NCBI GenBank assembly: GCA_902521725.1
Contig: CABYTF010000003.1
Span: 1 to 64,000, forward strand
Length of the DNA: 64,000 bases
Direction: 5' to 3'
Source: an uncultured Gammaproteobacteria bacterium
GTDB lineage: Bacteria; Pseudomonadota; Gammaproteobacteria; GCA-002705445; GCA-002716945
Below the pieces are notes generated by a model. That model made no database searches. It worked only from the letters and a program-made list of their open reading frames with translations, and was not told the origin of the DNA. Both the position numbers and the translations under genes were made by a program. Positions 1 to 64,000 of this stretch are shown here, piece by piece; positions within the stretch are counted from its first letter, which is position 1; each line of letters starts with the position of its first letter.

Positions 1-1977
1 TGATTTGAATGGACTTTGTCCAAGACTAGGAGGATTAATAGTAAATATCATGGCACCTGGCATTGATATTAATTTAGGAAAAATTTCACGAACTATATCC
101 TTTTGATGTCTTGATCTGTCTTCCCAGGGCATTAGAGATGCAAAAATGAATGCTGAGTTAACATTACCGGGCTCACCAGAAAAGCCAGGAGCAACAATTG
201 CAAAAACTGTCTTTATTTCTCCTTTATCCACATAATCAGATAATATATCTTCAACTTTTTTTACCATTCCATTGGTATAATCTAGTGAAGAGCCTTCTGG
301 ACCATTAACTGATACGATAAATATTCCCCTATCCTCTGATGGTGCTAATTCTTTTGATATAAATTTAAACAGAAGGAATGAGATTATTATAAAAATGATT
401 GTCACACTATAGACTATCTTTGTATTGTTTTGAGAGGCAAGAAGAGATGATTCGTAAAATCGTTTGAATTTAGAAAATAACTCTCTTTGTTCGTGTTTCT
501 GATTTTTCTCAAGAATTTTAGAACACATCATTGGTGTAAGTGTAAGAGCTACAAAACTTGAAATTATTACAGCAAAAGATAATACGACACCAAACTCGAT
601 AAATAATCTTCCCGTTTTACCTCCCATAAAAGATAAAGGCAGAAAGACACTGACCAGAACAAGAGTGGTAGCTATTACTACAAAAGTGATTTGTTTAGCA
701 CCATTAATAGATGCAGTATAGTTATCCTCTCCATTCTCTATTCTCCTTTTAATATTTTCCATAACAACTATAGAGTCATCTACGATGAGACCGATAGCTA
801 ACACTAATGCTAGGAATGTCAGTACATTTAGAGAATACCCAAATATATAAATTATAAAAAATGTTCCAATAATAGATATTGGAATAGTAACTGCGGGTAT
901 AATAGTGGCAGTTTTAGATGATAAAAAATAATAAATAATTAAAATAACAAGAATCATTGAAACAGTAAGAGCAAACCTTATCTCACTAATAGACTCATTT
1001 ACAAATTTTGATTGATCATAGCCAATAGTCATATCTATACTTTCAGGTAATGATGGTCTAATTAAATCTAATTCAGCTTTTATATTGTTAGCAACATCGA
1101 GTACGTTTGACTTTGTTTGTCTAACAATGCCTAATCCTATAGCGCTTTTATTATTAGCTCTGAGAAATCCCCGATCAGACTCCGGTCCTATTTCGATTTT
1201 CGCTACATCAGAAAGATATACTTTGGAATCACCATAGTGCTTAATAACAATCTTGTTATACTCATTAAGAGTTTTTAATTTTGAATCTAATTTCAAACCT
1301 ATCTCTCTATCAGTAGATTCAAATCTCCCGGCACCCCGCTCAATATTCTCATTCTTAATAGCTTGTATCACATCGATAATCGTCAAGCCTCTCGAGGATA
1401 TTTGTTCAGGATTCATCCAGACTCTGACAGAATATTTTCTCTCTCCACCTATTGTAATTGATGCAACTCCTGGCTGAATTGATAGCCTATCCACGACATT
1501 TCTATCAAGATAATCATTCAGCTGGATTGAGGTCAGAATATCACTAGAAAAACCAATCCACATTATCGCTCTAGCATCAGAATCAGATTTTGCAATTCTC
1601 GGAGATTCGGCCTCTGCGGGCAATAAAGCAGCTACTCTTGAGACTTTATCTCTTACATCATTTGCTGCCGTGTCTAGGTCTGTTTCTAATGTGAATTCTA
1701 TTCTTATTTTTGATAATTCATCCCTACTCTCAGATGTAATTTCTCTTATTCCTGATATTCCAGACAAAGAATCTTCAATAATTTCTGTTACATCTCTCTC
1801 TAAGATTTTAGAGGAAGCTCCCAAGTATACAGTCGTTACAGTTACAACTGGTCTATCAATATCAGGATATTCACGTATGGTCAGCTTATCATATGATGCT
1901 AAACCTATGAGGATCACAAATAAACTTAGAACAGCTGCAAGCACAGGTCTTTTTACAGTGGTTTCAGATATATGCAT
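1..1977 (-). CDS. RND efflux transporter permease (partial, 3' end outside window)
   Basis: Inner-membrane proton-driven pump of the RND superfamily (AcrB/MexF-like, hydrophobe/amphiphile type), expected to work with the adaptor encoded just upstream and an outer-membrane channel not seen here. The first 659 codons are present, of the usual roughly 1000-1050. Visible features are an N-terminal transmembrane helix after a basic start (MHISETTVKRPVLAA), a periplasmic porter region, and the conserved TM4 block GLIVDDSIVVMENI near residue 400, which carries the paired Asp of the proton relay. The start ATG overlaps the adaptor's TAA (TAATG), so the two are translationally coupled. Family is certain; the exported substrate cannot be read from sequence. 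Confidence 0.93.
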   Translation of the reverse strand, partial: MHISETTVKRPVLAAVLSLFVILIGLASYDKLTIREYPDIDRPVVTVTTVYLGASSKILERDVTEIIEDSLSGISGIREITSESRDELSKIRIEFTLETDLDTAANDVRDKVSRVAALLPAEAESPRIAKSDSDARAIMWIGFSSDILTSIQLNDYLDRNVVDRLSIQPGVASITIGGERKYSVRVWMNPEQISSRGLTIIDVIQAIKNENIERGAGRFESTDREIGLKLDSKLKTLNEYNKIVIKHYGDSKVYLSDVAKIEIGPESDRGFLRANNKSAIGLGIVRQTKSNVLDVANNIKAELDLIRPSLPESIDMTIGYDQSKFVNESISEIRFALTVSMILVILIIYYFLSSKTATIIPAVTIPISIIGTFFIIYIFGYSLNVLTFLALVLAIGLIVDDSIVVMENIKRRIENGEDNYTASINGAKQITFVVIATTLVLVSVFLPLSFMGGKTGRLFIEFGVVLSFAVIISSFVALTLTPMMCSKILEKNQKHEQRELFSKFKRFYESSLLASQNNTKIVYSVTIIFIIISFLLFKFISKELAPSEDRGIFIVSVNGPEGSSLDYTNGMVKKVEDILSDYVDKGEIKTVFAIVAPGFSGEPGNVNSAFIFASLMPWEDRSRHQKDIVREIFPKLISMPGAMIFTINPPSLGQSPFKS

Positions 1978-2885
1978 TATTTATCAATTAATTTAATTTT
2001 AGATCCATCTTTTAATTTTTCATGACCAAGTGTAACCACCAGATCATCAGAGCTCAGGCCGTCCAATATTTGAGTTTGTCCATCAGTGCTTATACCTTTA
2101 GTAATTTTCCTAAGTTTGGCTTCGTCATTCTCAATGACAAAAACGTAACTGAAATCTTTAGATGTTAAGATCGATTGTTCTGGCACAAGAATGGCTGCAT
2201 CAATTTCCTCTAAAATTATATCAACATTCATTAGTATACCTGGTCTCAGAGAACCATCACTGTTCTCAATCAAGGCATAAGACTTCAGTGTTCTAGTATC
2301 TCTGTCAACTCTTTGGTTGATGTTTGTAATTTCTCCTGAGTAAGACTTCCCGGGAAATAATTTAGAATATGCAGTATATTTAATTGGTCCTTTGATTTGT
2401 GGGAGTATTTTTTCTGGTAAATACAGATAAGCTCTCATCATACTCATATCATCTAGAGTCAAAAGTAAGTCACCATTTTTAAGTTTATCTCCGACTTTAT
2501 AATCGGTTATACCAACATAACCATCAAAAGGTGCGGATAGTATCATTTCACCAACAGAGCTTGTAGAAAAGATAGAAAATAGTCTATCTCCTTTTTTTAC
2601 GAATGAAGACTCATTAAAAAAAATATCATTTAATATACCTTCCGTTTTTGATATGACTTCATATGATTGATTTGACTCTATTACGGATGTTGCGGGATAA
2701 ATTTTATTTATCGAGCTCATTACAGCTTTTTTAGCAACTACAGATGTGATCCTAGTCTGGTTAGCAAACGATTTAAAGAATTGGATTTTATTATAGAGAT
2801 TAACTGAACCATATAAAAGACCTAGAAGAATTACAATACCAATTATATGAAAGGGCTTCAGTTTTTTTAGCTTATTAATAATCAT
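1977..2885 (-). CDS. RND efflux periplasmic adaptor (HlyD/MFP family)
   Basis: Membrane-fusion protein linking the RND pump to an outer-membrane channel. It has 302 residues, somewhat shorter than most RND adaptors (350-400). A single N-terminal hydrophobic segment (about residues 13-32) can anchor it in the inner membrane. A lipoyl-type half motif (GDRLFSIFS, then APFDGYVG) and the beta-barrel region with VDRDTRTLKSYALIEN and RPGILMNVDI are typical of the family. It lies between pgeF (4-bp ATGA overlap) and the pump gene (1-bp overlap), so it is probably cotranscribed with both. Confident of family; partner choice is inferred from position. Confidence 0.92.
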   Translation of the reverse strand: MIINKLKKLKPFHIIGIVILLGLLYGSVNLYNKIQFFKSFANQTRITSVVAKKAVMSSINKIYPATSVIESNQSYEVISKTEGILNDIFFNESSFVKKGDRLFSIFSTSSVGEMILSAPFDGYVGITDYKVGDKLKNGDLLLTLDDMSMMRAYLYLPEKILPQIKGPIKYTAYSKLFPGKSYSGEITNINQRVDRDTRTLKSYALIENSDGSLRPGILMNVDIILEEIDAAILVPEQSILTSKDFSYVFVIENDEAKLRKITKGISTDGQTQILDGLSSDDLVVTLGHEKLKDGSKIKLIDK

Positions 2886-3598
2886 TTTTTAAACCAAATG
2901 AGTGAGACAAATCTTCCCGTAATTTTATCTTTTCTATATGAGTAAAAATTATCATTGTAGGTACAAGATTTTGATATTGTAACATTAGTGATGCCTAATT
3001 CATTTAAAATATCACATGCAATATATCTTAAATCCATATAATAATTGTCGGATTTATTCTTTCTAAACCGACCGCTATAGTTTGAGAATTGACTGTAGAT
3101 CTCATCACTTACCTCATAATTATGAGCACTTATACAAGGTCCCAAAAGTACTCTGAAATTAGATTTGCTTATAGATTTAAATTTAGAAAAAAAATTCTCT
3201 ATTATTTTTAATTGTAGTCCTCTCCACCCAGCATGAATGCAACCTATCATTCTCCCAGATGATTCAGTTACCAAAATAGGGATACAATCAGCTGTCAACA
3301 CCGCACATGATATAGTTTTATCCTCAGTAAACATAGCATCACAGTCTAAATGAGTATGCTCTCTACCCACTTTGAGAACAGTATTGGAATGTGTTTGATT
3401 CATGAAAGTAATATTATTTAGCCCATGTAACATTTTTAATTCTTTGATGTTGGACTCTACATTTTTACTGTCCTCACCTACTTGATCAGAGAAATTTGCG
3501 TGCTTGTATATACCTTTGCTGTTTCCTGTTTGATTGGTAGATATAAAGTATCCAATATTTCCAGGTACAGCCCAATTTATTTTATATTCAGTTATCAT
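2882..3598 (-). CDS. pgeF: Purine nucleoside phosphorylase / peptidoglycan editing factor PgeF (YfiH, laccase-domain)
   Basis: Member of the DUF152/YfiH 'laccase-domain' family. These are zinc proteins with purine nucleoside phosphorylase or adenosine deaminase activity, and in E. coli they prevent misincorporation of L-Ser into peptidoglycan precursors. The 238 residues carry the expected metal site: NQTHS (His70), TADCIP (Cys105) and HAGWRG (His122). It follows rluD by 6 bp, a rluD-yfiH pairing common in gammaproteobacteria, and overlaps the adaptor gene by 4 bp. No Shine-Dalgarno is visible before its ATG, so it probably depends on coupling to rluD. Confidence 0.92.
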   Translation of the reverse strand: MITEYKINWAVPGNIGYFISTNQTGNSKGIYKHANFSDQVGEDSKNVESNIKELKMLHGLNNITFMNQTHSNTVLKVGREHTHLDCDAMFTEDKTISCAVLTADCIPILVTESSGRMIGCIHAGWRGLQLKIIENFFSKFKSISKSNFRVLLGPCISAHNYEVSDEIYSQFSNYSGRFRKNKSDNYYMDLRYIACDILNELGITNVTISKSCTYNDNFYSYRKDKITGRFVSLIWFKK

Positions 3599-3604
3599 GT
3601 CATT

Positions 3605-4540
3605 TTAATCATTTAAAGTGTCTAGCAATATCTGATATTCTTCAGGATATTTTGCTTGATACTCTCTCATTTTATTAGATTGGGGATCATAAAATGACAG
3701 AGAATACGCATGTAGGTACTGACCAAAATCTGTAACTATAGAGTCAAATATTTCTGGAAATTTAGAAAAGCTATTTTTTTTAAATCCATACAGCGTATCA
3801 CCAATGAGTGGAAAATTTTTATGAGATAAGTGAACTCTGATTTGATGTGTTCTTCCAGTAATAATCTGAATTTGTAGATGTGAAATTTTTTCGTTGATTT
3901 TGAGAGGCTCTACAATAGAACAAGCTAGTTTTCCACGGGATGACACTGACATTTTTTTTCTGTTAACAGGGTGTCTTCCAATAGGTTCATCAATTCTCAT
4001 AGACTTATCGAATGTACCGCAGACTAGGGCATGATATATTTTTTTAAACTTATGTTCCTGCAGCTGCTTACTCAAGTGATTATGCGATTTAAGATTCTTT
4101 GAAACAACTAATATACCAGAAGTATCTTTATCTAATCTATGAATAATTCCTGTCCGTGGGACACTGACCAGCTCAGGATACCTATAGAATAAAGCATTCT
4201 GAAGTGTTCCAGTATAATTGCCTGGCGCAATGTGTGTCACTATACCTGAGGCCTTGTTAACTACAATATAATTATCAGTCTCGTCTATCACATCAATTGG
4301 AATATCTTCACCTACCAGGTTAACTTCAGGTTCAGATGAAATATTTATAGATACAGAACAATTATTTTTGACTCTATCTTTTTGAGAACATATATTTCCA
4401 TCGATTTCAACATTCTTACTCGCTATCCACTTCTGTATGGTGGATCTTGAATATTCTATAAAATAATTTGATAACAGCTTATCGATCCTGTCTTCTTTTT
4501 CTACCTCAAGGGTAAAATTATAAATATTTTCTCCTTCCAT
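3605..4540 (-). CDS. rluD: 23S rRNA pseudouridine(1911/1915/1917) synthase RluD
   Basis: Pseudouridine synthase acting on helix 69 of 23S rRNA. The 311 residues begin with an S4 RNA-binding domain (about residues 16-70) followed by the RluA-type catalytic domain. The catalytic loop HRLDKDTSG is at residues 134-142, with Asp137 as the nucleophile. The VTGRTHQIRVHL-like block (ITGRTHQIRVHLSH) is also present. It is divergent from bamD with only 17 bp between the start codons, as in many gammaproteobacteria. A TATAAT (minus strand, 4549-4554) lies 8 bp before the ATG and there is no Shine-Dalgarno, so the message may be leaderless or nearly so. Confidence 0.95.
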   Translation of the reverse strand: MEGENIYNFTLEVEKEDRIDKLLSNYFIEYSRSTIQKWIASKNVEIDGNICSQKDRVKNNCSVSINISSEPEVNLVGEDIPIDVIDETDNYIVVNKASGIVTHIAPGNYTGTLQNALFYRYPELVSVPRTGIIHRLDKDTSGILVVSKNLKSHNHLSKQLQEHKFKKIYHALVCGTFDKSMRIDEPIGRHPVNRKKMSVSSRGKLACSIVEPLKINEKISHLQIQIITGRTHQIRVHLSHKNFPLIGDTLYGFKKNSFSKFPEIFDSIVTDFGQYLHAYSLSFYDPQSNKMREYQAKYPEEYQILLDTLND

Positions 4541-4557
4541 GTTATAATATTATACTG
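4541..4557. promoter_or_regulatory. Shared palindromic -10 for divergent rluD and bamD
   Basis: The 17-bp gap contains TATAATATTATA (4543-4554), which reads TATAAT on both strands. On the plus strand it is preceded by TGT, giving an extended -10, and ends 9 bp before the bamD ATG. On the minus strand it ends 8 bp before the rluD ATG. No good -35 was found at 16-18 bp on either side. Expected transcription starts would leave leaders of only about 1-3 nt. The promoter assignment is inference from pattern. Confidence 0.55.
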
Positions 4558-5397
4558 ATGAAAATATTTTATCTTTCCTTAATTTGCATATTATTCTCCC
4601 TTACAGGCTGTGCTTTTCTTGATAAAGCAAAAGTAAATCCATACGAAGGTATGACCGAAGTAGAACTATATAATGAAGGTTCAGCTTTTTTAGGAAATGC
4701 TGACATACCTCAGGCAGTTGTCATGTTTGAAATGCTTGAGGCTAGGTATCCATTCTCTACATACGCACAGCAATCTATTCTTGATCTAGCATATGCCTAC
4801 TATGACTTTGGACAAAAAGATGATGCAATTGCTGAATGTGATCGTTTCATTGATTTATATCCAAATCATCAAAGTTTAGATTATGCGTATTATCTTCGTG
4901 CCATTTCAAATCTTGAAAAAGAGCAACCATTTTTTCAAGAATTCTTAGGGCAAGATGTATCAAAATATGATGTCACAAGATTAAAAAATGCTTATGACGA
5001 TTTTCTGCTAATAAGCAATAGATTCAAAGGGAGTAAATACGCAAATGACGCTGAAAACAGACTTGTGTTCTTAAGGAACAGCATGGCTAATCATGAAGTC
5101 TATATCGCAAAATACTATCTCAAAAGAGGTGCGTTTATCGCATCTAGTGAAAGAGCAAAGTTTATGCTTGAGACTTATCCAGGTGCTCCTGCATCGAGAG
5201 ATGCACTGATAATACTGATAGAGAGTTATAATAAATTAGGATCGACAAATTTAGCACGCGAAACAGCAAAAGTACTGACTGCTAACTTTAAAAATTATTC
5301 ATATATAATTGATAAAAATAATTTGGTCGTTATTAAAGATGATAGTGTTGACACAATAGTTGAAGAGAGTTCTTTTTTTGATTTTGGTCTATTTTAA
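4558..5397 (+). CDS. bamD: Outer membrane assembly lipoprotein BamD
   Basis: Essential lipoprotein of the BAM complex, which inserts beta-barrel proteins into the outer membrane. A signal peptide ends in the lipobox LTGC, with lipidated Cys18. The rest (279 residues in total) is made of tetratricopeptide repeats typical of BamD/YfiO, with recognisable stretches such as QAVVMFEMLEARYPFS and the following AYAYYDFGQKDDAI. Length and the divergent position beside rluD match the family. The start codon has no Shine-Dalgarno and is preceded by an extended -10 element 9 bp upstream. The 3' end is 5 bp from convergent nadE with no terminator between them. Confidence 0.95.
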   Translation: MKIFYLSLICILFSLTGCAFLDKAKVNPYEGMTEVELYNEGSAFLGNADIPQAVVMFEMLEARYPFSTYAQQSILDLAYAYYDFGQKDDAIAECDRFIDLYPNHQSLDYAYYLRAISNLEKEQPFFQEFLGQDVSKYDVTRLKNAYDDFLLISNRFKGSKYANDAENRLVFLRNSMANHEVYIAKYYLKRGAFIASSERAKFMLETYPGAPASRDALIILIESYNKLGSTNLARETAKVLTANFKNYSYIIDKNNLVVIKDDSVDTIVEESSFFDFGLF

Positions 5398-5402
5398 CTC
5401 AG

Positions 5403-6149
5403 TTAAGTCTTAGGCATCTTGCATACTGGTATTGGTTCCATCTTATGCAAATTAAGTCGTCGTATTTGACTATATTTAGATCTATTAAGAGATAATTCGT
5501 TTTTCATGGCATCCTCCAAATCATTATAAGATAGACCGAGTTGGTTCTCGTCGGTTCTACCATCATCCCATAGTCCATCAGTAGGAGGGGCTTGTAAAAT
5601 TCTTCCGTCAATACCAAGTGTAGTGGCCATACTGACAACTTCAGATTTCATGAGATCTGCGATAGGTGATATATCAACACCTCCATCACCGTACTTAGTA
5701 TAAAATCCTACTCCAAAATCCTCTACCTTATTTCCAGTTCCGACTACAAGACCACCTTGTGCCGCGGCAACTTGATAGAGCGTTACCATTCTAAGTCTTG
5801 ATTTAGTATTTGCGAAACCTAAGTCTGAAACTTGGTTTGAGCTTGTTAGAAGTGAATTAAATTCCTTGTAAGTTGATGTCAAATCAATCTTCATAAAGGT
5901 CGTGTTGGCAAATTTATCTTCAAGCCACTGTCCATGCACAGAACTCAAACTCGAGTTGTTAGAGCTTGTAGAAATTGGCATCGAGAGTGCAAAAGTTCTC
6001 AACCCTGTCATACTTGCAAGAGTGCTTGTGAGGGCTGAGTCAATACCACCTGATACTCCTACAATTAGGCTTTTTGCCGGATTGGGCATTTTACTGACAT
6101 AATCAGTGATCCAGCCCACAATAAAATTAATTTTATCTTGGTTGTTCAT
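5403..6149 (-). CDS. nadE: Ammonia-dependent NAD synthetase
   Basis: Amidates deamido-NAD to NAD with ATP, the last step of NAD synthesis. The 248-residue protein contains only the ATP-pyrophosphatase domain, with the P-loop SGGIDS around residues 33-38. It also has the KSRLRM and GTGNKVEDFGVGFYTKYGDGGVDISP-type blocks (here split around residues 117-165). There is no N-terminal glutaminase domain, so ammonia is presumably the donor. Slightly shorter than E. coli NadE (275). It is divergent from the small membrane-protein gene at 6204. Confidence 0.93.
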   Translation of the reverse strand: MNNQDKINFIVGWITDYVSKMPNPAKSLIVGVSGGIDSALTSTLASMTGLRTFALSMPISTSSNNSSLSSVHGQWLEDKFANTTFMKIDLTSTYKEFNSLLTSSNQVSDLGFANTKSRLRMVTLYQVAAAQGGLVVGTGNKVEDFGVGFYTKYGDGGVDISPIADLMKSEVVSMATTLGIDGRILQAPPTDGLWDDGRTDENQLGLSYNDLEDAMKNELSLNRSKYSQIRRLNLHKMEPIPVCKMPKT

Positions 6150-6178
6150 AATCGATATGTTTAATTATTAGTATTTAT

Positions 6179-6193
6179 ATGAAATAATTTCAT
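6179..6193. promoter_or_regulatory. 15-bp palindrome between nadE and the PP0621-like gene
   Basis: A perfect inverted repeat, ATGAAAT-A-ATTTCAT, lies in the 54-bp divergent intergenic region. It could be an operator for either gene or chance in AT-rich DNA. No known regulator site was recognised. Confidence 0.3.
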
Positions 6194-6203
6194 TAAAAAA
6201 AGT

Positions 6204-6392
6204 ATGAAAATTATTGTATTTATTATATTGCTAATTGTGGCTTATTTCTTTGTTAAAAGAAATAAGAAATCTCAAAAAAAAACAGAGAGGGGAGCTAGTA
6301 TGATAATGTGTGACGAGTGTGGTTTTCATGTGCTAGAGAGTAACCGGTGCACCTCAAAAGAACAAATAAATCAATGCCCAAATAGAAAATGA
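6204..6392 (+). CDS. Small PP0621-like membrane protein
   Basis: 62-residue protein with one N-terminal transmembrane helix (about residues 2-18), a basic linker and a C-terminal cysteine cluster (CDECGFHV, then later two more Cys) that could bind a metal. This architecture matches the PP0621 family of unknown function found in gamma- and betaproteobacteria. Its TGA overlaps the ATG of the next tiny ORF. Assignment rests on the helix-plus-CxxC layout and size only. Confidence 0.7.
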   Translation: MKIIVFIILLIVAYFFVKRNKKSQKKTERGASMIMCDECGFHVLESNRCTSKEQINQCPNRK

Positions 6393-6469
6393 CGAGAAGA
6401 CAACCATTACTACTGACCTTGCTTATTATCATGGTACTAGGAATTCTCCTTACCATAATACTAAGATAA
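6389..6469 (+). CDS. Possible 26-residue hydrophobic peptide between PP0621-like gene and coaE
   Basis: An ATG at 6389 overlaps the preceding TGA (ATGA), and the reading frame runs 26 codons to a TAA at 6467-6469 that overlaps the coaE ATG (TAATG). The peptide starts with basic residues (MTRRQP) followed by a continuous hydrophobic run of about 18 residues and a final Arg, which fits a single-span membrane microprotein. It bridges two genes by stop/start overlaps, so even if the peptide has no function it would carry ribosomes to coaE. No homolog is known to me. Confidence 0.5.
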   Translation: MTRRQPLLLTLLIIMVLGILLTIILR

Positions 6470-7026
6470 TGAATTATCTTGTAACTGGATTGATATGCTC
6501 AGGAAAAAGTACTTTTCTAGATATAGCAGAAAAATATAGCTTCGAAACATTGAAATCTGATGATGTTGTATCCAATTTGTATAGTGATGAATCTATAATC
6601 CATCAGATTGAAGAACATCTGGGTATAAAACGAGGTCAAGATGATTTAGAAGTATTAGTGAAGAAGCTTTTTTTTGAGTCTAAAAAAAACAGAGAAATCA
6701 TTGAAGCTATTTTTCACCCAGTCGTTCATAAGATGATTATCAATAATTTTGAAACAAGTCAGAACCTTATGGTGGAAATCCCACCTATAATGAATAACTA
6801 TGAGTTATTTAAAAAATATAAATCTATATATATTCATGCAGCTAGAGAAATAAGAATTGAGAGATTCAATAAGCGCAATAAAAACGATTCTGCTTTTTTT
6901 GATAAAATAAATGCTATCCAGAGTGATTTTAAGCTTATAAAGGATACATGCGATCTAGTTATATGTAACGATAATGATACTGATGCTTTGAATAAACATT
7001 TTGGGAAGGGTATCATCAAAATATGA
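6469..7026 (+). CDS. coaE: Dephospho-CoA kinase
   Basis: Phosphorylates dephospho-CoA, the last step of coenzyme A synthesis. The P-loop is GLICSGKST (residues 7-15), with Cys in place of the usual Gly-Ile-Gly stretch. The DD of LKSDDVVSNLY and the block VVHKMI...MVEIPPIMN match family motifs. At 185 residues it is a little short (usually about 200). It is followed by zapD with a 4-bp overlap, the classical gammaproteobacterial coaE-zapD order. Confidence 0.88.
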   Translation: MNYLVTGLICSGKSTFLDIAEKYSFETLKSDDVVSNLYSDESIIHQIEEHLGIKRGQDDLEVLVKKLFFESKKNREIIEAIFHPVVHKMIINNFETSQNLMVEIPPIMNNYELFKKYKSIYIHAAREIRIERFNKRNKNDSAFFDKINAIQSDFKLIKDTCDLVICNDNDTDALNKHFGKGIIKI

Positions 7027-7784
7027 ATACATTTTCAGACAATCATGCAGCAATATATGAAGAGCCTGTAGATGAGCGTATTAGGAAGTTTTTAAAACTT
7101 GAGGATTATTTTTCGAAGATAAATAAACATAAAGAGATTGATACTACATACGATTCATTTGCTGCCCTGAATAGTCTTATAAATTTATATCAAACACTAT
7201 CTAGGGCTGAAGTTAAAAGAGAATTGATTAGGGAAATTGATTCTCAAAAGTCGCGGTACACAGAATACGTAAAAATTGAGGGCTCAGACAAAATAAAGCT
7301 TAATTCAATTATGGAAAAGCAGACAATTATATTGAACACATTACATAATCTTAAGGCAAATTACTTGAATGATCTTTATGTTGATGAGCTATTCCAGCAT
7401 TGTGTAAAGCACTCTGACACTCCAAGTTCTGAGCTAGATTATTGGTTAACTAGGGACCACGCAATCCGACAAAATCAGATAAATTTGTGGCTGGAATTAA
7501 TTAAGCCTATAGAGGACTCAGTTAAATTTTGTCTCGATATTTTGCGAAAAAGTTCTGAGACTAGAGAAGAATGTGCAAAAAATGGAATGTATATATTTAA
7601 GATGGATCCAGATAAGAAAATAAGAATGCTCAGAATTACAATGCACTCAGATAACTATTTTTTTCCTCGTGTTAGTGTTGGTCCACAAAGAGCTACAGTT
7701 TCGTTTATGACCTTAAATGATGATAATAAATTTATTCAAATCAAAGATGATGTGACATTTGTAATAGATTTTTGTTACATATAG
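7023..7784 (+). CDS. zapD: Cell division protein ZapD
   Basis: Cytoplasmic FtsZ-bundling protein (YacF/DUF1342). The 253-residue length, the N-terminal YEEPVDERIRKFLKLE block, the helical middle, and the C-terminal beta-rich region are characteristic. In the C-terminal region, HSDNYFFPRVSVGPQRATV-like residues (about 213-231) lead into FVIDFCYI at the end. It is cotranslated with coaE. Its stop codon directly abuts the stop of the convergent Nudix gene with no space for a terminator. Confidence 0.93.
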   Translation: MNTFSDNHAAIYEEPVDERIRKFLKLEDYFSKINKHKEIDTTYDSFAALNSLINLYQTLSRAEVKRELIREIDSQKSRYTEYVKIEGSDKIKLNSIMEKQTIILNTLHNLKANYLNDLYVDELFQHCVKHSDTPSSELDYWLTRDHAIRQNQINLWLELIKPIEDSVKFCLDILRKSSETREECAKNGMYIFKMDPDKKIRMLRITMHSDNYFFPRVSVGPQRATVSFMTLNDDNKFIQIKDDVTFVIDFCYI

Positions 7785-8684
7785 TTATATTGACCTAATC
7801 CCTGCCAAACCAAACCCATGATTATTAATACAGCTCGTAAGATCAGGTCCCATAGAACTTAAACCGCCTAGTGCATAAGTCGGTGAATATGATTGTTTTG
7901 AGAGCACATTAAACTTATCCCAGCCCAGAGGTTTAAAGATATTATGTGACTCTAAAATGGGAGATATCATTATAAAATCGAAGAGTTTTTTATTAGATAT
8001 TTCAATATCATCTAAAGTGTGGCATGAAGAGGAATATAAGTATTTTTTACTCCTCTCTTGATCTATAAATTTTTCAAGGTAGCAACTTTTAAAATGAACT
8101 CCACTATATTCATCTTGCCAGTCTTTATTATATGGATAGTCAATTATAAGGTTACCCTTGAAATGAAATTTTTTCAGCTTCGATAATATAGATGAAACAT
8201 AGGTATCATATGAAATATCTCTTAATCTTATATATTTGTATAAATTAAGGTTTTTGAAAGTAGTGTCATCCAAACTATCTAGTGTAATAATCTTTAAAAG
8301 TTTTGGTAATTTCAACAAATTTAATATTCGATCATGTGTAGGGAGGATGTCAAGATTACATTTTGTATCAAAAAGGATAATTTCACGATTTTCATTAGAG
8401 GTAATTTTTCCAGAGTATCTATAGATATTGAAAATATTTATAGTAATTAGGTGATCTCCATAAAGATGTTTGATGGAACCAATAAATTTTGACTTATCTA
8501 TATTTATATTCAACTCTTCTTTTATTTCTCTATTAAGACATTGAATTGCTGTCTCTTTATTTTTTTTCTTACCTCCAGGAAATTCGATAAAGTTTTTATA
8601 GGGCTGTTTAATTCTTTTTAGACAAATAAAAGATGATTTTAACTTTATCAAGCCTATAGATATCTCAACATTTTTACAACTCAT
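7785..8684 (-). CDS. Nudix hydrolase fused to ThiE-like domain (MutT/TenI fusion)
   Basis: Two-domain protein of 299 residues. The N-terminal part is a Nudix domain, with the signature GGKKKNKE...REIKEEL around residues 37-58 fitting Gx5Ex7REUxEE; it is probably an 8-oxo-dGTP pyrophosphatase of MutT type. The C-terminal part (about 130-299) resembles the thiamine-phosphate synthase/TenI barrel seen fused to MutT in many gammaproteobacteria, ending in ALGGLSSMGPDLTSCINNHGFGLAGIR. The barrel half is divergent and may not be enzymatically active. It lies downstream of argJ (1-bp overlap) and convergent with zapD, which matches the usual mutT-zapD neighbourhood. Confidence 0.85.
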   Translation of the reverse strand: MSCKNVEISIGLIKLKSSFICLKRIKQPYKNFIEFPGGKKKNKETAIQCLNREIKEELNINIDKSKFIGSIKHLYGDHLITINIFNIYRYSGKITSNENREIILFDTKCNLDILPTHDRILNLLKLPKLLKIITLDSLDDTTFKNLNLYKYIRLRDISYDTYVSSILSKLKKFHFKGNLIIDYPYNKDWQDEYSGVHFKSCYLEKFIDQERSKKYLYSSSCHTLDDIEISNKKLFDFIMISPILESHNIFKPLGWDKFNVLSKQSYSPTYALGGLSSMGPDLTSCINNHGFGLAGIRSI

Positions 8685-9844
8685 TATGTTGTGTATTCTG
8701 AATTTATTCGAACATATTCATATGAAAGATCACAAAAATATATGCTCTGCTTATGTTTACCATGATTTAAGTCGACTGTAATCTCGATAGTATTTTTCTT
8801 CATTGATTTCTGAAGTCTTTTAGATCCATTATCAAATGAGATACCATTTTTGAAACATAAAATATTATTTATCTTAAGTATAATATTAAGAGGCTTAATA
8901 CCGCTAGATTGAACAGATCCTATACTGGCAATTATTCTCCCCCAGTTAGGATCCTCCCCAAACATAGCAGCTTTAACAAGAATCGAGCTAGATAATTTCT
9001 TTGATACTTCCTGAGCAAGGATTAAACTTCTTGCGTTTATAACATTCAGCTTGATGAATTTTGTCGCACCTTCCCCGTCTTTCACTATTAATGATGATAG
9101 TCTTATAAAAAAATCAGAAGCATATGATAAAAATTTAGCCTCAGTAGATTTGCTTCTCATGTTCAATTTTGTGCTTCCCGTTGAGGAAAATACTACACTA
9201 TCATTAGTAGACATGTCGGCGTCAACAGATATACTGTTAAATGAAAGATTTGCACAATGCTTTAAATACTTATTTAGTTGGGTCTTTGATAAGTCAACAT
9301 TTGTCTCGATAAAACTCAGCATGGTAGCCATATTAGGTTCTATCATACCAGCACCTTTGCATATACCACTAAAAATGACTTTTTTAGATCCTATCGTATA
9401 TGTCTGTGTAAGATGTTTCGGGAATTTATCGGTGGTCATAATAGCTGATGCTGCATTTTTTATATTTGAGTAAATATTTAGATTACTATTTGTTATAGAT
9501 TCAATAATTTTTTTGATAGGAAGTTGCCTTCCTATAATACCTGTAGACATTATGAGGATCTGATCTGAAGAGCAGTTAAGTTTCTTTGATAATGTATTCA
9601 GTATTTGTTTGGCATTATTATGTCCCTCTTTACCAGTACAGGCATTGGCATTTCCTGAATTTATGAATATGTATTTTATTATCCCAGATTTAATATTTTT
9701 TCTTGAGATAACAACTGGAGCAGCAGCGAACCTGTTCTTTGTTGTGATCATGGCTGTATTGCTACCTGTTGGGATATAAATCAGAAGACCATCAATAGCA
9801 TTTTTTTTTATACCTAGCTTTAATGTAACAAATTTCGTAGGCAT
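8684..9844 (-). CDS. argJ: Glutamate N-acetyltransferase / amino-acid acetyltransferase ArgJ
   Basis: Bifunctional ornithine acetyltransferase of the cyclic arginine pathway. The precursor is self-cleaved before a conserved Thr: here GAGMIEPNMATMLSFIETN (about residues 163-181) carries the ATML site. Other hallmarks are FINSGNANACTG, the glycine-rich MSTGIIGRQLP and GEDPNWGRI near the C-terminus. 386 residues is slightly shorter than typical (400-410). The ATG overlaps the secA stop by 1 bp, so argJ is probably expressed from the secA transcript. Confidence 0.94.
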   Translation of the reverse strand: MPTKFVTLKLGIKKNAIDGLLIYIPTGSNTAMITTKNRFAAAPVVISRKNIKSGIIKYIFINSGNANACTGKEGHNNAKQILNTLSKKLNCSSDQILIMSTGIIGRQLPIKKIIESITNSNLNIYSNIKNAASAIMTTDKFPKHLTQTYTIGSKKVIFSGICKGAGMIEPNMATMLSFIETNVDLSKTQLNKYLKHCANLSFNSISVDADMSTNDSVVFSSTGSTKLNMRSKSTEAKFLSYASDFFIRLSSLIVKDGEGATKFIKLNVINARSLILAQEVSKKLSSSILVKAAMFGEDPNWGRIIASIGSVQSSGIKPLNIILKINNILCFKNGISFDNGSKRLQKSMKKNTIEITVDLNHGKHKQSIYFCDLSYEYVRINSEYTT

Positions 9845-12423
9845 TACAGTTTACCACAACATTGCTTAAACTTCATGTTTGTCACAGGGCATCTTTTATT
9901 TCTCGGTACATCACCATTGCTTGCATTAAGCAAACACTCTGGATTATCTGATTTTTTTGGAATTTTATTATTAACCGTCTCGCTAGCGTATTTTGTATTA
10001 TAATTTTCAATTTTAATTCTACAACAAATTTTCAAGATCTCTTTTGCAATATCTGCTAGCATGATATTAAACATTTCAAAAGATTCTCTCTTGTACTCAT
10101 TTTTTGGATTCTTTTGTGCATAACCTCTTAACCCTATAGACTGTCTTAAATAATCCATAGAACTAAGATGATTTCTATATTCCTCATCTATAACAGCAAG
10201 TGAGATATTTTTTATTAACTCATTATACTCACTAGCTGAGAGATTCTTTACATTATCTTTGATTTTTACTGCTAAAAGATCTTGAAGATGTTCTTTAAGC
10301 TTATTCTCGTTGAATATATTTCCTTCGATCATCTTATGAAAATCTATTTCAAGTTGAAAGTCAGTTTTAATCATCTCGTTAAAAGTAGAGAGCACAACGT
10401 CATGCTTAAGAAGTTCGTCCCTATTAATTTCAATGAAGTCTTGTGCGTAGTTCTCACAAATTGTTGCAACTAGAGTATCTCCATTATTATTTAAAATATA
10501 GTCCCTTTGTTGATAGATTAGTTTTCTTTGTTCATTAGAAATATCATCATACTCTAAGAGCGTTTTACGTATGTCAAAGTTATGCGCCTCTACTCTTTTT
10601 TGGGCATTTTCAATAGATTTAGAGACCCACTTATGCTCGATTGCCTCTCCGTCTTCCATGCCAAGTTTTTTCATAATTTCTGAGACTTTATCTGAAGCAA
10701 AAATTCTCATCAAATTATCTTCCAATGATAGGAAGAATCTTGAGATACCAGGATCTCCTTGTCTACCAGATCTACCACGTAATTGATTATCTATGCGTCT
10801 AGATTCATGTCTCTCTGTGCCTACTACATATAAACCGCCAAGATCCTTAACCTTCTTATTATTTGCTTTCCATTCATCTGTGCCTTGGTCCTTTTTTCCA
10901 CCAAGCACAATATCTGTTCCTCTCCCGGCCATATTCGTTGCAATTGTTATAGACCCTAGTGCTCCAGCATTTTCAATAATTTCAGCCTCTTTTTGATGGT
11001 ACTTTGCATTTAATACGCTATGAGATATTTTTTTTGATTTAAGAATTTTTGATATATGCTCAGATGATTCAACTGAGGTAGTTCCAACTAGTATGGGTTG
11101 CCTTGTCTTATTAATTTCTACAATTTCATTTATTATCCTATCGTATTTTTCTTTTTCTGTAAGAAAAACTAAATCTACTTTATCATCTCTTATCATTTTT
11201 TTATGAGGTGGTATTTGAACAACCTCAAGGTTGTAAATTTGTGAGAATTCCTCTGCTTCTGTATCTGCTGTGCCCGTCATGCCACATATTTTATCAAACA
11301 TCCTAAAGTAATTTTGGAATGTAATTGCCGCATATGTTTGATTTTCTTGTTTTATACTTACATTTTCTTTTGCTTCTATTGCCTGATGTAGACCTTCAGA
11401 CCATCTTCTACCAGACATCTTTCTTCCAGTAAATTCATCAATAATGACTATCTCATTGTTCTCAACAACATAATCTTTATCCTTTTTGTAAATCAGATGT
11501 GCTTTAAGACCTGAATCAATATGACTGAATAATTGAATATTATTCGCACTATATATATCAGATGCTGATTCAATTAGATTTGTAGAAAGTAAAAGATTTT
11601 CAATAACAGATTGCCCCTCTTCTGTTAAAGACACAGATTTTTGTTTTTCCTCGAGGTTATAATAATTTGTATTGTTTTCAGATAAGAATTTTTTGATAAT
11701 TTTATTTATGACTGAGTAAGTATTGTTAGTTTTATTACTTGAGCCAGATATTATCAGAGGCGTTCTTGCTTCATCAATAAGAACAGAGTCGACTTCATCA
11801 ATAATTGCATAGTTCAAGCTAGTCTGACATTTATCACCAGAACTTAATGCCATGTTGTCTCTTAAGTAATCAAAGCCTAATTCATTGTTTGTGCCATAGA
11901 TTATATCAGAATCATATACATCCTTCCTTTTACTAGGTGACACCATGCTGTTCACGAAACCAACAGTCAAGCCCAAAAATTCATAAATAGAGCCCATCCA
12001 CTTTGAGTCGCGCTCAGCAAGATAATCATTAACCGTAACAATGTAGACAGGCTTACCAGTCAACGAATTAAGATATGCCGGTAGTGTGCTTACAAGCGTT
12101 TTACCCTCTCCTGTTTTCATTTCACTAATTTTTCCCTCATGTAATGCAATACCACCAAGTAATTGTTCGTCAAAATGTCTAAGTCCAAGTACTCTTTTAG
12201 ACGCTTCTCTTACTACAGCATAGGCCTCTTCTAGAAGCTCATTAAGATTATGGGACGTGAGGTATCTTTTTTTAAGATCATTTGTAAATAATTTCAGTTC
12301 CTGATCAGATTTCTTTTCAAAAACTTGCTCTAAATCATTAATTTTTTTTACTCTGATAGCATATTCTTTCATTAGCCTAGAATTTCTACTACCGAATACT
12401 TTTTTGAGGATATTTCCTATCAT
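9844..12423 (-). CDS. secA: Preprotein translocase ATPase SecA
   Basis: ATP-driven motor that pushes preproteins through SecYEG. The 859 residues contain Walker A (KTGEGKT near residue 103), the DEVD helicase motif in IDEVDSVLIDEARTPLIISG, and the conserved IATNMAGRGTDIVLGG and GRSGRQGDPG blocks. The extreme C-terminus normally binds zinc through CxCx8C(H/C). Here it reads KRCPVTNMKFKQCCGKL, so one Cys is missing and another is shifted by a residue; the zinc site may be lost. There is no Shine-Dalgarno before the ATG. It is divergent from dciA, as in many gammaproteobacteria. Confidence 0.97.
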   Translation of the reverse strand: MIGNILKKVFGSRNSRLMKEYAIRVKKINDLEQVFEKKSDQELKLFTNDLKKRYLTSHNLNELLEEAYAVVREASKRVLGLRHFDEQLLGGIALHEGKISEMKTGEGKTLVSTLPAYLNSLTGKPVYIVTVNDYLAERDSKWMGSIYEFLGLTVGFVNSMVSPSKRKDVYDSDIIYGTNNELGFDYLRDNMALSSGDKCQTSLNYAIIDEVDSVLIDEARTPLIISGSSNKTNNTYSVINKIIKKFLSENNTNYYNLEEKQKSVSLTEEGQSVIENLLLSTNLIESASDIYSANNIQLFSHIDSGLKAHLIYKKDKDYVVENNEIVIIDEFTGRKMSGRRWSEGLHQAIEAKENVSIKQENQTYAAITFQNYFRMFDKICGMTGTADTEAEEFSQIYNLEVVQIPPHKKMIRDDKVDLVFLTEKEKYDRIINEIVEINKTRQPILVGTTSVESSEHISKILKSKKISHSVLNAKYHQKEAEIIENAGALGSITIATNMAGRGTDIVLGGKKDQGTDEWKANNKKVKDLGGLYVVGTERHESRRIDNQLRGRSGRQGDPGISRFFLSLEDNLMRIFASDKVSEIMKKLGMEDGEAIEHKWVSKSIENAQKRVEAHNFDIRKTLLEYDDISNEQRKLIYQQRDYILNNNGDTLVATICENYAQDFIEINRDELLKHDVVLSTFNEMIKTDFQLEIDFHKMIEGNIFNENKLKEHLQDLLAVKIKDNVKNLSASEYNELIKNISLAVIDEEYRNHLSSMDYLRQSIGLRGYAQKNPKNEYKRESFEMFNIMLADIAKEILKICCRIKIENYNTKYASETVNNKIPKKSDNPECLLNASNGDVPRNKRCPVTNMKFKQCCGKL

Positions 12424-12472
12424 ATTTTATACATTATGAAATATGGTTTATCATACAATAAATGGATGCTAT

Positions 12473-12739
12473 ATGAAAAAGATATCGGATTTTATCCCTA
12501 ATAAAATACTCAAGAAAAAAGAGACTATTGGTGAGTTAGACGAAATCCTTATCAATGCATCTGATGACAATATGAAACATAAAATTCATGTAATTAACTA
12601 CTCAGAGACTACTATAACTATTGAATGTGACAGTAGTTCCGTTGGCTCGATACTTAGATTCGAGAGAGAAAAATACCTAGAAATATTTAAAAACTATGGT
12701 TTATATAATATTCAGGATATAAGAATAAAGATTAAATAG
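12473..12739 (+). CDS. dciA: DciA-like DUF721 protein
   Basis: Small protein of the DUF721 family that contains DciA, the ancestral bacterial helicase (DnaB) loader. It has 88 residues from the ATG at 12473; an in-frame ATG 30 nt upstream would add ten unlikely residues (MVYHTINGCY). The family core is visible as alternating strands and a helix: [26 protein letters not shown], in parts, ending IRIKIK. The location between secA and lpxC is the standard gammaproteobacterial one. Its 3' end overlaps convergent lpxC by 8 bp. Confidence 0.72.
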
Positions 12740-13640
12740 ACTCTGTTACATGAGTGAAAAGTATCGGTGTCTTATCCTCATCCTCAATGATTACCTGCTC
12801 CCATGCATTTTCATTGTTGACAAGTTCACGAAGTAAAAGGTTATTAAGATGATGTCCTGATTTAAATGCAGAGAATGACCCGATTAGGCTATGGCCAAGA
12901 AGATATAAGTCACCAATTGCGTCTAGTATTTTATGCTTTACAAACTCGTCTTTGTATCTTAATCCATCTTCATTGACGATTTTATAATCATCTATCACGA
13001 TTGCGTTATTAACGCTCCCACCGAGTGCTAAATTATTTTTTCTCAAATTCTCTATGTCTTTTGCAAAGCCAAAAGTTCTTGCTCTACTTACTTGGCTTAA
13101 ATAAGAAATAGTTGAGAAGTCTATAGTTGAGGTTTGTGTTTCCTTTGGAAAGGAAGGATGATCAAAGTCGATTGTAAAAGCAACCTTAAATCCATCAAAG
13201 GGCTCAATCTTAGCCCATTTATCATTTTGCTTAACTTCGATATCTTTTGTAATTTTAATAAACTTCTTGGGATGGTTTTGCTCGCTGATACCTGCTGATT
13301 GTATCAGAAAGACAAATGGACGTGAGCTTCCATCCATTATAGGGACTTCTGGACCATCTAATTCGATAGTAGCATTATCAATACCTAAACCAGCTAGAGC
13401 AGATAGTAAATGCTCTACCGTTGATACACTGACGGAGCCATTTGAAATTGTAGTTGAAAGTCTAGTATCATGAACATTTTTTAAAGATGCCGTTATAGGG
13501 TCGCTTGTCATATCAGTACGAATAAACACTATACCTCTATCCGGTTTTCCAGGATTTATCCTCAGATTAATTTTTTTACCAGTATGAAGACCCACGCCGG
13601 TAGCGGTTATACTGCTGGATAATGTTCTCTGTTTCAACAT
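12732..13640 (-). CDS. lpxC: UDP-3-O-acyl-N-acetylglucosamine deacetylase LpxC
   Basis: Zinc deacetylase, the committed step of lipid A synthesis. The 302 residues have [10 protein letters not shown] (zinc ligand His77) and the C-terminal [16 protein letters not shown] with the second His and the Asp ligand. GxVxNAIVIDD-like residues ([12 protein letters not shown]) and VSRARTFGF are also typical. It is usually preceded by ftsZ; here ftsZ is absent and the upstream neighbour is ftsA, 65 bp away. The gene has its own near-consensus promoter with no room for a leader or Shine-Dalgarno, so translation probably begins on a leaderless message. Confidence 0.96.
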
Positions 13641-13646
13641 ACGAAA

Positions 13647-13675
13647 ATTCTATCAAAATGTAATAAATCTATCAA
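13647..13675 (-). promoter_or_regulatory. lpxC sigma-70 promoter (leaderless configuration)
   Basis: On the minus strand TTGATA (13670-13675), a 17-bp spacer and TAGAAT (13647-13652) match the -35/-10 consensus at five of six positions each. A TG sits one base upstream of the -10 (extended -10). Only six bases separate the -10 from the lpxC ATG, so the expected start is at or next to the A of the ATG. Confidence 0.7.
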
Positions 13676-13704
13676 ATTATAATGTTTAGACAAAAGAGGG
13701 ATAA

Positions 13705-14949
13705 TTAAAGTTCTTTCTGAAAATAATCCGACAGTTTCTTAGCATATCTGTCAAACATAGAGCCAATTTTAGATGTATATTTATTTTTTGAGGACATCAA
13801 GTTAATCTCCTTGTACCTGTATAATAGCAGTCCTACTGCTGTAGAGTATCTAGTTTTACCACGCAGATCCTCAAGTCCCTTTATTGATTTTGGGGATCCA
13901 ATTCTTGAAGGTTTTTGAAAATAAGACTCTGCAAAATTATCTAATCCCTCAAGCTTTGCTCCTCCTCCTGTAAATACTAATCCAGCCCTTATTTTGCTTG
14001 AATAACCGCTGTTAGCAATTTCTTTTTGTATAGCATCAAATATTTCATTGACTCTGGCTGCAATAATTTGAGACAGTATAGTTTTTGTTGTTTCAGTATC
14101 TGGCTTATCTGAAACTGATGGTACAGGAATTTTTACATCCATATCACTATTTGATGAAACGCAACCGTGCTGTATTTTAATTTCCTCAGCTGCATCTAAG
14201 GATGTGCATAGTATTATTCTAATATCATTCGTAATCATCTGACTACCAATTGGAATAACAGCAGTATGTTTAATGGTGCCCTCTGTAAAAATTGCTATAT
14301 CTGTTGTTCCACATCCTATATCAATCAGACAAACGCCCAAATCACGTTCCTCGTTAGAGAGGACTGCTTCACTAGAGGCCACTGGTTGTAGGACATAATC
14401 ATCAATCTCTAATAAACTATTATTTATACATTTAGTTAAGTTTCTTTTAGCAGTAGATGATGTAGTAATGATATGAACATTCGCTTCCAATCTTGCTCCT
14501 GCCATACCTAGTGGCTCTCTGATACCTGATTGTCCATCAATAGTATAATGTTGCTCAATAGAATGAAGTATCTCTTGATCTTTAGGAATCTGAATATTCT
14601 GGGCATTATTTAGAACTTTTTCTTTATCTTCAGGGGTTACCTCATCATTTAGAATATTTACTGCGCCGTTTCCGTTGTAACTCTGTATGTGATTGCCAGC
14701 AATTCCTGTAGTTACAGATTGAATATTACAGGTAGACATTGAGCTAGCTTTTTCTTTTGCTCGTCGAATACTTGACACAGTTGCATCTATCTCAGAAATA
14801 ACACCCTTGTTAAGGCCACTACATGGCTCATTGCCAATACCAATGATTCTTAATTCTCCTTTATCATCAATGTCAGCTACTAGGCATAAGACTTTGGATG
14901 TACCTATGTCTAGTGCAACAAGAGTATCTGTGCTTTTTACATTACTCAT
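13705..14949 (-). CDS. ftsA: Cell division protein FtsA
   Basis: Actin-like protein that tethers FtsZ to the membrane. The 414 residues start with the ATPase phosphate-1 loop ALDIGTSKVLCLVAD and include the phosphate-2 loop CLIDIGCGTTDIAIF. The adenosine loop is VFTGGGAKLEGL. A C-terminal amphipathic helix (SMFDRYAKKLSDYFQKEL) suits membrane anchoring. A minus-strand TATAAT lies 8 bp before the ATG with no Shine-Dalgarno. ftsZ, its nearly universal downstream neighbour, is missing here and instead lies 13 kb away within the same cluster. Confidence 0.96.
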   Translation of the reverse strand: MSNVKSTDTLVALDIGTSKVLCLVADIDDKGELRIIGIGNEPCSGLNKGVISEIDATVSSIRRAKEKASSMSTCNIQSVTTGIAGNHIQSYNGNGAVNILNDEVTPEDKEKVLNNAQNIQIPKDQEILHSIEQHYTIDGQSGIREPLGMAGARLEANVHIITTSSTAKRNLTKCINNSLLEIDDYVLQPVASSEAVLSNEERDLGVCLIDIGCGTTDIAIFTEGTIKHTAVIPIGSQMITNDIRIILCTSLDAAEEIKIQHGCVSSNSDMDVKIPVPSVSDKPDTETTKTILSQIIAARVNEIFDAIQKEIANSGYSSKIRAGLVFTGGGAKLEGLDNFAESYFQKPSRIGSPKSIKGLEDLRGKTRYSTAVGLLLYRYKEINLMSSKNKYTSKIGSMFDRYAKKLSDYFQKEL

Positions 14950-14977
14950 CTTGGAATATTATATCTCATTTAAGCTC

Positions 14978-15622
14978 TTATTTGATAGCAAAACCATTGG
15001 AATATCTCATATCAATAGATTTAATTTCTCTCTCAAACAACTGTTGAAGGTCCTCATATGCTAGTACTAATCTGTGAAGATTTACTTCATAATTGTCTCG
15101 ATCAGATATTAAGATATTCCTCGATGTAAATACTTTTATCAAAGAATTATGAATTTCAATTTTCTTTATATCTAGATTGATTTTCTGCAATAGTTTGCCA
15201 GTAAGAATCAGGGTATTCATGGAGCTTAAACTATCATATGTGTAATCATTTATGATTGGTATGTGTATCGGCAAGGATGAATCTTCAATAATCGTCCCAT
15301 CCATCATCATGATCTTTGAGTTATAGATAGCATATGGCTCTTGAGGTATAATAATAATCTCTAGTTTATCTGGAAAAGATTTTTTTATTTCTACATCCTT
15401 TATCCAACCATCAGCCCTTATAGTGTTTTTTATATCATTTAGATCAAGAGACAACAGATCTTGACCTTGAATTGAAACAACTATGTCATTGATTTTTTCA
15501 TTGTCATACTTAGAGCTAGTTGATGTTATTTCAACTTCATGAATAGGATAAACAAAATAGTCCGACATATATAAAATGAGGCTTAATAGAAAAAAAATTA
15601 ATACTAATAGAATTTTAGGCAT
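14978..15622 (-). CDS. ftsQ: Cell division protein FtsQ
   Basis: Bitopic divisome protein. The 214 residues begin with a transmembrane helix (about 3-20) followed by a POTRA domain (VHEVEITSTSSKYDNEKI-like strand region, then GWIKDVEIKKSFPDKLEIIIIPQEPYA in segments) and the FtsQ beta domain. It overlaps ddl by 8 bp and precedes ftsA by 28 bp, the standard order. Shorter than E. coli FtsQ (276), mainly at the C-terminus and the cytoplasmic tail. Confidence 0.9.
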   Translation of the reverse strand: MPKILLVLIFFLLSLILYMSDYFVYPIHEVEITSTSSKYDNEKINDIVVSIQGQDLLSLDLNDIKNTIRADGWIKDVEIKKSFPDKLEIIIIPQEPYAIYNSKIMMMDGTIIEDSSLPIHIPIINDYTYDSLSSMNTLILTGKLLQKINLDIKKIEIHNSLIKVFTSRNILISDRDNYEVNLHRLVLAYEDLQQLFEREIKSIDMRYSNGFAIK

Positions 15623-16517
15623 CGATACCCATAATTTCTAAAACAAGTTGGTAATAGCTCAAACCATATACTTTCGCTGCTTTAGGTACTAGGCTGTGAT
15701 CTGTCATACCGGGTATTGTATTAATCTCAAGTAAAATTACTGAGTTGTCACTGATAAAGAAATCAACTCTTGCCCATGTTTTACACCCTAAAGCATTAAA
15801 TGACTTCATGACTTGATTGCTGATTGAGCTAACCATGTCTGGGCTCAGTTCAGGGAATAAAAATTTTGTTTCATCGGATTTATATTTTGCTTCAAAATCA
15901 TAGAAATCATTAGAAGGAACGATCTTTATAATCGGGAGAACTTTATTATTAAGGATAGCGGCTGTGTACTCATCAGAAGATATTTTTTTTTCTATCATAA
16001 ACTCTCTGTTATTTTTGCTTTGTAGAAAGTTATCAAAATCATCATTGTTTTTGATCTGATAAATATTATTACTTGAACCAGAGCATGTATCTTTTATAAA
16101 AAATATATTTCCATAGGAGTTTGTTAGCTCTTCATAACTTTGATCTGAATAAATTTCAAAATCTGGCGTTATTAGATTGTGTTGTCTCCATATCTTTTTT
16201 GTCTTGAACTTATTAAATGATAAATGTGAGGAATGGGAATTAGTGCCACAGTATTTTATACCCATATCATCCAAATAACTTTGTATTTTTCCATCTTCAC
16301 CACCCTCACCATGAACAAGGTTAAATACTAAATCTATAGAATTATTATTTAAAAAAGATTTCAGATCATCATATGAATCGCTTTTCATATCATACAAAAC
16401 AACATTATGTTTATTTTCTAGGAGAGCTTTATATACATCCTGGGAACTTTTTAGAGATATTTCTCTCTCATTAGACCAGCCGCCTCCCAGAATACAAATA
16501 TTATAATCCTTGCTCAT
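15615..16517 (-). CDS. ddl: D-alanine--D-alanine ligase
   Basis: ATP-grasp ligase making D-Ala-D-Ala for the peptidoglycan pentapeptide. The N-terminal GGWSNEREISLKSS (about residues 11-24) and VHGEGGEDGKIQ match the D-Ala binding region. The C-terminal RVDFF...LLEINTIPGMTDHSL carries the metal-binding Glu/Asn typical of Ddl. 300 residues, normal for DdlB. It is coupled to murB by a 4-bp overlap and to ftsQ by 8 bp. Confidence 0.95.
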   Translation of the reverse strand: MSKDYNICILGGGWSNEREISLKSSQDVYKALLENKHNVVLYDMKSDSYDDLKSFLNNNSIDLVFNLVHGEGGEDGKIQSYLDDMGIKYCGTNSHSSHLSFNKFKTKKIWRQHNLITPDFEIYSDQSYEELTNSYGNIFFIKDTCSGSSNNIYQIKNNDDFDNFLQSKNNREFMIEKKISSDEYTAAILNNKVLPIIKIVPSNDFYDFEAKYKSDETKFLFPELSPDMVSSISNQVMKSFNALGCKTWARVDFFISDNSVILLEINTIPGMTDHSLVPKAAKVYGLSYYQLVLEIMGIDA

Positions 16518-17347
16518 TTCAGTAGAATTACTTCCTCATCAAGTTTTATATTAAACTTAGATATTATTACTTCTTTGACTCGTCTTAACAAAACTAGAAA
16601 ATCTTTGTAAGTTCCTGATCCATCATTAATAAAATAATTTGAATGTTTGTGAGAAATATATATCCCACCAGCACGAGAACCCTTTAGTTGCGCACTATCT
16701 ATTAATTTAGCTGCATGATCTCCCGATGGGTTTTTAAATATACAACCACATGATAGTTGATTAATTGGTTGACTGGTCTTTCTTTTCTGATTCAGTAAAT
16801 TAAGAAGATTCATATCAAAACTTGTTGTTTGTTTGAGGAGTTTAACAGATATTATGATAGAGCTTTTATCAATGTTTGATGTTCTATATGAGTATGACAT
16901 CTCATTTCTTTTCAATGTATAAATCATCCCATTCTTATCTAATAAATCTAGGCTATAAACATAAGGCATAATCTCTTTATCAAATGCCCCAGCATTCATA
17001 GATACTGCTCCAGCAATAGTACCTGGAATTCCGTATAAAAATTCATAACCTGGCTGTCTGTTATCATGGAGATACCTCGCTAATCTCGTACATGAAATAT
17101 TGCTAGAACATGATATGTACTTATTATCAAGGTGAATATATTTTTTCATTCTTTTTAGGCTTACAATGGATCGATCATAGAATTCAGTAATGAAGCATAT
17201 ATTTGATCCATTACCTATAAATAATGGATCTTTACTAATAATCTGCAAAAGTTCTGTCTTATCCTCTGGGCATATAAATTCTTTACAATGACCACCAAGG
17301 CCGATAGTAGTAATCTTTTTTAGAGGATATCTTTTTTTAATAATCAT
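16514..17347 (-). CDS. murB: UDP-N-acetylenolpyruvoylglucosamine reductase MurB
   Basis: FAD/NADPH enzyme producing UDP-MurNAc. The 277 residues show the FAD-binding stretch PLFIGNGSNICF and the GIPGTIAGAVSMNAGAF motif. YSYRTSNI and the catalytic-Ser region CGCIFKNPSGDHAAKLID are also present. The short length resembles the type II (compact) MurB rather than the 342-residue E. coli form. It overlaps murC by 4 bp and ddl by 4 bp. Confidence 0.94.
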   Translation of the reverse strand: MIIKKRYPLKKITTIGLGGHCKEFICPEDKTELLQIISKDPLFIGNGSNICFITEFYDRSIVSLKRMKKYIHLDNKYISCSSNISCTRLARYLHDNRQPGYEFLYGIPGTIAGAVSMNAGAFDKEIMPYVYSLDLLDKNGMIYTLKRNEMSYSYRTSNIDKSSIIISVKLLKQTTSFDMNLLNLLNQKRKTSQPINQLSCGCIFKNPSGDHAAKLIDSAQLKGSRAGGIYISHKHSNYFINDGSGTYKDFLVLLRRVKEVIISKFNIKLDEEVILLK

Positions 17348-18726
17348 CTTTTAAAAATATTCATTATATCTTTTATATCGCCAGCTCCCTGGAGAACTAA
17401 TACAGAATTATCAAAATTAATATTTTTTAAAACATTTTCAACCTCATCAATGGACTTAAGTAATGATTTATTTTTATTTTTAATTTTCTGATAGATAAAG
17501 GATGAGTCATATGAATTATTTTTCTCACCAGCTGAGTAAGTTGGAAGTAAAATAATTCGATCTAGTCTTCTGAATACATCAAGAAATAGTCGCCAATGTG
17601 CTTTTGTCCTTGAGAATCGATGAGGCTGGAAAATCATCACTATTTTTTTTTCTGGATATAAATTATTGATGGTATCAAGAGTTGAGTTGATTTCTGTTGG
17701 ATGATGGCCATAATCATCAATAATGACTGGCTTATATTTGTTAATGTAAATGTCCTCATAGACGTCAAATCTTCGGCTTGCACCGAAAAAACTATTCAAT
17801 GATTTAATGATCTTAGTGATTGATATACCAAGGTGTAGACAAACTGATAAAGCAGAGAGGATGTTATACACATTATGTTTACCTAATAGATTGGTGGACA
17901 CTCTGTAACTCCTGCTTGAAAAAACGACATCAAACTGCATTTTCTTTCCATCTATATATTTTATAGACTTTGCTTTTATACTATTGCTTTCTTTGAGTCC
18001 ATACGTGCAAACGCCTCTATTAATCTTTTTTAGTAACTTCAATGAATTCTTGTCATCGCCATTGATAAACACTTTTCCGTAAAAAGGAACAGAGTTCATC
18101 AGTTCCAACATTGAAGTCTCGAGTTTACCGTAGTTATGGTCATAATTATCTAAATGTTCTTGGTCTAAGTTCGTAAGAACAACTAGGTGAGGTGTCAATT
18201 TAGAAAAGCTTGGATCGCTCTCATCCGTCTCGGTTACAAGATAGTGACTATTACCTAATTTGACATGTGGATCATCAGTTTTTAATTTACCACCGATCAA
18301 ATATGTAGGATCCAGCTTATTTTCATACATAATGTGACTTAGCAGACTGGTAGTTGTCGTTTTGCCATGTGATCCCGTGATTGATATTCCATATTTTAGT
18401 CTCATAAGTTCCGCTAGAATCTGCATGCGACTTAAAACAGTTAGACTGTTTTGTCGTGAAAATTTAAGCTCAATATTATTTCTTTGGATAGCATTCGAGA
18501 ATACTACTATATCTTTTAGATTTATATTCTTAGAGTCATGACCAATGAATACTTTTATTTTCATTTTTCGCAATCTCTTAATTGCATTGTTCTCCTGAAT
18601 ATCGGAACCTCTTACTGTAAATCCGAGATTATGAAGTAATTCTGCGATACCCATCATCCCTGAACCGCCGATGCCTATCAAGAAGAAGGACTTATTTTTA
18701 AGATGCTGTGTTATTGAGTTCTTCAT
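17344..18726 (-). CDS. murC: UDP-N-acetylmuramate--L-alanine ligase MurC
   Basis: First amino-acid ligase of peptidoglycan precursor synthesis. The 460 residues contain the N-terminal nucleotide-sugar binding GIGGSGMMGIAELLHNLG and the ATP loop TGSHGKTTTTSLL (about residues 115-127). VLTNLDQEHLDNY and the C-terminal IIDDYGHHPTEI with FQPHRFSRT are MurC-specific. It overlaps murG by 29 bp, one of several deep overlaps in this cluster. Confidence 0.97.
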   Translation of the reverse strand: MKNSITQHLKNKSFFLIGIGGSGMMGIAELLHNLGFTVRGSDIQENNAIKRLRKMKIKVFIGHDSKNINLKDIVVFSNAIQRNNIELKFSRQNSLTVLSRMQILAELMRLKYGISITGSHGKTTTTSLLSHIMYENKLDPTYLIGGKLKTDDPHVKLGNSHYLVTETDESDPSFSKLTPHLVVLTNLDQEHLDNYDHNYGKLETSMLELMNSVPFYGKVFINGDDKNSLKLLKKINRGVCTYGLKESNSIKAKSIKYIDGKKMQFDVVFSSRSYRVSTNLLGKHNVYNILSALSVCLHLGISITKIIKSLNSFFGASRRFDVYEDIYINKYKPVIIDDYGHHPTEINSTLDTINNLYPEKKIVMIFQPHRFSRTKAHWRLFLDVFRRLDRIILLPTYSAGEKNNSYDSSFIYQKIKNKNKSLLKSIDEVENVLKNINFDNSVLVLQGAGDIKDIMNIFKR

Positions 18727-19789
18727 TGAGTTCAGGAATATTATTTAGAATTATAGCACTTGAATTCTCTGGAAAAAGATTTTTACCATTTTTAGATAAT
18801 TTCAATAAAAGCTCCTGATTACTATATAACTCATCTAGATGTTTATTAAGCTCCGAGGAAAAACTATCATTTTCCTCAACGATGATTGCTGCCATGCTAG
18901 CTTCTAAGAATTTAGCGTTATAATATTGGTGCCTGTCGGTGGCATACAGGAAAGGTACAAGTATAGCTGCTCTTCCTGCTTTGCAGATTTCACTTAATGT
19001 CATTGAACCTGCTCTTGATATGATTATATCTGACCAGTCATACAATAATTCCATCTCATGTGAGAATTCTAAAACATCAGATGAAATATGTAAGTTATTA
19101 TATTTTTTTTCAACTAAAATACGGTCTTTGTTGCCTGAGATATGTTTAATTTTGAATTTATTACCAAATTTTGAGACGCAGGTTGGAATCGTCTGATTAA
19201 AAAATCTTGCTCCCTGACTTCCGCCAAATATTAGTATGTTTAATATTTCTTTTCTATTCTTATATTTTAGCTCAGGCTTGGTTATCTCAGAAAAACTATC
19301 TTGGATTGGATTTCCGGAATGAATGATTTTTTTGTTCTTGGAAAATGTCTCAGGAAATGTTTGAAAAGTTCTTTTTGACATCCAATTATTAATTTTATTT
19401 GCGGTTCCTGGTATAGAGTTTGACTCGTGAGCATATACAGGCACTCTCATAATAAAAGCAGCAATAGATACTGGAACAGTTATATATCCTCCAAAACCTA
19501 TCATAAAGATTGGTTTCACTCTTTTTACATGGATAAGACTCTGGATTATGGATCTAAGAAGATTAAAGAAACCCTTTAACTTATGAAAAATACTTTTGCC
19601 TCTAATTCCTGACGAATTTAGATATTTAAAGCTAATTCTCTTATCATTTATAATTGTATTTTCTATCCCATCTTTTGTCCCTATCCATGTAACTGCATAA
19701 TTTGAATCAATTAGTAGCCTTGATATATTTTTAGCTGGAATTACATGACCACCTGTTCCACTAGCAACTATAAATATATTTTTTTTCAT
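18698..19789 (-). CDS. murG: Undecaprenyl-PP-MurNAc-pentapeptide GlcNAc transferase MurG
   Basis: Glycosyltransferase (GT28) converting lipid I to lipid II at the inner face of the cytoplasmic membrane. The N-terminal glycine-rich loop SGTGGHVIPAKNI is near residue 10. GFGGYITVPVSIAAF, HESNSIPGTANK and the donor-site GGSQGARFFN and SRAGSMTLSEI blocks follow. 363 residues, normal length. It overlaps ftsW by 4 bp and murC by 29 bp. Confidence 0.97.
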   Translation of the reverse strand: MKKNIFIVASGTGGHVIPAKNISRLLIDSNYAVTWIGTKDGIENTIINDKRISFKYLNSSGIRGKSIFHKLKGFFNLLRSIIQSLIHVKRVKPIFMIGFGGYITVPVSIAAFIMRVPVYAHESNSIPGTANKINNWMSKRTFQTFPETFSKNKKIIHSGNPIQDSFSEITKPELKYKNRKEILNILIFGGSQGARFFNQTIPTCVSKFGNKFKIKHISGNKDRILVEKKYNNLHISSDVLEFSHEMELLYDWSDIIISRAGSMTLSEICKAGRAAILVPFLYATDRHQYYNAKFLEASMAAIIVEENDSFSSELNKHLDELYSNQELLLKLSKNGKNLFPENSSAIILNNIPELNEELNNTAS

Positions 19790-20940
19790 TTTTGATTCTT
19801 CAGTACTGCTTGGCTAAATATTTGTTTGTTCTCAATTTGTATCCTGATTAGGATGCCTATATAGGTAAACATAAGCAAGAGGTTTGTTCCTCCATAACTA
19901 ATGAAAGGAAGTCCCATTCCTTTTGTTGGGAATAAACCAATATTAACTAAAATGTGAATCATTGTCTGAATAAACATTAAAAGTACAATCGACAAAATAA
20001 TATTTGACGAGAATTGTGATATCTTAGATGTCTTGTTATAAAAAATAAAAATTCTTGAGAAGAATAAAAAATAGAGCACTAAAAGTATTACCAGAAAAAT
20101 AAAACCTAGTTCCTCACCAATAATTGCTAGAATAAAATCATTATATTGCTCTGGTAAATAAAATAGCTTTTGAGTACTAGAGCCAAGCCCCTGTCCAAAT
20201 AAACCGCCTGAGGACAATGCTATTTGGGAGGCAATGATTTGATATCCACTACCCTGTGGGTCACTCCATGGATCAATGAATGCTAATAGGCGTTGTACTC
20301 TGTATGGGTAGAGGAATATTAATAAGAATATTGGTAGAACTGAAATCGATAATATTTTTATAAGATTCATAATCCTCAAATTTGATAAAAAAGAAAATGT
20401 AATAAACGCTAGAAAAAGTAGGATCATGCTTCCAAAATCTCTCTGGGATACTATCACCAACATCAAAATTGATAAAAAAACAAATACTTTAAGATAGTTT
20501 TTATCAAAATCATTTCTTGTAATATAGCCAGATAACCACAAGAAGAAAAAAAGACGCGATATCTCAGATATTTGCAGAGTGAAAAATCCTAGATCAATCC
20601 ACCTTGTAGCACCATTGATGGTCGTTCCTAGTCCAGGTATATGAACTAAAAGAGATAATATTATTGCAAGAAGTAAAAAGTATTGTCCATAATCGTAGTA
20701 AAATTTTACTTTTATCCGGGCGACTATGCTAAGGACAAGTAATCCCAGTATTATAAAAATAAAATGTTTTTTTAAAAAGAAAAGTGGATTAGAGAACTTA
20801 GCTGCAGCAAAATCAACAGTTGACGATGCAACCATTATCAAACCAATTAATATCAGACTAGTAACACATGCTAAAAAAAGTAAATCGAGCCCTCTACTAT
20901 CAAAAAACTCTATAATATTTCTAATTCTGTTGACTAGCAT
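19786..20940 (-). CDS. ftsW: Septal peptidoglycan glycosyltransferase FtsW
   Basis: SEDS-family polymerase that works with FtsI at the septum. The 384 residues have about ten transmembrane helices, the early MVASSTVDFAAAKFSNP stretch, and TRWIDLGFFTLQISEISRL around residues 111-129. The C-terminal family signature FPTKGMGLPFISYGGTN is present. It lies between murD (20-bp overlap) and murG, the usual order. Confidence 0.96.
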   Translation of the reverse strand: MLVNRIRNIIEFFDSRGLDLLFLACVTSLILIGLIMVASSTVDFAAAKFSNPLFFLKKHFIFIILGLLVLSIVARIKVKFYYDYGQYFLLLAIILSLLVHIPGLGTTINGATRWIDLGFFTLQISEISRLFFFLWLSGYITRNDFDKNYLKVFVFLSILMLVIVSQRDFGSMILLFLAFITFSFLSNLRIMNLIKILSISVLPIFLLIFLYPYRVQRLLAFIDPWSDPQGSGYQIIASQIALSSGGLFGQGLGSSTQKLFYLPEQYNDFILAIIGEELGFIFLVILLVLYFLFFSRIFIFYNKTSKISQFSSNIILSIVLLMFIQTMIHILVNIGLFPTKGMGLPFISYGGTNLLLMFTYIGILIRIQIENKQIFSQAVLKNQK

Positions 20941-22207
20941 ACTTTTTTACAAGTTCTTTAAAGTGATTACCACGATGTTGATAATTATCATATAAATAAT
21001 AGCTTGAAGTTCCTGGTGACATAAGAACGGTATCGCCTGGCACCATCACAGAAAAGATATACGAGATTGCATCCTCAAGATCTTCATAACAAACTTGGTT
21101 TGTATTAACGTGTAAAAGGTTTTTAAGGTCATCTTTATTATCCCCAATCATGATTAATATTTTTACTTTATCATTTATCAGCTCTTTCAGAATTTTGTAT
21201 GACATTCTCTTGTGATCGCCTCCCATAATGAGAATTATATTATTTCCTAGTGACATTAATGCATTACTTGTTGAGTCGGCATTAGTTGATTTAGAGTCAT
21301 TTATGAATTTTATATCATTGAAAGTAAGAAATTTTTCAACTCTATGTTCAAGCCTCTTGCGCTTATCAAAAGAACTGAGAACATGCTCTAAAGATAAACC
21401 AATGATTTTAAGCACTGAGATAGATGCGCATAAATTATGTAGATCATGTCTACCATCAATAAGATAAGATTTTAGGAAATATGAAATATGGGCATTATCT
21501 GTAATAGATAAACCATCGATAACGCAGTCATCGATTAGAAACATTTCATCTCTTACTTCGAATGTTGAATACTTATCATGATGATCTAAATTTTTATGTA
21601 TTAGTTTATATTTTGCGCTATTAAATATTTTTTCCTTGATCCCAAAATAATTTTCTAGTGTTCTGTGCCTTTCAAGGTGATCCTCAGACAAGTTCAAAAT
21701 AATTGAAATAAAAGAATTTAGCTTACTTATATATTCCAGCTGGTAACTAGAAAGCTCTAATAAAATATAGTCATATGAGTTCTGAAGAGACTCAAAAACA
21801 GAAATACCATTGTTTCCACAAGCAATTGCACTAATATTGTTATCATTTAATATGTCGGCTATAAGATTAACTGTTGATGTTTTGCCATTAGTTCCTGTTA
21901 CACAGATAAACTTTGATTGTGATAGTTTTTGAATTATTTCTATATCAGTCGTGAATTTACATCCTGATGAAGCTAACTTTTGTAATACATGATTTGTTGG
22001 TGGAATTCCTGGACTTATAACAGCATAATCAATTCTATTTAGGTCAATCTTTTTCTTTTTACATATAATCTCATCATTATTTATATCAATAACATCATTT
22101 GTAGTAGTAGAGTAATAAATTATATCATTCTCTTTGAAAAATTTACTGCAATGCTCGAATGTTCTACCTTCGCCTATTATGAGAAATGAAGATTTAAAAA
22201 TATTCAT
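20921..22207 (-). CDS. murD: UDP-N-acetylmuramoylalanine--D-glutamate ligase MurD
   Basis: Adds D-Glu to UDP-MurNAc-L-Ala. The 428 residues carry the ATP loop VTGTNGKTSTVNLI (about 101-114), LELSSYQLEYI and NLSEDHLERH. KFINDSKSTNADST and the C-terminal LMSPGTSSYYLYDNYQHRGNHFKELV-type ending (shown here in part) are also typical of MurD. It is coupled to mraY by a 4-bp overlap and to ftsW by 20 bp. Confidence 0.97.
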   Translation of the reverse strand: MNIFKSSFLIIGEGRTFEHCSKFFKENDIIYYSTTTNDVIDINNDEIICKKKKIDLNRIDYAVISPGIPPTNHVLQKLASSGCKFTTDIEIIQKLSQSKFICVTGTNGKTSTVNLIADILNDNNISAIACGNNGISVFESLQNSYDYILLELSSYQLEYISKLNSFISIILNLSEDHLERHRTLENYFGIKEKIFNSAKYKLIHKNLDHHDKYSTFEVRDEMFLIDDCVIDGLSITDNAHISYFLKSYLIDGRHDLHNLCASISVLKIIGLSLEHVLSSFDKRKRLEHRVEKFLTFNDIKFINDSKSTNADSTSNALMSLGNNIILIMGGDHKRMSYKILKELINDKVKILIMIGDNKDDLKNLLHVNTNQVCYEDLEDAISYIFSVMVPGDTVLMSPGTSSYYLYDNYQHRGNHFKELVKKYASQQN

Positions 22208-23289
22208 CGTATTTTAAGTGTCGACAAAGCTATTAGGACTAAGATAAATGTGATTATCCAAAATCTCATAATAATCTTAGGTTCAGACAATCCTGAAAGC
22301 TCATAATGATGGTGAAGTGGTGCCATCTTAAAAACTCGTTTACCATTTCTCATTTTAAATGATGTAACCTGAATAATTACAGACAATACCTCAGCAATAA
22401 ATATTCCACTCATGATAGCAAAAGCAAGTTCTTGCTTAAGAATAATGGCAAGTAAGCCAAGTGAACTTCCAAGAGACAATGATCCGCAATCACCCATGAA
22501 TATTTCTGCTGGATATGAATTAAACCAGAGAAAACCTAGTCCTGCCCCAACAAGGGATGCAGCAAATATAGCGGCCTCTCCTGAACCTTCCAAATAAGGT
22601 ATGAGTAAATACTCCGATATATTTATATTCCCATGAACATAAGCAAATATCACAAACGCAGATGCAATTAATATACATGGTAATATAGCTAACCCATCTA
22701 AACCGTCAGTTAAATTCACCGCGTTTGATGAGCCGACAAGAATAAATATTGACCAAGGTATAAAGAAAATACCTAGATAGATACTGTTGTCTTTTAAGAA
22801 TGGCATTACAGAGCTAGTATCTCCTGTATCCATAAAGACATATAAATAGATAGTAATCAGAGAGGCAGAAACAATCTGGAAAAAGAGCTTTAACCTTCCT
22901 TTGATCCCATCACTTTTGCCCTCGACTAATTTTTTATAGTCATCATAAAAACCTATTAGACCAAAACTAAGAATACCAAATAATAATAATAGAATGTAAT
23001 GATTGCTTAAGTCAGACCAAAGTAATGTAGAAATTACTATAGATGATATGATAATCAAACCACCCATCGTTGGTGTCCTATTTTTTTTATCTATATGACT
23101 CGATGGTCCATCATCCCTAATAGACTGGTAAAATTGTTTCTCAGTCAGATACTTAATTATGTACGGTCCGAGAACGAGTGAGATAATGAGTGATGTTAAT
23201 GCACCCATTACTATCCTAAGTGTTAGATACTGAAATACATTAAAGCCTGAGTAATATTGAGACAGATATTCGAATAAGAATAGCAACAT
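22204..23289 (-). CDS. mraY: Phospho-MurNAc-pentapeptide transferase MraY
   Basis: Integral membrane enzyme forming lipid I on undecaprenyl phosphate. The 361 residues show ten hydrophobic spans and the conserved cytoplasmic loops KNRTPTMGGLI and GFYDDYKK (aspartate pair). NAVNLTDGLDGLA, FMGDCGSLSLG and the histidine loop APLHHHYEL follow. Length equals E. coli MraY (360). It is separated from murF by 4 bp. Confidence 0.98.
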   Translation of the reverse strand: MLLFLFEYLSQYYSGFNVFQYLTLRIVMGALTSLIISLVLGPYIIKYLTEKQFYQSIRDDGPSSHIDKKNRTPTMGGLIIISSIVISTLLWSDLSNHYILLLLFGILSFGLIGFYDDYKKLVEGKSDGIKGRLKLFFQIVSASLITIYLYVFMDTGDTSSVMPFLKDNSIYLGIFFIPWSIFILVGSSNAVNLTDGLDGLAILPCILIASAFVIFAYVHGNINISEYLLIPYLEGSGEAAIFAASLVGAGLGFLWFNSYPAEIFMGDCGSLSLGSSLGLLAIILKQELAFAIMSGIFIAEVLSVIIQVTSFKMRNGKRVFKMAPLHHHYELSGLSEPKIIMRFWIITFILVLIALSTLKIR

Positions 23290-23293
23290 TCTC

Positions 23294-24628
23294 CTACTTC
23301 AAACCCCTTGCAACAATATCAAAATTCATAAATCTAGAAGCTTTAATAAGCACTACAGTACTCTCATCAGAGAGACTGCGAGCATAATCCGTCAACTTTA
23401 TGATATCATCAAAAGTTGTGCAACCATCTCCAAATATTGATTTTGCCTCACTTTTATATTTGCCCATGTACAGGAGGTGTTTAACATCAATATCTTTCGC
23501 TAGTCTGAAAACAGATAAATGGTGCTCGAGAGATCTTTCTGCGAGCTCACCCATATCACCCATTATAAAGATTTTATTTTTATTGAAACTCTTTAGTTGA
23601 TTTAAAGATGTTTTCATGGATTCTGGATTTGCATTATATGAATCATCGATAACTATAGACTTGTTTGATGAGACATAACAATAGAACCTACCTTGTACAC
23701 CAGAAAAGTTCTTGATGCCGTCCTTAACAGATTGAATATTCGCACCCGCCTCCATTGCTAAGGCTATGCTAAATAACAAATTGATAACTAATGCCTTAGA
23801 GCTACTTTTTTTACTTAACTCAAACTTACCTTTTGGCGTTGATACGTAAAAGAATTCCTCATCTATTTTTTCAAAATAATAATCTGCGCTATTCAATATA
23901 GAAATAGTAGTAATTTTTTTAAGCTTATTCATTTTTTCCCATTTATCAAAGTGCTTATCATCTTTATTCAATACAACTTGATCTGTGTTTGAGTGAGAAA
24001 AAATCTCCTCTTTAGTGCTCAATAGAGTTTCAAAGCTACCAAAAGACTCCATATGAGCCTCAGAAACATTTAATAATGCGGTCATATTCGGCTCACAAAT
24101 ATCTACTAAATTACTAATATCATTTTTTTTGCTAGCTCCAAGCTCATATACACACCTTTGATAATTCTCTTCGGGAGACTTTAAGATTGATAATGGCAAA
24201 CCAATATCATTATTATAATTACCTAGAGTTGTACTCACAGAAAAGCATTGTTTTAGTATCGCAGTTGTCAGTTGAGTCACGGAGGTTTTGCCATTTGTCC
24301 CTGTAATACCTATCGTAAAAGGTGATCCGATAACTTTTCTGTAGCCCGCAGCAAGTTCTCCAAGGGATTTTAATGTATTTTGACAAACTATGTATGGAAC
24401 GCTAATTTTCGAGACATCAAAGCTATCATTACATAATATTGCTGATGCCCCACTATTGATTGATTCTTGTATATAATCATGCCCATCAAATTTATTTCCC
24501 ACTATTGCTACAAAAAAGTCCCCTTTTTGTACTTTCCTGCTATCAATCGTTATATTGTGTATATTAATATCAGGTCCTTTCAGATCAAGTGATAAAATGT
24601 TAGCAATCTTTGATAGTTTTATATTCAT
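23294..24628 (-). CDS. murF: UDP-MurNAc-tripeptide--D-Ala-D-Ala ligase MurF
   Basis: Completes the UDP-MurNAc-pentapeptide. The 444 residues include DSRKVQKGDFFVAI (UDP-sugar binding) and the ATP loop TGTNGKTSVTQL (about residues 108-119). ELGASKKNDI, the lysine-bearing STKEEIF region and VIDDSYNANPESM are also present. The 5' end overlaps murE by 29 bp. Confidence 0.97.
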   Translation of the reverse strand: MNIKLSKIANILSLDLKGPDINIHNITIDSRKVQKGDFFVAIVGNKFDGHDYIQESINSGASAILCNDSFDVSKISVPYIVCQNTLKSLGELAAGYRKVIGSPFTIGITGTNGKTSVTQLTTAILKQCFSVSTTLGNYNNDIGLPLSILKSPEENYQRCVYELGASKKNDISNLVDICEPNMTALLNVSEAHMESFGSFETLLSTKEEIFSHSNTDQVVLNKDDKHFDKWEKMNKLKKITTISILNSADYYFEKIDEEFFYVSTPKGKFELSKKSSSKALVINLLFSIALAMEAGANIQSVKDGIKNFSGVQGRFYCYVSSNKSIVIDDSYNANPESMKTSLNQLKSFNKNKIFIMGDMGELAERSLEHHLSVFRLAKDIDVKHLLYMGKYKSEAKSIFGDGCTTFDDIIKLTDYARSLSDESTVVLIKASRFMNFDIVARGLK

Positions 24629-26039
24629 AGTTCCTTATAATTTTTTTTAGAAAAATAACATCATTATGTTTAATTTTTTTATTATTTTCTAAAATATAAT
24701 CTTCATTACCTTTACCGAGTATAAAGTTTAGCTGATCATGCGAGGATGTTTTAAACATATGCTTGATAGCCTCCTTTCTTGACTTAATAATTTTAACTTT
24801 ATCAAGATTCTTAATTCCTTTCAGAATATCATGCAGTATTTTTTTGAAATTCTCTTTCCTTGAGTTATCTTCAGTGATAATTATTTTTGATGAAAACTGA
24901 TCAACAATCTTGCTGGTTTTTTTTCTTTTCAACTTATCTCTATCACCACCGCATCCAAATAGGGTGCATATATTTCTATTCATGTTGAAATCTTTATATA
25001 TATTTCTATACGCTTGAACTGTGTGGGCATAGTCTATAATAAAATCTCCCTTCTCGTTTGTATTGAAAATCTGTCTTCTCCCCTCAACAGATTTAAGATT
25101 ATTGATAGATTTAAATATCATTGGAGTTTTATATTTCTCGAGTCTCATAACTGCAAATATCATGAGTAATGAATATGAATTGAAATTCTTCAGCTCTCTT
25201 ATTTTTTCTCTTGAAGGTATATTTATAATTTTTTTATCTTTCGATTTATCCTGAGAGATATAAAAAAGATTTTTGCAATTATATTGAAGATGATTAATAC
25301 CCTTTAGATTTTTAGAATCGAGATTTATAATTGATGTTTTACTTTGATTCAATATTTTTAATTTACTATCAATATAATTTTTCAAGCTTTTATGATATTC
25401 GATATGATCTTGATCAATATTTGTAATTATAGAATAAGTGAAGCATATACCATCTAGCCTTCCTTGGTGGAGTCCTTGAGATGAACACTCGATAATTACA
25501 TAATCACACTTTCTCATAATAAAAAATCTAAGATATTTATAGCAAATATCTATTGGTGGTGTTGTATATTCATTTTCACTCAGATTAGGATAAATTCCTG
25601 CTCCCTCACTAGAAATGACGCCAACTTTTTTATTCTGATGCATCAATGCTTGTGCTAGTAATAATACGGTTGATGTTTTCCCATTCGTACCTGTGATACC
25701 GATTGTGATTGGCTTATGTTTTTTATTCTTTAAATCAACTTTGAATATTTCAATATATATTTTTTTAATATCTCTCTCAATTAAAAATGGAATTGATGTT
25801 CTAATTCTTTGTCTAGTTATATAAAATGGCGTGATAAATCCAGATGCTCCTTTAGCGATAGCATTATTTATATTAGTAATATTTTTTTCGATATCTGACT
25901 CTAAGGAAATAAATATCTGGTTATTGTTAATGCGACGAGAGTCAATACTGAATCTATCTGATAAGTATTCTGCTCGATCAGAGTTTTTTAGAATAAAGTT
26001 AGTACATATTTTTAATCTATTCAGTTCCTGCATACTCAA
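24600..26039 (-). CDS. murE: UDP-MurNAc-L-Ala-D-Glu--meso-DAP ligase MurE
   Basis: Adds the third peptide residue to the peptidoglycan precursor. The 479 residues have DSRRINNNQIFISL, the ATP loop GITGTNGKTSTVLLLA (about 113-128), ECSSQGLHQGRLDG and TNIDQDHIEYH. The substrate-selecting motif, DNPR in diaminopimelate-adding enzymes, reads DNSR here. The Arg that contacts DAP is kept while the Pro is replaced. A gammaproteobacterium is expected to use meso-DAP. It overlaps ftsI by 23 bp and murF by 29 bp. Confidence 0.95.
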   Translation of the reverse strand: MSMQELNRLKICTNFILKNSDRAEYLSDRFSIDSRRINNNQIFISLESDIEKNITNINNAIAKGASGFITPFYITRQRIRTSIPFLIERDIKKIYIEIFKVDLKNKKHKPITIGITGTNGKTSTVLLLAQALMHQNKKVGVISSEGAGIYPNLSENEYTTPPIDICYKYLRFFIMRKCDYVIIECSSQGLHQGRLDGICFTYSIITNIDQDHIEYHKSLKNYIDSKLKILNQSKTSIINLDSKNLKGINHLQYNCKNLFYISQDKSKDKKIINIPSREKIRELKNFNSYSLLMIFAVMRLEKYKTPMIFKSINNLKSVEGRRQIFNTNEKGDFIIDYAHTVQAYRNIYKDFNMNRNICTLFGCGGDRDKLKRKKTSKIVDQFSSKIIITEDNSRKENFKKILHDILKGIKNLDKVKIIKSRKEAIKHMFKTSSHDQLNFILGKGNEDYILENNKKIKHNDVIFLKKIIRNYEYKTIKDC

Positions 26040-27729
26040 TACTTTCTAATATTCTCATAGAGTGTTGTAAAAATTCTCCAAAAACAGGTGCGGCATGAAA
26101 TCCACCAGAGCCTTCTCTGTCTTTTGGCTCTCTTATGATAACAGCTGCAACGTACTTAGGTTTTGGGTTTCCTAAAATTCCAACAAATAAAGCGTTATGT
26201 AAATTCTTCTTATATTCACCATTTTTTATTTGTCTAACTGTTCCTGTTTTTCCATATGTAGTGTAGCCACTCACCCTAGCTTTTTTGCCTGTACCATCAG
26301 GAGAATGAACGACCTCTCTCATCATATCAAGAACAGTCTCGGATATTTGCCTATCTAATATCTGTTTTCTGTCATCTGTATCAGTGTTTTTAATATATTT
26401 CAGTTGGGTTTGCGAACCAATATTAGCTAGCATAGTATAAGCATTCACTAGGTGCATTAGCGATACTGATAGCCCATAACCGTAACCAATGCTAAAGTGA
26501 TTCGAGTCGCTTAGTGAGTTGTGTGATGGTACAGATCCATTTTTTGAGCCAGGAAGATTTATAAACAATGATTGCCCAAATCCAAATAAATCAAGATTTC
26601 TTGTCAGTTGTTTTTTTGACAATTTTTTAGAGACCTTGGCAGCACCAATATTACTTGAAAGCTTAATAATGTCACTCGTCGATACCTTCCCAAGATATTT
26701 CCAGTCTTTAATTTCTTTATTATCTAATTTAACTACACCTGGAGCAGTATCAATGATTGTTGATTCGTCAATAACTTTGTTTCTCAGAGCTGCATATATG
26801 ATGAAAGGTTTAATTGTTGAACCTGGTTCGATTAAGTCATAAATAGCCCTATTTTTTATTTTTATTCCTCTATAAGTTTGTCTTTTTTCTGGATCAAAAG
26901 ATGGATAGTTCGCCATTGACAAAATATTGCCAGATTTAGCCTCTACAAGAACTATAGAGCCACTTTCTGCTTGGTATCTTTGTATATACTTTTTGAGCAC
27001 ATCATATGCGATTATTTGTATTCGTTTATCAAGTGTTAAAATCAGGTTTTTCCCGGGACTTGGCTTATTAATAACCTCGATTGTCTCGATAGATCTTCCA
27101 ATATTGTCTTTTTTGATTCTCTTATTTCCGTCTACAGGCTTAAGAATATTATCATTAACTAATTCTATTCCCTCTTGACCGTTGTCATCAATATCAGTAA
27201 AACCGATTACATTAGAGAAGGCCTCACCACCCAAATATGATCTTTTATTTTCATTAATAAAGTAAATATTTGGATTAGACAGTTTACTTATTTCATAATA
27301 TGTTGATTTAGAGATATGCCTTTTAAGGTAGTATTCTTTTCTGTTCTTATTCTTATTTATTATTTTTCTCAGCTTGTCATTAGGCATATTCAGAATATTG
27401 GCGAGTTTTTCCACGTCTACATTATTATCTCTATAGAATAGTCTATTTGGATTTATACACAGTGTTTTTGCAGGCAATGACATAGCAAGGATGTTCTTAT
27501 TTCGATCGTAAATTATGCCTCTTTGTGCCTTGATAATCTGGTTATGAATTTGCCTTTTAGATGCCTCATCGAAAATATTTTGTTTACATGAACCTTCATT
27601 AAAATAGAAGCAATCAGTACCTTTAATTTGAAGTTGATACAATCGAGTAATTATGAGTAGAAATATGACAAGTGCTGCTGTTATGAATAACAGCAGCCTT
27701 ATATTCTGAGTTTTAGTCGTATTCTTAAT
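26017..27729 (-). CDS. ftsI: Septal transpeptidase FtsI (PBP3), apparent ATT start
   Basis: Class B penicillin-binding protein, the septal peptidoglycan transpeptidase partnered with FtsW. The catalytic region has the Ser motif EPGSTIKPF, SSN (SSNIGAAK) and KTGT (YGKTGTVRQI). The first conventional start in frame is a TTG at 27642, which would remove the membrane anchor. Upstream codons back to a stop at 27742-27744 encode an obvious anchor ([20 protein letters not shown] and on). They contain no ATG, GTG or TTG. The most likely start is ATT at 27727-27729, overlapping the ftsZ TAA, giving 570 residues. A sequencing error or mutated ATG is the alternative. Confidence 0.85.
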   Translation of the reverse strand: MKNTTKTQNIRLLLFITAALVIFLLIITRLYQLQIKGTDCFYFNEGSCKQNIFDEASKRQIHNQIIKAQRGIIYDRNKNILAMSLPAKTLCINPNRLFYRDNNVDVEKLANILNMPNDKLRKIINKNKNRKEYYLKRHISKSTYYEISKLSNPNIYFINENKRSYLGGEAFSNVIGFTDIDDNGQEGIELVNDNILKPVDGNKRIKKDNIGRSIETIEVINKPSPGKNLILTLDKRIQIIAYDVLKKYIQRYQAESGSIVLVEAKSGNILSMANYPSFDPEKRQTYRGIKIKNRAIYDLIEPGSTIKPFIIYAALRNKVIDESTIIDTAPGVVKLDNKEIKDWKYLGKVSTSDIIKLSSNIGAAKVSKKLSKKQLTRNLDLFGFGQSLFINLPGSKNGSVPSHNSLSDSNHFSIGYGYGLSVSLMHLVNAYTMLANIGSQTQLKYIKNTDTDDRKQILDRQISETVLDMMREVVHSPDGTGKKARVSGYTTYGKTGTVRQIKNGEYKKNLHNALFVGILGNPKPKYVAAVIIREPKDREGSGGFHAAPVFGEFLQHSMRILESIEYAGTE

Positions 27730-28873
27730 CTGCTTGTTGTCTTAAGAACGCAGGTATATCAATTGAAGTCTGATCATCTTGCTGGTTAACATTGACCTGG
27801 GCCAGTGACTCATCAGAAACCTGATTGCCTGGTATGATTGGTGAAGTGCTAGTGTCTGGAGCCGATCTATCTAACTCAGATGTATTCGCCTCTGACAATG
27901 CAGTATCTGCAGGGTTGGTTTGCGCAAACCCAGTTGCGATTATAGTCACTCTGAGATCACCAATATTATCGTCCTCTTTAATGCATCCGGTTATAATTTT
28001 TGCATCTTCATTTGCAATCTCTCTTATTTTGCTTCCAATCACCTCGAATTCATCGGTTGTTAAGTCAGAACCAGATGTGATATTGACTAAAACACCACTT
28101 GCTCCTTGAAGATCAATATTATCCAAGAGTGGACTACTTAATGCCGTAGTAACAGCTTCAACTGCTCTATTCTCGCCAGATGATACACCTGAACCCATCA
28201 TTGCTTTACCCATGCCGGACATTACAGTTTTTACATCAGCAAAGTCAACATTCATAAATCCTCGGATAGTAATTATCTCTGTTATACCTTTCACTGCTCC
28301 TCTTAAAACATCATTTGCGTTCTCGAAGGAAGAAAATATTGATTCATCGCCACCATATACCTCTTTAAGCTTTGAATTAGGAATAACAATTAGTGAATCT
28401 ACCCATTGTTCGAGGTTGTTAATACCTTCTTGAGCATTTGACATCCTCTCCGGGCCCTCAAAGTCGAATGGTTTTGTAACAACTGCAACAGTGAGGATAC
28501 CAAGGTCTCTCGCTATTTGAGCTATTACAGGTGCGGCACCAGTTCCTGTACCTCCTCCCATTCCAGCAGCGATAAAAAGCATGTCAGCTCCCTCAATTGA
28601 TTCTTTTAGTGTTTCACTGGCTTCTAATGCAGCTTGCCTTCCTTTTTCAGGATCAGCTCCGGCACCTAATCCTTTTGTTATTTCAGATCCAATTTGAACA
28701 GTTGTAGCTCCGTCTACATCTCTTAGTGCTTGTACGTCAGTGTTCGCAATTAAAAAATCTGCACCATGTATCTGTGACTTCAGCATTGAAATGATTGCGT
28801 TGCCGCCACCGCCACCAACACCGATGACTTTGATAACTGCATTTTGATTATAATTATTGACTATTTCAAACAT
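27725..28873 (-). CDS. ftsZ: Cell division GTPase FtsZ
   Basis: Tubulin homolog that forms the Z ring. The 382 residues carry [10 protein letters not shown], the tubulin signature GGGTGTGAA (residues 106-114), and [10 protein letters not shown]. The C-terminal conserved peptide [11 protein letters not shown], which binds FtsA and ZipA, closes the protein. A strong Shine-Dalgarno (AGGAGG, 7 bp before the ATG) is unusual among its dcw neighbours. Its position between ftsL and ftsI is also unusual: gammaproteobacteria normally have ftsA-ftsZ-lpxC. The stop codon overlaps the probable ATT start of ftsI. Confidence 0.97.
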
Positions 28874-28882
28874 GGTGTCCTC

Positions 28883-29155
28883 CTAATGTTCTAAGTTCAT
28901 GATTAAAATTCTTTCTTTTGTTGGTAGCTGCATATTCAATGCTTCACCTAAACTATTTTTCTGAAGTTTTCTATCCGTCACTTCAGTTTGCTCCTGTAGT
29001 AATTGTCTATATGACTCTGAGAGATAAAATAATCTTTTTTCATTTTTAGATATCTCAATGTTTAGCATCCTATTTTGATATTTAACAAAAATTACACCAA
29101 AAGCTGATATAGTTATGAATATTATTAAAACAAGTGAATAAGTCAGATTTGTCAT
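28883..29155 (-). CDS. ftsL: Cell division protein FtsL
   Basis: Bitopic divisome protein that forms a complex with FtsB and FtsQ. The 90 residues have one N-terminal transmembrane helix (about 5-25) and a periplasmic coiled coil rich in Glu, Leu and Gln, ending with a RILIMNLEH tail. Sequence is poorly conserved in this family. The call rests on topology, size and position directly after rsmH (4-bp overlap). The next gene is ftsZ rather than the usual ftsI. Confidence 0.85.
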   Translation of the reverse strand: MTNLTYSLVLIIFITISAFGVIFVKYQNRMLNIEISKNEKRLFYLSESYRQLLQEQTEVTDRKLQKNSLGEALNMQLPTKERILIMNLEH

Positions 29156-30081
29156 TGCTTCTCTAAAACATTAATTTTTGCAGACCTAGATCTAGGATTT
29201 GAAGTTACCTCGTCACAAGATGGTTTGATTTTCTTTATCACTGTGAACATCTTCGTCAAGAAATCTTTTTTTATAGGCATCTTCCGCGGAGTATTTAAAT
29301 TATGGTCAGTAAAAACTATAAAATCTTTTATTACTTTCTCTTCTAGAGAATGATAAGTGATTAGAACAAGCCGTCCCTTGGGAGCAAGGATATTATATGA
29401 CTTCTCTAACACTTCTTTTAGAACCTCGAGTTCTTTATTAATAAATATCCTCAATGCTTGAAAAGACCGGGTGGCGTTATGTTTATTCTTATCATTAACA
29501 ATCACGGATTTGTTAATTATATTTACAAGTTCGAATGTCTCGCTAATAGGATTATTTATCCTGTGCTTTACAATATTTTTTGCAATTCTTTTTGAAAATT
29601 TTTCTTGTCCATATGACCTTAAAATATACTCAATTTCCTTCTCAGGTAACTCATTTATGTATTCAGATACTTTCTTGCCCCTGCTTCTATCAAATCTCAT
29701 ATCTAATAATGCATTCTTATTGAAGCTAAAGCCTCTTTCAGCACTATCCAAGTGCACTGAAGATACTCCTAAATCGAATAAAATTCCATTAACCGATCCA
29801 TATATATTCCATGTTCTTGTATATTCATCCAGAGAAGAGAAACATCCATGTTTAAGGGTAAATCTCTTCTCTTCTGATAATTCTTTTTTATTAAATTCTA
29901 TTGCATCAATATCTTTATCGATCGCAAACAATTTTGACTTTGATGATGTTTCTTCTAAGATATGTTTTGAGTGACCACCATATCCTAGAGTGGCATCTAC
30001 ATATATGCCGTCTCTATCAGATATTAAATGACTAATTGCCTCATGTTTCATTACTGGAATATGAAAATTAGTATTATTCAT
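29152..30081 (-). CDS. rsmH: 16S rRNA m4C1402 methyltransferase RsmH (MraW)
   Basis: SAM-dependent N4-methyltransferase for C1402 of 16S rRNA. The 309 residues begin HIPVMKHEAISHL and contain the SAM-binding YVDATLGYGGHSKHIL. FDLGVSSVHLDSAERGFSF and the C-terminal ITYHSLEEKVIKDF and NPRSRSAKINVLE blocks follow, all family signatures. It overlaps the upstream J-domain gene by 8 bp and ftsL by 4 bp. Confidence 0.97.
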   Translation of the reverse strand: MNNTNFHIPVMKHEAISHLISDRDGIYVDATLGYGGHSKHILEETSSKSKLFAIDKDIDAIEFNKKELSEEKRFTLKHGCFSSLDEYTRTWNIYGSVNGILFDLGVSSVHLDSAERGFSFNKNALLDMRFDRSRGKKVSEYINELPEKEIEYILRSYGQEKFSKRIAKNIVKHRINNPISETFELVNIINKSVIVNDKNKHNATRSFQALRIFINKELEVLKEVLEKSYNILAPKGRLVLITYHSLEEKVIKDFIVFTDHNLNTPRKMPIKKDFLTKMFTVIKKIKPSCDEVTSNPRSRSAKINVLEKQ

Positions 30082-30268
30082 TTTTTTTACTTTCCATAAT
30101 ATTTTCGTAAGCTGATTTAATTTTTATAAATATCTTATTAGATTCAATGCTGTCGTTGTTTTTGTCCGGATGATACTTAGATGCCAGTTTCTTGAAAGCT
30201 AGCTTAATTACTGAGCTATCATCATCTGCATTAACACCTAATATTTTATATTCGTTATTTTTGATCAT
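30074..30268 (-). CDS. Minimal J-domain protein in the dcw cluster
   Basis: A 64-residue protein that is nothing but a J domain: EYKILGV, the basic helix II (KLAFKKLASKYHPDKN) with the HPD tripeptide at about residues 33-35, and a helix III ending at the C-terminus. The domain stimulates DnaK-type ATPases. There is no G/F region, zinc finger or membrane segment. Its ATG overlaps the mraZ stop (ATGA) and its end overlaps rsmH by 8 bp, so it is translated as part of the cluster. I know no standard dcw member of this kind; the partner Hsp70 and clients are unknown. Confidence 0.85.
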   Translation of the reverse strand: MIKNNEYKILGVNADDDSSVIKLAFKKLASKYHPDKNNDSIESNKIFIKIKSAYENIMESKKNE

Positions 30269-30726
30269 ATGCTTAAGTCGCTTAATGCCTCCTCATCATC
30301 GACAGATGTTGCTTCTTCACGCCACATCTCAACATTTTCGTTCCAACAGCCTTGATCCCAAATTTCGAACTTTTCGCCCTGTCCTATCAAAATTATTTTC
30401 TTTGATAATGATGCGTATTCTCTCAAGGGCTTTGATATTAATATTCTCCCGCTAGAGTCAACATCAATATCCTCTGCATGCCCAATTAAGAGTCTTTGTA
30501 TCCTTCTTGCATTTTTATTAAATGAGGGTAAGTTACTGATTTTATCCTGAATTTTAGACCAAACGCTTGAAGGGTAGAGAAGCAAGCACTTCTCTTCTGT
30601 ATCAATGGTAATAACCATAGACCCTTTTAATAAGCCCATTATGTGATCACGATAGGTAATAGGGATCCCTAGCCTACCCTTTGAATCGAGACTAAGGTTG
30701 TGTATACCTTTAAAAAGATTCTCCAT
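30265..30726 (-). CDS. mraZ: Transcriptional regulator MraZ
   Basis: AbrB/SpoVT-fold DNA-binding repressor that leads dcw clusters and regulates them. The 153-residue form from the ATG at 30726 starts MENLFKGIHNLSLDSKGRLGI, the family N-terminus, and is preceded by GGAG at about 6 bp. A longer ATG 30 nt upstream adds a non-conserved stretch and was rejected. A second repeat (DVDSSGRILISKPLREYASL) completes the tandem domain. The TGGGN direct repeats usually bound by MraZ were not evident upstream. Confidence 0.94.
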   Translation of the reverse strand: MENLFKGIHNLSLDSKGRLGIPITYRDHIMGLLKGSMVITIDTEEKCLLLYPSSVWSKIQDKISNLPSFNKNARRIQRLLIGHAEDIDVDSSGRILISKPLREYASLSKKIILIGQGEKFEIWDQGCWNENVEMWREEATSVDDEEALSDLSI

Positions 30727-30886
30727 AATTCTCCACAAAATAACAAATATTGCCATTTATCAACACTATATGCCCAATTATTGATTTATGCAAGCAAATA
30801 AATGGCTAAATTGATGATAATGGTATGAGATGATTGATTTTATATATTCATATATATCAATTACTTAGAGTATATTTGTGATGGTT
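30727..30886. promoter_or_regulatory. Intergenic region upstream of mraZ / downstream of rnpB
   Basis: This 160-bp non-coding stretch should hold the promoter of the dcw operon and the 3' flank of rnpB, both read on the minus strand. It is very AT-rich. I could not pick a convincing -35/-10 pair, a MraZ operator or a T-tract terminator. Confidence 0.4.
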
Positions 30887-31212
30887 GAGAGTTAGTTGAT
30901 AAGCCGGGTTCTGTCGAGTACAGCCATTTATCTGGGATTATTGTCACCAATAATCTCATTAGCAGCAACCATGTGATTGTCTTGGGATTAATCACAAATT
31001 TGCCTTGCTCCAAGCGGGGTTTACTTATGCCTGCTTTGTTACCTCAGCAGCGGTAGGCTCTTACCCTACCTTTTCACCCTTACCTAATAATAGGCGGTTA
31101 TTTTCTGCAGCACTTTCCAAAACTCACGTTTCCCAGGTGTTACCTGGCGCTTTTATCCCTGGAGCCCGGACTTTCCTCTATGATAAACATAGCGACTGCA
31201 TAACTAACTCTC
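30887..31212 (-). ncRNA. rnpB: RNase P RNA (type A)
   Basis: Catalytic RNA that matures tRNA 5' ends. On the minus strand the 5' and 3' ends pair perfectly as helix P1: GAGAGTTAGTT (31202-31212) with AACTAACTCTC (30887-30897). Conserved blocks are visible: GAGGAAAGTCCGGGCTCC near the 5' end, GCCAGGTAACACCTGGG, the GAAAAGGTAGGGTAAGAGCC-like P4-proximal region, and ACAGAACCCGGCTTAT at the 3' end (the loop that recognises the tRNA CCA). About 326 nt, compact compared with E. coli (377). Position upstream of mraZ is common in gammaproteobacteria. Small plus-strand reading frames across it are spurious. Confidence 0.96.
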
Positions 31213-31247
31213 AAGAACATTATAAAATTTATCCAAAAACAATCAAT

Positions 31248-32054
31248 CTATTTTCTAGCTACTAAATAAGCCACCCAAGCAGGGTCAGCATCACATTTGG
31301 TTACCTTATAAAATTTCTCTGTCTCCTCATCCTTTTCGTTATCCCAACCTTGCATATATACATCTACGTATCTGAATCCAGCCTCTTTTAGACACTCTTG
31401 AATTTCTGGTAACATCCAAAGTCTCCAACTGTAACTAAATGCTCGTTTTTTCTTGGTTTTATCTGAGAATTCAAAATGAATATAGCATTGAATTTCATGT
31501 GTTATCGGGTTGAACGAGGATTGATCCCAAACATATGTGAAATCTTTATGTTTAGTTCTCTCTTCTAAAAGCTGATGAGCCTCATATCCTCCAAATGCAT
31601 CTAGCATAAATAATCCTTTCTTTTTAAGTTGACCATATGCATTAGAAAAGTAATTAATAAGCTTTTGTCTATCTTTGAAAACAAAATAGCTAAAATTCGT
31701 AGCAAGTATGCAGTCTACTATATCTCCCTTGTATTTAGATGAATCTCCATATCTAATTTTCATTCTTGATCGTTGCTCATTATCTAATCTATTTTGAGCG
31801 GTCTTTTTTGCTGCACTGATCATCCTTTTATCTAAATCTACTGAGATGGAGGTATTATTCTTATTGTCTTTGACCCACTCTGATGAGATCAATGCAGATG
31901 CGCAAAAATCTTCTCTTAAACTTATGCATTTTGTATTGAAGTATTTCTTAAATAATTTTTTTATAAAGCTTACTTCAAATTCTGGACATTGAACTGATTC
32001 CTCATAAAGTCTATCAATATTGGCTTTACGAGCAGTTAATTTTTCTCTCTTCAT
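31248..32054 (-). CDS. Class I SAM-dependent methyltransferase, function unknown
   Basis: 268-residue soluble protein with a Rossmann-type methyltransferase fold. The acidic end of strand 2 (ISVDLDKRMISAAKK) and a following IVDCILATNFSYFVF strand with downstream LFMLDAFGGYE fit SAM binding. The substrate cannot be inferred. Its start overlaps the 3' end of dusA by 29 bp, so the two are cotranscribed and it may act on RNA, but that is a guess from context. Confidence 0.75.
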   Translation of the reverse strand: MKREKLTARKANIDRLYEESVQCPEFEVSFIKKLFKKYFNTKCISLREDFCASALISSEWVKDNKNNTSISVDLDKRMISAAKKTAQNRLDNEQRSRMKIRYGDSSKYKGDIVDCILATNFSYFVFKDRQKLINYFSNAYGQLKKKGLFMLDAFGGYEAHQLLEERTKHKDFTYVWDQSSFNPITHEIQCYIHFEFSDKTKKKRAFSYSWRLWMLPEIQECLKEAGFRYVDVYMQGWDNEKDEETEKFYKVTKCDADPAWVAYLVARK

Positions 32055-32991
32055 TTTTGTCCCTATAGTCGAAATTTTTAATATTTTGTAATGGTTGATC
32101 TGAATTTATCACTGAATGTAAATATTTTCTCCATTTTTTTGCATAGCATGTTCCTTTGTATAGATTCGTAAGATGTCTGAGTGCAAATAACTTATTCTGG
32201 TTATCCTTTAGTTCTAGCTGATCTATGTATCTGGAAATAACCTTTTGAGTAGATAAATAATTATTAGAGAAGAATATTTTTTTCTCAATATCATTAAGAA
32301 ACATTGGATCATCATATATCTTCCTTCCAAGCATAACACCCCCATAAACTGCTAATAACTCATTTAAGTCCTCCAAATTAACTATACCGCCATTGATATA
32401 AATCTTTAAATGTGGAAATGTTTCTTTGAGTATCATTACGTCATCGTACCTCAAAGGTGGTACAGATCTATTTTTCCTTGTAGATAAACCGTTCAGGATA
32501 GCATTTCTTGCATGTATGTAAAAAGTTTCACAGCCTGCCTCACTAGTTAGTCTAATAAATTTTTTAATATCATCTAAGTCTTGATCGTACCCTAGTCCTA
32601 GTCTCGTTTTTATTGATACAGGTAAATCTGTACAAGACTTTATTGCCTCAACAAACTCAGCAACTTTAAATGGATCTATTATCTGACATGCTCCAAAACC
32701 TCCTTTAACTACTTTTTCACTTGGACAACCGATGTTGAGGTTGATCTCATCGAAACCTGATTTTGTCAGTATTTCAGCACACTCAATAAATTTATCTGAA
32801 TCATTACCTGCAATCTGGGCTACAAGGGGGTGTTCTTGTTTATTCACGGTGTAATTTCTTAGATTACCCCTAATTAGAGAGTCTACCGTAATCATCTCAG
32901 TGAACATAATTATATTGGGAGATATAATTCTCACTAATTTTCTGAAGTATTTATCAGTTCTTCCAACCATTGGTGCCAAGAATATTTTCAT
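32026..32991 (-). CDS. dusA: tRNA-dihydrouridine synthase DusA
   Basis: FMN enzyme reducing uridines 20/20a in tRNA D-loops. The 321 residues begin with LAPMVGRTDKYFR, followed by the EMITVDSLIRG block typical of DusA. LNIGCPSEKVVKGGFGACQI holds the catalytic Cys (in CPSEKV...GACQ). IYINGGI and GVMLGRKIYDDP form the FMN-phosphate site. A minus-strand TATAAT ends 5 bp before the ATG with no Shine-Dalgarno, a candidate leaderless start facing mobA. Confidence 0.95.
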   Translation of the reverse strand: MKIFLAPMVGRTDKYFRKLVRIISPNIIMFTEMITVDSLIRGNLRNYTVNKQEHPLVAQIAGNDSDKFIECAEILTKSGFDEINLNIGCPSEKVVKGGFGACQIIDPFKVAEFVEAIKSCTDLPVSIKTRLGLGYDQDLDDIKKFIRLTSEAGCETFYIHARNAILNGLSTRKNRSVPPLRYDDVMILKETFPHLKIYINGGIVNLEDLNELLAVYGGVMLGRKIYDDPMFLNDIEKKIFFSNNYLSTQKVISRYIDQLELKDNQNKLFALRHLTNLYKGTCYAKKWRKYLHSVINSDQPLQNIKNFDYRDKNEERKINCS

Positions 32992-33041
32992 AATATATTA
33001 TATAAGTTATCTATTTAAAATTATCAGCTTATAATATTGTA
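32992..33041. promoter_or_regulatory. Divergent dusA/mobA promoter region with -10 boxes next to both ATGs
   Basis: In this 50-bp gap a plus-strand TATAAT at 33030-33035 ends 6 bp before the mobA-like ATG. A minus-strand TATAAT ends 5 bp before the dusA ATG. Neither gene has a Shine-Dalgarno. -35 matches are weak. The geometry predicts leaderless or near-leaderless transcripts in both directions. Confidence 0.5.
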
Positions 33042-33650
33042 ATGTCGACTAAATTACAAAAAGATGATCTCTCTATAGCTATTTTATCAGGTGGAAAATC
33101 ATCCAGAATGAACTATGAGGACAAGGGCTTGATAGAATTTAACGGATTTTCTGTCTTATCAAGAATAATCGAAATCTCTAATAAATATTCTAATGATGTT
33201 TTTATCATTGCTAATAATAATCTAAAGGAATATGAAAAATTACATCCCTATCTTTATTCGGATATATTAGATAATTACCAGGGACCTCTCTCTGGAATAT
33301 ACACTGCGTTATCTAAAAGTAAAAACAAGTATGTCATCATACTACCTAGTGATGGCCCTTTTGTAAAAGAAGACTATTTTGAAAAATTTATCAACTATGA
33401 ATCAGATCAACATATATTGGTAACCAAAACTGGAGATCGACTACAACCTGTTTATGCTCGTTTAGATTCATCACTCAAAGAAAATTTACGAGTATTTTTA
33501 GAAACAGGAGAGAGAAAAATTGATAAGTGGTATACTGCTTGCGGCTATGAAGAAATTTTCTTTGAGCAAAATGAAGAAATGTTTATAAACATCAACTCAA
33601 AGGATGACATTGAAAAAAACAGATCATTGATAGATAGATTTTATGGATAA
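33042..33650 (+). CDS. mobA: MobA-like molybdenum cofactor guanylyltransferase
   Basis: NTP-transferase family protein, probably converting molybdopterin to the guanine dinucleotide form needed by Mo/W enzymes such as formate dehydrogenase. The nucleotide loop AILSGGKSSRMNYEDKG (about residues 13-29) with its Lys is the MobA signature. VIILPSDGPFV carries the metal-binding Asp and QPVYARLDSSL is also family-like. 202 residues. It overlaps the flavoprotein gene by 8 bp and thus heads the H4MPT operon, which suggests cofactor supply for formate oxidation. Paralogs that transfer other nucleotides cannot be excluded. Confidence 0.8.
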   Translation: MSTKLQKDDLSIAILSGGKSSRMNYEDKGLIEFNGFSVLSRIIEISNKYSNDVFIIANNNLKEYEKLHPYLYSDILDNYQGPLSGIYTALSKSKNKYVIILPSDGPFVKEDYFEKFINYESDQHILVTKTGDRLQPVYARLDSSLKENLRVFLETGERKIDKWYTACGYEEIFFEQNEEMFININSKDDIEKNRSLIDRFYG

Positions 33651-34173
33651 AAAGAGGATAGCATGGTGCATAACCGGTTCAGGTCACTACTTGAAGGAAT
33701 CGATTGATTTAATGCTAACCCTAGAAAATGTAGATTTATATTTAAGTAAAGCAGGTGAAGAAGTGTTGAAGTGGTACGATTATGATCTATCTATTTTCAA
33801 AAAAAATAAAATTAAAATTTTCAAGGATGTTACAGCTAGTGCAAGCCCAGTTAGTTTATTATACGAATCAGTTTACAAGCTTGTTGTTATATCTCCTGCT
33901 ACGTCTAATACAATAGCGCTTATGGCACAAGGGGTTTCAAATACACTTGTAACAAATATGTTTGCGCAGGCAGGAAAATGTGAAGTAGTATCTTTAGTTT
34001 TTGCCTGTGACACTGAGCCAGTTGTAATTACGCAAGCTCCAAAAAAACTTGTAACATTGTATCCGAGAGAAATTGATCTAAAAAACTTTAAAGAACTTAA
34101 AAAGTTTAAGAATGTGATTGTTGTAGATAATGTTAAATCACTGAAAAATCATCTTAAGAAGCTAACTCAATGA
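33643..34173 (+). CDS. DmrB/AfpA-like flavoprotein (candidate dihydromethanopterin reductase)
   Basis: 176-residue FMN protein of the Dfp/UbiX-like fold. Features are RIAWCITGSGHYLKES at the N-terminus and TASASPVSLL. The PATSNTIALMAQGVSNTLVTN helix (about residues 87-107) is the phosphate-binding part. Homologs in methylotroph and methanogen clusters include DmrB, which reduces dihydromethanopterin to the active tetrahydro form. Position in an H4MPT cofactor operon supports that role, but no biochemical residue seen here distinguishes DmrB from other family members. Confidence 0.72.
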   Translation: MDKKRIAWCITGSGHYLKESIDLMLTLENVDLYLSKAGEEVLKWYDYDLSIFKKNKIKIFKDVTASASPVSLLYESVYKLVVISPATSNTIALMAQGVSNTLVTNMFAQAGKCEVVSLVFACDTEPVVITQAPKKLVTLYPREIDLKNFKELKKFKNVIVVDNVKSLKNHLKKLTQ

Positions 34174-35552
34174 AAAAGATATTATTCATAACTGGAAAAT
34201 TGGCAGAAAAAGGACTTAAGACAGTCATTGACAGTATTGAAGATAAAAAGTTTTCATATGAAATAAGAAACTTAAATGTAAATGTTGCTGCACTTTTGAC
34301 TACTGATATGATTGAAAGAAGAATTGGTGATGTCAATGACTTTGATGAGATAATCATACCTGGAAGGGTTAGAGGAGATATCAAATCTCTTGAAAAGCAA
34401 TTAAGCAAAACAATCACTAGGGGTCCTGATGAACTCAAAGATTTACCACTTCTTTTTGGAGCAAAGCCTGTAAAGTACGATCTATCAAAGTTTGAAACAT
34501 CAATATTCGGGGAAATAACAGATGCACTGAATATGACTGTAGATCAAGTCATTGAAAAAGCAGAGTTCTTCAGATCAGAAGGTGCAGATGTAATTGATGT
34601 AGGTTGCCTACCAAACAAACACTTTCCACATCTTGAGGAGATTGTTCAAGAGCTCAAGAATAGAAATTTTTATGTTAGTATTGATTCACATAATACTGAT
34701 GAACTTATACGAGGTTCTAAAGCAGGTGCTGACTATCTGCTAAGTATTAAATCGGAAACATATCATATACTAGAGAATTTAGATTCTTACCCGATCTTAA
34801 TTCCTACTGATAATAATATTGGAGAATTTTATAAACTTATTAATCGAGCTTTAGATGATAAATTGATATTCATTGCTGATCCTATACTTGATCCAATATC
34901 ATATGGATTCACAGATAGTCTAATAAGATACGTTAACCTTAGAGAAAAATATCCAGATATTCATATTATGATGGGGCTTGGCAATATAACAGAATTAACA
35001 CATGCTGATACATCTGGGATAAATATGATCATGCTTGGCATTATTGAAGAGCTGAAATTGAACCACATTCTTACTACTCAGGTTAGTAGACATTGTTCAA
35101 CTGTCATTAGGGAAACTGACCTTGCAAGGAGAATCATTCATGCAGCGTCTGAAAATAACTTAACACCTAAGCACATAAATGATGGGCTTTTAGTTCATCA
35201 TGGGCATAAAGATTATGCCTTTTGTTCTGATGAACTCATTGAGATGCAAGGAAATATCAAAGATAAAAATTATAGGATTTATGTGAACGATGATGGTATA
35301 CATTTATTTAATAAAAATGTGTACAAAATCTTCTCTGATCCATTCGACTTCTATGAGCATCTTGAGGTAAGCGATGATGCAGGTCATGCTTTTTATTTGG
35401 GAGTGGAGCTTGCAAGGGCACAGATTGCACATCAATTGCAAAAAGAATACCAACAAGATGAGGAATTAAGTTGGGGTTGTTTGGTTGATAAAAAAGTTGA
35501 TGATAAACTCCAATCTAAAGAATTGGGGCCAACATTCAAAAAAAGAAAATGA
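34170..35552 (+). CDS. Dihydropteroate synthase-related protein of H4MPT clusters
   Basis: 460-residue protein conserved in H4MPT-using bacteria and methanogens. An N-terminal DUF6513-like domain is followed by a TIM-barrel resembling dihydropteroate synthase (MTVDQVIEKAEFFRSEGADVIDVGC, in parts, about residues 120-145). A C-terminal extension contains DDAGHAFYLGVELARAQIA. It may join the pterin to the arylamine ribofuranosyl unit during methanopterin synthesis, or act in methylofuran synthesis; the exact reaction is not established to my knowledge. It overlaps both neighbours by 4 bp. Confidence 0.78.
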   Translation: MKKILFITGKLAEKGLKTVIDSIEDKKFSYEIRNLNVNVAALLTTDMIERRIGDVNDFDEIIIPGRVRGDIKSLEKQLSKTITRGPDELKDLPLLFGAKPVKYDLSKFETSIFGEITDALNMTVDQVIEKAEFFRSEGADVIDVGCLPNKHFPHLEEIVQELKNRNFYVSIDSHNTDELIRGSKAGADYLLSIKSETYHILENLDSYPILIPTDNNIGEFYKLINRALDDKLIFIADPILDPISYGFTDSLIRYVNLREKYPDIHIMMGLGNITELTHADTSGINMIMLGIIEELKLNHILTTQVSRHCSTVIRETDLARRIIHAASENNLTPKHINDGLLVHHGHKDYAFCSDELIEMQGNIKDKNYRIYVNDDGIHLFNKNVYKIFSDPFDFYEHLEVSDDAGHAFYLGVELARAQIAHQLQKEYQQDEELSWGCLVDKKVDDKLQSKELGPTFKKRK

Positions 35553-36118
35553 TTCATGAAGTAATAGTTACAACCATAAATGAAAATGAAATAGTTCACA
35601 TAGCTCCTATGGGAATAAAGTTTGTTGATCATGCGGATAAAAAGTGTGTTCAGATCTCGCCCTTCAAGCCCTCACAGACATTAGATAATCTTCTTAAAAC
35701 TGAAAAAGCAACAGTAAATTTCATCGATGATGTAAAAGTATTTGCTGGAATAGTTACTGGAAGAGAGAAGGATTGGGATTTAAGTCCATGTTCAAAAAAT
35801 GAAGTTTCTCATCTTTCAAATACAAATTCATATATGAATTTAAAAGTATCAAGCTTTATCGAGGATGAACTCAGACCAAAGATTATTTGTAATATTCTTA
35901 ATACAGAGAATTTAAGACCCTTTATGGGATTCAATAGAGCTCAGTTTTCAGTTATTGAACTAGCAGTACTATCAACAAGACTAGGCATGATCGATGACGA
36001 AAAAGTAAGAAAAGAATATGATTACCTAAAAATAGGAATAGATAAAACAGGGGGAGAGAGAGAAAAATTAGCATGGAGCTGGATAGAAGAAAAGATTGAA
36101 GGCTATTTCAAAAAATGA
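35549..36118 (+). CDS. DUF447 family protein (H4MPT-associated)
   Basis: 189-residue protein with the split-barrel flavin-reductase-like look of DUF447: IHIAPMGIK-type N-terminus (here VHIAPMGIKFVDH), repeated short beta strands, and a conserved GFNRAQFSVIELAVLSTRL helix near residue 130. Members occur in methanogens and methylotrophs next to H4MPT genes. The function is unknown; FMN binding is plausible. It is translationally coupled on both sides (4-bp overlaps). Confidence 0.78.
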   Translation: MIHEVIVTTINENEIVHIAPMGIKFVDHADKKCVQISPFKPSQTLDNLLKTEKATVNFIDDVKVFAGIVTGREKDWDLSPCSKNEVSHLSNTNSYMNLKVSSFIEDELRPKIICNILNTENLRPFMGFNRAQFSVIELAVLSTRLGMIDDEKVRKEYDYLKIGIDKTGGEREKLAWSWIEEKIEGYFKK

Positions 36119-36819
36119 CTAAAATCCTTGCAAGTATTAAGAATGTTCATGAAGCTGAGATAATATCTAAATTTAATTTTGATATAGTTGACATTAAAAA
36201 TGTAAAAGATGGTGCGCTCGGTTACGTTGGAGACAGCTCTATAGAGGAAATTATTAAAATATTTAGTAATAATAAACTCAGTGTGACCGCAGGTAATGAT
36301 TCTAGTCCCCTAACAAAAAAGCAATCAAAAAGAATAGAGTTCTTAGATCGGTTGGGGATCGAATATGTAAAAATAGGAATATTTGATACTAATCTGTTGC
36401 AAGACCATTATAATTTTTTAAAATCAGTAAAGCATTTAACTATCAAAACTGTGGGAGTAATATTTGCAGACTTGATAGATAGTGAGCAAGAAATAGAGGA
36501 AATACTTAAACTAAATTATGATGGGCTGATGATTGATACAGCTTCAAAGAATAATCAATCCACACTTGATATTTTATCAACAGATACTCTGAAGTTCTTT
36601 GTAGAATCTTGTAAGGAATCTGACAAATTTTGTGGGATATCCGGCTCTCTGACATCAATTAGGCTAAAAGAAACGCTCTCTTTACAACCTAATTTTATAG
36701 GTCTGCGTGGCGCATTATGCTCTGACTCGAAGCGAGATAATATTGATCCAGTAATGTGTCAGAATATCTTAAGAAACTTTAAACTTATTAGTCAGAAAAT
36801 GTATCAAGAAGCGGTTTGA
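36115..36819 (+). CDS. mfnB: (5-formylfuran-3-yl)methyl phosphate synthase MfnB-like
   Basis: Forms the furan ring of methanofuran-type cofactors from two molecules of glyceraldehyde 3-phosphate. The 234-residue barrel starts ILASIKNVHEAEII and has the Schiff-base lysine region VDIKNVKDGALGY (about residues 24-36). DSSPL and the C-terminal GLRGALC stretch are also present. It supplies the formyl carrier of the FhcABCD complex encoded at 47-51.6 kb. The 3' end overlaps convergent pabB by 32 bp. Confidence 0.85.
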   Translation: MTKILASIKNVHEAEIISKFNFDIVDIKNVKDGALGYVGDSSIEEIIKIFSNNKLSVTAGNDSSPLTKKQSKRIEFLDRLGIEYVKIGIFDTNLLQDHYNFLKSVKHLTIKTVGVIFADLIDSEQEIEEILKLNYDGLMIDTASKNNQSTLDILSTDTLKFFVESCKESDKFCGISGSLTSIRLKETLSLQPNFIGLRGALCSDSKRDNIDPVMCQNILRNFKLISQKMYQEAV

Positions 36820-38140
36820 CTTTGGAAATTGTCTCATTATATTCACTTCTAATATCAGAGTCATTAACAATTCCCCCTCCTCCCCAGAAGTAAAGATTAT
36901 TGTCTATAGATAGCATTGATCTTATAGAAATATTAAAGTCAGTTTTTTCATCAAAACTAATATAACCGATTGATCCGCAGTAAATAGACCTATTGTTAGG
37001 CTCTAGTTCATGTATTATTTGCATGGCTCTCAACTTGGGTGCCCCAGTAATTGAACCTCCAGGGAAGGCATCTCTAATTAGATTGTAAATATCTGATTCA
37101 CTATCTATTTCTGCATGTATGGTACTAACCAAATGATGTACATTCGCAAAAGTTTCTATATCGAAAAGTTTATCAACTTTAACACTACCCTTTTTGCAAT
37201 TCATCCCTAAATCATTTCTAAGCAAGTCAACAATCATCAAGTTCTCTGCCTTGTCCTTTTCAGAAGACTCAAGGTCTTCTACATTTTTTTTATCTACATC
37301 TGGATTATCAGATCTAGGTCTAGTACCTTTAATGGGCTTAGTTTCAACAATATTGTCTTTGATTGATAAGAATCTCTCAGGAGAAAATGATAATATCTTA
37401 CCAAATGGATAATTCATGTATGCGGAGTATGGCGAAGCAAAGGATTTGTTTAAATTTTTATATAGTTCGTACTCATCTCCCTCATAACTAACAGAAAACA
37501 TTTGTGATAGATTTACCTGATAACAATCTCCTGCTCGAATATATTCTAATATTTTAAGAAGCTTCATTTCGTATAAATCATAGTTCATATTTGACTCACA
37601 TCTAGATGTTATCTGGAATGGTGTAAGACTATGCGCCAGTTTCTTCTGATAATTATTAATAATATTTTCGGTGATACTATTTTTTTCATGATATAAAAGA
37701 AATGATTTTTCTTGAACATAATCATAGATTATAGCCCAATCATATATGCCAAATGCAAAAAGTGGATGATTAAAACATTTATTTTTGTTCTTAATATTGT
37801 GTAAATGATTACCATAATCATAAGATATATAACCTATTGCTCCGCCAGAAAATGGTATTTCAGGGTTAGAATTAGATTCATACTCACTCATTATTTTTTT
37901 GAGTAATTCGAATGGACATAACTCACTTTTTTTTGGTTGTTGGTCACCATTGACTAGATATGTGTTATCGTCTGAAAAAATAATTTTTTTCTTTGGTTTT
38001 GCAGATAATATATCAAATCTCTGATCTGGGTAGTGCTTGCTATTACTGTTTAGAAAAATAGACCAATCTTCATTCTTAATACTCTCAAAAACTTGTATGG
38101 ATGGAACAGAAAAATCTAGCTGATGAAGTTTATAGCTCAT
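36788..38140 (-). CDS. pabB: Aminodeoxychorismate synthase component I PabB
   Basis: Makes aminodeoxychorismate, precursor of p-aminobenzoate, which is used for folate and for the arylamine of H4MPT. The 450 residues have the chorismate-binding fold. Motifs are GAIGYISYDYG in the N-terminal half, PIKGTRPR (the Lys marks PabB versus the Ala of anthranilate synthases), DLLRNDLG and FPGGSITGAPKLRAMQII. Its presence inside the H4MPT island, as in other methylotrophs, suggests a dedicated pABA supply. It abuts the ASKHA gene (1-bp overlap). Confidence 0.92.
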   Translation of the reverse strand: MSYKLHQLDFSVPSIQVFESIKNEDWSIFLNSNSKHYPDQRFDILSAKPKKKIIFSDDNTYLVNGDQQPKKSELCPFELLKKIMSEYESNSNPEIPFSGGAIGYISYDYGNHLHNIKNKNKCFNHPLFAFGIYDWAIIYDYVQEKSFLLYHEKNSITENIINNYQKKLAHSLTPFQITSRCESNMNYDLYEMKLLKILEYIRAGDCYQVNLSQMFSVSYEGDEYELYKNLNKSFASPYSAYMNYPFGKILSFSPERFLSIKDNIVETKPIKGTRPRSDNPDVDKKNVEDLESSEKDKAENLMIVDLLRNDLGMNCKKGSVKVDKLFDIETFANVHHLVSTIHAEIDSESDIYNLIRDAFPGGSITGAPKLRAMQIIHELEPNNRSIYCGSIGYISFDEKTDFNISIRSMLSIDNNLYFWGGGGIVNDSDIRSEYNETISKVKPLLDTFSD

Positions 38141-39180
38141 TAACTTATCCTATTTAAAACGAATGCAGGAAAAAGATTCGACAAATAATCACCATTAACT
38201 ATGGTACTGTCTAGTATATCTCTAATATCTAAATAGTCATACCTATTCTTGTTACACATATTACGAATGATTTTAGAGCCTAGTCCAAGTCCAACAACAA
38301 CAAAGTTGGAGCGTTTAAAATATTTTTCAGAGTGAAAAGATAATGTCTTATCAATCAGTTTAAATTGAATATCGTAGATTTTTAAACATAAACTATAAAT
38401 AAGATTTCTTTTAGATCTATCATAATCAAAACCAAAAGATCTGGAGACGCGTTTATATGATTGTAATAAAGAATGACTAGAGCCATCAGCTGACTTTGAG
38501 TAAATATCTCCTTTGCTCAAGTTACCTAAAATTATGTTGATATCCGACATAGAAGAAAAGCTCTCAGGGATAATGCTATAAATCTTGTTTCTAAACATTA
38601 TCTCATTGATGTGTGCATAGATTGGCGTCCTTGAGCAGCCGGTATACAAAAGTTCCTTTGTAAACATTCCATCTATATCTGAGGTCCTTCTGTTTTGAAT
38701 TTTTCCATTTTTGATTATTGAAAAGTCACATGTAGTAGATCCAAAGTCAATTAATATTGCGTCATTAATGAATTTTGATACATATAATGCAGAGGCGTAC
38801 CAGTTGTAGGACCCCACTGAATCTTGAGGAATTTTTTGCTTACTATCGAATTTAATTAAGCCATGCTTAGAGAAAATATATGAACTGTATTTAATCTTAT
38901 GTATTTGATTAAGAATATATTTCACGCCAGCTCTTCGGTTATCAAAACAATCACACATCTCTGCTGACATTGTAAAATAATTCACTAATGAAGACCCCTC
39001 TTGATGATATTCTTTACAAATACTAATAATAAGATCACTCAGTTTGGCGTAATCTCTCCAAAAATCAAAATCGATAATATCATACCAAATAACATCAGAT
39101 TCTCTAGACTCAACACAATACTTGATGTGTGCACCACCTATATCCCATCCAATCTTAATTAAATTAGTTTTAGCTGACAT
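38140..39180 (-). CDS. ASKHA-superfamily H4MPT-linked C1 pathway protein (MfnF-like)
   Basis: 346-residue protein related to hydantoinase A and other actin/Hsp70-fold enzymes. It has an N-terminal phosphate loop (IGWDIGGAHIKYCVES), a second loop ILIDFGSTTCDFSII near residue 142, and a glycine-rich VVGLGLGSKI near the C-terminus. Homologs form a family always associated with H4MPT/methanofuran clusters. The methanogen member MfnF joins the furan and glutamyl-tyramine halves of methanofuran. A comparable role in methylofuran synthesis is likely but inferred. Confidence 0.75.
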   Translation of the reverse strand: MSAKTNLIKIGWDIGGAHIKYCVESRESDVIWYDIIDFDFWRDYAKLSDLIISICKEYHQEGSSLVNYFTMSAEMCDCFDNRRAGVKYILNQIHKIKYSSYIFSKHGLIKFDSKQKIPQDSVGSYNWYASALYVSKFINDAILIDFGSTTCDFSIIKNGKIQNRRTSDIDGMFTKELLYTGCSRTPIYAHINEIMFRNKIYSIIPESFSSMSDINIILGNLSKGDIYSKSADGSSHSLLQSYKRVSRSFGFDYDRSKRNLIYSLCLKIYDIQFKLIDKTLSFHSEKYFKRSNFVVVGLGLGSKIIRNMCNKNRYDYLDIRDILDSTIVNGDYLSNLFPAFVLNRIS

Positions 39181-40073
39181 GATTTTCCTGCATAATCATT
39201 TATTTTTTTGTATTTGTAATCTAGTGGATGTTTTTTTTTACATCTCTCAATAAGAGACATAGAAGTTGTATATCTTGGATTAATCTCGATTAAAAATAAC
39301 TCTCCCTTATACTCAATGAAATCTAAACCAACAAAACCTCTGAGATTTGGAAAAACATTCAAAATATTATCAATAAAATGGAATAAATGATCTCTAAATG
39401 AGGGATAGATATTAACTAAAAGTGCCTTCAATTTAATGGAATTATTTATCTTTTGTGTTATTTGTTTATTAATCGACATTATATTATAGCTTTTGTGTGA
39501 AATGTGTAAGCTGACACTATAACTTTGCCCTGGTATGTATTTCTCTATTATTTTATCTTTTGTGTCTTTCCGATTTTCTTTGACAATTCTTGTATTAATA
39601 CATCCACAGCCAGTCCTATCTTTTTCAATGTAAAGTTGATTTCTTTTGCTAATATCAAACGAATCAGGATTAGAAATATTTTTTTTATTGCATATCTGTC
39701 TTAAAGTTAACTTGTCACTTGTTGCAAAAATTGTTTCAGTAGATGATAGATTCGTATTATTCACTGAATCAGTTATTTTTTTTAAATAAGTGTAATAAAT
39801 CATATGAGTTTCAGGACATATCGGAAGATAAAAATCATACTTATTTATAAATTTACTATCGTATAATATCTCAGTGTTATCATTTGATACTGTAATAGCG
39901 CCCTTTTTATGCCTAAACCTATGCCTGTAATCGCAAAAAAAATTTACTTTGTAATTGTATGTTTCAATCAGGGAATTAAGAATAATTTCAGCTTCAAAAA
40001 GTAGGCTATTATCAACTTTCTTTTCAATGAGGCCTCCACCTGTAATATACTCAAATATAAGAATCTTTTTCAT
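39159..40073 (-). CDS. ATP-grasp ligase (MfnD-like candidate)
   Basis: About 304 residues beginning KKILIFEYITGGGL, with a central ATP-grasp core (DRTGCGCINT loop, EKYIPGQSYSVSLHI) and the metal-binding GLDFIEYKGELFLIEINPRYT. The methanogen enzyme MfnD of this type ligates Glu to tyramine in methanofuran synthesis, so a role in the methylofuran side chain is a reasonable guess. Two consecutive ATGs (40076 and 40073) compete. A minus-strand TATAAT at 40081-40086 would place the transcript start near 40073. The start codons overlap those of the divergent HisA-like gene. Confidence 0.72.
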   Translation of the reverse strand: MKKILIFEYITGGGLIEKKVDNSLLFEAEIILNSLIETYNYKVNFFCDYRHRFRHKKGAITVSNDNTEILYDSKFINKYDFYLPICPETHMIYYTYLKKITDSVNNTNLSSTETIFATSDKLTLRQICNKKNISNPDSFDISKRNQLYIEKDRTGCGCINTRIVKENRKDTKDKIIEKYIPGQSYSVSLHISHKSYNIMSINKQITQKINNSIKLKALLVNIYPSFRDHLFHFIDNILNVFPNLRGFVGLDFIEYKGELFLIEINPRYTTSMSLIERCKKKHPLDYKYKKINDYAGKSCQLKLI

Positions 40074-40074
40074 C

Positions 40075-40752
40075 ATGAATATTATACCTGCAATTGATCT
40101 AAAAAAAGGCAAAGTTGTAAGAGCTATTCAAGGTGATAGAGCCTCATACCAACCGATAGATCTTGTTACCACGTATTCATCAAATCCTGTTGCTTTTGTC
40201 AAAGCTTTAATAATTAGATATAAACCGTCTACAATATATCTTGCTGATCTAGACTTGCTTGAAGGTGATGGTGACAATATTGATATCATTTACAAAATAG
40301 CTAATATGTTCAGGAATAAGATCTTTTGGGTAGACGTAGGTTCAAAAAAAATAAAAAAATTGAGCATCAAAAATATAACTCCTATCTTATGTAGTGAATC
40401 TTGTGAAGATATAAGGTTAATTAATTATGTTTATAAAGATCACATTCACTCATATGACTATAAAAACCGATTTCTTGGAACACAATATTTCAAAAAGTTT
40501 TACTCTTCTTACAAGAAAAAAGTTATTTTTATGAACATTTCCGATGTAGGTAGTAAAAAAGGACCTGACTTTAGATATCTACGTGGAATGCCAAAGTATT
40601 CTGATACAGAATACTATGTTGGAGGAGGTGTTAATTCTATTCTAGATTTATATAAGTTAAGTAAAATGAACATTTCAGGCGCTTTAGTCTCATCACTTTT
40701 GATGAGCAAGAAAATAAGCAATTATGTTATAAAAAAAAGAGCCAGCGAATAG
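40075..40752 (+). CDS. HisA/HisF-like barrel protein of C1 clusters
   Basis: 225-residue TIM barrel related to HisA: IIPAIDLKKGKVVRAIQGD at the N-terminus with the catalytic-type Asp, LADLDLLEGDGDN, and VGGGVNSILDL near the phosphate site. It belongs to the HisA-related group found in methanogens and H4MPT-dependent bacteria rather than to histidine synthesis; no other his genes are near. Substrate unknown. The ATG lies inside the start codons of the divergent ATP-grasp gene. The last ten codons form one arm of the fae terminator. Confidence 0.75.
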   Translation: MNIIPAIDLKKGKVVRAIQGDRASYQPIDLVTTYSSNPVAFVKALIIRYKPSTIYLADLDLLEGDGDNIDIIYKIANMFRNKIFWVDVGSKKIKKLSIKNITPILCSESCEDIRLINYVYKDHIHSYDYKNRFLGTQYFKKFYSSYKKKVIFMNISDVGSKKGPDFRYLRGMPKYSDTEYYVGGGVNSILDLYKLSKMNISGALVSSLLMSKKISNYVIKKRASE

Positions 40753-40760
40753 CTGGCTCT
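40731..40760 (-). terminator. Rho-independent terminator of fae
   Basis: Read on the minus strand, AGAGCCAGC pairs with GCTGGCTCT (nine base pairs, 40738-40760, 5-nt loop) and is followed by eight T. It lies 22 bp past the fae stop and overlaps the end of the convergent HisA-like coding sequence. Confidence 0.9.
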
Positions 40761-40781
40761 AATTGAACTAATCAAGTTTGA

Positions 40782-41294
40782 TTATTTTTCAAATGGGTGT
40801 TCTGTAGCTTTCTTAGCAACAACATCTTGTGCTTTAGGCTCACCACTTACAGCATTTTTGATAGCCATTTTTGTAGCTTCAAAATTGTAATCGTAGATAC
40901 GTTTGTTGTCATCAGCGTCCCAATGAATAAATACGCCTACACATATGAAAATATCATCAGCTTCATCAGCTGGAATTGTTCCATCTTCCACACACTCTGT
41001 TACAGCTCTTGCAACAGCTGCCTGTGCTGGACCAAACATTTGAACAGCTTGTTTAGCACCTTTAATGGTGACCTTGTTAAACATCGCTGTGCTTGGTTTA
41101 CATGGTAGGTTAGGTGAAACTACAGCTAATAAAGATGTAAAACCATCTTTGTTATTACAAAGTGTGTTACAAAATGCATCTTCTACTGCAGAACCACGTG
41201 GTCCCATTAATAAGTCGATATGTGAAATTTCGTTATCCCCACCTTCGGTTACAACTAGTGCTTCACCAACTAATACTTTGTCGACTACTGCCAT
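40782..41294 (-). CDS. fae: Formaldehyde-activating enzyme Fae
   Basis: Condenses formaldehyde with H4MPT to methylene-H4MPT, the entry step of the pathway and the main formaldehyde sink. The 170-residue length is exact for the family. [13 protein letters not shown] carries the catalytic His (His25 here). [17 protein letters not shown], the [13 protein letters not shown] helix and [14 protein letters not shown] are highly conserved. A strong Shine-Dalgarno (AAGGAGAT) and a dedicated terminator indicate high expression. No fused ribulose-monophosphate enzyme is present. Confidence 0.98.
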
Positions 41295-41336
41295 TATTAT
41301 CTCCTTTTTTTTTGTTTATTAATAAACGGACACAGA

Positions 41337-42212
41337 CTAGGCATTATCAATTCCAATGAAGTAATCGTAAATCATCATTGAAACGACTAATAGATCAGCT
41401 GTTGTCCCTGGATTAACCCGAGTCATTTTAAAATGCTTATCAAGAGACATTAGATTTTTACCCCATGACTCATGTCGAGTATCCCCGTCTAGTATTTTTA
41501 TCAAATCAGAGGCCTCTTTGCTAGTCTTTTTTGCAATTTTATGGCCATATTTGCGAGTAATATGAGAATCTGGGTACTTTTCTAGTATTTTAAGGAAACT
41601 ATACGATATTGCATATTTCGTGTCTTTTATTTCGCTCATTGAATTATGTAAAGTTGGGATTATGAAATTAAATATGTCAGTGAAATAGTTTGAATATTGT
41701 TTTGAGATTTGGTCGTAATCTGAAGATAAAGACATTATTTCATGAAGACTTATATCTGGTCTTGATCTAACGTCATGACTTTCATGTGAGCCAAGTCCGC
41801 CAGGATCAGCTAATGAAATAGCATTACACACGTCAGTTACATCTTGCAGAGATGCGTCCATGATGATAGCTTTGATAGCCTCAGAGAGTGTATATTTTTC
41901 CTCTGCTAGAAGTGATTGTATAAAGACAGAACACAAGAGAATTATCCCTAAGTTAGTATTAGTATCTACTGCTTCTTTAGTACTTTCAACGCATTTAAAT
42001 ATTCTTTGTCCTAATGATAAATTAGGTGAAGTTATCATATTCGATGTTACTTCATAACTTTTTACAAAATCATCAATGTCTGTATCAGGGTGTCCTGAAA
42101 GATAATTAACATTTCCTGGCTTGATACATTTCACATCATAAGAACACGAAATTATGTATGATGATTCAACGTTTTTTTGATCAAACTTTATTTTGGTTTC
42201 TGATATTTTCAT
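41337..42212 (-). CDS. Triphosphoribosyl-dephospho-CoA synthase-like protein (CitG/MdcB family, H4MPT-linked)
   Basis: 291-residue member of the CitG family, which adds a triphosphoribosyl group to dephospho-CoA. The signature DPGGLGSHESHDVRSRP (about residues 142-158) is clear, as are KPGNVNYLSGHPD near the N-terminus and NPGTTADLLVVSMMI at the C-terminus. There is no citrate or malonate lyase nearby. A homolog is a regular member of bacterial H4MPT clusters, where it may handle a phosphoribosyl-type intermediate; this is inference. Confidence 0.8.
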   Translation of the reverse strand: MKISETKIKFDQKNVESSYIISCSYDVKCIKPGNVNYLSGHPDTDIDDFVKSYEVTSNMITSPNLSLGQRIFKCVESTKEAVDTNTNLGIILLCSVFIQSLLAEEKYTLSEAIKAIIMDASLQDVTDVCNAISLADPGGLGSHESHDVRSRPDISLHEIMSLSSDYDQISKQYSNYFTDIFNFIIPTLHNSMSEIKDTKYAISYSFLKILEKYPDSHITRKYGHKIAKKTSKEASDLIKILDGDTRHESWGKNLMSLDKHFKMTRVNPGTTADLLVVSMMIYDYFIGIDNA

Positions 42213-42220
42213 GAAATAAA

Positions 42221-43090
42221 TTATGCAAATATGCTTGTAATATAATCAGAAATATTTGCAGACTCAACTTTCTGGAGTCCTTTCCATGCTGGGATACTAT
42301 TTACTTCGATAACGTAATATTGATGTTTATATTCAATTATATCGACACCACAAAAATCAATATTGAGTAATCTAGACGATTTTATCGCAAGGTCGATAAC
42401 ATCTTCATTTAATTTTTCTTTGATGCATTTTGCACCTTTAGAAAAATTATTTATGAAGGTCTCACCGTATCTAGTCATATAAAAATATTTAATATTATCA
42501 TTATTATTTATAACTAATACTCGATAATCATAATTAGGGCTATTGTCTAAGTACTCTTGGAAATAATAAATATTAGTCTGATTTTCAAGTTTATCTAAAT
42601 CGCTAGGTCTTTCAATTAATCTTATGTTATCACCTTGTGATCCAAATAATGGTTTATATATTAATTTAGATTTATAATTGTAATTTGAAATGAATCTAGA
42701 AGCTGCTTTTTGACCCCTCAAAACGTATGTCTCTGGACAGTTTATCTTATTTTTGTTGAGTAAGTATGATGTATATAATTTATCAACTGTAGATTCTATA
42801 GATCTTGCATTATTCACTACCCTCACATTCATTGATTCAAGTATTTTTAGGATATTCAAATAAAATACAATTTCTTCTAATGTTCCTCCAGGTATAAACC
42901 TAACAATGACATTATCGATTTTGGGTAAACGTTCACCTTGATTTTCTAAAATGGTTTCATTTCTCCCCAATACGATATTAATATCTGATATACACGCAGA
43001 GTCAACGGAATGATTTAGTTTAGTGAGAGATAACTTTAATTGTTGATAATGCCATCCTTCCTTTTCAGTAAGAATAAGTGTGCGTGTCAT
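42221..43090 (-). CDS. RimK-like ATP-grasp ligase (MptN-like candidate)
   Basis: 289-residue ATP-grasp protein of the RimK type. It has KPLFGSQGDNIRLIERP as the ATP-binding glycine loop (about residues 146-162), YFQEYLDNSPNYDYRVLVI, and the metal site FCGVDIIEYKHQYYVIEVNSIPAW. In methanogens MptN is a ligase of this family that adds glutamate to H4MPT, and bacterial H4MPT clusters carry relatives. It overlaps mch by 4 bp. Confidence 0.78.
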   Translation of the reverse strand: MTRTLILTEKEGWHYQQLKLSLTKLNHSVDSACISDINIVLGRNETILENQGERLPKIDNVIVRFIPGGTLEEIVFYLNILKILESMNVRVVNNARSIESTVDKLYTSYLLNKNKINCPETYVLRGQKAASRFISNYNYKSKLIYKPLFGSQGDNIRLIERPSDLDKLENQTNIYYFQEYLDNSPNYDYRVLVINNNDNIKYFYMTRYGETFINNFSKGAKCIKEKLNEDVIDLAIKSSRLLNIDFCGVDIIEYKHQYYVIEVNSIPAWKGLQKVESANISDYITSIFA

Positions 43091-44052
43091 TTATTAAATG
43101 AATTATCCATCAATGATAGATCGATATTTCCAGAGGTATATGATTTCCCAGTTTTTAAACTTGATACTATAACTTTTGCTGGACTAAATAACATTTTATC
43201 TATTTGGTAGAAATCATATTTATATTCTTTAAATATATCAGCAAATGGTTTCCCATAATCTTTTGAAGTCGAGCTAGGTAATCTCTTTGCTAACTCCTCA
43301 GCATCATCATTAGGAGTATCAACATAAAGATGGACAAGTCCACCATATAAAATCGCATCATTAGTTCTTCCCATGCCTATTAAAAAATCTGGTGCAGGCG
43401 GTGGTAACGGAGCAGACCCAAAACCATCAATCACTTTATCTATAGGGAACCCAAGTTCATGGACTTTATGCAATCCTACTTCAAGAACTCTGCCGACCAC
43501 TTGAGTAGTACCACATAACGATCTCGTAGGTGTAAGTATTACAGTTAGATTTTTTTCTGAAATGTCACAGTCAGTAACAATCTTGTCAATGATCTCTTGT
43601 GGGGGTTTTTGATCAACCTCTAAAACGACAACAGTTGAGAAAAATTTGTCCTCGTAGCCAATATCTTTGAATATATCCTCTTTTCCAGCAAGAGCCCTAC
43701 ATGGACCTGACCCCAGAGCAGAGAAATTATCATCATTTTGCACAAATGACAGAGACCAGCCTGCGTATTGACTTCCAAGGCATGATAAAACTGGATCTGT
43801 ACTATGGACATGTATCGAAAGAGGCCAATTTGGAGCTGAATGAGTCATAGATAAGCTGACCGAACCTAGTCCACCCATACAAATTTCAGTAATTAGTCTT
43901 CCTGCCTCAAGGCATCCCCTAGCCTTAATTCCAGCATCAATAATCTTAGCTCCACCATCAGACTCTGATATTTCCAAATTCAGTTTCTCATGAGATTCAA
44001 CAAGTTTTTCTACCAGAGGTTTTACTTGTTTATTGACGCTAATATTGTTCAT
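43087..44052 (-). CDS. mch: Methenyl-H4MPT cyclohydrolase Mch
   Basis: Hydrolyses methenyl-H4MPT to N5-formyl-H4MPT. The 321 residues match Mch throughout: the GAKIIDAGIKARGCLEAGRL block (about residues 34-53) and MGGLGSVSL. SQYAGWSLS, GSGPCRALAGKEDIF and GFGSAPLPPPAPDFL follow. Located between the RimK-like gene and a second ATP-grasp gene, with 4- and 14-bp overlaps. Confidence 0.97.
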   Translation of the reverse strand: MNNISVNKQVKPLVEKLVESHEKLNLEISESDGGAKIIDAGIKARGCLEAGRLITEICMGGLGSVSLSMTHSAPNWPLSIHVHSTDPVLSCLGSQYAGWSLSFVQNDDNFSALGSGPCRALAGKEDIFKDIGYEDKFFSTVVVLEVDQKPPQEIIDKIVTDCDISEKNLTVILTPTRSLCGTTQVVGRVLEVGLHKVHELGFPIDKVIDGFGSAPLPPPAPDFLIGMGRTNDAILYGGLVHLYVDTPNDDAEELAKRLPSSTSKDYGKPFADIFKEYKYDFYQIDKMLFSPAKVIVSSLKTGKSYTSGNIDLSLMDNSFNK

Positions 44053-45133
44053 AATCTAGCTGTGTATTATAACAGTCTATTATTTTCATAGCACTTATAA
44101 TTCTTCTTTTTATCTCCTTAAAAAGGTTATGTTGATTATTAGCTCTTATATTCAATGTCATTATTGGCATATCTTTTTTAATAGCTTGACCAATATAAGG
44201 AGTGTCGGATACATCCTCAATAGAACTAATACGCTTGTCAATTGTAAGATCATTTTTTGCATAGAGAATGATATAAGAAAAGTAGTCATTGCTTTTTATA
44301 TTTAGAGGATCACCTGGCTTCATATGATTAAACATAAGATTTTTGTATTTCCTTGTATACAATCGATAACTGCCAGATAGACGAGGATTTATATCAAGAA
44401 TTTCTATGTTGTTACTAAATATCTTAAAATCTATGCTGATATATCCGGTTAGACTATAATACTTTGTGATGGCCTTAATCCAATCTAACATGTACCTTCT
44501 GTATGGTTGCTCAAAATCAATAATCATCGCGCCTGCATGTAAAAAAGGATATCTTGTGTTATTTTCAACAATAAAAAGTTGATTAAAGCCTAATACAACT
44601 GGACCAGAATCACTTGCAACAAAGGAAATTGAGAAAGTTTTACCTGGGATAAATTTTTGAAAGTATGTGTTAGATGAAAATATATTATTTCCTACATCAA
44701 TACCACCTGAACTATTATGGCTTTTGCTTAGAGATTTATAGTTAAAAGTATCTGATATTTCTGGGATTTTAATTTTACTTTTAAGCAAGGAATTATTAAT
44801 TTTATTTAAATTACTTATGTCATCAAATTGAGTTAATGGGATGCCAAATACATCGAAGTTACTTTCTATGTACTTTTGTATATCTTTTTTTCCCTCCAAG
44901 CCAGATGCGTATACAACCTTTGTTTCTCGATCAAGAAGATTTTTATTTTTGATGTAATTTTTAAATGAATCTAATGAATTCAGATAATGCTCATCATCTG
45001 AATAAATATCTATGTGGTGTACATTTTGTACGAGCTTGCTGAGGTCATTTTTATATACTTCATGACCATTTGCAATTAAGAGAATGTCTCTATACGCTTT
45101 TTTGTGCAAACTTAAATGCATCTTCGAAATCAA
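44039..45133 (-). CDS. ATP-grasp protein of H4MPT clusters
   Basis: Up to 364 residues; an ATG 12 nt inside (45121) is an equally good start because the first shares 44 bp with mtdB. The ATP-grasp core is visible from FQKFIPGKTFSISFVAS to ITGYISIDFKIFSNNIEILDINPRLSGSY (shown as landmarks, about residues 170-265); the latter part carries the metal-binding Asp/Asn. Relatives are found beside mtdB and mch in methylotrophs with no assigned reaction. Presumably ligates an amino acid or similar in cofactor synthesis. Confidence 0.75.
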   Translation of the reverse strand: MISKMHLSLHKKAYRDILLIANGHEVYKNDLSKLVQNVHHIDIYSDDEHYLNSLDSFKNYIKNKNLLDRETKVVYASGLEGKKDIQKYIESNFDVFGIPLTQFDDISNLNKINNSLLKSKIKIPEISDTFNYKSLSKSHNSSGGIDVGNNIFSSNTYFQKFIPGKTFSISFVASDSGPVVLGFNQLFIVENNTRYPFLHAGAMIIDFEQPYRRYMLDWIKAITKYYSLTGYISIDFKIFSNNIEILDINPRLSGSYRLYTRKYKNLMFNHMKPGDPLNIKSNDYFSYIILYAKNDLTIDKRISSIEDVSDTPYIGQAIKKDMPIMTLNIRANNQHNLFKEIKRRIISAMKIIDCYNTQLDYEQY

Positions 45134-45980
45134 GATATACTGGTTTCTCAGACGTATACATTAATTTTAAACATTCATGTTGTGATCTATATTTAATGTT
45201 GCCAATTGCAAGAGCACCGATACCTAGACATTTACCTGGAGACATATCTATAACTTTACCGTTATCCATCACGTCTACACCGGCAATACCTGATGGCGGT
45301 ACTGCATTTGTGTCAGCACAGATCTTGAGCGTATTGCTATTTTTGATATGCTCTTCACTCATTAATTGAATGCCGGCTGCACCAGTATTGAGTACTATAT
45401 CTGCAACATTGAAGAAATCGCTTTTATCCGCATCTGCACCACCTTTAACATTTTTTGAATCATAGCGATCATTGCAGATACCAGCAATCTTTTCAGCTTT
45501 TTCTAGACTGCGTCCAACAAGTGTTACATTAGCCCCAGCTTTTGCACAAATTACAGCTGAAGCAACACCAACAGGTCCTGTACCTCCGAGTATAACAACA
45601 TTTGATTTGTCTAGATTCTGGCTAAATTTATCGTTTAAATGTTTTTCAGTTATTGCAACCATACCAGCTGCTGTGGTGAATGCTCCACTTGGATCAGCGA
45701 ACACAGAAACTTCAAAAGGTGGAACCATATGCTTCTTCGCTTCTTCTATCATATCCATGGCTTCATGCGTGTCCCTGCCACCAAAAAAAATACCTGTCTT
45801 AGTAAGCGCTGAAGTTGATCTAGAAAATATTGCATCTTGAACTAATGCTTGTATTTCAGATTGTTCAACATTTGTGTAGGGAGTGATATTTGTCCAACCA
45901 GCATCGTAAGCCATGTTTACATCAAATGGACTTGCGTTTTTTTCTGATGTAATTAGATGTAGTAAGTATGGTTTTTCCAT
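45090..45980 (-). CDS. mtdB: NAD(P)-dependent methylene-H4MPT dehydrogenase MtdB
   Basis: Oxidises methylene-H4MPT to methenyl-H4MPT, giving NAD(P)H. The 296-residue protein starts LLHLITSEKNASPFDVNMAYD, the MtdB N-terminus. The Rossmann loop is VVILGGTGPVGVASAVICAKAGANV (around residues 128-152). NTGAAGIQLM and the closing FEDAFKFAQKSV stretch agree with the family. A clear Shine-Dalgarno (AGGAG) precedes the ATG. Confidence 0.97.
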   Translation of the reverse strand: MEKPYLLHLITSEKNASPFDVNMAYDAGWTNITPYTNVEQSEIQALVQDAIFSRSTSALTKTGIFFGGRDTHEAMDMIEEAKKHMVPPFEVSVFADPSGAFTTAAGMVAITEKHLNDKFSQNLDKSNVVILGGTGPVGVASAVICAKAGANVTLVGRSLEKAEKIAGICNDRYDSKNVKGGADADKSDFFNVADIVLNTGAAGIQLMSEEHIKNSNTLKICADTNAVPPSGIAGVDVMDNGKVIDMSPGKCLGIGALAIGNIKYRSQHECLKLMYTSEKPVYLDFEDAFKFAQKSV

Positions 45981-45989
45981 TTTAATCTC

Positions 45990-46931
45990 CTATTTGTACG
46001 ATAGTTTTCGGCCACTATTCTTTGCTGATACGATTTCGTATGACAAGTTATTATACATACTAATTGTATTATCTAAAATAGATATAATTCCATTATGTAT
46101 ATTTTTAGATTCAATAAGCATATAAGACGTTGGTCCCCACGAGCTTTGTCCAGCAGCTACATTGAAGTTTATCGATACTTTTTTTATAACCTTGGCAATA
46201 TCATGACTTAGATAGTTCGATTTTTGAATTGATGAATAAAATTGTGAATTAAGATCTTGAAATTTAGTGAGACTTTCTGCAAATATGTCAAAATCTTTAT
46301 AAATAATCGACGGAATTATCTCATTCAATGTTAAATCAGAAAGTTTCTTCCTAAGCGATATAGTGGTGTCTGAAGAAAAGAATTTACTCTCAGAGTTACC
46401 ATGAAGCCCTACAGCCTTAGAATCAAATAATAATATTATCTTCCATTCCTTTGGGAAGTTTGTTTTGAAAATTATTTCATTTGTAAGCAGATTAGTCTTC
46501 GGGCTGTCAACAATAAATCCGCCATTCTTATATGAATTAATACCAACACCTGATCTGTAGCTCCTATTAAAAAAATTAGTATTTTGATTAAATCTATAAA
46601 ATTTAGAGATTGCTTCTTCAATTGATAAAATTAACTGTGTACCTGACCCCAAACCAATGTGTTTTTGTGGACTTTCGATACAGTCAACACGTATCTTTTT
46701 ACTTAACTTATTATCACATAGGAATTGATATATTTTGTCACGAATAGCTTTCTTTAAATTTGATTCAAATTTTGAGGCTTTTGAGACTGTCAAAATAGTA
46801 GGGTGTTTATCAATGGATAATCCCATACCTCCATATGAGTATGAGTTTGATGATTTTAAATTCAAAAATCCAAAATGTAGCCTTGAATTAGTAACAATTT
46901 TAACTTCATTAAATGACTTATCAGAAACCAT
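45990..46931 (-). CDS. mptG: Beta-ribofuranosylaminobenzene 5'-phosphate synthase
   Basis: Condenses p-hydroxybenzoate or p-aminobenzoate with PRPP, the first committed step of methanopterin synthesis. The 313 residues belong to the GHMP-kinase superfamily: SRLHFGFLNL at the N-terminus, HIGLGSGTQLILSIEEAI (glycine/serine loop, about residues 91-108), RSGVGINSYKNGGFIVDSP and AGQSSWGPTSYML. 9 bp upstream of mtdB, so cotranscribed. Divergent from fhcB. Confidence 0.92.
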   Translation of the reverse strand: MVSDKSFNEVKIVTNSRLHFGFLNLKSSNSYSYGGMGLSIDKHPTILTVSKASKFESNLKKAIRDKIYQFLCDNKLSKKIRVDCIESPQKHIGLGSGTQLILSIEEAISKFYRFNQNTNFFNRSYRSGVGINSYKNGGFIVDSPKTNLLTNEIIFKTNFPKEWKIILLFDSKAVGLHGNSESKFFSSDTTISLRKKLSDLTLNEIIPSIIYKDFDIFAESLTKFQDLNSQFYSSIQKSNYLSHDIAKVIKKVSINFNVAAGQSSWGPTSYMLIESKNIHNGIISILDNTISMYNNLSYEIVSAKNSGRKLSYK

Positions 46932-46960
46932 AAAAAATAGAATATATTAATGTTTATCCA

Positions 46961-46994
46961 TGTAAAGTTATTTATTAATGATGTAAAATAATTT
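46961..46994 (+). promoter_or_regulatory. Candidate fhcB promoter in near-leaderless configuration
   Basis: TAAAAT at 46984-46989 lies only 5 bp before the fhcB ATG, with TGTAAA (a weak -35) 17 bp upstream at 46961-46966. There is no Shine-Dalgarno. The assignment depends on the -10 box alone. Confidence 0.4.
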
Positions 46995-48251
46995 ATGCCA
47001 AAGATATCAGGTTCTCTATCTCACAAGAATGTTGTCTGCCCTTTTTGCTCTCTACACTGCGATGACCTAGAAATAAACGTTTATGACAACAAATTATCTG
47101 TTAAAAATAATATTCCAAAATCATGTGCTTCTAAGTTTGAGCAACTTAATCTCCCAATATACAGAGAAATGCCTGCTACAATCAAAGGCAAACCATGTGA
47201 AACAAAAAAAGCATATCAATATTCTAGGCAGCTTATCAAAGAGTCAAAAGAGACAATTTTTCTAAACTCAAGCGTTGATGTAAATATTACACGTGAGGCT
47301 TTATCTGCTGCTTCAAAGGTTAATGGCATCATTGATCATGTTAATAGTAGTATTTTTTTAAAAAATATTAGTATTTATCAGAGACGAGGATATATGGCAA
47401 CATCACTGACAGAGATAAAAAATAAATCAGATACTATCATTGTCTTTTCTAATAATTTATTTAAAACTTATCCTCGATTGATGGAAAAATTCTTAGCAAC
47501 TAATGATAGCTTCAGTATAAACCCAAAAAATAAAAAAATATATGTAATAGGAAAACAAATAAGTAATAAAAAAGACTGTGGTTCCAAAGACAAAAGAATA
47601 ACTTATATTGATTTCAATAATAAAAATATATCTGAGTTACTAACTAGCTTCGCTAACAAAAAAAATACAACCTCGATCAGTAATAAGATTTTTAATAAGT
47701 TGCTAACTAGCATTGAAAATTCTAAATACTTATCAATCCTTTGGGCGACATCAGAGTTTTACAGTTACAAAGAGTGTGATGAAATCATATATAATATTTC
47801 TGCGTATGTTGTCTCTCTAAATAAGACAATGAGAGCTGCTTGTTTGTCATTGGCTGGAAATGATGGTGATGTTAGTTTCTCTCAAACTCTAGGATGGATG
47901 TCTGGGTTCCCATCTAGAATTAAATTTACTGGGAATTTCTTTGAGTATGATAAGGATTCGCACAATGCATCACAATTAATTAATTTAGGAAATTCCGATT
48001 TAGTAATATATCTTAATTCTTTATCTGAGAAAAAATTAATTCTCAATAAGAAAAATAAGAATATAGTAATAGGAAGACCATGCACTAAATATAATATTGA
48101 GCCAGATATTTTTATACCATGTGGCATTCCTGGAGTCGACTTTAAAGGGCATATATTCAGGACAGATAATGTTGTGAGTTTACCTTTGTCATCCTTGAGG
48201 CTGTCTCATAACAAAAGTCTTCAGCAAGTTTTAAGAGAGATAATTAAATAA
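46995..48251 (+). CDS. fhcB: Formyltransferase/hydrolase complex subunit FhcB
   Basis: Subunit homologous to formylmethanofuran dehydrogenase FwdB/FmdB. In bacteria it is part of the Fhc complex that transfers the formyl group from H4MPT to methylofuran and releases formate, and it is not known to do redox chemistry. The 418-residue protein begins with a cysteine cluster CPFCSLHCDDLEI (about residues 15-27) recalling the archaeal iron-sulfur motif. The middle is divergent and rich in Lys/Asn, while GNDGDVSFSQTLGWMSGFP and FIPCGIPGVDFKGHIFRTDNV match the family. The 1-bp overlap with fhcA gives operon fhcBADC. Confidence 0.9.
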   Translation: MPKISGSLSHKNVVCPFCSLHCDDLEINVYDNKLSVKNNIPKSCASKFEQLNLPIYREMPATIKGKPCETKKAYQYSRQLIKESKETIFLNSSVDVNITREALSAASKVNGIIDHVNSSIFLKNISIYQRRGYMATSLTEIKNKSDTIIVFSNNLFKTYPRLMEKFLATNDSFSINPKNKKIYVIGKQISNKKDCGSKDKRITYIDFNNKNISELLTSFANKKNTTSISNKIFNKLLTSIENSKYLSILWATSEFYSYKECDEIIYNISAYVVSLNKTMRAACLSLAGNDGDVSFSQTLGWMSGFPSRIKFTGNFFEYDKDSHNASQLINLGNSDLVIYLNSLSEKKLILNKKNKNIVIGRPCTKYNIEPDIFIPCGIPGVDFKGHIFRTDNVVSLPLSSLRLSHNKSLQQVLREIIK

Positions 48252-49906
48252 TGTCCACTTTGTGTCTAAAAAATGGACGTGTGTTTGATCCTATAAATAA
48301 AATTTTCAATAAAAAGAAAGATATTTATATTGAGGATGGAAAAATCACGGAAGTCTCAAACGGTAAAATATCAGAGACAATAGATTGTAATAATAAGATT
48401 GTTATGCCAGGTGCAATTGATTTACACACTCATATAGGCGGTGGGAAAGTAAATATAGCAAGACTGATGTTACAAGAATTTCATAACAATAGTGATAACG
48501 ATTATGATTTGACTGCCGATTTTGTTCCAAGCACACTCAAAACTGGTCTTCAATATATTAAAATGGGATATACATCTTGTTTTGAACCAGCTGTACTTCC
48601 CATAAATGCCAGACAGTCACATGCAGAAATGGCTGATACACCTTTCATAGATAAAGGTGGCTATGCACTTCTAGGTAATGATGATTTTTTATTAGACCTA
48701 ATTTCAAGAGGAGCTCATCAATCAGAAATTAATGATTATGTAGCTTTCATCTTGAAAGCAACGCAGTGCATAGGAATAAAAGTAGTTAATCCCGGAGGAA
48801 TAAATGCTTTTAAGTTCAATCAGAGGGCGCTTAATGTTGACGAAAATTCGGTCCGGTATAAGATCACTCCGAGAAAGATTGTGCGTGTACTTGCGCGTGC
48901 CGTTTATGAGTTGGGTGTACCACACCCTTTGCATGTACACTGTAGTAACTTGGGTGTCCCTGGAAATTTTAAGTCAACGATAGAAACTATAAAAGCTGCT
49001 GAAGGTCTGCCAGTTCATATTACTCACATTCAATTTCATAGCTACGGCAATAATGGAGATCGCAATTTTTCGTCAGCCTCAGCTGAAATAACTGAGTATA
49101 TAAATAAGATACCGAATCTTACGTGTGATGTTGGTCAGGTTTTATTTGGTCAAACAGCAACAATGTCAGGTGACAGCATGAAACAACATGCAAATCATAG
49201 TCATGCACATCCTGATAAATGGCTTTGCATGGACATTGAATGTGAGGCTGGTTGTGGTGTGGTGCCATTTAAGTATACTGACCAAAGCTTTGTAAATGCT
49301 TTGCAGTGGGCCATAGGACTTGAAACATTTCTTTTAACAGAAGACCCTGATAAAATATTTCTTACTACAGACCATCCTAATGGGGCACCTTTTACCTCAT
49401 ACCCTCATTTAATAAAACTGCTTATGGACAAGACATTCAGAGATAATTTACTGGACCAAATGTCAGTTGATATCTCTAAACATACTATTTTAAAAGATAT
49501 TAAAAGAGAGTATACATTGTCTGAAATTGCCACCATGACACGATCTGCACCTGCTAAAATCCTAGGTCTTAAAAATAAAGGATCACTATCAAAGGATGCG
49601 GATGCAGATATAACAGTCTATGACAGTAGTATTAAAGACATAGAAGAAATGTTTGCAAACCCTACACATGTTATTAAAGATGGTATTGTTGTAGTCAAAG
49701 ATGGAGAAATAAAAAAATATACATGGGGTAAGACACAAGTAGTTAAGCCTGAGTACGATACAGCAATAGAGAAAAAATTGAAGAAATACTTTGATAAATA
49801 TCACACTATAGCATTGCCGAACTATAAAATAAGTAATGATGAGATGTCTGAAGTAATTGGGTCTGACATAAATGAAGTTGAATGTATAAGGAAAAGAATC
49901 TCATGA
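48251..49906 (+). CDS. fhcA: Formyltransferase/hydrolase complex subunit FhcA (formylmethanofuran hydrolase)
   Basis: Amidohydrolase-family subunit that hydrolyses formyl-methylofuran to formate. The 551 residues contain the metal-binding HTHIGGGKVNIAR (about residues 59-71). Downstream metal ligands are in LHVHCSNLGVPGN and HITHIQFHSYG, and in FLTTDHPNGAPFTSYPHLI. The C-terminal TRSAPAKILGLKNKGSL is typical of amidohydrolases. The TGA overlaps the fhcD ATG. Confidence 0.96.
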   Translation: MSTLCLKNGRVFDPINKIFNKKKDIYIEDGKITEVSNGKISETIDCNNKIVMPGAIDLHTHIGGGKVNIARLMLQEFHNNSDNDYDLTADFVPSTLKTGLQYIKMGYTSCFEPAVLPINARQSHAEMADTPFIDKGGYALLGNDDFLLDLISRGAHQSEINDYVAFILKATQCIGIKVVNPGGINAFKFNQRALNVDENSVRYKITPRKIVRVLARAVYELGVPHPLHVHCSNLGVPGNFKSTIETIKAAEGLPVHITHIQFHSYGNNGDRNFSSASAEITEYINKIPNLTCDVGQVLFGQTATMSGDSMKQHANHSHAHPDKWLCMDIECEAGCGVVPFKYTDQSFVNALQWAIGLETFLLTEDPDKIFLTTDHPNGAPFTSYPHLIKLLMDKTFRDNLLDQMSVDISKHTILKDIKREYTLSEIATMTRSAPAKILGLKNKGSLSKDADADITVYDSSIKDIEEMFANPTHVIKDGIVVVKDGEIKKYTWGKTQVVKPEYDTAIEKKLKKYFDKYHTIALPNYKISNDEMSEVIGSDINEVECIRKRIS

Positions 49907-50799
49907 AAATAAATGGGTTAGCTATTGAAAATACTTTTGCTGAGGCTTTTAATATGAAAGCAAGTAGAATAATCGTCACAGCTGATAATATAAAGTGGGC
50001 TAGACATGCAGCTGTGTCATTTACTGGTTTTGCAACATCTGTTATAGCCTGCGGGGTAGAAGCAGGTATTGAAAAACAATTGACAACCAAAGATACGCCA
50101 GATGGCAGACCTGGGTTTTCCATACTTCTTTTCTCAATGTCACGGAGTCAGCTAGAAAAGCAACTTGAGACAAGAGCTGGGCAGTGTATCTTGACTTGCC
50201 CAACTACAGCACTATTTTCAGGCCTTGATGGAGAGGATATGATTCCACTTGGTAAAAATTTAAAATATTTTGGTGATGGATATCAAATATCGAAGCGCAT
50301 TGACAAAAAAAGGTTCTGGAGGGTACCAGTAATGGATGGGGAATTTATGTGTGAGGAGATGACTGCACGTATTCCAGCAATTGGTGGTGGTAATTTCTTA
50401 CTTTTATCAAAGAATAGAGCTTCATGTCTTTCAGCATGTGAGATCGCAGTAAACGTTATGAGTAAAATTGATAATATCATTACACCTTTTCCCGGAGGAG
50501 TTGTTCGGTCTGGGTCTAAAGTTGGCTCAAAATATAAAGCGCTGATAGCATCAACCAATGATGCCTTCTGTCCGTCTCTAAGTGGAATTACAGGAAGCAA
50601 ACTTCACAAAAGCGTTAATTGCGTTATGGAAATAGTTATTAATGGATTAACTAAAGGAGATATAGATAAGGGTATTAGAGAGTCACTTATTGCTATATCA
50701 ACATCTAAATACAAAAATGACATTGTATCCGTCTCAGCAGGTAATTATGGTGGAAAACTAGGTCAGCATCACTTCCATCTAAGAAAGATATTAAAATGA
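49903..50799 (+). CDS. fhcD: Formylmethanofuran:H4MPT formyltransferase subunit FhcD (Ftr)
   Basis: Moves the formyl group between formyl-H4MPT and methylofuran. I start it at 49903, overlapping the fhcA stop (ATGA), giving 298 residues starting MKINGLAIENTFAEAFNMK. An upstream ATG at 49882 adds seven residues that no Ftr has. The blocks TRAGQCILTCPTTALFSGL (here ETRAGQCILTCPTTA), IPAIGGGNFLLLSKN, GGVVRSGSKVGSKYK and SVSAGNYGGKLGQHHFHL are diagnostic. Confidence 0.97.
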   Translation: MKINGLAIENTFAEAFNMKASRIIVTADNIKWARHAAVSFTGFATSVIACGVEAGIEKQLTTKDTPDGRPGFSILLFSMSRSQLEKQLETRAGQCILTCPTTALFSGLDGEDMIPLGKNLKYFGDGYQISKRIDKKRFWRVPVMDGEFMCEEMTARIPAIGGGNFLLLSKNRASCLSACEIAVNVMSKIDNIITPFPGGVVRSGSKVGSKYKALIASTNDAFCPSLSGITGSKLHKSVNCVMEIVINGLTKGDIDKGIRESLIAISTSKYKNDIVSVSAGNYGGKLGQHHFHLRKILK

Positions 50800-51587
50800 A
50801 ACCGTTGATTTTTAAATGTAAAATCAAAGATAGACAAAGACTAGACATGAGTTGGCTTTCGACTATTAAAACATCTAAATTATCAGATATCAAAAATATG
50901 CTTATAAGCTATGGATCAAAACAATACAAACTATCTACTTTATTTAATGTGTCTGGGGATAACTTCGAAGATATAGTAATCAAGAATTCACATGCGCATT
51001 TGGACAACATTGGTAGCAAGCTAAAAGATAAAAAAATTACTGTCAATGGAAATGTTGGATTCGGTCTCGCAAAGGGAATGATAAATGGAGAAATTATAGT
51101 AAATGGAAATACTGGTAAAAATGCATGTTCTGGAATGAGAGGAGGTTCTGTACATATTCTGGGTAATGCTGATGATGGCCTCTGTAGCTTACCTACAAGC
51201 ATGAATGAAGGATTAGTTGACGGCTTTATTTATGTAAGGAAAAATGTTGGAGATAACTCTATTATAAGAATGAGAAGAGGTAATATTGTAATAGGTGGAA
51301 ATATTGGATCAGGTTCATGTTTAGAGCTAATATCTGGTTCAGTAGTTATTTTAGGGAAAATTGGTAAAAACTTTTGTCATAAAGCACGCAGAGGAACAAT
51401 TTTCACGAAAGATAAATCCGTGAGTTGTGAGTATATTAAGGCTAACGAGACAGATCTAACTTTTTTTAATTTCTATAAAATGAAGATTAATGCGATACTA
51501 AAACAAAATTTGATTAGGTCGTCTAAACCCTTGAGATATTTTGGAACCAAATCTGAAAGAAAACTAGTAGAACTATATGTTATCTAA
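50796..51587 (+). CDS. fhcC: Formyltransferase/hydrolase complex subunit FhcC
   Basis: Homolog of FwdC/FmdC and of the glutamate synthase C-terminal (GXGXG) domain. The 263 residues fold as a beta helix of repeated glycine turns, for example NGNVGFGLAKGMINGEIIVNGN and the following GKNACSGMRGG, GNIGSGSCLELISG and GKIGKNFCHKARRG. It has a structural role in the Fhc complex. The 3' end stops 5 bp from convergent tlpA. Confidence 0.93.
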   Translation: MKPLIFKCKIKDRQRLDMSWLSTIKTSKLSDIKNMLISYGSKQYKLSTLFNVSGDNFEDIVIKNSHAHLDNIGSKLKDKKITVNGNVGFGLAKGMINGEIIVNGNTGKNACSGMRGGSVHILGNADDGLCSLPTSMNEGLVDGFIYVRKNVGDNSIIRMRRGNIVIGGNIGSGSCLELISGSVVILGKIGKNFCHKARRGTIFTKDKSVSCEYIKANETDLTFFNFYKMKINAILKQNLIRSSKPLRYFGTKSERKLVELYVI

Positions 51588-51592
51588 CAAGA

Positions 51593-52153
51593 TCATCGCA
51601 TCATAGGCGGGATGAACTTACCATCATATTTCTGTGCAAATTGATAACTCTCAATCTGACTTTTCAAGAAATTAACCATATCATCAGATGCAAATTCTCT
51701 TTTACCAACAGCTCTATAAATTAATTTACCCTCTGGATTCATGAGGAATGTTGTTGGTAAACCTGGAACGCCCCAATTTACCTCAAGATCCATATCAACA
51801 TAAATAGGAAATGAGATAGGCATAAGCTTCTTGAATTCCTCAATGTTCTCTGGTCCTGGACCTACATGAAGACCAAGGACAGTAAATTTCTCACTTTTGA
51901 GTGTCTGATGAAGTTTCTCAAGTAGAGGCATTTCGACTTTACATGGATTACACCATGTAGCCCAAAAGTTAACCAATACAAATTTGCCTTTTAGATCCTC
52001 GAGTGTATGAGTTTCCCCATCCATCCCCATTAAATTGAAATCAGGAGCTAGATTTGCAGCAGGCATAGGGTCCATTAGCATATCATTAGCTTGAATAGGT
52101 TGACTGAATAGTGTGAGCAGCATTACACTCACTGTCAGGATATTACTTCTCAT
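51593..52153 (-). CDS. TlpA-family periplasmic thioredoxin
   Basis: 186 residues with a signal peptide (about 1-22, ending QANA-like QAND) and a thioredoxin fold of the TlpA/ResA/DsbE kind. The active site is NFWATWCNPCKVEMPLL with WCxxC (around residue 70), and the cis-Pro region is VPGLPTTFLMNPEG. It likely reduces periplasmic disulfides, for instance in SCO or cytochrome c maturation. It begins 1 bp after the SCO1-MauG stop, which ties it to the methanethiol oxidase cluster. No Shine-Dalgarno; probably coupled. Confidence 0.9.
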   Translation of the reverse strand: MRSNILTVSVMLLTLFSQPIQANDMLMDPMPAANLAPDFNLMGMDGETHTLEDLKGKFVLVNFWATWCNPCKVEMPLLEKLHQTLKSEKFTVLGLHVGPGPENIEEFKKLMPISFPIYVDMDLEVNWGVPGLPTTFLMNPEGKLIYRAVGKREFASDDMVNFLKSQIESYQFAQKYDGKFIPPMMR

Positions 52154-52154
52154 A

Positions 52155-54140
52155 TTAATATTTTAGTTTGTTATCGTGAAACCAGTTTGGATCTTTTAAT
52201 GATACGTCACCTACTGGTGCTGCAAACGCATCAAGCACTAATGTATCCATATTAGAGCCTGTTAGAGTTTTCAAGAATTCAACGAGATCATTAACTTCAT
52301 TCTCTGTCAAATTAAGTGGGAAAATAAGCGGACTGATTGTCTCATTCTTCATCTTGCCTACTTCTGTTACACCGCCCTGATTATAGAATTCCACTACCTC
52401 TTTGAGTGTGGACAATTGACCATTGTGCATATAAGGACCAGAAAGTTCTACGTTTCTCAGTTGTGGCGTCCTAATCTTCCAACGATCATTAGGGTCTTGG
52501 GTAATTAAATACAACCCGAGATCATTAGGCATAATTTCATCTCTAAATGCTGAATCATTAGCATACACGGATGTATCAACATCTACTTCAATTCCTGGTG
52601 CTAGAACAACTTTCTTTCTTGGTGGCTCAACATACATCGATGATTTGAAGCCTATTCCTGTGTTGTGAAGTTTTTCATCTGTAAAGAGAGCATATTCTTC
52701 ATTTACAAGATGACATGCCATGCAATTTCCTTTACCACTAAAGATCTCAAAACCTCTTTTTGCTGATTTAGATATTGCGTTTGATTCACCATTATAATAC
52801 CACTTATCAAAAGGTGAATTTCCACTTACAAGTGCATATTGATATGCAGCAAGTGCACGACTTAGAGAGTCCATGTTAGGTCCTACGCCGTATGCATCCT
52901 CAAATAATCCATCGTAGTCAGGAATAGCTCTTATTTTATTCAGAAGATAACCGGGTGAAGGATTAGCCATTTCATTATGAGCAAGAAGCGGTCCCCATAC
53001 TTGGTCTTCAAGAGAATTCTCTCTGGCATCATGGAAAAATCTTGATAGAAATCCTGCATTCACGACAGTCGGTGCATTTCTTGGAACAGAGCGACCCTCG
53101 GTCCCTACAGCAGTAGCAAGCTCATTATGTGCGAATCCCATCTCTGGAACATGACAGATAGCACATGATATCGTATCAGTATGTGACAATCTTCTATCGA
53201 AGAATAACTTTCGTCCTAGTTCGATTTTTTTAGGAGTCAGCTCAGTACCCTCTGGAAACTTAGGCTCCGGTAAACCTAATTGCTTTGTAGTTGCCATAGT
53301 ATAAAGATCGGCAGGCTTGCCTGCTCTATGAAGACTCTTACTGGCGCTCTCATAGTCACTATCATAGTATCCATCTTTATTATCACCTGGTTTGGATAAT
53401 TTTGATGTTTGAGACTTAACAGCATCAAGTTTAGAACTTGTATCAGCTGCTGCTACTAGTGTTCCATTTTTTGTATTCGGATCTAATAATGTTTTAATGT
53501 CATTGATGATCAAATCAGCATGTAGAAAAGACACACTGTATATGTTTCTTACTTGCTTTTCTTCATCAATCAGGAAAACACGCAATATGTGTGAGATGGA
53601 GCCAATATAGTTTCCTTCATCATCATATTCTTTGATTATACGCTGTTGATAGCCATCTAGGATAGGATCAAGAACATCAGCATTTTTTGTAGTAATAAAT
53701 TGCCAGTCAACAAGATGTTTCTCTGTTCCTGCTCCATACAGCTTCATTATATCTGGTGTATCATTCTTTGGATCAAAACTCAGACTTAGTAGTCGAACTT
53801 TTTTACCTATCTCTGGATCTTTAGAGAGTTTTTGTTGTATCTTGTGGAAAACGGCTGTTGCAAGCGGACATCCATTGATGTCGGTGCATGTGGTATACAT
53901 AAAGTTCAAAAGTGTTACTTTGTCATCGTACAAATCATGCAGTGATGTTGCCTCTTCTAATTGATTGATGACGTCCCCATCTTTAGCTGGAGTAAAACTT
54001 GCTAGAGTGTATGACGACGGACTAGGAGGTGTAAATGTTAAACTCGTCCAGCCAGGTGCTAGAACTGAATTATCATATGTGACCTCTTGTGCCGTAACGG
54101 CTAGTGGTATAACTAATAAAAGTAGGACTCTCCTTAACAT
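52155..54140 (-). CDS. SCO1/SenC - MauG (di-heme cytochrome c peroxidase) fusion
   Basis: 661 residues from the ATG at 54140, giving a clean signal peptide (LRRVLLLLVIPLAVTAQ). Domain 1 (about 30-220) is SCO/SenC-like, with Cys85 and Cys91 in TTCTDINGCPLA (CX5C rather than CX3C) and a later HILRVFLID His. Domain 2 (about 285-640) is a MauG/CcpA di-heme peroxidase with heme sites CAICH (326-330) and CMACH (473-477) and a PYMHNGQLSTL loop. In known methylated-sulfur degraders, SCO1/SenC and MauG genes accompany mtoX and are thought to mature methanethiol oxidase. Here they are one polypeptide. The tandem SD-like leader is described separately. Confidence 0.88.
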   Translation of the reverse strand: MLRRVLLLLVIPLAVTAQEVTYDNSVLAPGWTSLTFTPPSPSSYTLASFTPAKDGDVINQLEEATSLHDLYDDKVTLLNFMYTTCTDINGCPLATAVFHKIQQKLSKDPEIGKKVRLLSLSFDPKNDTPDIMKLYGAGTEKHLVDWQFITTKNADVLDPILDGYQQRIIKEYDDEGNYIGSISHILRVFLIDEEKQVRNIYSVSFLHADLIINDIKTLLDPNTKNGTLVAAADTSSKLDAVKSQTSKLSKPGDNKDGYYDSDYESASKSLHRAGKPADLYTMATTKQLGLPEPKFPEGTELTPKKIELGRKLFFDRRLSHTDTISCAICHVPEMGFAHNELATAVGTEGRSVPRNAPTVVNAGFLSRFFHDARENSLEDQVWGPLLAHNEMANPSPGYLLNKIRAIPDYDGLFEDAYGVGPNMDSLSRALAAYQYALVSGNSPFDKWYYNGESNAISKSAKRGFEIFSGKGNCMACHLVNEEYALFTDEKLHNTGIGFKSSMYVEPPRKKVVLAPGIEVDVDTSVYANDSAFRDEIMPNDLGLYLITQDPNDRWKIRTPQLRNVELSGPYMHNGQLSTLKEVVEFYNQGGVTEVGKMKNETISPLIFPLNLTENEVNDLVEFLKTLTGSNMDTLVLDAFAAPVGDVSLKDPNWFHDNKLKY

Positions 54141-54180
54141 CTCCCTAATATCCTTAATATCCTCTAATATTCTAATATTG
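54141..54180 (-). repeat. Tandem SD-like repeats upstream of the SCO1-MauG start
   Basis: Read on the minus strand, about four 9-10-nt units built on AATATTAGAGGAT, ATTAAGGAT and ATTAGGGAG run up to the ATG. Each contains a purine-rich Shine-Dalgarno-like core, and the last directly abuts the ATG, which is too close for normal initiation. Slippage could tune expression. Confidence 0.45.
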
Positions 54181-54224
54181 TAGATTATTTTATGAGTCAA
54201 ACAACCTTTATTTTAGTAAGCGAA

Positions 54225-54253
54225 AGGCCGCTTAAAGTTAATTCAAGCGGCCT
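54225..54253 (-). terminator. Hairpin between mtoX and SCO1-MauG (possible attenuator)
   Basis: A perfect 9-bp stem (AGGCCGCTT with AAGCGGCCT, 11-nt loop) lies about 65 bp past the mtoX stop. On the minus strand it is followed by TTTCGCTTACT, a weak T tract. This would give partial termination and more mtoX than downstream message. Confidence 0.5.
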
Positions 54254-54317
54254 CAACGTTTTCAGCCATTTCACGTTATTAACCACCAATGAGGTGTCTA
54301 ATAACTTAGACAAAACT

Positions 54318-55679
54318 TTACTTAGAAAGTTCTGCTACTTTAGCTCCATCTTTTGGAGATTTTGCATATAGAGAATATGCGCCAAATCTCATTTGATGTG
54401 GCAAGCCAAGTTTTTCTTTAAGGAAATCTATAGCAAATTGTTGCTCTAGTTTGCCATCTTTATAATGGTAAGCCTTGAAGAATTGTGGCATTTTTTCTGG
54501 TCCATCTGCTTTGTCCCAGTTTGCTAATAATGATGATGTGAAGTAAACACGTTTTCCATCCCAACTTTGAGATAGCATGTTAACTTGGTCACCGATTTTA
54601 TGTGTATACACTTCTTTAGCATTGTGAGGATTTGAAATGTCAAATACTCTGGTCATACCATCATTCCATGTATTTACCCATAGGTGTTTGTCATCTGCTG
54701 TAATTGAGATGTCTACAGGTAGAGGAATCTTAGCAGGATCACCAATAGTTGCTACAGATTCTGTATTCCATTCACCATCTTTCTCATAGATTAACCAAAT
54801 TTGTGAGGTTAATGCAGTTGTGGTGAAACAGTAATTGTTTTGTGAACCCCATGCACATCTAATTTCTAGCGGTGCACCTGGTACATCAAATACTTTTTTA
54901 GGCTTACGTGAATGTAAATCCCAAACTACTACTGTGTTACCAAAACGTTTCATAGCTTCAGAATCACCCATGAGTTTACCTAAGTTCATCATGTAGTTAT
55001 TCCAACCAGTAAATGAAGATGTGATCATCACATTACGTCTTGGTAATGCACGAACATCATAACCATAACCGTCAGCTATTTGACCAGTTTTAGTAGCACC
55101 ATATAGATTTTCATCGTGTGGCATATGATATGTAGCTACATATGTGCCATCATTTGTATATTCAACAAGTGCTGTTCTACCACCAAAATCTTGGTTATTA
55201 GAAAGACCAGAAATCATCATTCTTCCTGGAAGTGCATATGTTGTGTGTGGTCCAACAATTCCACCAGACGCTTTTACAAAATCAGTGATGACTTTGTGAA
55301 GTTTTGGTTTATTTGGATTTGTATGAACATCAAAAATGAAAATTTTACTGGTATCTAATGTCGCTGCCCATAGGTAATGTCTATCATCTGTAAATCCAGA
55401 GTGATGAGCTTCATTACGACCACCGACAGAAATATGTCCGATTACTTGACCGTAGTATGGAGAATTTGGATTAACTGATATAGTAACCAATTTATCTTGT
55501 TCATCCCCAACGCCCACTTGACCTAGTGTCCATACATAAACGTAGTCCTCTTGGCCTACAATTTTAGCCATGTATGGTGACATGCATGTCTCATCTGAGA
55601 ATGCTTGTGTTGGTACAAGTGCTACTGCAAGAAAAGCCGACATCAACATACCATATAAAGTTGATATAAGTTTTTTCAT
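54318..55679 (-). CDS. mtoX: Methanethiol oxidase MtoX (SBP56 family), periplasmic
   Basis: Converts methanethiol and oxygen to formaldehyde, hydrogen sulfide and hydrogen peroxide. The 453 residues begin with a signal peptide (KKLISTLYGMLMSAFLAVAL, cleaved near AFS). The selenium-binding-protein-56 beta propeller follows: GGRNEAHHSGFTDDRHYLWA (about residues 87-106), a GPHTTYALPGRMMISGLSN stretch, and SQSWDGKRVYFTSSLLANWD near the C-terminus. Bacterial MTO is a secreted copper-dependent enzyme, which fits the signal peptide and the SCO neighbours. No selenocysteine codon is present. A good Shine-Dalgarno (AAGGAG) and a structured leader suggest strong, regulated expression. Confidence 0.92.
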   Translation of the reverse strand: MKKLISTLYGMLMSAFLAVALVPTQAFSDETCMSPYMAKIVGQEDYVYVWTLGQVGVGDEQDKLVTISVNPNSPYYGQVIGHISVGGRNEAHHSGFTDDRHYLWAATLDTSKIFIFDVHTNPNKPKLHKVITDFVKASGGIVGPHTTYALPGRMMISGLSNNQDFGGRTALVEYTNDGTYVATYHMPHDENLYGATKTGQIADGYGYDVRALPRRNVMITSSFTGWNNYMMNLGKLMGDSEAMKRFGNTVVVWDLHSRKPKKVFDVPGAPLEIRCAWGSQNNYCFTTTALTSQIWLIYEKDGEWNTESVATIGDPAKIPLPVDISITADDKHLWVNTWNDGMTRVFDISNPHNAKEVYTHKIGDQVNMLSQSWDGKRVYFTSSLLANWDKADGPEKMPQFFKAYHYKDGKLEQQFAIDFLKEKLGLPHQMRFGAYSLYAKSPKDGAKVAELSK

Positions 55680-55701
55680 TATTTGCGCGCTCCTTTTTAT
55701 T

Positions 55702-55775
55702 GTTTAATATTAAACATCAGAGAGGAGAAATGAATCTCCTCTCCAATTCTTTTTTGTATTACATCATTGTAATAC
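55702..55775. promoter_or_regulatory. Structured fadL-mtoX intergenic region: two hairpins and a palindrome
   Basis: Three symmetric elements lie in 75 bp: GTTTAATATTAAAC (55702-55715, perfect palindrome), GAGAGGAGA/TCTCCTCTC (9-bp stem, 55720-55743) and GTATTAC/GTAATAC (7-bp stem, 55756-55775). In the reading direction none is followed by a T tract. They look more like mRNA processing, stability or operator elements than a terminator. The middle hairpin is followed by T on the plus strand, where there is no gene. Confidence 0.45.
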
Positions 55776-55791
55776 ACAATCATCATTTAAC

Positions 55792-57297
55792 TTAGAAGCT
55801 CCAAGTTAAAGCACCACCTAAGTGGAATGATGAAACTGTTGCTTTTGAGTGATCAAGAGCAGTACAACCTCTGTTTGCTAAACCACCAGCGATAGCTGTT
55901 CCTTTAGCAACATTAGTACCTGTGCTTTCATAGGTACTTGTTGTGTAGTTTGCTTGACCACTACCAAAACACTTGTCTTCTTCAAGTTGAAGTGCAACGT
56001 GAGAATCTAAGCTTAGGAAAGGCACTCCTAAGAAGTTCTCCACACCGAGTCCAACAGCAACTCTGTGCTTATAAATTACAGGTGTTTCCATTGCTTGGAA
56101 ATATGACATAAATAAGCCATACATTGGAGATGAGTATGAAACACCGTTGATGTTTACACCACCAATAGAAGCAATTTGTCTACCTTGTTGTACTTCTGAT
56201 AGTAGAGGATCATCCGCATATCCATAACCAGCACGTAACTTTAGGTTACCCATGGTCTTTTGGACACCGATAGATAGTACGTTTTGATCATCATAAAATT
56301 CATTAAAGAATTTAGCTTCTGACCATTTTTTATGTGTAACATCTACCATTACCATTGTATTTGCATCTAGGCTATGTGATACACCCAGACCAATGTTATA
56401 TGGTTGCTCAACCTCTACGTCTTGACGACATACAGCACCAGAGTCACCGTTACACTTGACTGCTACGTTACCTGCAACAGATGTTGTGTTTGGTGTGAAT
56501 GGATTTGAACCATGAAAACTGGTTACATGTAGGTTATCGTATTCATGTTTTTGTTCAGAGTTGAAATATACGCCAATAGTTGTTGGGCCCATTGTCTTAC
56601 GAGCACCTAATGTACCTCTAAAACCTATGTCATGAACTTGGTTACCAGATCCTGTAAGACCTGCTTCAAGCATAGCGTAGGTAATTGTCATAGATACACC
56701 AACGTCTAGAGTGTCAGACATTTTCATACCGATACCAGCATTTACACCTAAGTTAATAAGCTCTGCACCAGCACCGATTGTGTTAGAAGTATGTCTATAG
56801 TCAACACCGATACCACTTGTCGCTGTCACACCAACACCAAGAACGACAGGTATACCTAAACCTGATAAGTCTTGAGTAACTGCCACTTGAGGCACAGCAT
56901 AAACATCTGCTTTTGATGTAGAATCAAAACCATAAATTTGTGCTCTGTTAGTTGTGTTAGCAACACCGCCATTGTTGGTATAAGAACCACCAAGTTGTGT
57001 TACAGCGTGACCTGCTGATCCATCATGGACCATTGTGGCACGTGGCATATAGAAAGTAGCACCAAACATAAAGTTTGTACCACCATAATATGTTGTTAAT
57101 GTTGCAGGGTTACCAAACACTGCGGATACTGGATCTTCGACGTGAGCAATTGACGTACCAGCCATAGCAGCTGATGCACCATTAAGCACGTTGTGAAGAT
57201 CGAACCCGTGTGGTCCTGCGATTGCGCCAGCTGAGCCTAGAGACAGCGCTGTCCCGACGGCAGCTCCTAGCTTCCAATCTTTTTTAAAAGTTTTCAT
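55792..57297 (-). CDS. FadL/TodX-family outer membrane channel
   Basis: Beta-barrel channel for hydrophobic compounds. From the ATG at 57297 it has 501 residues. An ATG 15 nt upstream overlaps the Shine-Dalgarno (GAGGA) and was rejected. A signal peptide ends AGAIAGPHG; FadL family features follow, such as GASAAMAGTSIAHVEDPVSAVFGNPATL with its NPA motif (about residues 36-63), and the protein ends in Phe (GGALTWSF) as barrel substrates do. TodX/XylN members import aromatic hydrocarbons. Here the neighbours are methanethiol oxidase and a XylM-like monooxygenase, suggesting uptake of their substrate. Confidence 0.87.
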   Translation of the reverse strand: MKTFKKDWKLGAAVGTALSLGSAGAIAGPHGFDLHNVLNGASAAMAGTSIAHVEDPVSAVFGNPATLTTYYGGTNFMFGATFYMPRATMVHDGSAGHAVTQLGGSYTNNGGVANTTNRAQIYGFDSTSKADVYAVPQVAVTQDLSGLGIPVVLGVGVTATSGIGVDYRHTSNTIGAGAELINLGVNAGIGMKMSDTLDVGVSMTITYAMLEAGLTGSGNQVHDIGFRGTLGARKTMGPTTIGVYFNSEQKHEYDNLHVTSFHGSNPFTPNTTSVAGNVAVKCNGDSGAVCRQDVEVEQPYNIGLGVSHSLDANTMVMVDVTHKKWSEAKFFNEFYDDQNVLSIGVQKTMGNLKLRAGYGYADDPLLSEVQQGRQIASIGGVNINGVSYSSPMYGLFMSYFQAMETPVIYKHRVAVGLGVENFLGVPFLSLDSHVALQLEEDKCFGSGQANYTTSTYESTGTNVAKGTAIAGGLANRGCTALDHSKATVSSFHLGGALTWSF

Positions 57298-57436
57298 ATA
57301 ACTTTTCCTCATTTATATATATATATAACGTCTTATGGCTGGGGACATACATCCAGTATTGAAATTTAGAAAATTTCCCCCGTTCAAATCCTTTGTTAAG
57401 ACTCCTTAAAGTATTACAGCTCTCACTGCAATTCTT

Positions 57437-57709
57437 TTACCCTTCGTCTCCTGGTCCGTAGACTCCATCTTCAAACCATTCCCAAGGTCTGTTGCCTGCA
57501 ACTTTAATGAAAAGATAAACACTGATCATATTAGCTACAATTAACAAGAAACCTATAAGCAATGCTATAGGCCACCCTGCTAAACCAGGCATAGAGCCTG
57601 CTGCAAAGTGCCATGTTGGGAACATGCTGCTGAAGAAGTAGTAACACGCTATCCAGAAAGCTACAACGACATAAGTGCCTTGCGCTGTTTTACCGAATAG
57701 AAATCCCAT
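57437..57709 (-). CDS. Small two-span membrane protein, unknown
   Basis: 90 residues with hydrophobic spans at about 12-31 and 46-70, aromatic-rich ends (FPTWHF, NRPWEWF) and an acidic C-terminal tail (DGVYGPGDEG). It has a strong Shine-Dalgarno (AAAGGAG) and is the first gene of the apparent unit 90aa-fadL-mtoX. I do not recognise a family. The size and topology resemble small accessory subunits of transporters or membrane oxidoreductases, which is only a suggestion. Confidence 0.75.
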   Translation of the reverse strand: MGFLFGKTAQGTYVVVAFWIACYYFFSSMFPTWHFAAGSMPGLAGWPIALLIGFLLIVANMISVYLFIKVAGNRPWEWFEDGVYGPGDEG

Positions 57710-57838
57710 ATTTACTCTCCTTTTATATTAGCATTTCACGATATAGTGATATTAATTATCATTAATCGTAGATTTAAATTAATCTAATTATAAGGTTTTG
57801 TAAAGAATTTAATGGAAAAATAAGACAAATATTGGTGC

Positions 57839-58939
57839 TCATGAATTACTCGCATCCGTAAACTTATCATAGAATATTTCATCTTTAGATATACCATTTC
57901 TGGTTAAACATTCCCCTGCTGCATCAACCATTGGGGGTGGTCCACATAAATAACCTTGCCATCCATCCAAGTTTAAGTTCTCTTTTTGAACAACCTCATT
58001 CTCAAAATAATCAGTTACCATTCCACGAGCACCTTTCCAGTCACTGTCTTCTGGCTCCATATTTAAAACAGGTATAAATTTAAATGACGACTCTTTATTC
58101 CAGTTATTTTTTATATCCTCAATCTCTTTGAGGGAATATAAATCTTTTTGAGTTCTTGCTCCAAATAAAAATATCACATCTCTTTTAATCTTATCATTCA
58201 CCCCACCCTCTAATATTGCTTTAATAGGTGCTAAGCCACTCCCGCCAGCAATACAAACAATAGGAGTTTTCTTCTCTCGCAAATAAAATGATCCAAAAGG
58301 TCCATTCATTGTCACACATTCATCAGGATCTCTGTTGTCGCTAAAAAGCCACTCTGTAAATTTACCGCCTGGTACTTTTCTTATGAAGAAAGTAAATTCA
58401 TTCTGGTTTTCATTTTGTGGTGCAGAAGCAAATGAGTATGACCTTGGTCGATCAAGTCCGGGTATAGATAACTCTGCCCACATACCTGGAAGGCCAGGAC
58501 GCTCCCTTCCTCCGGGAACATCGCGATCAGTCTCAATAGTCAAAGCCATGATATCTGAAGTTAGCATGTTGGTGGATTTTACTTTAGTGTTATGTGTGCT
58601 TGCTGGAACTCTCACTAAGTCCCCAAGCTCTACCTCAACTTCACAATCCATAGTAAGGCGAGATTGGCAGGCAAGAATGTAATCATTAGCTAGCTCCTCT
58701 TTAGTAAGTGCTTCGCTGAAATCAACCATAGGTTTGATTTTTCCTTTTACAAGCTTACACTTACATTCACCACAAGACCCGAATTTACAGTTGTGAGGCC
58801 AGTCATGACCATCTTCCAGTGCTGCGCTTAATAACGTAGTATTTTTAGCAACATGAACACTCTTACCAGAGGGTAATAATGTAACTGTGCTATCTTTAGG
58901 TTTTGTTCCGAAGAACCATAAATATTTGTATATATTCAT
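57839..58939 (-). CDS. XylA-type [2Fe-2S] ferredoxin-NAD(P)H reductase
   Basis: Electron-transfer component for an oxygenase. The 366 residues start with a plant-type ferredoxin domain with cluster Cys51, Cys56, Cys59 and Cys91 (CKFGSCGEC, then LACQS). A ferredoxin-NADP reductase module follows: RPRSYSFASAP binds FAD, IAGGSGLAPIKAIL binds NAD(P), and the CGPPPMVDAA motif lies near the C-terminus. This order is that of XylA, the partner of xylene monooxygenase XylM. It most likely feeds NADH electrons to the membrane monooxygenase encoded at 60.1 kb. It is transcribed separately from that gene, past a strong terminator. Confidence 0.9.
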   Translation of the reverse strand: MNIYKYLWFFGTKPKDSTVTLLPSGKSVHVAKNTTLLSAALEDGHDWPHNCKFGSCGECKCKLVKGKIKPMVDFSEALTKEELANDYILACQSRLTMDCEVEVELGDLVRVPASTHNTKVKSTNMLTSDIMALTIETDRDVPGGRERPGLPGMWAELSIPGLDRPRSYSFASAPQNENQNEFTFFIRKVPGGKFTEWLFSDNRDPDECVTMNGPFGSFYLREKKTPIVCIAGGSGLAPIKAILEGGVNDKIKRDVIFLFGARTQKDLYSLKEIEDIKNNWNKESSFKFIPVLNMEPEDSDWKGARGMVTDYFENEVVQKENLNLDGWQGYLCGPPPMVDAAGECLTRNGISKDEIFYDKFTDASNS

Positions 58940-59004
58940 TTACTGTATAAAAAATAATGTATAAGCATTTGGTTATATTCGCAAATACATTATCATTTTG
59001 GTGT

Positions 59005-59040
59005 AAAAAAAGAAACCCCAATTAGATTAACTGGGGTTTC
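59005..59040 (-). terminator. Rho-independent terminator after the monooxygenase-ferredoxin-GST unit
   Basis: On the minus strand GAAACCCCAGTTA pairs across a short loop with TAATTGGGGTTTC (at least nine solid base pairs, 59012-59040), followed by seven T. It lies 26 bp past the GST stop. It closes the unit that begins at the monooxygenase gene. Confidence 0.9.
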
Positions 59041-59065
59041 AGACACGAATTAAATTAAGCTTAAT

Positions 59066-59716
59066 TTAAGCAGTATTAATTCTTACTTCACGCATGCTAT
59101 TACCATCATGGTCAGCCTTCGTAGCCATACAACTAAATGGGTTGATAGCTTCTTTGCTTGTTGATGGATGTGATTGCACAGCAGCAAACCACGCATTGAC
59201 TTTAGCACGTGAGCTTACAGCGTTGCCTTTGCCCATATTAGTAGCAACTTGACAAACACCAGCCCAAGCACAGTCTGCTAAAGTGTATTGACCAACAGCA
59301 TAGTCACCTTTCATGTTTCCAAGTGGTGAGTTAAGTGTTGCCTCTAGCTGATCAAGTGCTGCACCAAGTGCTGCATCATCAGAACAATCTGTTTGAGCAG
59401 CGATTGCAATTTCTTGCATCATTCTTGCGCGTGTAACACCGTTTCTGTGAACAAGTGATGGACCAAAGCCTTTATCATCAAGGTATGACATACAAGACAT
59501 AACTCCAATGTTAGTTGCGGAACGATCTTTCAGTATCGGACCGATACCTAGTGGACTCATGCTTCTAACTGATGAACTTGGACCCCAGTCATCTTCTGTA
59601 TGGCAATTAAGGTCAACACCTTTTTCGCCTGCAGCAATTAACACTGCATTGGTATGTGGACATTTAGGACTTCCATAGAGGTCCATAACATCCCTTAAGT
59701 GATCTCCAATTGGCAT
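59066..59716 (-). CDS. Glutathione S-transferase family protein
   Basis: 216 residues with a thioredoxin-like N-terminal domain containing LYGSPKCPHTNAVL (CPHT, about residues 16-22) and a GST-like helical C-terminal domain (GQYTLADCAWAG). The C-terminal domain is unusually Cys- and Ala-rich. The fold family is fairly clear but the substrate is not. Placed directly after the ferredoxin of a membrane monooxygenase, it may conjugate a reactive thiol, aldehyde or peroxide product. A G-rich Shine-Dalgarno (AGGGGG) precedes the ATG. Confidence 0.8.
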   Translation of the reverse strand: MPIGDHLRDVMDLYGSPKCPHTNAVLIAAGEKGVDLNCHTEDDWGPSSSVRSMSPLGIGPILKDRSATNIGVMSCMSYLDDKGFGPSLVHRNGVTRARMMQEIAIAAQTDCSDDAALGAALDQLEATLNSPLGNMKGDYAVGQYTLADCAWAGVCQVATNMGKGNAVSSRAKVNAWFAAVQSHPSTSKEAINPFSCMATKADHDGNSMREVRINTA

Positions 59717-59753
59717 AATTACCCCCTAATTATGTTTATTGATTTATATTTAT

Positions 59754-59933
59754 TTACTCTTCGATAACTAAAGCGCCAGAAGGACAATTACCTACAGTTG
59801 CTCTAATATTATCTTCACTGTCTGCAGATGTATCAATTACAAATTGTCCATCCACAACCTTAAATACATTTGGTGCACCTTTTACGCATTCCCCAGCGTG
59901 TGTGCAAACGTCTGCATTATAAGTTACTTTCAT
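59754..59933 (-). CDS. Small ferredoxin (Fer4_19-like)
   Basis: 59 residues, easily missed because of its size. It has Cys10 and Cys16 (VCTHAGEC) and Cys50 followed by Pro (NCPSGAL), the arrangement of the divergent single-cluster Fer4_19 family. An ATG with GGAG 7 bp upstream and a clean TAA define it. It sits between the monooxygenase and the GST and is probably a soluble electron carrier for the monooxygenase, in addition to the reductase's own [2Fe-2S] domain. Confidence 0.85.
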   Translation of the reverse strand: MKVTYNADVCTHAGECVKGAPNVFKVVDGQFVIDTSADSEDNIRATVGNCPSGALVIEE

Positions 59934-60000
59934 ATCAGTTCTCCGAGTTTTTTATTTTATTAAGACGAATTTGTCTTAATCCCTTTCCCTTTAAGTAGAT

Positions 60001-60032
60001 GAAGGTGTCTAGATCGAAATCCAGGCACCTTC
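60001..60032 (-). other. Hairpin between monooxygenase and ferredoxin genes
   Basis: GAAGGTGTCT pairs with AGGCACCTTC (ten pairs including one G-T). A second short stem (TTAAGAC/GTCTTAA) lies at about 59960-59979. Neither is followed by a proper T tract on the minus strand. They may protect the monooxygenase message or give partial read-through into the ferredoxin gene. Confidence 0.5.
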
Positions 60033-60058
60033 AAATTTACTTACTGCTTAGGTGTAAG

Positions 60059-61291
60059 TTACTTCTTAGCTGATCTTAAGCCAAGGTCAACGTTACCAGC
60101 ATCTTGTAATACATCGCCTGCGAAAGGTGTGCCTTCGTACCCAACTTCTTTGTTAAGTCTTGCAGCAATAGCTCTCTCTTCGTCTGTAGCAAAATGCTCA
60201 TCCCATGCAGCTAATCTTTTACGCATGTACCAATGCCATATTGGTGGTACTAGTGCGATGAAGAATACTACAAAGTATCCCCATCCTGTGTTAGGGCAAC
60301 CTACGTTTTCAAGTTCCCAGAAATGTGTTTCTCCACGATCATGGTGGTCAGCTTGACGACCAATTTCAATGAAGAACCATGCTGTGAAACATGTTGAATT
60401 ATCCCAGTTATGGCGATAATCGATAGGTTGATCTTTAACACGGATTAAACCGTAGTGCTCTAGGTAGTTCAATGCTTCTAGTTCAAAGTTTGAAATACCC
60501 CAGATTGTAGCTAAACAAGCCATTCCAATCCAGCCACCAGCCATGAAGAATAGTGCTACTGTTGGGACAGCCATTAGATAACCACGAATCCAACGGTTTT
60601 GCCATGAAATGAAAGGTACTCCCATTCTTGAAAGTCTTTCTTTTTCCATGTTGTATAAGAATTTAGATTGACCTAAATATGATAGTGGATAATGACCATA
60701 AATAGTACGACCGCGAGGAGCAGTTGCAGGATCATCTTCACTAGCAAGTTCTAGGTGATGGTTATATACGTGTGCATAACAGAAATGCGCAGAACCTGAA
60801 AGTGCCATCATTAGACGTGAAATCACAAAACCAAAACCTTTGGTATGAGATAGCTCATGTCCGTAAATAATACCGATACCAATAAAGATACCAGATGATA
60901 ATGTAGCACCAATTAGGTTAATGCCTGTTATTCCTTCGTGCATTACAAGAATGCCAGGAATAAGTTCCATAATTACCGCACCTTCAGCTCCACCTAGTGC
61001 CATGAATGTATAAAGTCTCCATGCCATTACTAGTTGGAAAAGTACGAATACAGGTAGCATGAAATACATAGTTAAGTTCTGGAATGTTGGCCATCCAAGA
61101 GTTTCACCGTTTTCATCGTACCCTACACCTGTTGTTTCAAATTTTGTAGCGATGTCTACAAGTAGACCTACAAAAAGAAGTACAACGCCTAACCAAGCCA
61201 TAATACCGCCTAGTAAGACACCAGCACCAGCAACTATAATTAGAATTGGTGCAAGTAGGTAACGAACGTTTAATAGTATGTTTCCGATCAT
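60059..61291 (-). CDS. XylM/AlkB-type di-iron membrane monooxygenase
   Basis: Integral membrane non-heme di-iron hydroxylase, 410 residues from the ATG at 61291 (GGAGG 4 bp upstream). About six hydrophobic helices carry the histidine boxes HELSH (145-149), HVYNHH (174-179), NYLEHYG (275-281) and GRQADHH (311-317). In AlkB and XylM the last box has a third His (RHSDHH, NHINHH); here it is Gln313, so one presumed iron ligand is missing. The C-terminal LAAWDEHFATDEERAIA region resembles XylM more than alkane hydroxylase. No alcohol or aldehyde dehydrogenase for hydrocarbons is nearby. With ferredoxin, XylA-like reductase and methanethiol oxidase beside it, the substrate may be a methylated sulfur compound. 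Confidence 0.9.
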   Translation of the reverse strand: MIGNILLNVRYLLAPILIIVAGAGVLLGGIMAWLGVVLLFVGLLVDIATKFETTGVGYDENGETLGWPTFQNLTMYFMLPVFVLFQLVMAWRLYTFMALGGAEGAVIMELIPGILVMHEGITGINLIGATLSSGIFIGIGIIYGHELSHTKGFGFVISRLMMALSGSAHFCYAHVYNHHLELASEDDPATAPRGRTIYGHYPLSYLGQSKFLYNMEKERLSRMGVPFISWQNRWIRGYLMAVPTVALFFMAGGWIGMACLATIWGISNFELEALNYLEHYGLIRVKDQPIDYRHNWDNSTCFTAWFFIEIGRQADHHDRGETHFWELENVGCPNTGWGYFVVFFIALVPPIWHWYMRKRLAAWDEHFATDEERAIAARLNKEVGYEGTPFAGDVLQDAGNVDLGLRSAKK

Positions 61292-61388
61292 CTTTACCTC
61301 CAGATTAATCGAATTTGTTTTCTCAACATCCCTTGGCATCATGCCATTATCCGCTGAGTTCCCTAGGGAATATTTTCCCAATGAATAA
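61292..61388 (-). promoter_or_regulatory. Leader of the monooxygenase gene with nested palindromes
   Basis: The roughly 90-nt leader contains GGCAT-C-ATGCC (61335-61345), TTCCCTAGGGAA (61359-61370) and overlapping GGGAA-TATT-TTCCC (61366-61379). The last two lie immediately downstream of the predicted start site, a typical place for an operator. Regulator unknown. Confidence 0.45.
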
Positions 61389-61417
61389 ATATTAGTACCT
61401 GTGAGCGTGACTGTCAA
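61389..61417 (-). promoter_or_regulatory. Strong sigma-70 promoter of the monooxygenase unit
   Basis: On the minus strand a perfect TTGACA (61412-61417), a 17-bp spacer and TAATAT (61389-61394) fit the consensus well. This is one of the best promoters in the window and predicts a leader of about 90 nt before the ATG at 61291. Confidence 0.72.
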
Positions 61418-61541
61418 AGTAATATTAACAATATATTAAAGATAAGAATATCAGTGAATTCTAATATAGAAAGCCTTAAATCCTTAAGAAAAATAGAGTA
61501 ATTCAGAAAAAAATATCTGATAATATGTTCCTGTGTTGATT

Positions 61542-62120
61542 ATGCAAAAACCACTCAAAACATTATTAAAATTATCATTAATCTTATGTCTACTAAGTCC
61601 TCTTAACTCATTTTCTGATTTATCAAAAGCATTTCCTGATATGACGGATGTTTTTTCCGATATTGACTTTTATAATGAATCAAAAGAGCTTGAAAAGTTC
61701 GTAGGTTACAAAGACAAAGTGTTGCTGGTATTTTTTGGTTACACACATTGCCCTGATGTTTGCCCAACCACAGTTTTAGATATGGCGAGAGTACTGAATG
61801 CATTGGGTGATGACTCAAATGAAGTCCTACCCATTTTCATAAGCGTTGATCATAAAAGAGATGATTATACAAAAGTAAGAAATTACGTAGATTTTTTTGA
61901 TACAAGAATTGCAGCTCTAACCTCAGATAAAGAAAATATCGACAAGCTAACGAAGTTCTTCAAAACAAAGTATGAACTTGTAGACCCGGCAAAACCTGGG
62001 TTTCTTGTGGAGCATAGTTCCAATATATACATCTTGGACAAGAGTCTTCATGTAAAAAAAATCATACCTAACGGTATCCCAAGCGAGGAAATTACCGTCA
62101 TGCTGAAAAAATACCTTTAA
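61542..62120 (+). CDS. SCO1/SenC family copper-handling protein
   Basis: About 192 residues starting with a signal sequence or anchor (KPLKTLLKLSLILCLLSPL). The copper/redox site GYTHCPDVCPTT has Cys70 and Cys74, and the distal His is in VEHSSNIYILD. This is the standard CX3C SCO, unlike the fused one at 52-54 kb. SCO proteins deliver copper, for example to cytochrome oxidase; near a copper-dependent methanethiol oxidase it may serve that enzyme. An in-frame GTG at 61533 is an alternative start; neither has a Shine-Dalgarno. The end is 2 bp from convergent pcd. Confidence 0.9.
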   Translation: MQKPLKTLLKLSLILCLLSPLNSFSDLSKAFPDMTDVFSDIDFYNESKELEKFVGYKDKVLLVFFGYTHCPDVCPTTVLDMARVLNALGDDSNEVLPIFISVDHKRDDYTKVRNYVDFFDTRIAALTSDKENIDKLTKFFKTKYELVDPAKPGFLVEHSSNIYILDKSLHVKKIIPNGIPSEEITVMLKKYL

Positions 62121-62122
62121 GC

Positions 62123-62491
62123 TTAATCGTACTTGATATATTTGAATCTAGGATCATCAGGTGTGCCCTCTAATGTATTATCTTCATTAGATGGTTGCCA
62201 TTGAACAACGGACTCAATTTTTTCTGCTAAAAGAAAGTCTTTGTCAGTAATACCTTTTGCCGCATGATTTTGTAGTTTTACAACAACGAAACCATAAGAT
62301 GCAGCTAGATCTGGATGATGCCATGCAGCTTCAGCTAGATGGCCTACAGTATTAATAACCATCAACGTCCCTTTCCAGCCGCTTGTTTTATATTTTCTCC
62401 TTATCCACCCATTCTCATAAAACCAGTGTGGTAATTTTTCGGATAAGTAATTTTTAATTTCATCTTCTGAATATACTCTCTCTTCACTCAT
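62123..62491 (-). CDS. pcd: Pterin-4a-carbinolamine dehydratase
   Basis: 122 residues of the PCD/DCoH family. The active-site stretch is AEAAWHHPDLAASYGFVVVKL (about residues 73-93, His-His-Pro) with QNHAAKGITDKDFLLAEKI following. It dehydrates pterin carbinolamines. A pcd gene belongs to the H4MPT gene set of several methylotrophs and is thought to act on a methanopterin precursor. There is no aromatic amino acid hydroxylase here to suggest the classical role. AAGGAG precedes the ATG. Confidence 0.9.
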   Translation of the reverse strand: MSEERVYSEDEIKNYLSEKLPHWFYENGWIRRKYKTSGWKGTLMVINTVGHLAEAAWHHPDLAASYGFVVVKLQNHAAKGITDKDFLLAEKIESVVQWQPSNEDNTLEGTPDDPRFKYIKYD

Positions 62492-62525
62492 AATTAACTC
62501 CTTGAAAGTAATAATTTTTGTCAGG

Positions 62526-62553
62526 TTGATTCAATATATAATAAACATATAAT
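62526..62553 (+). promoter_or_regulatory. Candidate promoter of the formate dehydrogenase operon
   Basis: TTGATT (62526-62531), a 16-bp spacer and a perfect TATAAT (62548-62553) lie 33 bp before the ATG at 62586. A purine stretch CAGGGAA follows before the start codon. Confidence 0.55.
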
Positions 62554-62585
62554 TGTGTATAGTTATCAGGGAATGAATATCAAAT

Positions 62586-64000
62586 ATGAAGACAAAGCTT
62601 AAAGAAAAAATTACTCTGAGGCCTCGTGGCCGCAAAGTAGATTTTGAAGTATTGAAGTCGCTAGAAAAGCTTCTTGATGTCTCCTCATACAGAAGGGATC
62701 ACCTAATTGAGTATCTGCATAAGATTCAGGACTCAAATGGTGCTATCACGAAAGATTATATGACTGCTCTATCTAGTTTAATGGGTATATCACAAACTGA
62801 GGTTTATGAGGTCGCGACTTTTTATCATCATTTTGACGTTGTTGACAGTGAAAAAGATAAACCTCCGGCTTTGACAGTCAGAGTTTGTGACTCAGTATCT
62901 TGTGAAATGAATGGCGCAAATGAATTAGCGCAAATGTTGGATGATTACTACAAAGGTACAGTCAGGATACAAAAAGTACCTTGTATCGGCAGATGTCAAT
63001 CTGCACCAGCTGCGGTAGTAAAAATGAACCCTGTAGACAATGCAACTTTTGAAAAAGTCAAAAAAAATGTTGATGCGAAAGCTTTTTATCCTGAGTTGCC
63101 AAAATACATAGATCTAAGTGAATATATAAAGAGCGATGGATACAAAATCTACGAATCTATTTGTAACGGTAAAATATCAGCGGAAGATGCGGTTTCCATT
63201 CTTGAGGATTCTGAATTAAAAGGCTTAGGTGGCGCAGGATTTCCTGCTGGGCGTAAGTGGAGGATTCTCAGAGATCAACAAGCGCCTAAACTTCTTGCGA
63301 TCAATATTGATGAGGGTGAGCCTGGTACATTTAAAGATAGACATTATCTTGAATCTGACCCGCACAGATTTTTTGAGGGAATGTTAATTGCATCGAAAGT
63401 AGTTGGTATTGATAAAATATATATCTATCTAAGAGATGAGTATCCTGCTGTCAAAATTATCATGGAACAAGAAATCGAAAAAATTAAGAAACACTTTGAT
63501 GACATTCCAGATATAGAAATGAGACGTGGCGCAGGCGCATATATTTGTGGTGAAGAGTCTGCAATGATTGAATCTATTGAAGGCAAACGAGGAATGCCAA
63601 GATTGCGTCCTCCTTTTGTGGCACAAGTAGGTCTATTTGGGCGTCCTACACTTGAGCATAACATGGAGACGCTTCATTGGATTAGAGACATACTTGATAA
63701 AGGTTCTAAGTGGTTTGCTGACAAAGGTGTTAACGGAAGAAAAGGGTTAAGATCTTTTTCTGTCAGTGGACGAGTAAAAAAACCTGGTGTTCATCTAGCT
63801 CCAGCAGGAACTACAGTCCAAGAACTCATCGACGACTATGCAGGTGGTATGTTGGATGGTCATGAATTTTATGGCTACTTCCCAGGCGGTGCATCTGGGG
63901 GAATTCTACCGGCATCTATGAACGATATACCTCTCGACTTTGGGACACTAGAAGAGTATGGATGCTTTATAGGCTCTGCGGCTGTTGTAATATTGTCAGA
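62586..64000 (+). CDS. NAD-linked formate dehydrogenase, fused FdsG-FdsB beta subunit (partial, 3' end outside window)
   Basis: 471 codons are present without a stop. Residues about 20-165 form a NuoE/FdsG thioredoxin-like [2Fe-2S] domain with Cys101 and Cys106 (VCDSVSCE) and Cys133 and Cys137 (PCIGRCQ). The rest is NuoF/FdsB: FMN/NAD loops GLGGAGFPAGRKW (213-225) and IDEGEPGTFKDRHYLE, then GAGAYICGEESAMIESIEG. This E-F fusion is the architecture of the beta subunit of the soluble NAD-dependent formate dehydrogenase FDH1 of Methylobacterium. In the context of Fae-Mtd-Mch-Fhc it completes oxidation to CO2 and gives NADH. The catalytic Mo/W subunit should follow outside the window. Complex I NuoEF is excluded mainly by the fusion and context. 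Confidence 0.9.
   Translation, partial: MKTKLKEKITLRPRGRKVDFEVLKSLEKLLDVSSYRRDHLIEYLHKIQDSNGAITKDYMTALSSLMGISQTEVYEVATFYHHFDVVDSEKDKPPALTVRVCDSVSCEMNGANELAQMLDDYYKGTVRIQKVPCIGRCQSAPAAVVKMNPVDNATFEKVKKNVDAKAFYPELPKYIDLSEYIKSDGYKIYESICNGKISAEDAVSILEDSELKGLGGAGFPAGRKWRILRDQQAPKLLAINIDEGEPGTFKDRHYLESDPHRFFEGMLIASKVVGIDKIYIYLRDEYPAVKIIMEQEIEKIKKHFDDIPDIEMRRGAGAYICGEESAMIESIEGKRGMPRLRPPFVAQVGLFGRPTLEHNMETLHWIRDILDKGSKWFADKGVNGRKGLRSFSVSGRVKKPGVHLAPAGTTVQELIDDYAGGMLDGHEFYGYFPGGASGGILPASMNDIPLDFGTLEEYGCFIGSAAVVILS

Follow-up and report, generated by a model that had tools for sequence, protein, structure and literature searches.

J domains recruit Hsp70, and in HscB the J protein also has a client-binding C-terminal domain. 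By design, the closest studied relative of the short J-domain protein described here (mini-J) is AtcJ of Shewanella oneidensis, likewise a short, operon-encoded class C protein without G/F region, zinc finger and C-terminal DnaJ domains, which stimulates DnaK weakly and in an HPD-dependent manner according to the cited passages of PMC6715715. Judged from sequence, the two form separate families by score, length and gene neighbours. AtcJ has 94 amino acids with a 21-aa C-terminal extension binding AtcC; its gene belongs to atcJABC and the protein is required at low temperature, whereas mini-J has 63-65 residues (20 of 21 sequences), lacks the extension and is encoded between mraZ and rsmH; its score against the AtcJ model of NCBIfam (NF050028) is 33.5 bits, below the cut-off of 150. 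A meeting report from late 2023 names AtcJ as the shortest J protein of class C that has been studied (PMC10939069, passages cited), and the lower size limit of class C is given as 54 residues (PMC8215388), so that the small size of mini-J alone is not new. HscB, encoded with IscU and HscA, is comparable as a specialised J protein whose gene shares an operon with that of its client (PMC6715715). It has its own Hsp70, unlike mini-J, and the family investigated here possesses a separate HscB-like gene, which is located beside an HscA-like one in the genome under study. With DnaJ and CbpA (class A and B), mini-J shares the sequence and fold of the J domain, but not the G/F region and the client-binding domains.

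The function of MraZ is, to our knowledge, only partly understood, and the gene order of the E. coli dcw operon as known to us includes no J gene. The dcw operon of Burkholderia cenocepacia is described as containing the same genes as that of E. coli (PMC7761207, passages cited). The locus described here resembles these MraZ-regulated operons in having a promoter followed by GTG-type repeats with a period of 10 nt downstream of the -10 box. It differs from both in the presence of mini-J and in the position of ftsZ between ftsL and ftsI.

The mini-J gene, its operon and the probable MraZ operator

The window analysed in this study is a stretch of 64,000 nucleotides from an uncultured gammaproteobacterium (contig CABYTF010000003.1, positions 1 to 64,000). 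The genes concerned are the following:

30265..30726, reverse strand: mraZ with its corrected start (MENLFKG...), Pfam MraZ
30074..30268, reverse strand: mini-J gene, a bare J domain of 64 aa with HPD at residues 33-35 and an ATG start
29152..30081, reverse strand: rsmH (mraW), Pfam Methyltransf_5
28883..29155, reverse strand: ftsL, assigned by Pfam, overlapping the rsmH stop by 4 nt
27725..28873, reverse strand: ftsZ, assigned by Pfam, in an unusual place between ftsL and ftsI

The mraZ reading frame as listed (30265-30756) is probably ten codons too long at its start, which was placed at 30726 because conservation across the family begins about there. The ATG of mini-J shares 4 nt with the mraZ stop (ATGA, 30265-30268), while its stop shares 8 nt with the rsmH ATG (30074-30081). 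On its 3' side, the gene is followed by rsmH, ftsL, ftsZ, ftsI, murE and murF, the last of which was read from its translation. The 64-aa product matches Pfam DnaJ with 57.6 bits (E 1.4e-15, cut-off 27.8). An earlier note on this DNA had claimed a 64-residue J protein with an intact HPD motif at these positions, locked by overlaps between mraZ and rsmH, and both claims were borne out.

Mini-J contains neither a G/F region nor a zinc finger nor a C-terminal DnaJ domain, the third helix ending at residue 63. An AlphaFold2 model built from 18 family sequences (mean pLDDT 84.8, pTM 0.65) predicts helices at residues 4-10, 18-31 and 41-63, corresponding to helices I, II and III, while a separate helix IV is absent from the model. 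The best Foldseek match of this model was the J domain of DnaK-bound DnaJ (5nro_B, probability 1.00, E 4.5e-3; all matches of this short chain have E values >1e-3), and DnaJ J domains rank best among the solved structures. In NCBIfam, mini-J reaches 54 bits with PRK10767, the model for full-length DnaJ (cut-off 338), where the J domain alone was matched; its 15 NCBIfam matches include no HscB family. By its sequence, the HPD motif and the missing extra domains, mini-J can be assigned to the class C J-domain proteins, and it is predicted to stimulate the ATPase activity of an Hsp70.

Upstream of mraZ, the following elements were found (counts cover 20 loci, L051 being left out where a contig end cuts it):

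30788..30793, reverse strand: -35-like TTGCAT (TTGCAT in 18 of 20 loci, TTGCAA in 2), with a 17-nt spacer to the -10 element
30765..30770, reverse strand: -10-like TATAGT, present in 20 of 21 loci
30716..30765, reverse strand: five direct repeats TGT/TGG/TGT/TGG/TGG with exact 10-nt spacing in 20 of 20 loci

The promoter was not among the matches of a scan with the consensus promoter, since its -35 element fits the consensus at 3 of 6 bases only. The TG(T/G) repeats are located between the -10 box and the mraZ start, and the bases between them are mostly variable across the 20 loci. Repeats 4 and 5 extend into the ribosome-binding site and the mraZ start codon and could be conserved for that reason as well. 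The fragment shifted by MraZ of Burkholderia contains four 7-nt repeats with 3-nt spacers downstream of a -10 box; the repeats were found through a GTG motif and named a putative MraZ site, and the authors suggested that an octameric ring recognises them, as has been demonstrated for Mollicutes (PMC7761207, passages cited). Because period (10 nt) and place match those of the Burkholderia repeats, the TG(T/G) repeats are probably, by analogy, the MraZ operator, and mini-J probably belongs to the MraZ regulon. Directly upstream of this promoter, on the same strand, an RNase P RNA gene is located (30884-31211, Rfam RF00010, 267.5 bits).

The position of ftsZ before ftsI is common to all 21 family loci, from which it follows that ftsZ probably moved in an ancestor of the family. 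In the window, the gene read as ftsA is directly followed by the one read as lpxC (13705-14949 and 12732-13640 region), ftsZ being located elsewhere (27725-28873).

Distribution and conservation of mini-J

The family to which the window belongs was represented by 25 genomes from six genera. A short J frame adjoins mraZ in 21 of them, which is every family genome with a detectable mraZ. The order mraZ-J-rsmH-ftsL-ftsZ-ftsI-murE was found in 21 of 21 loci (the window and 20 relatives), with the limits that FtsL gave no tblastn match in L044 and L049 and that G006 is frame-shifted. In four family assemblies (G005, G013, G020 and G021), mraZ, mini-J and rsmH are all absent. The joint loss of mraZ and mini-J was considered as a pointer to the client and rejected, since rsmH is absent as well and the region is thus simply missing from these assemblies. 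For the overlap counts, starts of mini-J and rsmH were picked by hand among in-frame candidates, and G006 was left out. Mini-J overlaps mraZ by 1 nt in 10 and by 4 nt in 9 of 20 loci and abuts it in one, while the overlap with rsmH amounts to 8 nt (7/20), 4 nt (7/20) or 1 nt (6/20). G010 and G018 have two adjacent mini-J starts, the first of which was used for these counts and the second for the alignment. In G006 (L037), mraZ, rsmH, ftsL and ftsZ are each matched in pieces from more than one frame and the reading frame of mini-J is truncated, which is more likely due to sequencing error than to decay.

A scan with an alignment of the family MraZ yielded 73 loci, of which 20 have a mini-J; the latter belong to the same family genomes and are not an independent sample. 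The remaining 53 mraZ loci comprise 36 from Gammaproteobacteria or class members (one titled only Proteobacteria), 16 from Bacteroidota and one from Calescamantes. None of them carries a J-like frame (at least 35 residues, E up to 1), and rsmH follows within about 230 nt of the mraZ match. The search for similar genes in mraZ-rsmH intervals that the earlier note had proposed was therefore positive in all 21 family genomes with mraZ and negative at the 53 other loci. When 369 class genomes were searched with a profile of 18 mini-Js, four matches exceeded 100 bits, all of them within the family, and no equally strong match was obtained in the other 365. The next-best matches had 72 bits and belonged to frames of at least 352 aa. 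Two frames shorter than 150 aa among the matches listed (G083, 87 aa, and G376, 145 aa, near contig start) were tentatively taken as cut DnaJ genes. Among 398 genomes of the phylum, the window's own genome alone passed the threshold of 1e-22 in a search for mini-J. As far as these samples go, mini-J is a trait of the window's family. A search of phages returned 35 records with J-domain matches to mini-J, all below 60% identity, and of seven PHROGs families matched none has a known function. In the open-access literature, no description of a J gene between mraZ and rsmH was found in titles and abstract beginnings among the matches listed.

Mini-J overlaps rsmH (by 1-8 nt in all 20 loci scored) with the same constancy as it does mraZ, which would also suit an action on RsmH, which modifies 16S rRNA. 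DnaK has a role in ribosome assembly, and DnaK recruited by mini-J might help in RsmH folding or late 30S assembly. Such a route via RsmH or the ribosome is considered very unlikely, given that mini-J directly follows mraZ within the probable MraZ regulon and that rsmH does without mini-J at all 53 other loci, although the same is true of mraZ.

Three family genomes harbor a second mraZ-rsmH pair on a separate contig (G012, C20, L146; G023, C53, L147; G024, C19, L148), where no J-like frame was detected (E up to 1). The MraZ proteins encoded there are 29%, 32% and 51% identical, respectively, to the window's MraZ over the aligned part. At two of the three pairs ftsI comes after rsmH without an FtsZ match in between, whereas the third stretch ends inside rsmH. 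The GC content of the second-pair contig and the mini-J locus is 0.43 versus 0.30 in G012, 0.35 versus 0.33 and 0.28 versus 0.31 in the others, and the stated contamination is 3, 6 and 5% for G012, G023 and G024. These contigs are probably foreign, most clearly so in G012.

All 21 mini-Js contain the HPD motif, and 20 have a length of 63-65 residues, the G006 frame stopping at 48. Of 210 pairs, 20 had a usable dS (0.05-1.5) and 139 were saturated. Omega amounts to 0.075-0.13 in six pairs with a dS of 0.2-1.0, all within a genus, and the closest usable pair (dS 0.06) has no amino-acid change. For thirteen more distant pairs (dS 1.13-1.49), values of 0.086-0.48 were obtained, dS being unreliable in this range. 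Close pairs are under strong purifying selection. The possibility named in the earlier note, that the gene is not conserved beyond this genome, does not hold, as mini-J is present family-wide and under such selection. A chance reading frame or pseudogene was ruled out by the Pfam E value, the conservation and the low omega of the close pairs. As far as seen, mini-J is a real, conserved and lineage-specific gene, a new class C variant at an unusual genomic address. In a tree of 18 of the 21 mini-Js (G003, G006 and G015 left out), these are located on one side of a branch (support 100/98) with a long stem, opposite 30 DnaJ-type J domains. With these sequences, the tree is compatible both with descent from the family's own DnaJ (AU p 0.487) and with another origin.

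DnaK contact residues and DnaK in the family

In the cited passages of PMC8215388, R22, K26, R27, K48, K51 and HPD are given as the contacts of DnaJ to DnaK, and the salt bridge between K48 and D477 of DnaK is presumed to contribute to the coupling of hydrolysis with the binding of a client. The numbering of E. coli DnaJ applies to the window's mini-J without gaps. Lys occupies position 22 in all 20 readable mini-Js, basic residues are found at position 27 in 21 of 21 and at position 51 in 18 of 20, and F47 is common to all 21. At position 26, a basic residue is present in 11 of 21 only. Position 48 is basic in none (Ile 17, Tyr 2, Thr 1, Leu 1), while K48 is present in 12 of 13 family DnaJ proteins, the thirteenth (G002) being shifted by a one-residue insertion. 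A further difference is an acidic pair in mini-J (E/D at position 16 in 20 of 20 readable, D at 17 in 21 of 21), where the family DnaJ has A16 and S/T17. The DnaK of G004, the one family DnaK compared, keeps all eight J-contact residues named in PMC8215388 (R167, E206, D211, E217, Q378, L391, P419 and D477; positions counted by hand). Since the contacts are mostly kept and the partner residues are retained in this DnaK, mini-J is likely to bind DnaK, as far as can be read from the sequences; its coupling to client binding may differ from that of DnaJ.

Consisting of the J domain only and having another residue, mostly Ile, in place of K48, mini-J could also hold DnaK without productive client transfer. 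Mini-J would then act as a decoy competing with DnaJ, so that DnaJ-dependent work, e.g. the control of the heat-shock sigma factor, would be lowered when the division operon is active. DnaK usually outnumbers J proteins, however, and a decoy gives no reason for the strict linkage to mraZ, which makes this reading highly improbable.

DnaK was told from HscA solely by score and by neighbours or place. Full-length DnaK-like matches were obtained in 13 of the 25 family genomes and fragments in three more (G007, G019 and G021), whereas nine assemblies had no DnaK match. In the window's assembly, HscB-like and HscA-like genes are neighbours and neither DnaK nor DnaJ was found, the sole full-length HSP70 being HscA-like. 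In G004, dnaK and dnaJ are part of a 12-kb block which, except for a 194-nt cross-match in the HscA-like gene, has no counterpart in the window's assembly. This block also contains ispG, grpE, dapB, fabD, fabG and fabF (read by eye). As these genes are missing too and relatives have dnaK-dnaJ, an assembly gap is the simpler reading, and the absence of dnaK-dnaJ from the window's assembly is probably of this kind. The idea that mini-J replaces a lost DnaJ was rejected on the same grounds. With dnaK missing or fragmentary in 12 of 25 family assemblies, the conserved dnaK block perhaps breaks metagenome assembly.

With an HscA-like protein as the sole full-length HSP70 assembled, mini-J might be thought to serve HscA instead of DnaK, for example feeding iron-sulfur assembly. 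This is the least probable of the readings considered: the missing dnaK probably belongs to a block that is present in relatives and was not assembled here, the HscB-like and HscA-like genes adjoin elsewhere in the genome, and mini-J resembles DnaJ (PRK10767, Pfam DnaJ) without an HscB family among its NCBIfam matches. Mini-J is very probably a working J co-chaperone of DnaK.

Apart from mini-J, the J-domain frames of the 25 genomes are of DnaJ size (371-378 aa, and a cut one) or HscB size (168-180 aa), with the exception of one frame of 610 aa. The latter (G007:C5:53000-54975, L150) is located near a contig end and combines an incomplete J domain with an EF-Tu-like sequence (by eye) that directly follows it; the frame is perhaps a chimera.

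Possible clients and role of mini-J

The reading preferred here, and held with modest confidence as a whole, is that mini-J is a minimal class C J co-chaperone of DnaK, dedicated to a product of its own operon. Transcribed from a promoter that MraZ would repress, mini-J would be synthesised directly after MraZ through translational coupling, which would bring it next to newly made MraZ and RsmH. It would dock on DnaK-ATP via helix II and HPD and trigger ATP hydrolysis, upon which DnaK would clamp a client supplied by proximity and not by a client-binding domain. As nothing in a bare J domain binds clients, either proximity or the surface of the J domain would have to determine the choice of the client. 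Precedents are AtcJ, which binds a product of its own operon (AtcC), and HscB, which shares an operon with IscU (PMC6715715, passages cited). Dedication to an operon product, taken by itself, is somewhat favoured.

MraZ is the favoured client, as the product of the immediate upstream gene, as an oligomeric DNA-binding protein whose probable operator controls the operon, and because Hsp70 disassembles such proteins, namely RepA, RepE and RctB oligomers (PMC8215388, passages cited). By analogy with these, DnaK could disassemble MraZ or keep it soluble. MraZ in particular is nevertheless a tentative choice and, taken singly, rather unlikely; RsmH or a divisome subunit would be the next candidates. 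A more specific form of the proposal is a chaperone-gated switch, in which mini-J would couple DnaK to operator-bound MraZ oligomers; free DnaK would remove or remodel the repressor and open the division operon, and stress titrating DnaK would close it. This is quite unlikely, but if true, mini-J would be a co-chaperone of a single domain devoted to a regulator of division.

Rate covariation was analysed for 17 of the 21 loci (31 branches), with G003 and G006 left out beforehand, L044 and L049 dropped for lack of an FtsL tblastn match, and stop signs inside tblastn stretches treated as X. Mini-J had no significant partner among six operon genes (mraZ: rho 0.20, p 0.29), while the analysis did detect mraZ-ftsL (rho 0.51, p 0.003, uncorrected). 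The absence of covariation with operon partners would fit a general auxiliary J protein without a target of its own, which would increase DnaK ATPase wherever required and be kept in this operon only for the constitutive expression of the latter in a streamlined genome with few other J proteins. Auxiliary J proteins are indeed scarce in the family, the other J frames being of DnaJ or HscB size besides the odd 610-aa one. A bare J domain is expected to be a weak stimulator, however (AtcJ reached 3.3-fold at 50 uM; PMC6715715, passages cited), and mini-J occupies the same position in 21 genomes of six genera, so that such a general function is unlikely.

Counting against the preferred dedicated co-chaperone are the same null result in covariation, the replacement of K48 in all 21 sequences, the basic residue at position 26 in 11 of 21, the missing client-binding extension, the second mraZ-rsmH pairs without a J gene, the absence of dnaK-dnaJ from the window's assembly, probably through a gap, and the nine of 25 assemblies without DnaK. 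The suggestion in the earlier note of chaperone control of division therefore stands in part. Its chaperone side is well founded, as a minimal and conserved J protein with mostly kept Hsp70-contact residues was found; its division side is plausible. The sole links of mini-J to division control are co-location and probable co-regulation. The fixed place in the mraZ operon narrows the candidate clients to a few and allows direct control of division genes by DnaK to be tested, and mini-J represents a natural experiment in the minimal needs of a J protein.

Other parts of the window encode genes of a different kind. Between 33042 and 51587, genes resembling tetrahydromethanopterin-linked C1 metabolism were found, encoding a DUF6513/pterin-binding protein, a flavoprotein, a formaldehyde-activating-enzyme-like protein and formylmethanofuran-dehydrogenase-like subunits (flavoprotein and DUF6513 by Pfam, the remaining genes read from translations). 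Between 54318 and 61417, the translations resemble a selenium-binding protein or methanethiol oxidase, a FadL-like porin, a ferredoxin reductase and an AlkB-type monooxygenase, which suggests the oxidation of a small substrate in this small genome.

Follow-up and report, generated by a model that had tools for sequence, protein, structure and literature searches.

A Gln-bearing clade of AlkB-fold membrane di-iron monooxygenases, co-occurring with methanethiol oxidase, is a candidate for the first step of DMS breakdown

What might a membrane di-iron monooxygenase do when glutamine stands in the place of one of its canonical histidine ligands? The question is raised by one gene in the window, as we call the whole 64,000-nucleotide stretch of DNA analyzed here, which comes from a contig of an uncultured gammaproteobacterium. 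The gene and the codon concerned are as follows.

60059..61291, minus strand: Gln-clade AlkB/XylM-like membrane di-iron monooxygenase, 410 aa, proposed DMS monooxygenase (Pfam; FtAlkB fold match)
60353..60355, minus strand: codon CAA for Gln313, which replaces the Fe2 ligand His311 of FtAlkB (sequence alignment)

The reading frame is intact, running on the minus strand from an ATG at 61291 to a stop at 60059 (410 aa), and this open frame together with strong conservation rules out decay of the gene, as the first-pass annotation had held. FA_desaturase was the sole Pfam domain found in the protein (E 2.9e-26), and a sequence comparison with the PDB gave only the two FtAlkB structures, 8F6T and 8SBB, as relatives. 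In FtAlkB, Fe1 is bound by His137, His141, His167, His172, and His314, and Fe2 by His171, His272, His311, His315, and Glu271 (Chai et al., PMC10113152). When the two proteins were aligned, the equivalents of the Fe1 ligands were H145, H149, H174, H179, and H316, and those of the Fe2 ligands were H178, H279, Q313, H317, and E278, with the third box reading GRQADHH over QRHSDHH and Gln313 lying opposite His311. By this alignment, a single ligand appears to be replaced, at Fe2, and the remaining eight His and the Glu are kept, which agrees with the earlier statements that one canonical His ligand is missing and that the other boxes are intact. No substitute His was seen near Gln313 in the FtAlkB alignment. 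H323 (in GETHFWEL) was ruled out as a replacement ligand, since there are clade members with Ser or Tyr at that position (L176, L119). Gln313 could be a weak or absent Fe2 ligand, or it could be offset by H200, E270, or E309.

An AlphaFold2 model built from a 76-row alignment had a mean pLDDT of 92.2 (an earlier 7-row model, with a pLDDT of 49, was discarded) and gave TM values of 0.71-0.81 against FtAlkB 8F6T and 8SBB. Foldseek returned the same two structures (E 1.4e-14 for 8F6T and 1.2e-11 for 8SBB) and no other solved fold that matched with confidence. With its FA_desaturase domain, AlkB fold, and remaining His motifs (HExxH, HxxxHH, the His of the EH box, and the HH of the last box), the protein belongs to the AlkB/XylM-like membrane di-iron hydroxylase superfamily.

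We found that Gln occupies position 313 in 53/53 non-redundant clade members, at identities down to ~52%, and His in 23/23 XylM/AlkB-like outgroup sequences of the 76-row alignment, while H145, H149, H174, H178, H179, H279, H316, and H317 are present in all 76 sequences. Since every clade member carries the same Gln, Gln313 is not an assembly error. The first-pass annotation was right that AlkB and XylM have a His at this place, and the two objections it had named, that a nearby His fills the position or that Gln is common in ordinary XylM proteins, found no support in the alignment, which has no such His and places Gln in 0/23 XylM/AlkB-like sequences. In the tree, the 53 Gln sequences formed one side of a branch with support of 100/100 and a length of 2.03 changes per column, and the monooxygenase, which lacks the ninth His ligand (RHxxHH) of AlkB and XylM proper, did not fall inside their clades, so that the Gln does mark a separate clade as proposed.

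Most clade members came from a species scan (one genome per species, 84,980 species) with the patterns GETHFWE and MY[FLV][MQ][LY]PVF, and the Gln is part of neither pattern. The scan yielded 80 loci, and RQ[AGC]DHH was read in all that reach the box, with the exception of one that has undetermined letters beside the Gln. The hosts include uncultured marine Gammaproteobacteria, Thiothrix-like single cells, sponge and clam symbionts, Thiobacillus, and Hyphomicrobium. The clade also stood apart when 369 class-mate genomes were searched with an HMM: its full-length genes scored at least 564 bits, and the full-length sequences that came next, all with His, scored no more than 235 bits. Thirty positions, including A173, N177, H200, E270, D297, E309, Q313, R319, and T322, show little or no variation within the clade and are seldom shared by sequences outside it; therefore, the active-site surroundings have changed as a set, and Gln313, which may itself alter the reactivity, is just one position among the 30.

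Genomes of the window's family also carry a second Gln-clade paralog, ~70-75% identical, with no reductase or mtoX nearby (L053-L058 and L062, in the same genomes). This paralog has an internal TGA stop in one genome (G006), and no second Gln-clade copy was found in the window's own assembly. Elsewhere, three loci have an AlkB-like ORF of more than 800 codons with an ordinary RHADHH box near the Gln-clade gene (L081:14988-17441, L084:14154-16661, and L090:9412-11877), two of them in Porisulfidus sponge-symbiont MAGs.

The finding is the operon, rather than one residue. On the minus strand, the monooxygenase gene is followed, in order, by seven others.

59066..59716, minus strand: GST/SspA-like protein, 216 aa, second in the operon (weak Pfam match)
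57839..58939, minus strand: ferredoxin-FAD-NAD(P)H reductase of the BenC/MmoC/XylA type, proposed electron donor (Pfam Fer2, FAD_binding_6, NAD_binding_1)
57437..57709, minus strand: small membrane protein, 90 aa, conserved at the same place in the window's family
55792..57312, minus strand: FadL-like outer-membrane porin, 506 aa, homolog of the Methylophaga thiooxydans Toluene_X/FadL protein beside the same monooxygenase
54318..55679, minus strand: methanethiol oxidase MtoX (SBP56; NCBIfam NF052453 at 716 bits against an equivalog cut-off of 650; Pfam SBP56)
52155..54200, minus strand: SCO1/SenC-MauG fusion, proposed MtoX maturase (Pfam)
51593..52153, minus strand: TlpA-like thioredoxin-fold protein, last gene of the operon (Pfam)

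From the monooxygenase to the TlpA-like gene, the gaps are 342, 126, 129, 124, 112, 117, and 1 bases, and the series is probably co-transcribed as an operon. The same order was found gene for gene in those relatives with enough flank (L045, L046, L047, and L050), and in L049 with broken frames. The L049 genome has a 100% identical monooxygenase, and its reductase, FadL, and sco/mauG genes are split into several frames, as from sequencing errors; the same three frames are intact in the window. In NCBIfam, the reductase came nearest to BenC, below the cut-off, and the GST-like protein has an M. thiooxydans ortholog with clear GST_N and GST_C matches. The 90-aa membrane protein gave no informative Pfam match and, outside the window's family, weak matches only (L063, L091). 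The SCO1/MauG fusion is the same as that described in M. thiooxydans (PMC5739008, PMC6548844).

Further C1 genes lie beyond the operon, the fhc genes just past its end and mch and fae at a greater distance.

46995..51587, plus strand: fhcB, fhcA, fhcD, and fhcC, formyl-transfer step of H4MPT formaldehyde oxidation, converging on the operon end
43087-44052, minus strand: mch, methenyl-H4MPT cyclohydrolase (NCBIfam TIGR03120, above cut-off)
40782-41294, minus strand: fae, formaldehyde activation (NCBIfam TIGR03126, above cut-off)

By NCBIfam, fhcA and fhcD score above the cut-off, and fhcB and fhcC score below it. The organism looks like a small-genome methylotroph, with 0.97 Mb assembled. A NuoEF-like protein at 62586 is possibly part of a formate dehydrogenase.

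Since the fold, the reductase type, and the FadL-like porin recall the xyl and alk systems, we considered whether the enzyme simply hydroxylates alkanes or methyl-aromatics, as AlkB and XylM do, for growth on small hydrocarbons, which we judge to be very improbable. Thiolase was absent from 10/10 genomes, M. thiooxydans included, compared to matches in 12/14 control genomes; therefore, ordinary beta-oxidation is lacking and alkane catabolism is unlikely. In addition, all 23 AlkB/XylM-like sequences compared keep the His, and the window's operon sits among C1 genes and mtoX. Alkane and xylene catabolism were rejected because of the missing thiolase and the C1 neighborhood.

Instead, the monooxygenase is probably an AlkB-fold membrane di-iron enzyme of its own clade that carries out the first step in the breakdown of dimethylsulfide (DMS). 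Methyl ethers and thioethers are known substrates of AlkB-type enzymes. In the proposed pathway, DMS, a hydrophobic gas, would enter through the FadL-like porin in the outer membrane, and one of its methyl groups would be C-hydroxylated with O2 and NADH to give CH3-S-CH2OH, the electrons passing from NADH through the adjacent ferredoxin-FAD-NADH reductase to the monooxygenase. This unstable hemithioacetal would fall apart into methanethiol and formaldehyde, periplasmic MtoX would oxidize the methanethiol, giving formaldehyde plus a reduced sulfur product, and both formaldehydes would enter the H4MPT pathway encoded next door.

In a class sample of 369 genomes, mtoX was present in 13/13 Gln-clade genomes compared to 35/369 overall (Fisher, 5e-15 if genomes are counted and 2e-7 if every family counts as one, with 179 families assumed; 4/13 Gln-clade genomes are from the window's own family, which makes the family-level value the fairer one, and neither value fully corrects for descent). 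Among 50 genomes reached through named Gln-clade loci, mtoX was found in 46, one of them with a 34-residue fragment only, by a criterion of at least 55% identity over the part present. Three of the four without mtoX make up a subclade with the box GRQCDHHVRGE (L094, L111, and L119, from MAGs of Rhodobiaceae, Porticoccaceae, and Woeseiaceae), which lacks a true mtoX and whose substrate may differ. Conversely, 22 of the 35 mtoX genomes in the class sample have no Gln-clade enzyme, and these may draw their methanethiol from DMSP.

Within Methylophaga, 2/24 genomes carry the Gln-clade gene, and mtoX is in the same two (p = 0.004), namely M. sulfidovorans DSM 11578 (L109) and M. thiooxydans DMS010. 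The latter genome has its first mtoX at 256503-257906 on contig C25, and we identified it as that of DMS010 because these are the coordinates printed for MDMS009_211 (PMC6548844). Its monooxygenase, at 247669-248847 on the minus strand, lies 7.7 kb from mtoX and is 63% identical to the window's protein. The genes after it encode a truncated globin, a GST, a reductase, FadL (Toluene_X), and a second globin, and the order mtoX, sco1/mauG, tlpA is the same as in the window. Divergent from the monooxygenase are genes for a VWA-domain protein and an AAA ATPase of the CbbQ/NorQ type, a pair that lies divergently upstream in Methylophaga and relatives (L160:7660-10568; also L074, L079, L091, L092, L095, and L109). 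Such pairs act elsewhere on metal or active sites, and by analogy this one may mature or activate the di-iron enzyme. Truncated globins are regular neighbors of the Gln-clade gene outside the window's family (L160:5736-6098 and 1598-2089; L063, L065, L096, L109, L115-L118, and L120) and possibly serve oxygen supply.

In M. thiooxydans, growth on DMS strongly induces the fatty acid desaturase MDMS009_226 (Kroeber and Schaefer, PMC6548844), along with the NAD(P)H flavin reductase MDMS009_61, the FadL-type porin MDMS009_906, and both mtoX genes (PMC6548844). Tags 97, 140, 211, 261, 274, and 284, which bracket 226, belong to mto-cluster 1 on the scaffold of the monooxygenase, which has ~273 genes; therefore, 226 and 61 are expected there too. 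Only two FA_desaturase genes were found in M. thiooxydans, one on the mto-cluster 1 contig and the other on contig C9. From scaffold and uniqueness, MDMS009_226 is almost certainly the M. thiooxydans ortholog of the monooxygenase. Porin tag 906 falls in the mto-cluster 2 range, and a FadL homolog was found near the second mtoX there.

Kroeber and Schaefer read MDMS009_226 as membrane repair (PMC6548844), and the operon context suggests another reading. Their suggestion, extended to the clade, would have the enzyme desaturate or hydroxylate lipids and so shield the membrane against thiol and H2O2 stress during MtoX activity. The Pfam FA_desaturase domain is consistent with this, as is the QxxHH motif, since front-end desaturases have it as their third box (PMC6130074, PMC3826146). 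However, the confident matches of the model are two AlkB structures only, the FadL-like porin as a companion points to an external substrate, and the tie to mtoX spans many families. We consider a lipid substrate distinctly unlikely.

A closer alternative keeps the monooxygenase in this pathway but changes its substrate or product: it might S-oxygenate DMS to DMSO, or it might oxidize methanethiol, dimethyl disulfide, or a different small methylated molecule. Its gene is linked to mtoX and C1 metabolism and not specifically to DMS, and the clade holds several paralogous lineages, one of which (L094, L111, and L119) comes from genomes without a true mtoX. On the other hand, methanethiol is already covered by MtoX, and induction by DMS together with both mtoX genes, with no other known first enzyme, fits C-oxidation of DMS best (PMC6548844). 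This alternative is therefore unlikely, if worth keeping in mind.

The primary DMS enzyme is missing in M. thiooxydans; the methyltransferase proposed was not found, and a hydrolase or a monooxygenase has been named as possible (PMC6548844). As of 2022, the gene for the first step there was still unidentified (PMC9563715), and a 2026 review gives DmoA as the sole entry for DMS to methanethiol (PMC13360808). No Bac_luciferase (PF00296) protein was found in 5 genomes of the window's family; therefore, DmoA is excluded as the DMS enzyme of this organism. Our literature search, which was limited for preprints (bioRxiv) and subscription papers, returned no report naming the Gln-clade family together with DMS or mtoX. 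Two published observations speak against a DMS monooxygenase of this kind. DMS monooxygenase activity was undetected in M. thiooxydans extracts, as Boden 2010 is cited in PMC6548844; extract assays can easily miss a membrane-bound enzyme whose reductase is a separate protein. Furthermore, growth on DMS has been reported for M. aminisulfidivorans, and yet no mtoX was found in it (PMC6548844), which calls for at least one further route.

On balance, we lean towards the Gln clade, with Gln in place of an Fe2 His, catalyzing the first attack on DMS in Methylophaga as well as in many marine and sulfur-oxidising proteobacteria, where it would demethylate DMS by C-hydroxylation and be a second kind of DMS monooxygenase unrelated to DmoA. 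What is new would then probably be an AlkB-fold di-iron monooxygenase with a new substrate. The different substrate that the first-pass annotation tied to the changed ligand set gains only indirect support, from the linkage to methanethiol oxidase and the published induction by DMS (PMC6548844).

If the Gln-clade gene is the first DMS gene, metagenomes could be screened with it for DMS consumption. Bacterial breakdown is a major sink for DMS, a climate-relevant gas, and no other compound carries more biogenic sulfur from the sea into the atmosphere (PMC6548844). The clade is also a natural set of AlkB-fold enzymes with one His ligand replaced in every member, and so is useful for asking what role each iron plays.

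Compared to known systems, the monooxygenase shares with FtAlkB (8F6T, 8SBB) its fold, eight of nine ligand His, and Glu271 (E278 here), but has Gln313 for His311 and is only 23-24% identical. The AlkB system uses rubredoxin, whereas a BenC/XylA-type reductase lies alongside here, and the tested Gln-clade hosts have no thiolase. XylM-type and XylM/AlkB-like hydroxylases (L027-L034, L178-L185) are the closest non-Gln relatives at ~25-32% identity and share the XylA-like type of reductase, but all have His at the 313 position and lie across the branch of 2.03. Front-end fatty acid desaturases have the same QxxHH third box (QADHH here), with Gln for the first His, and this Gln is reported to be essential (PMC6130074; QxxHH also in PMC3826146). 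The likeness is one of analogy, with no kinship implied, since the protein studied here has an AlkB fold, a different operon, and no cytochrome b5 domain found by Pfam. DmoA of Hyphomicrobium sulfonivorans carries out the reaction proposed here, from DMS to methanethiol and formaldehyde, but is a luciferase-superfamily flavoenzyme, whereas FA_desaturase is the only domain in our monooxygenase. Finally, the M. thiooxydans operon assigned to MDMS009_226 differs from that of the window in adding two truncated globins and in having mtoX 7.7 kb away, whereas in the window mtoX lies in the same operon.
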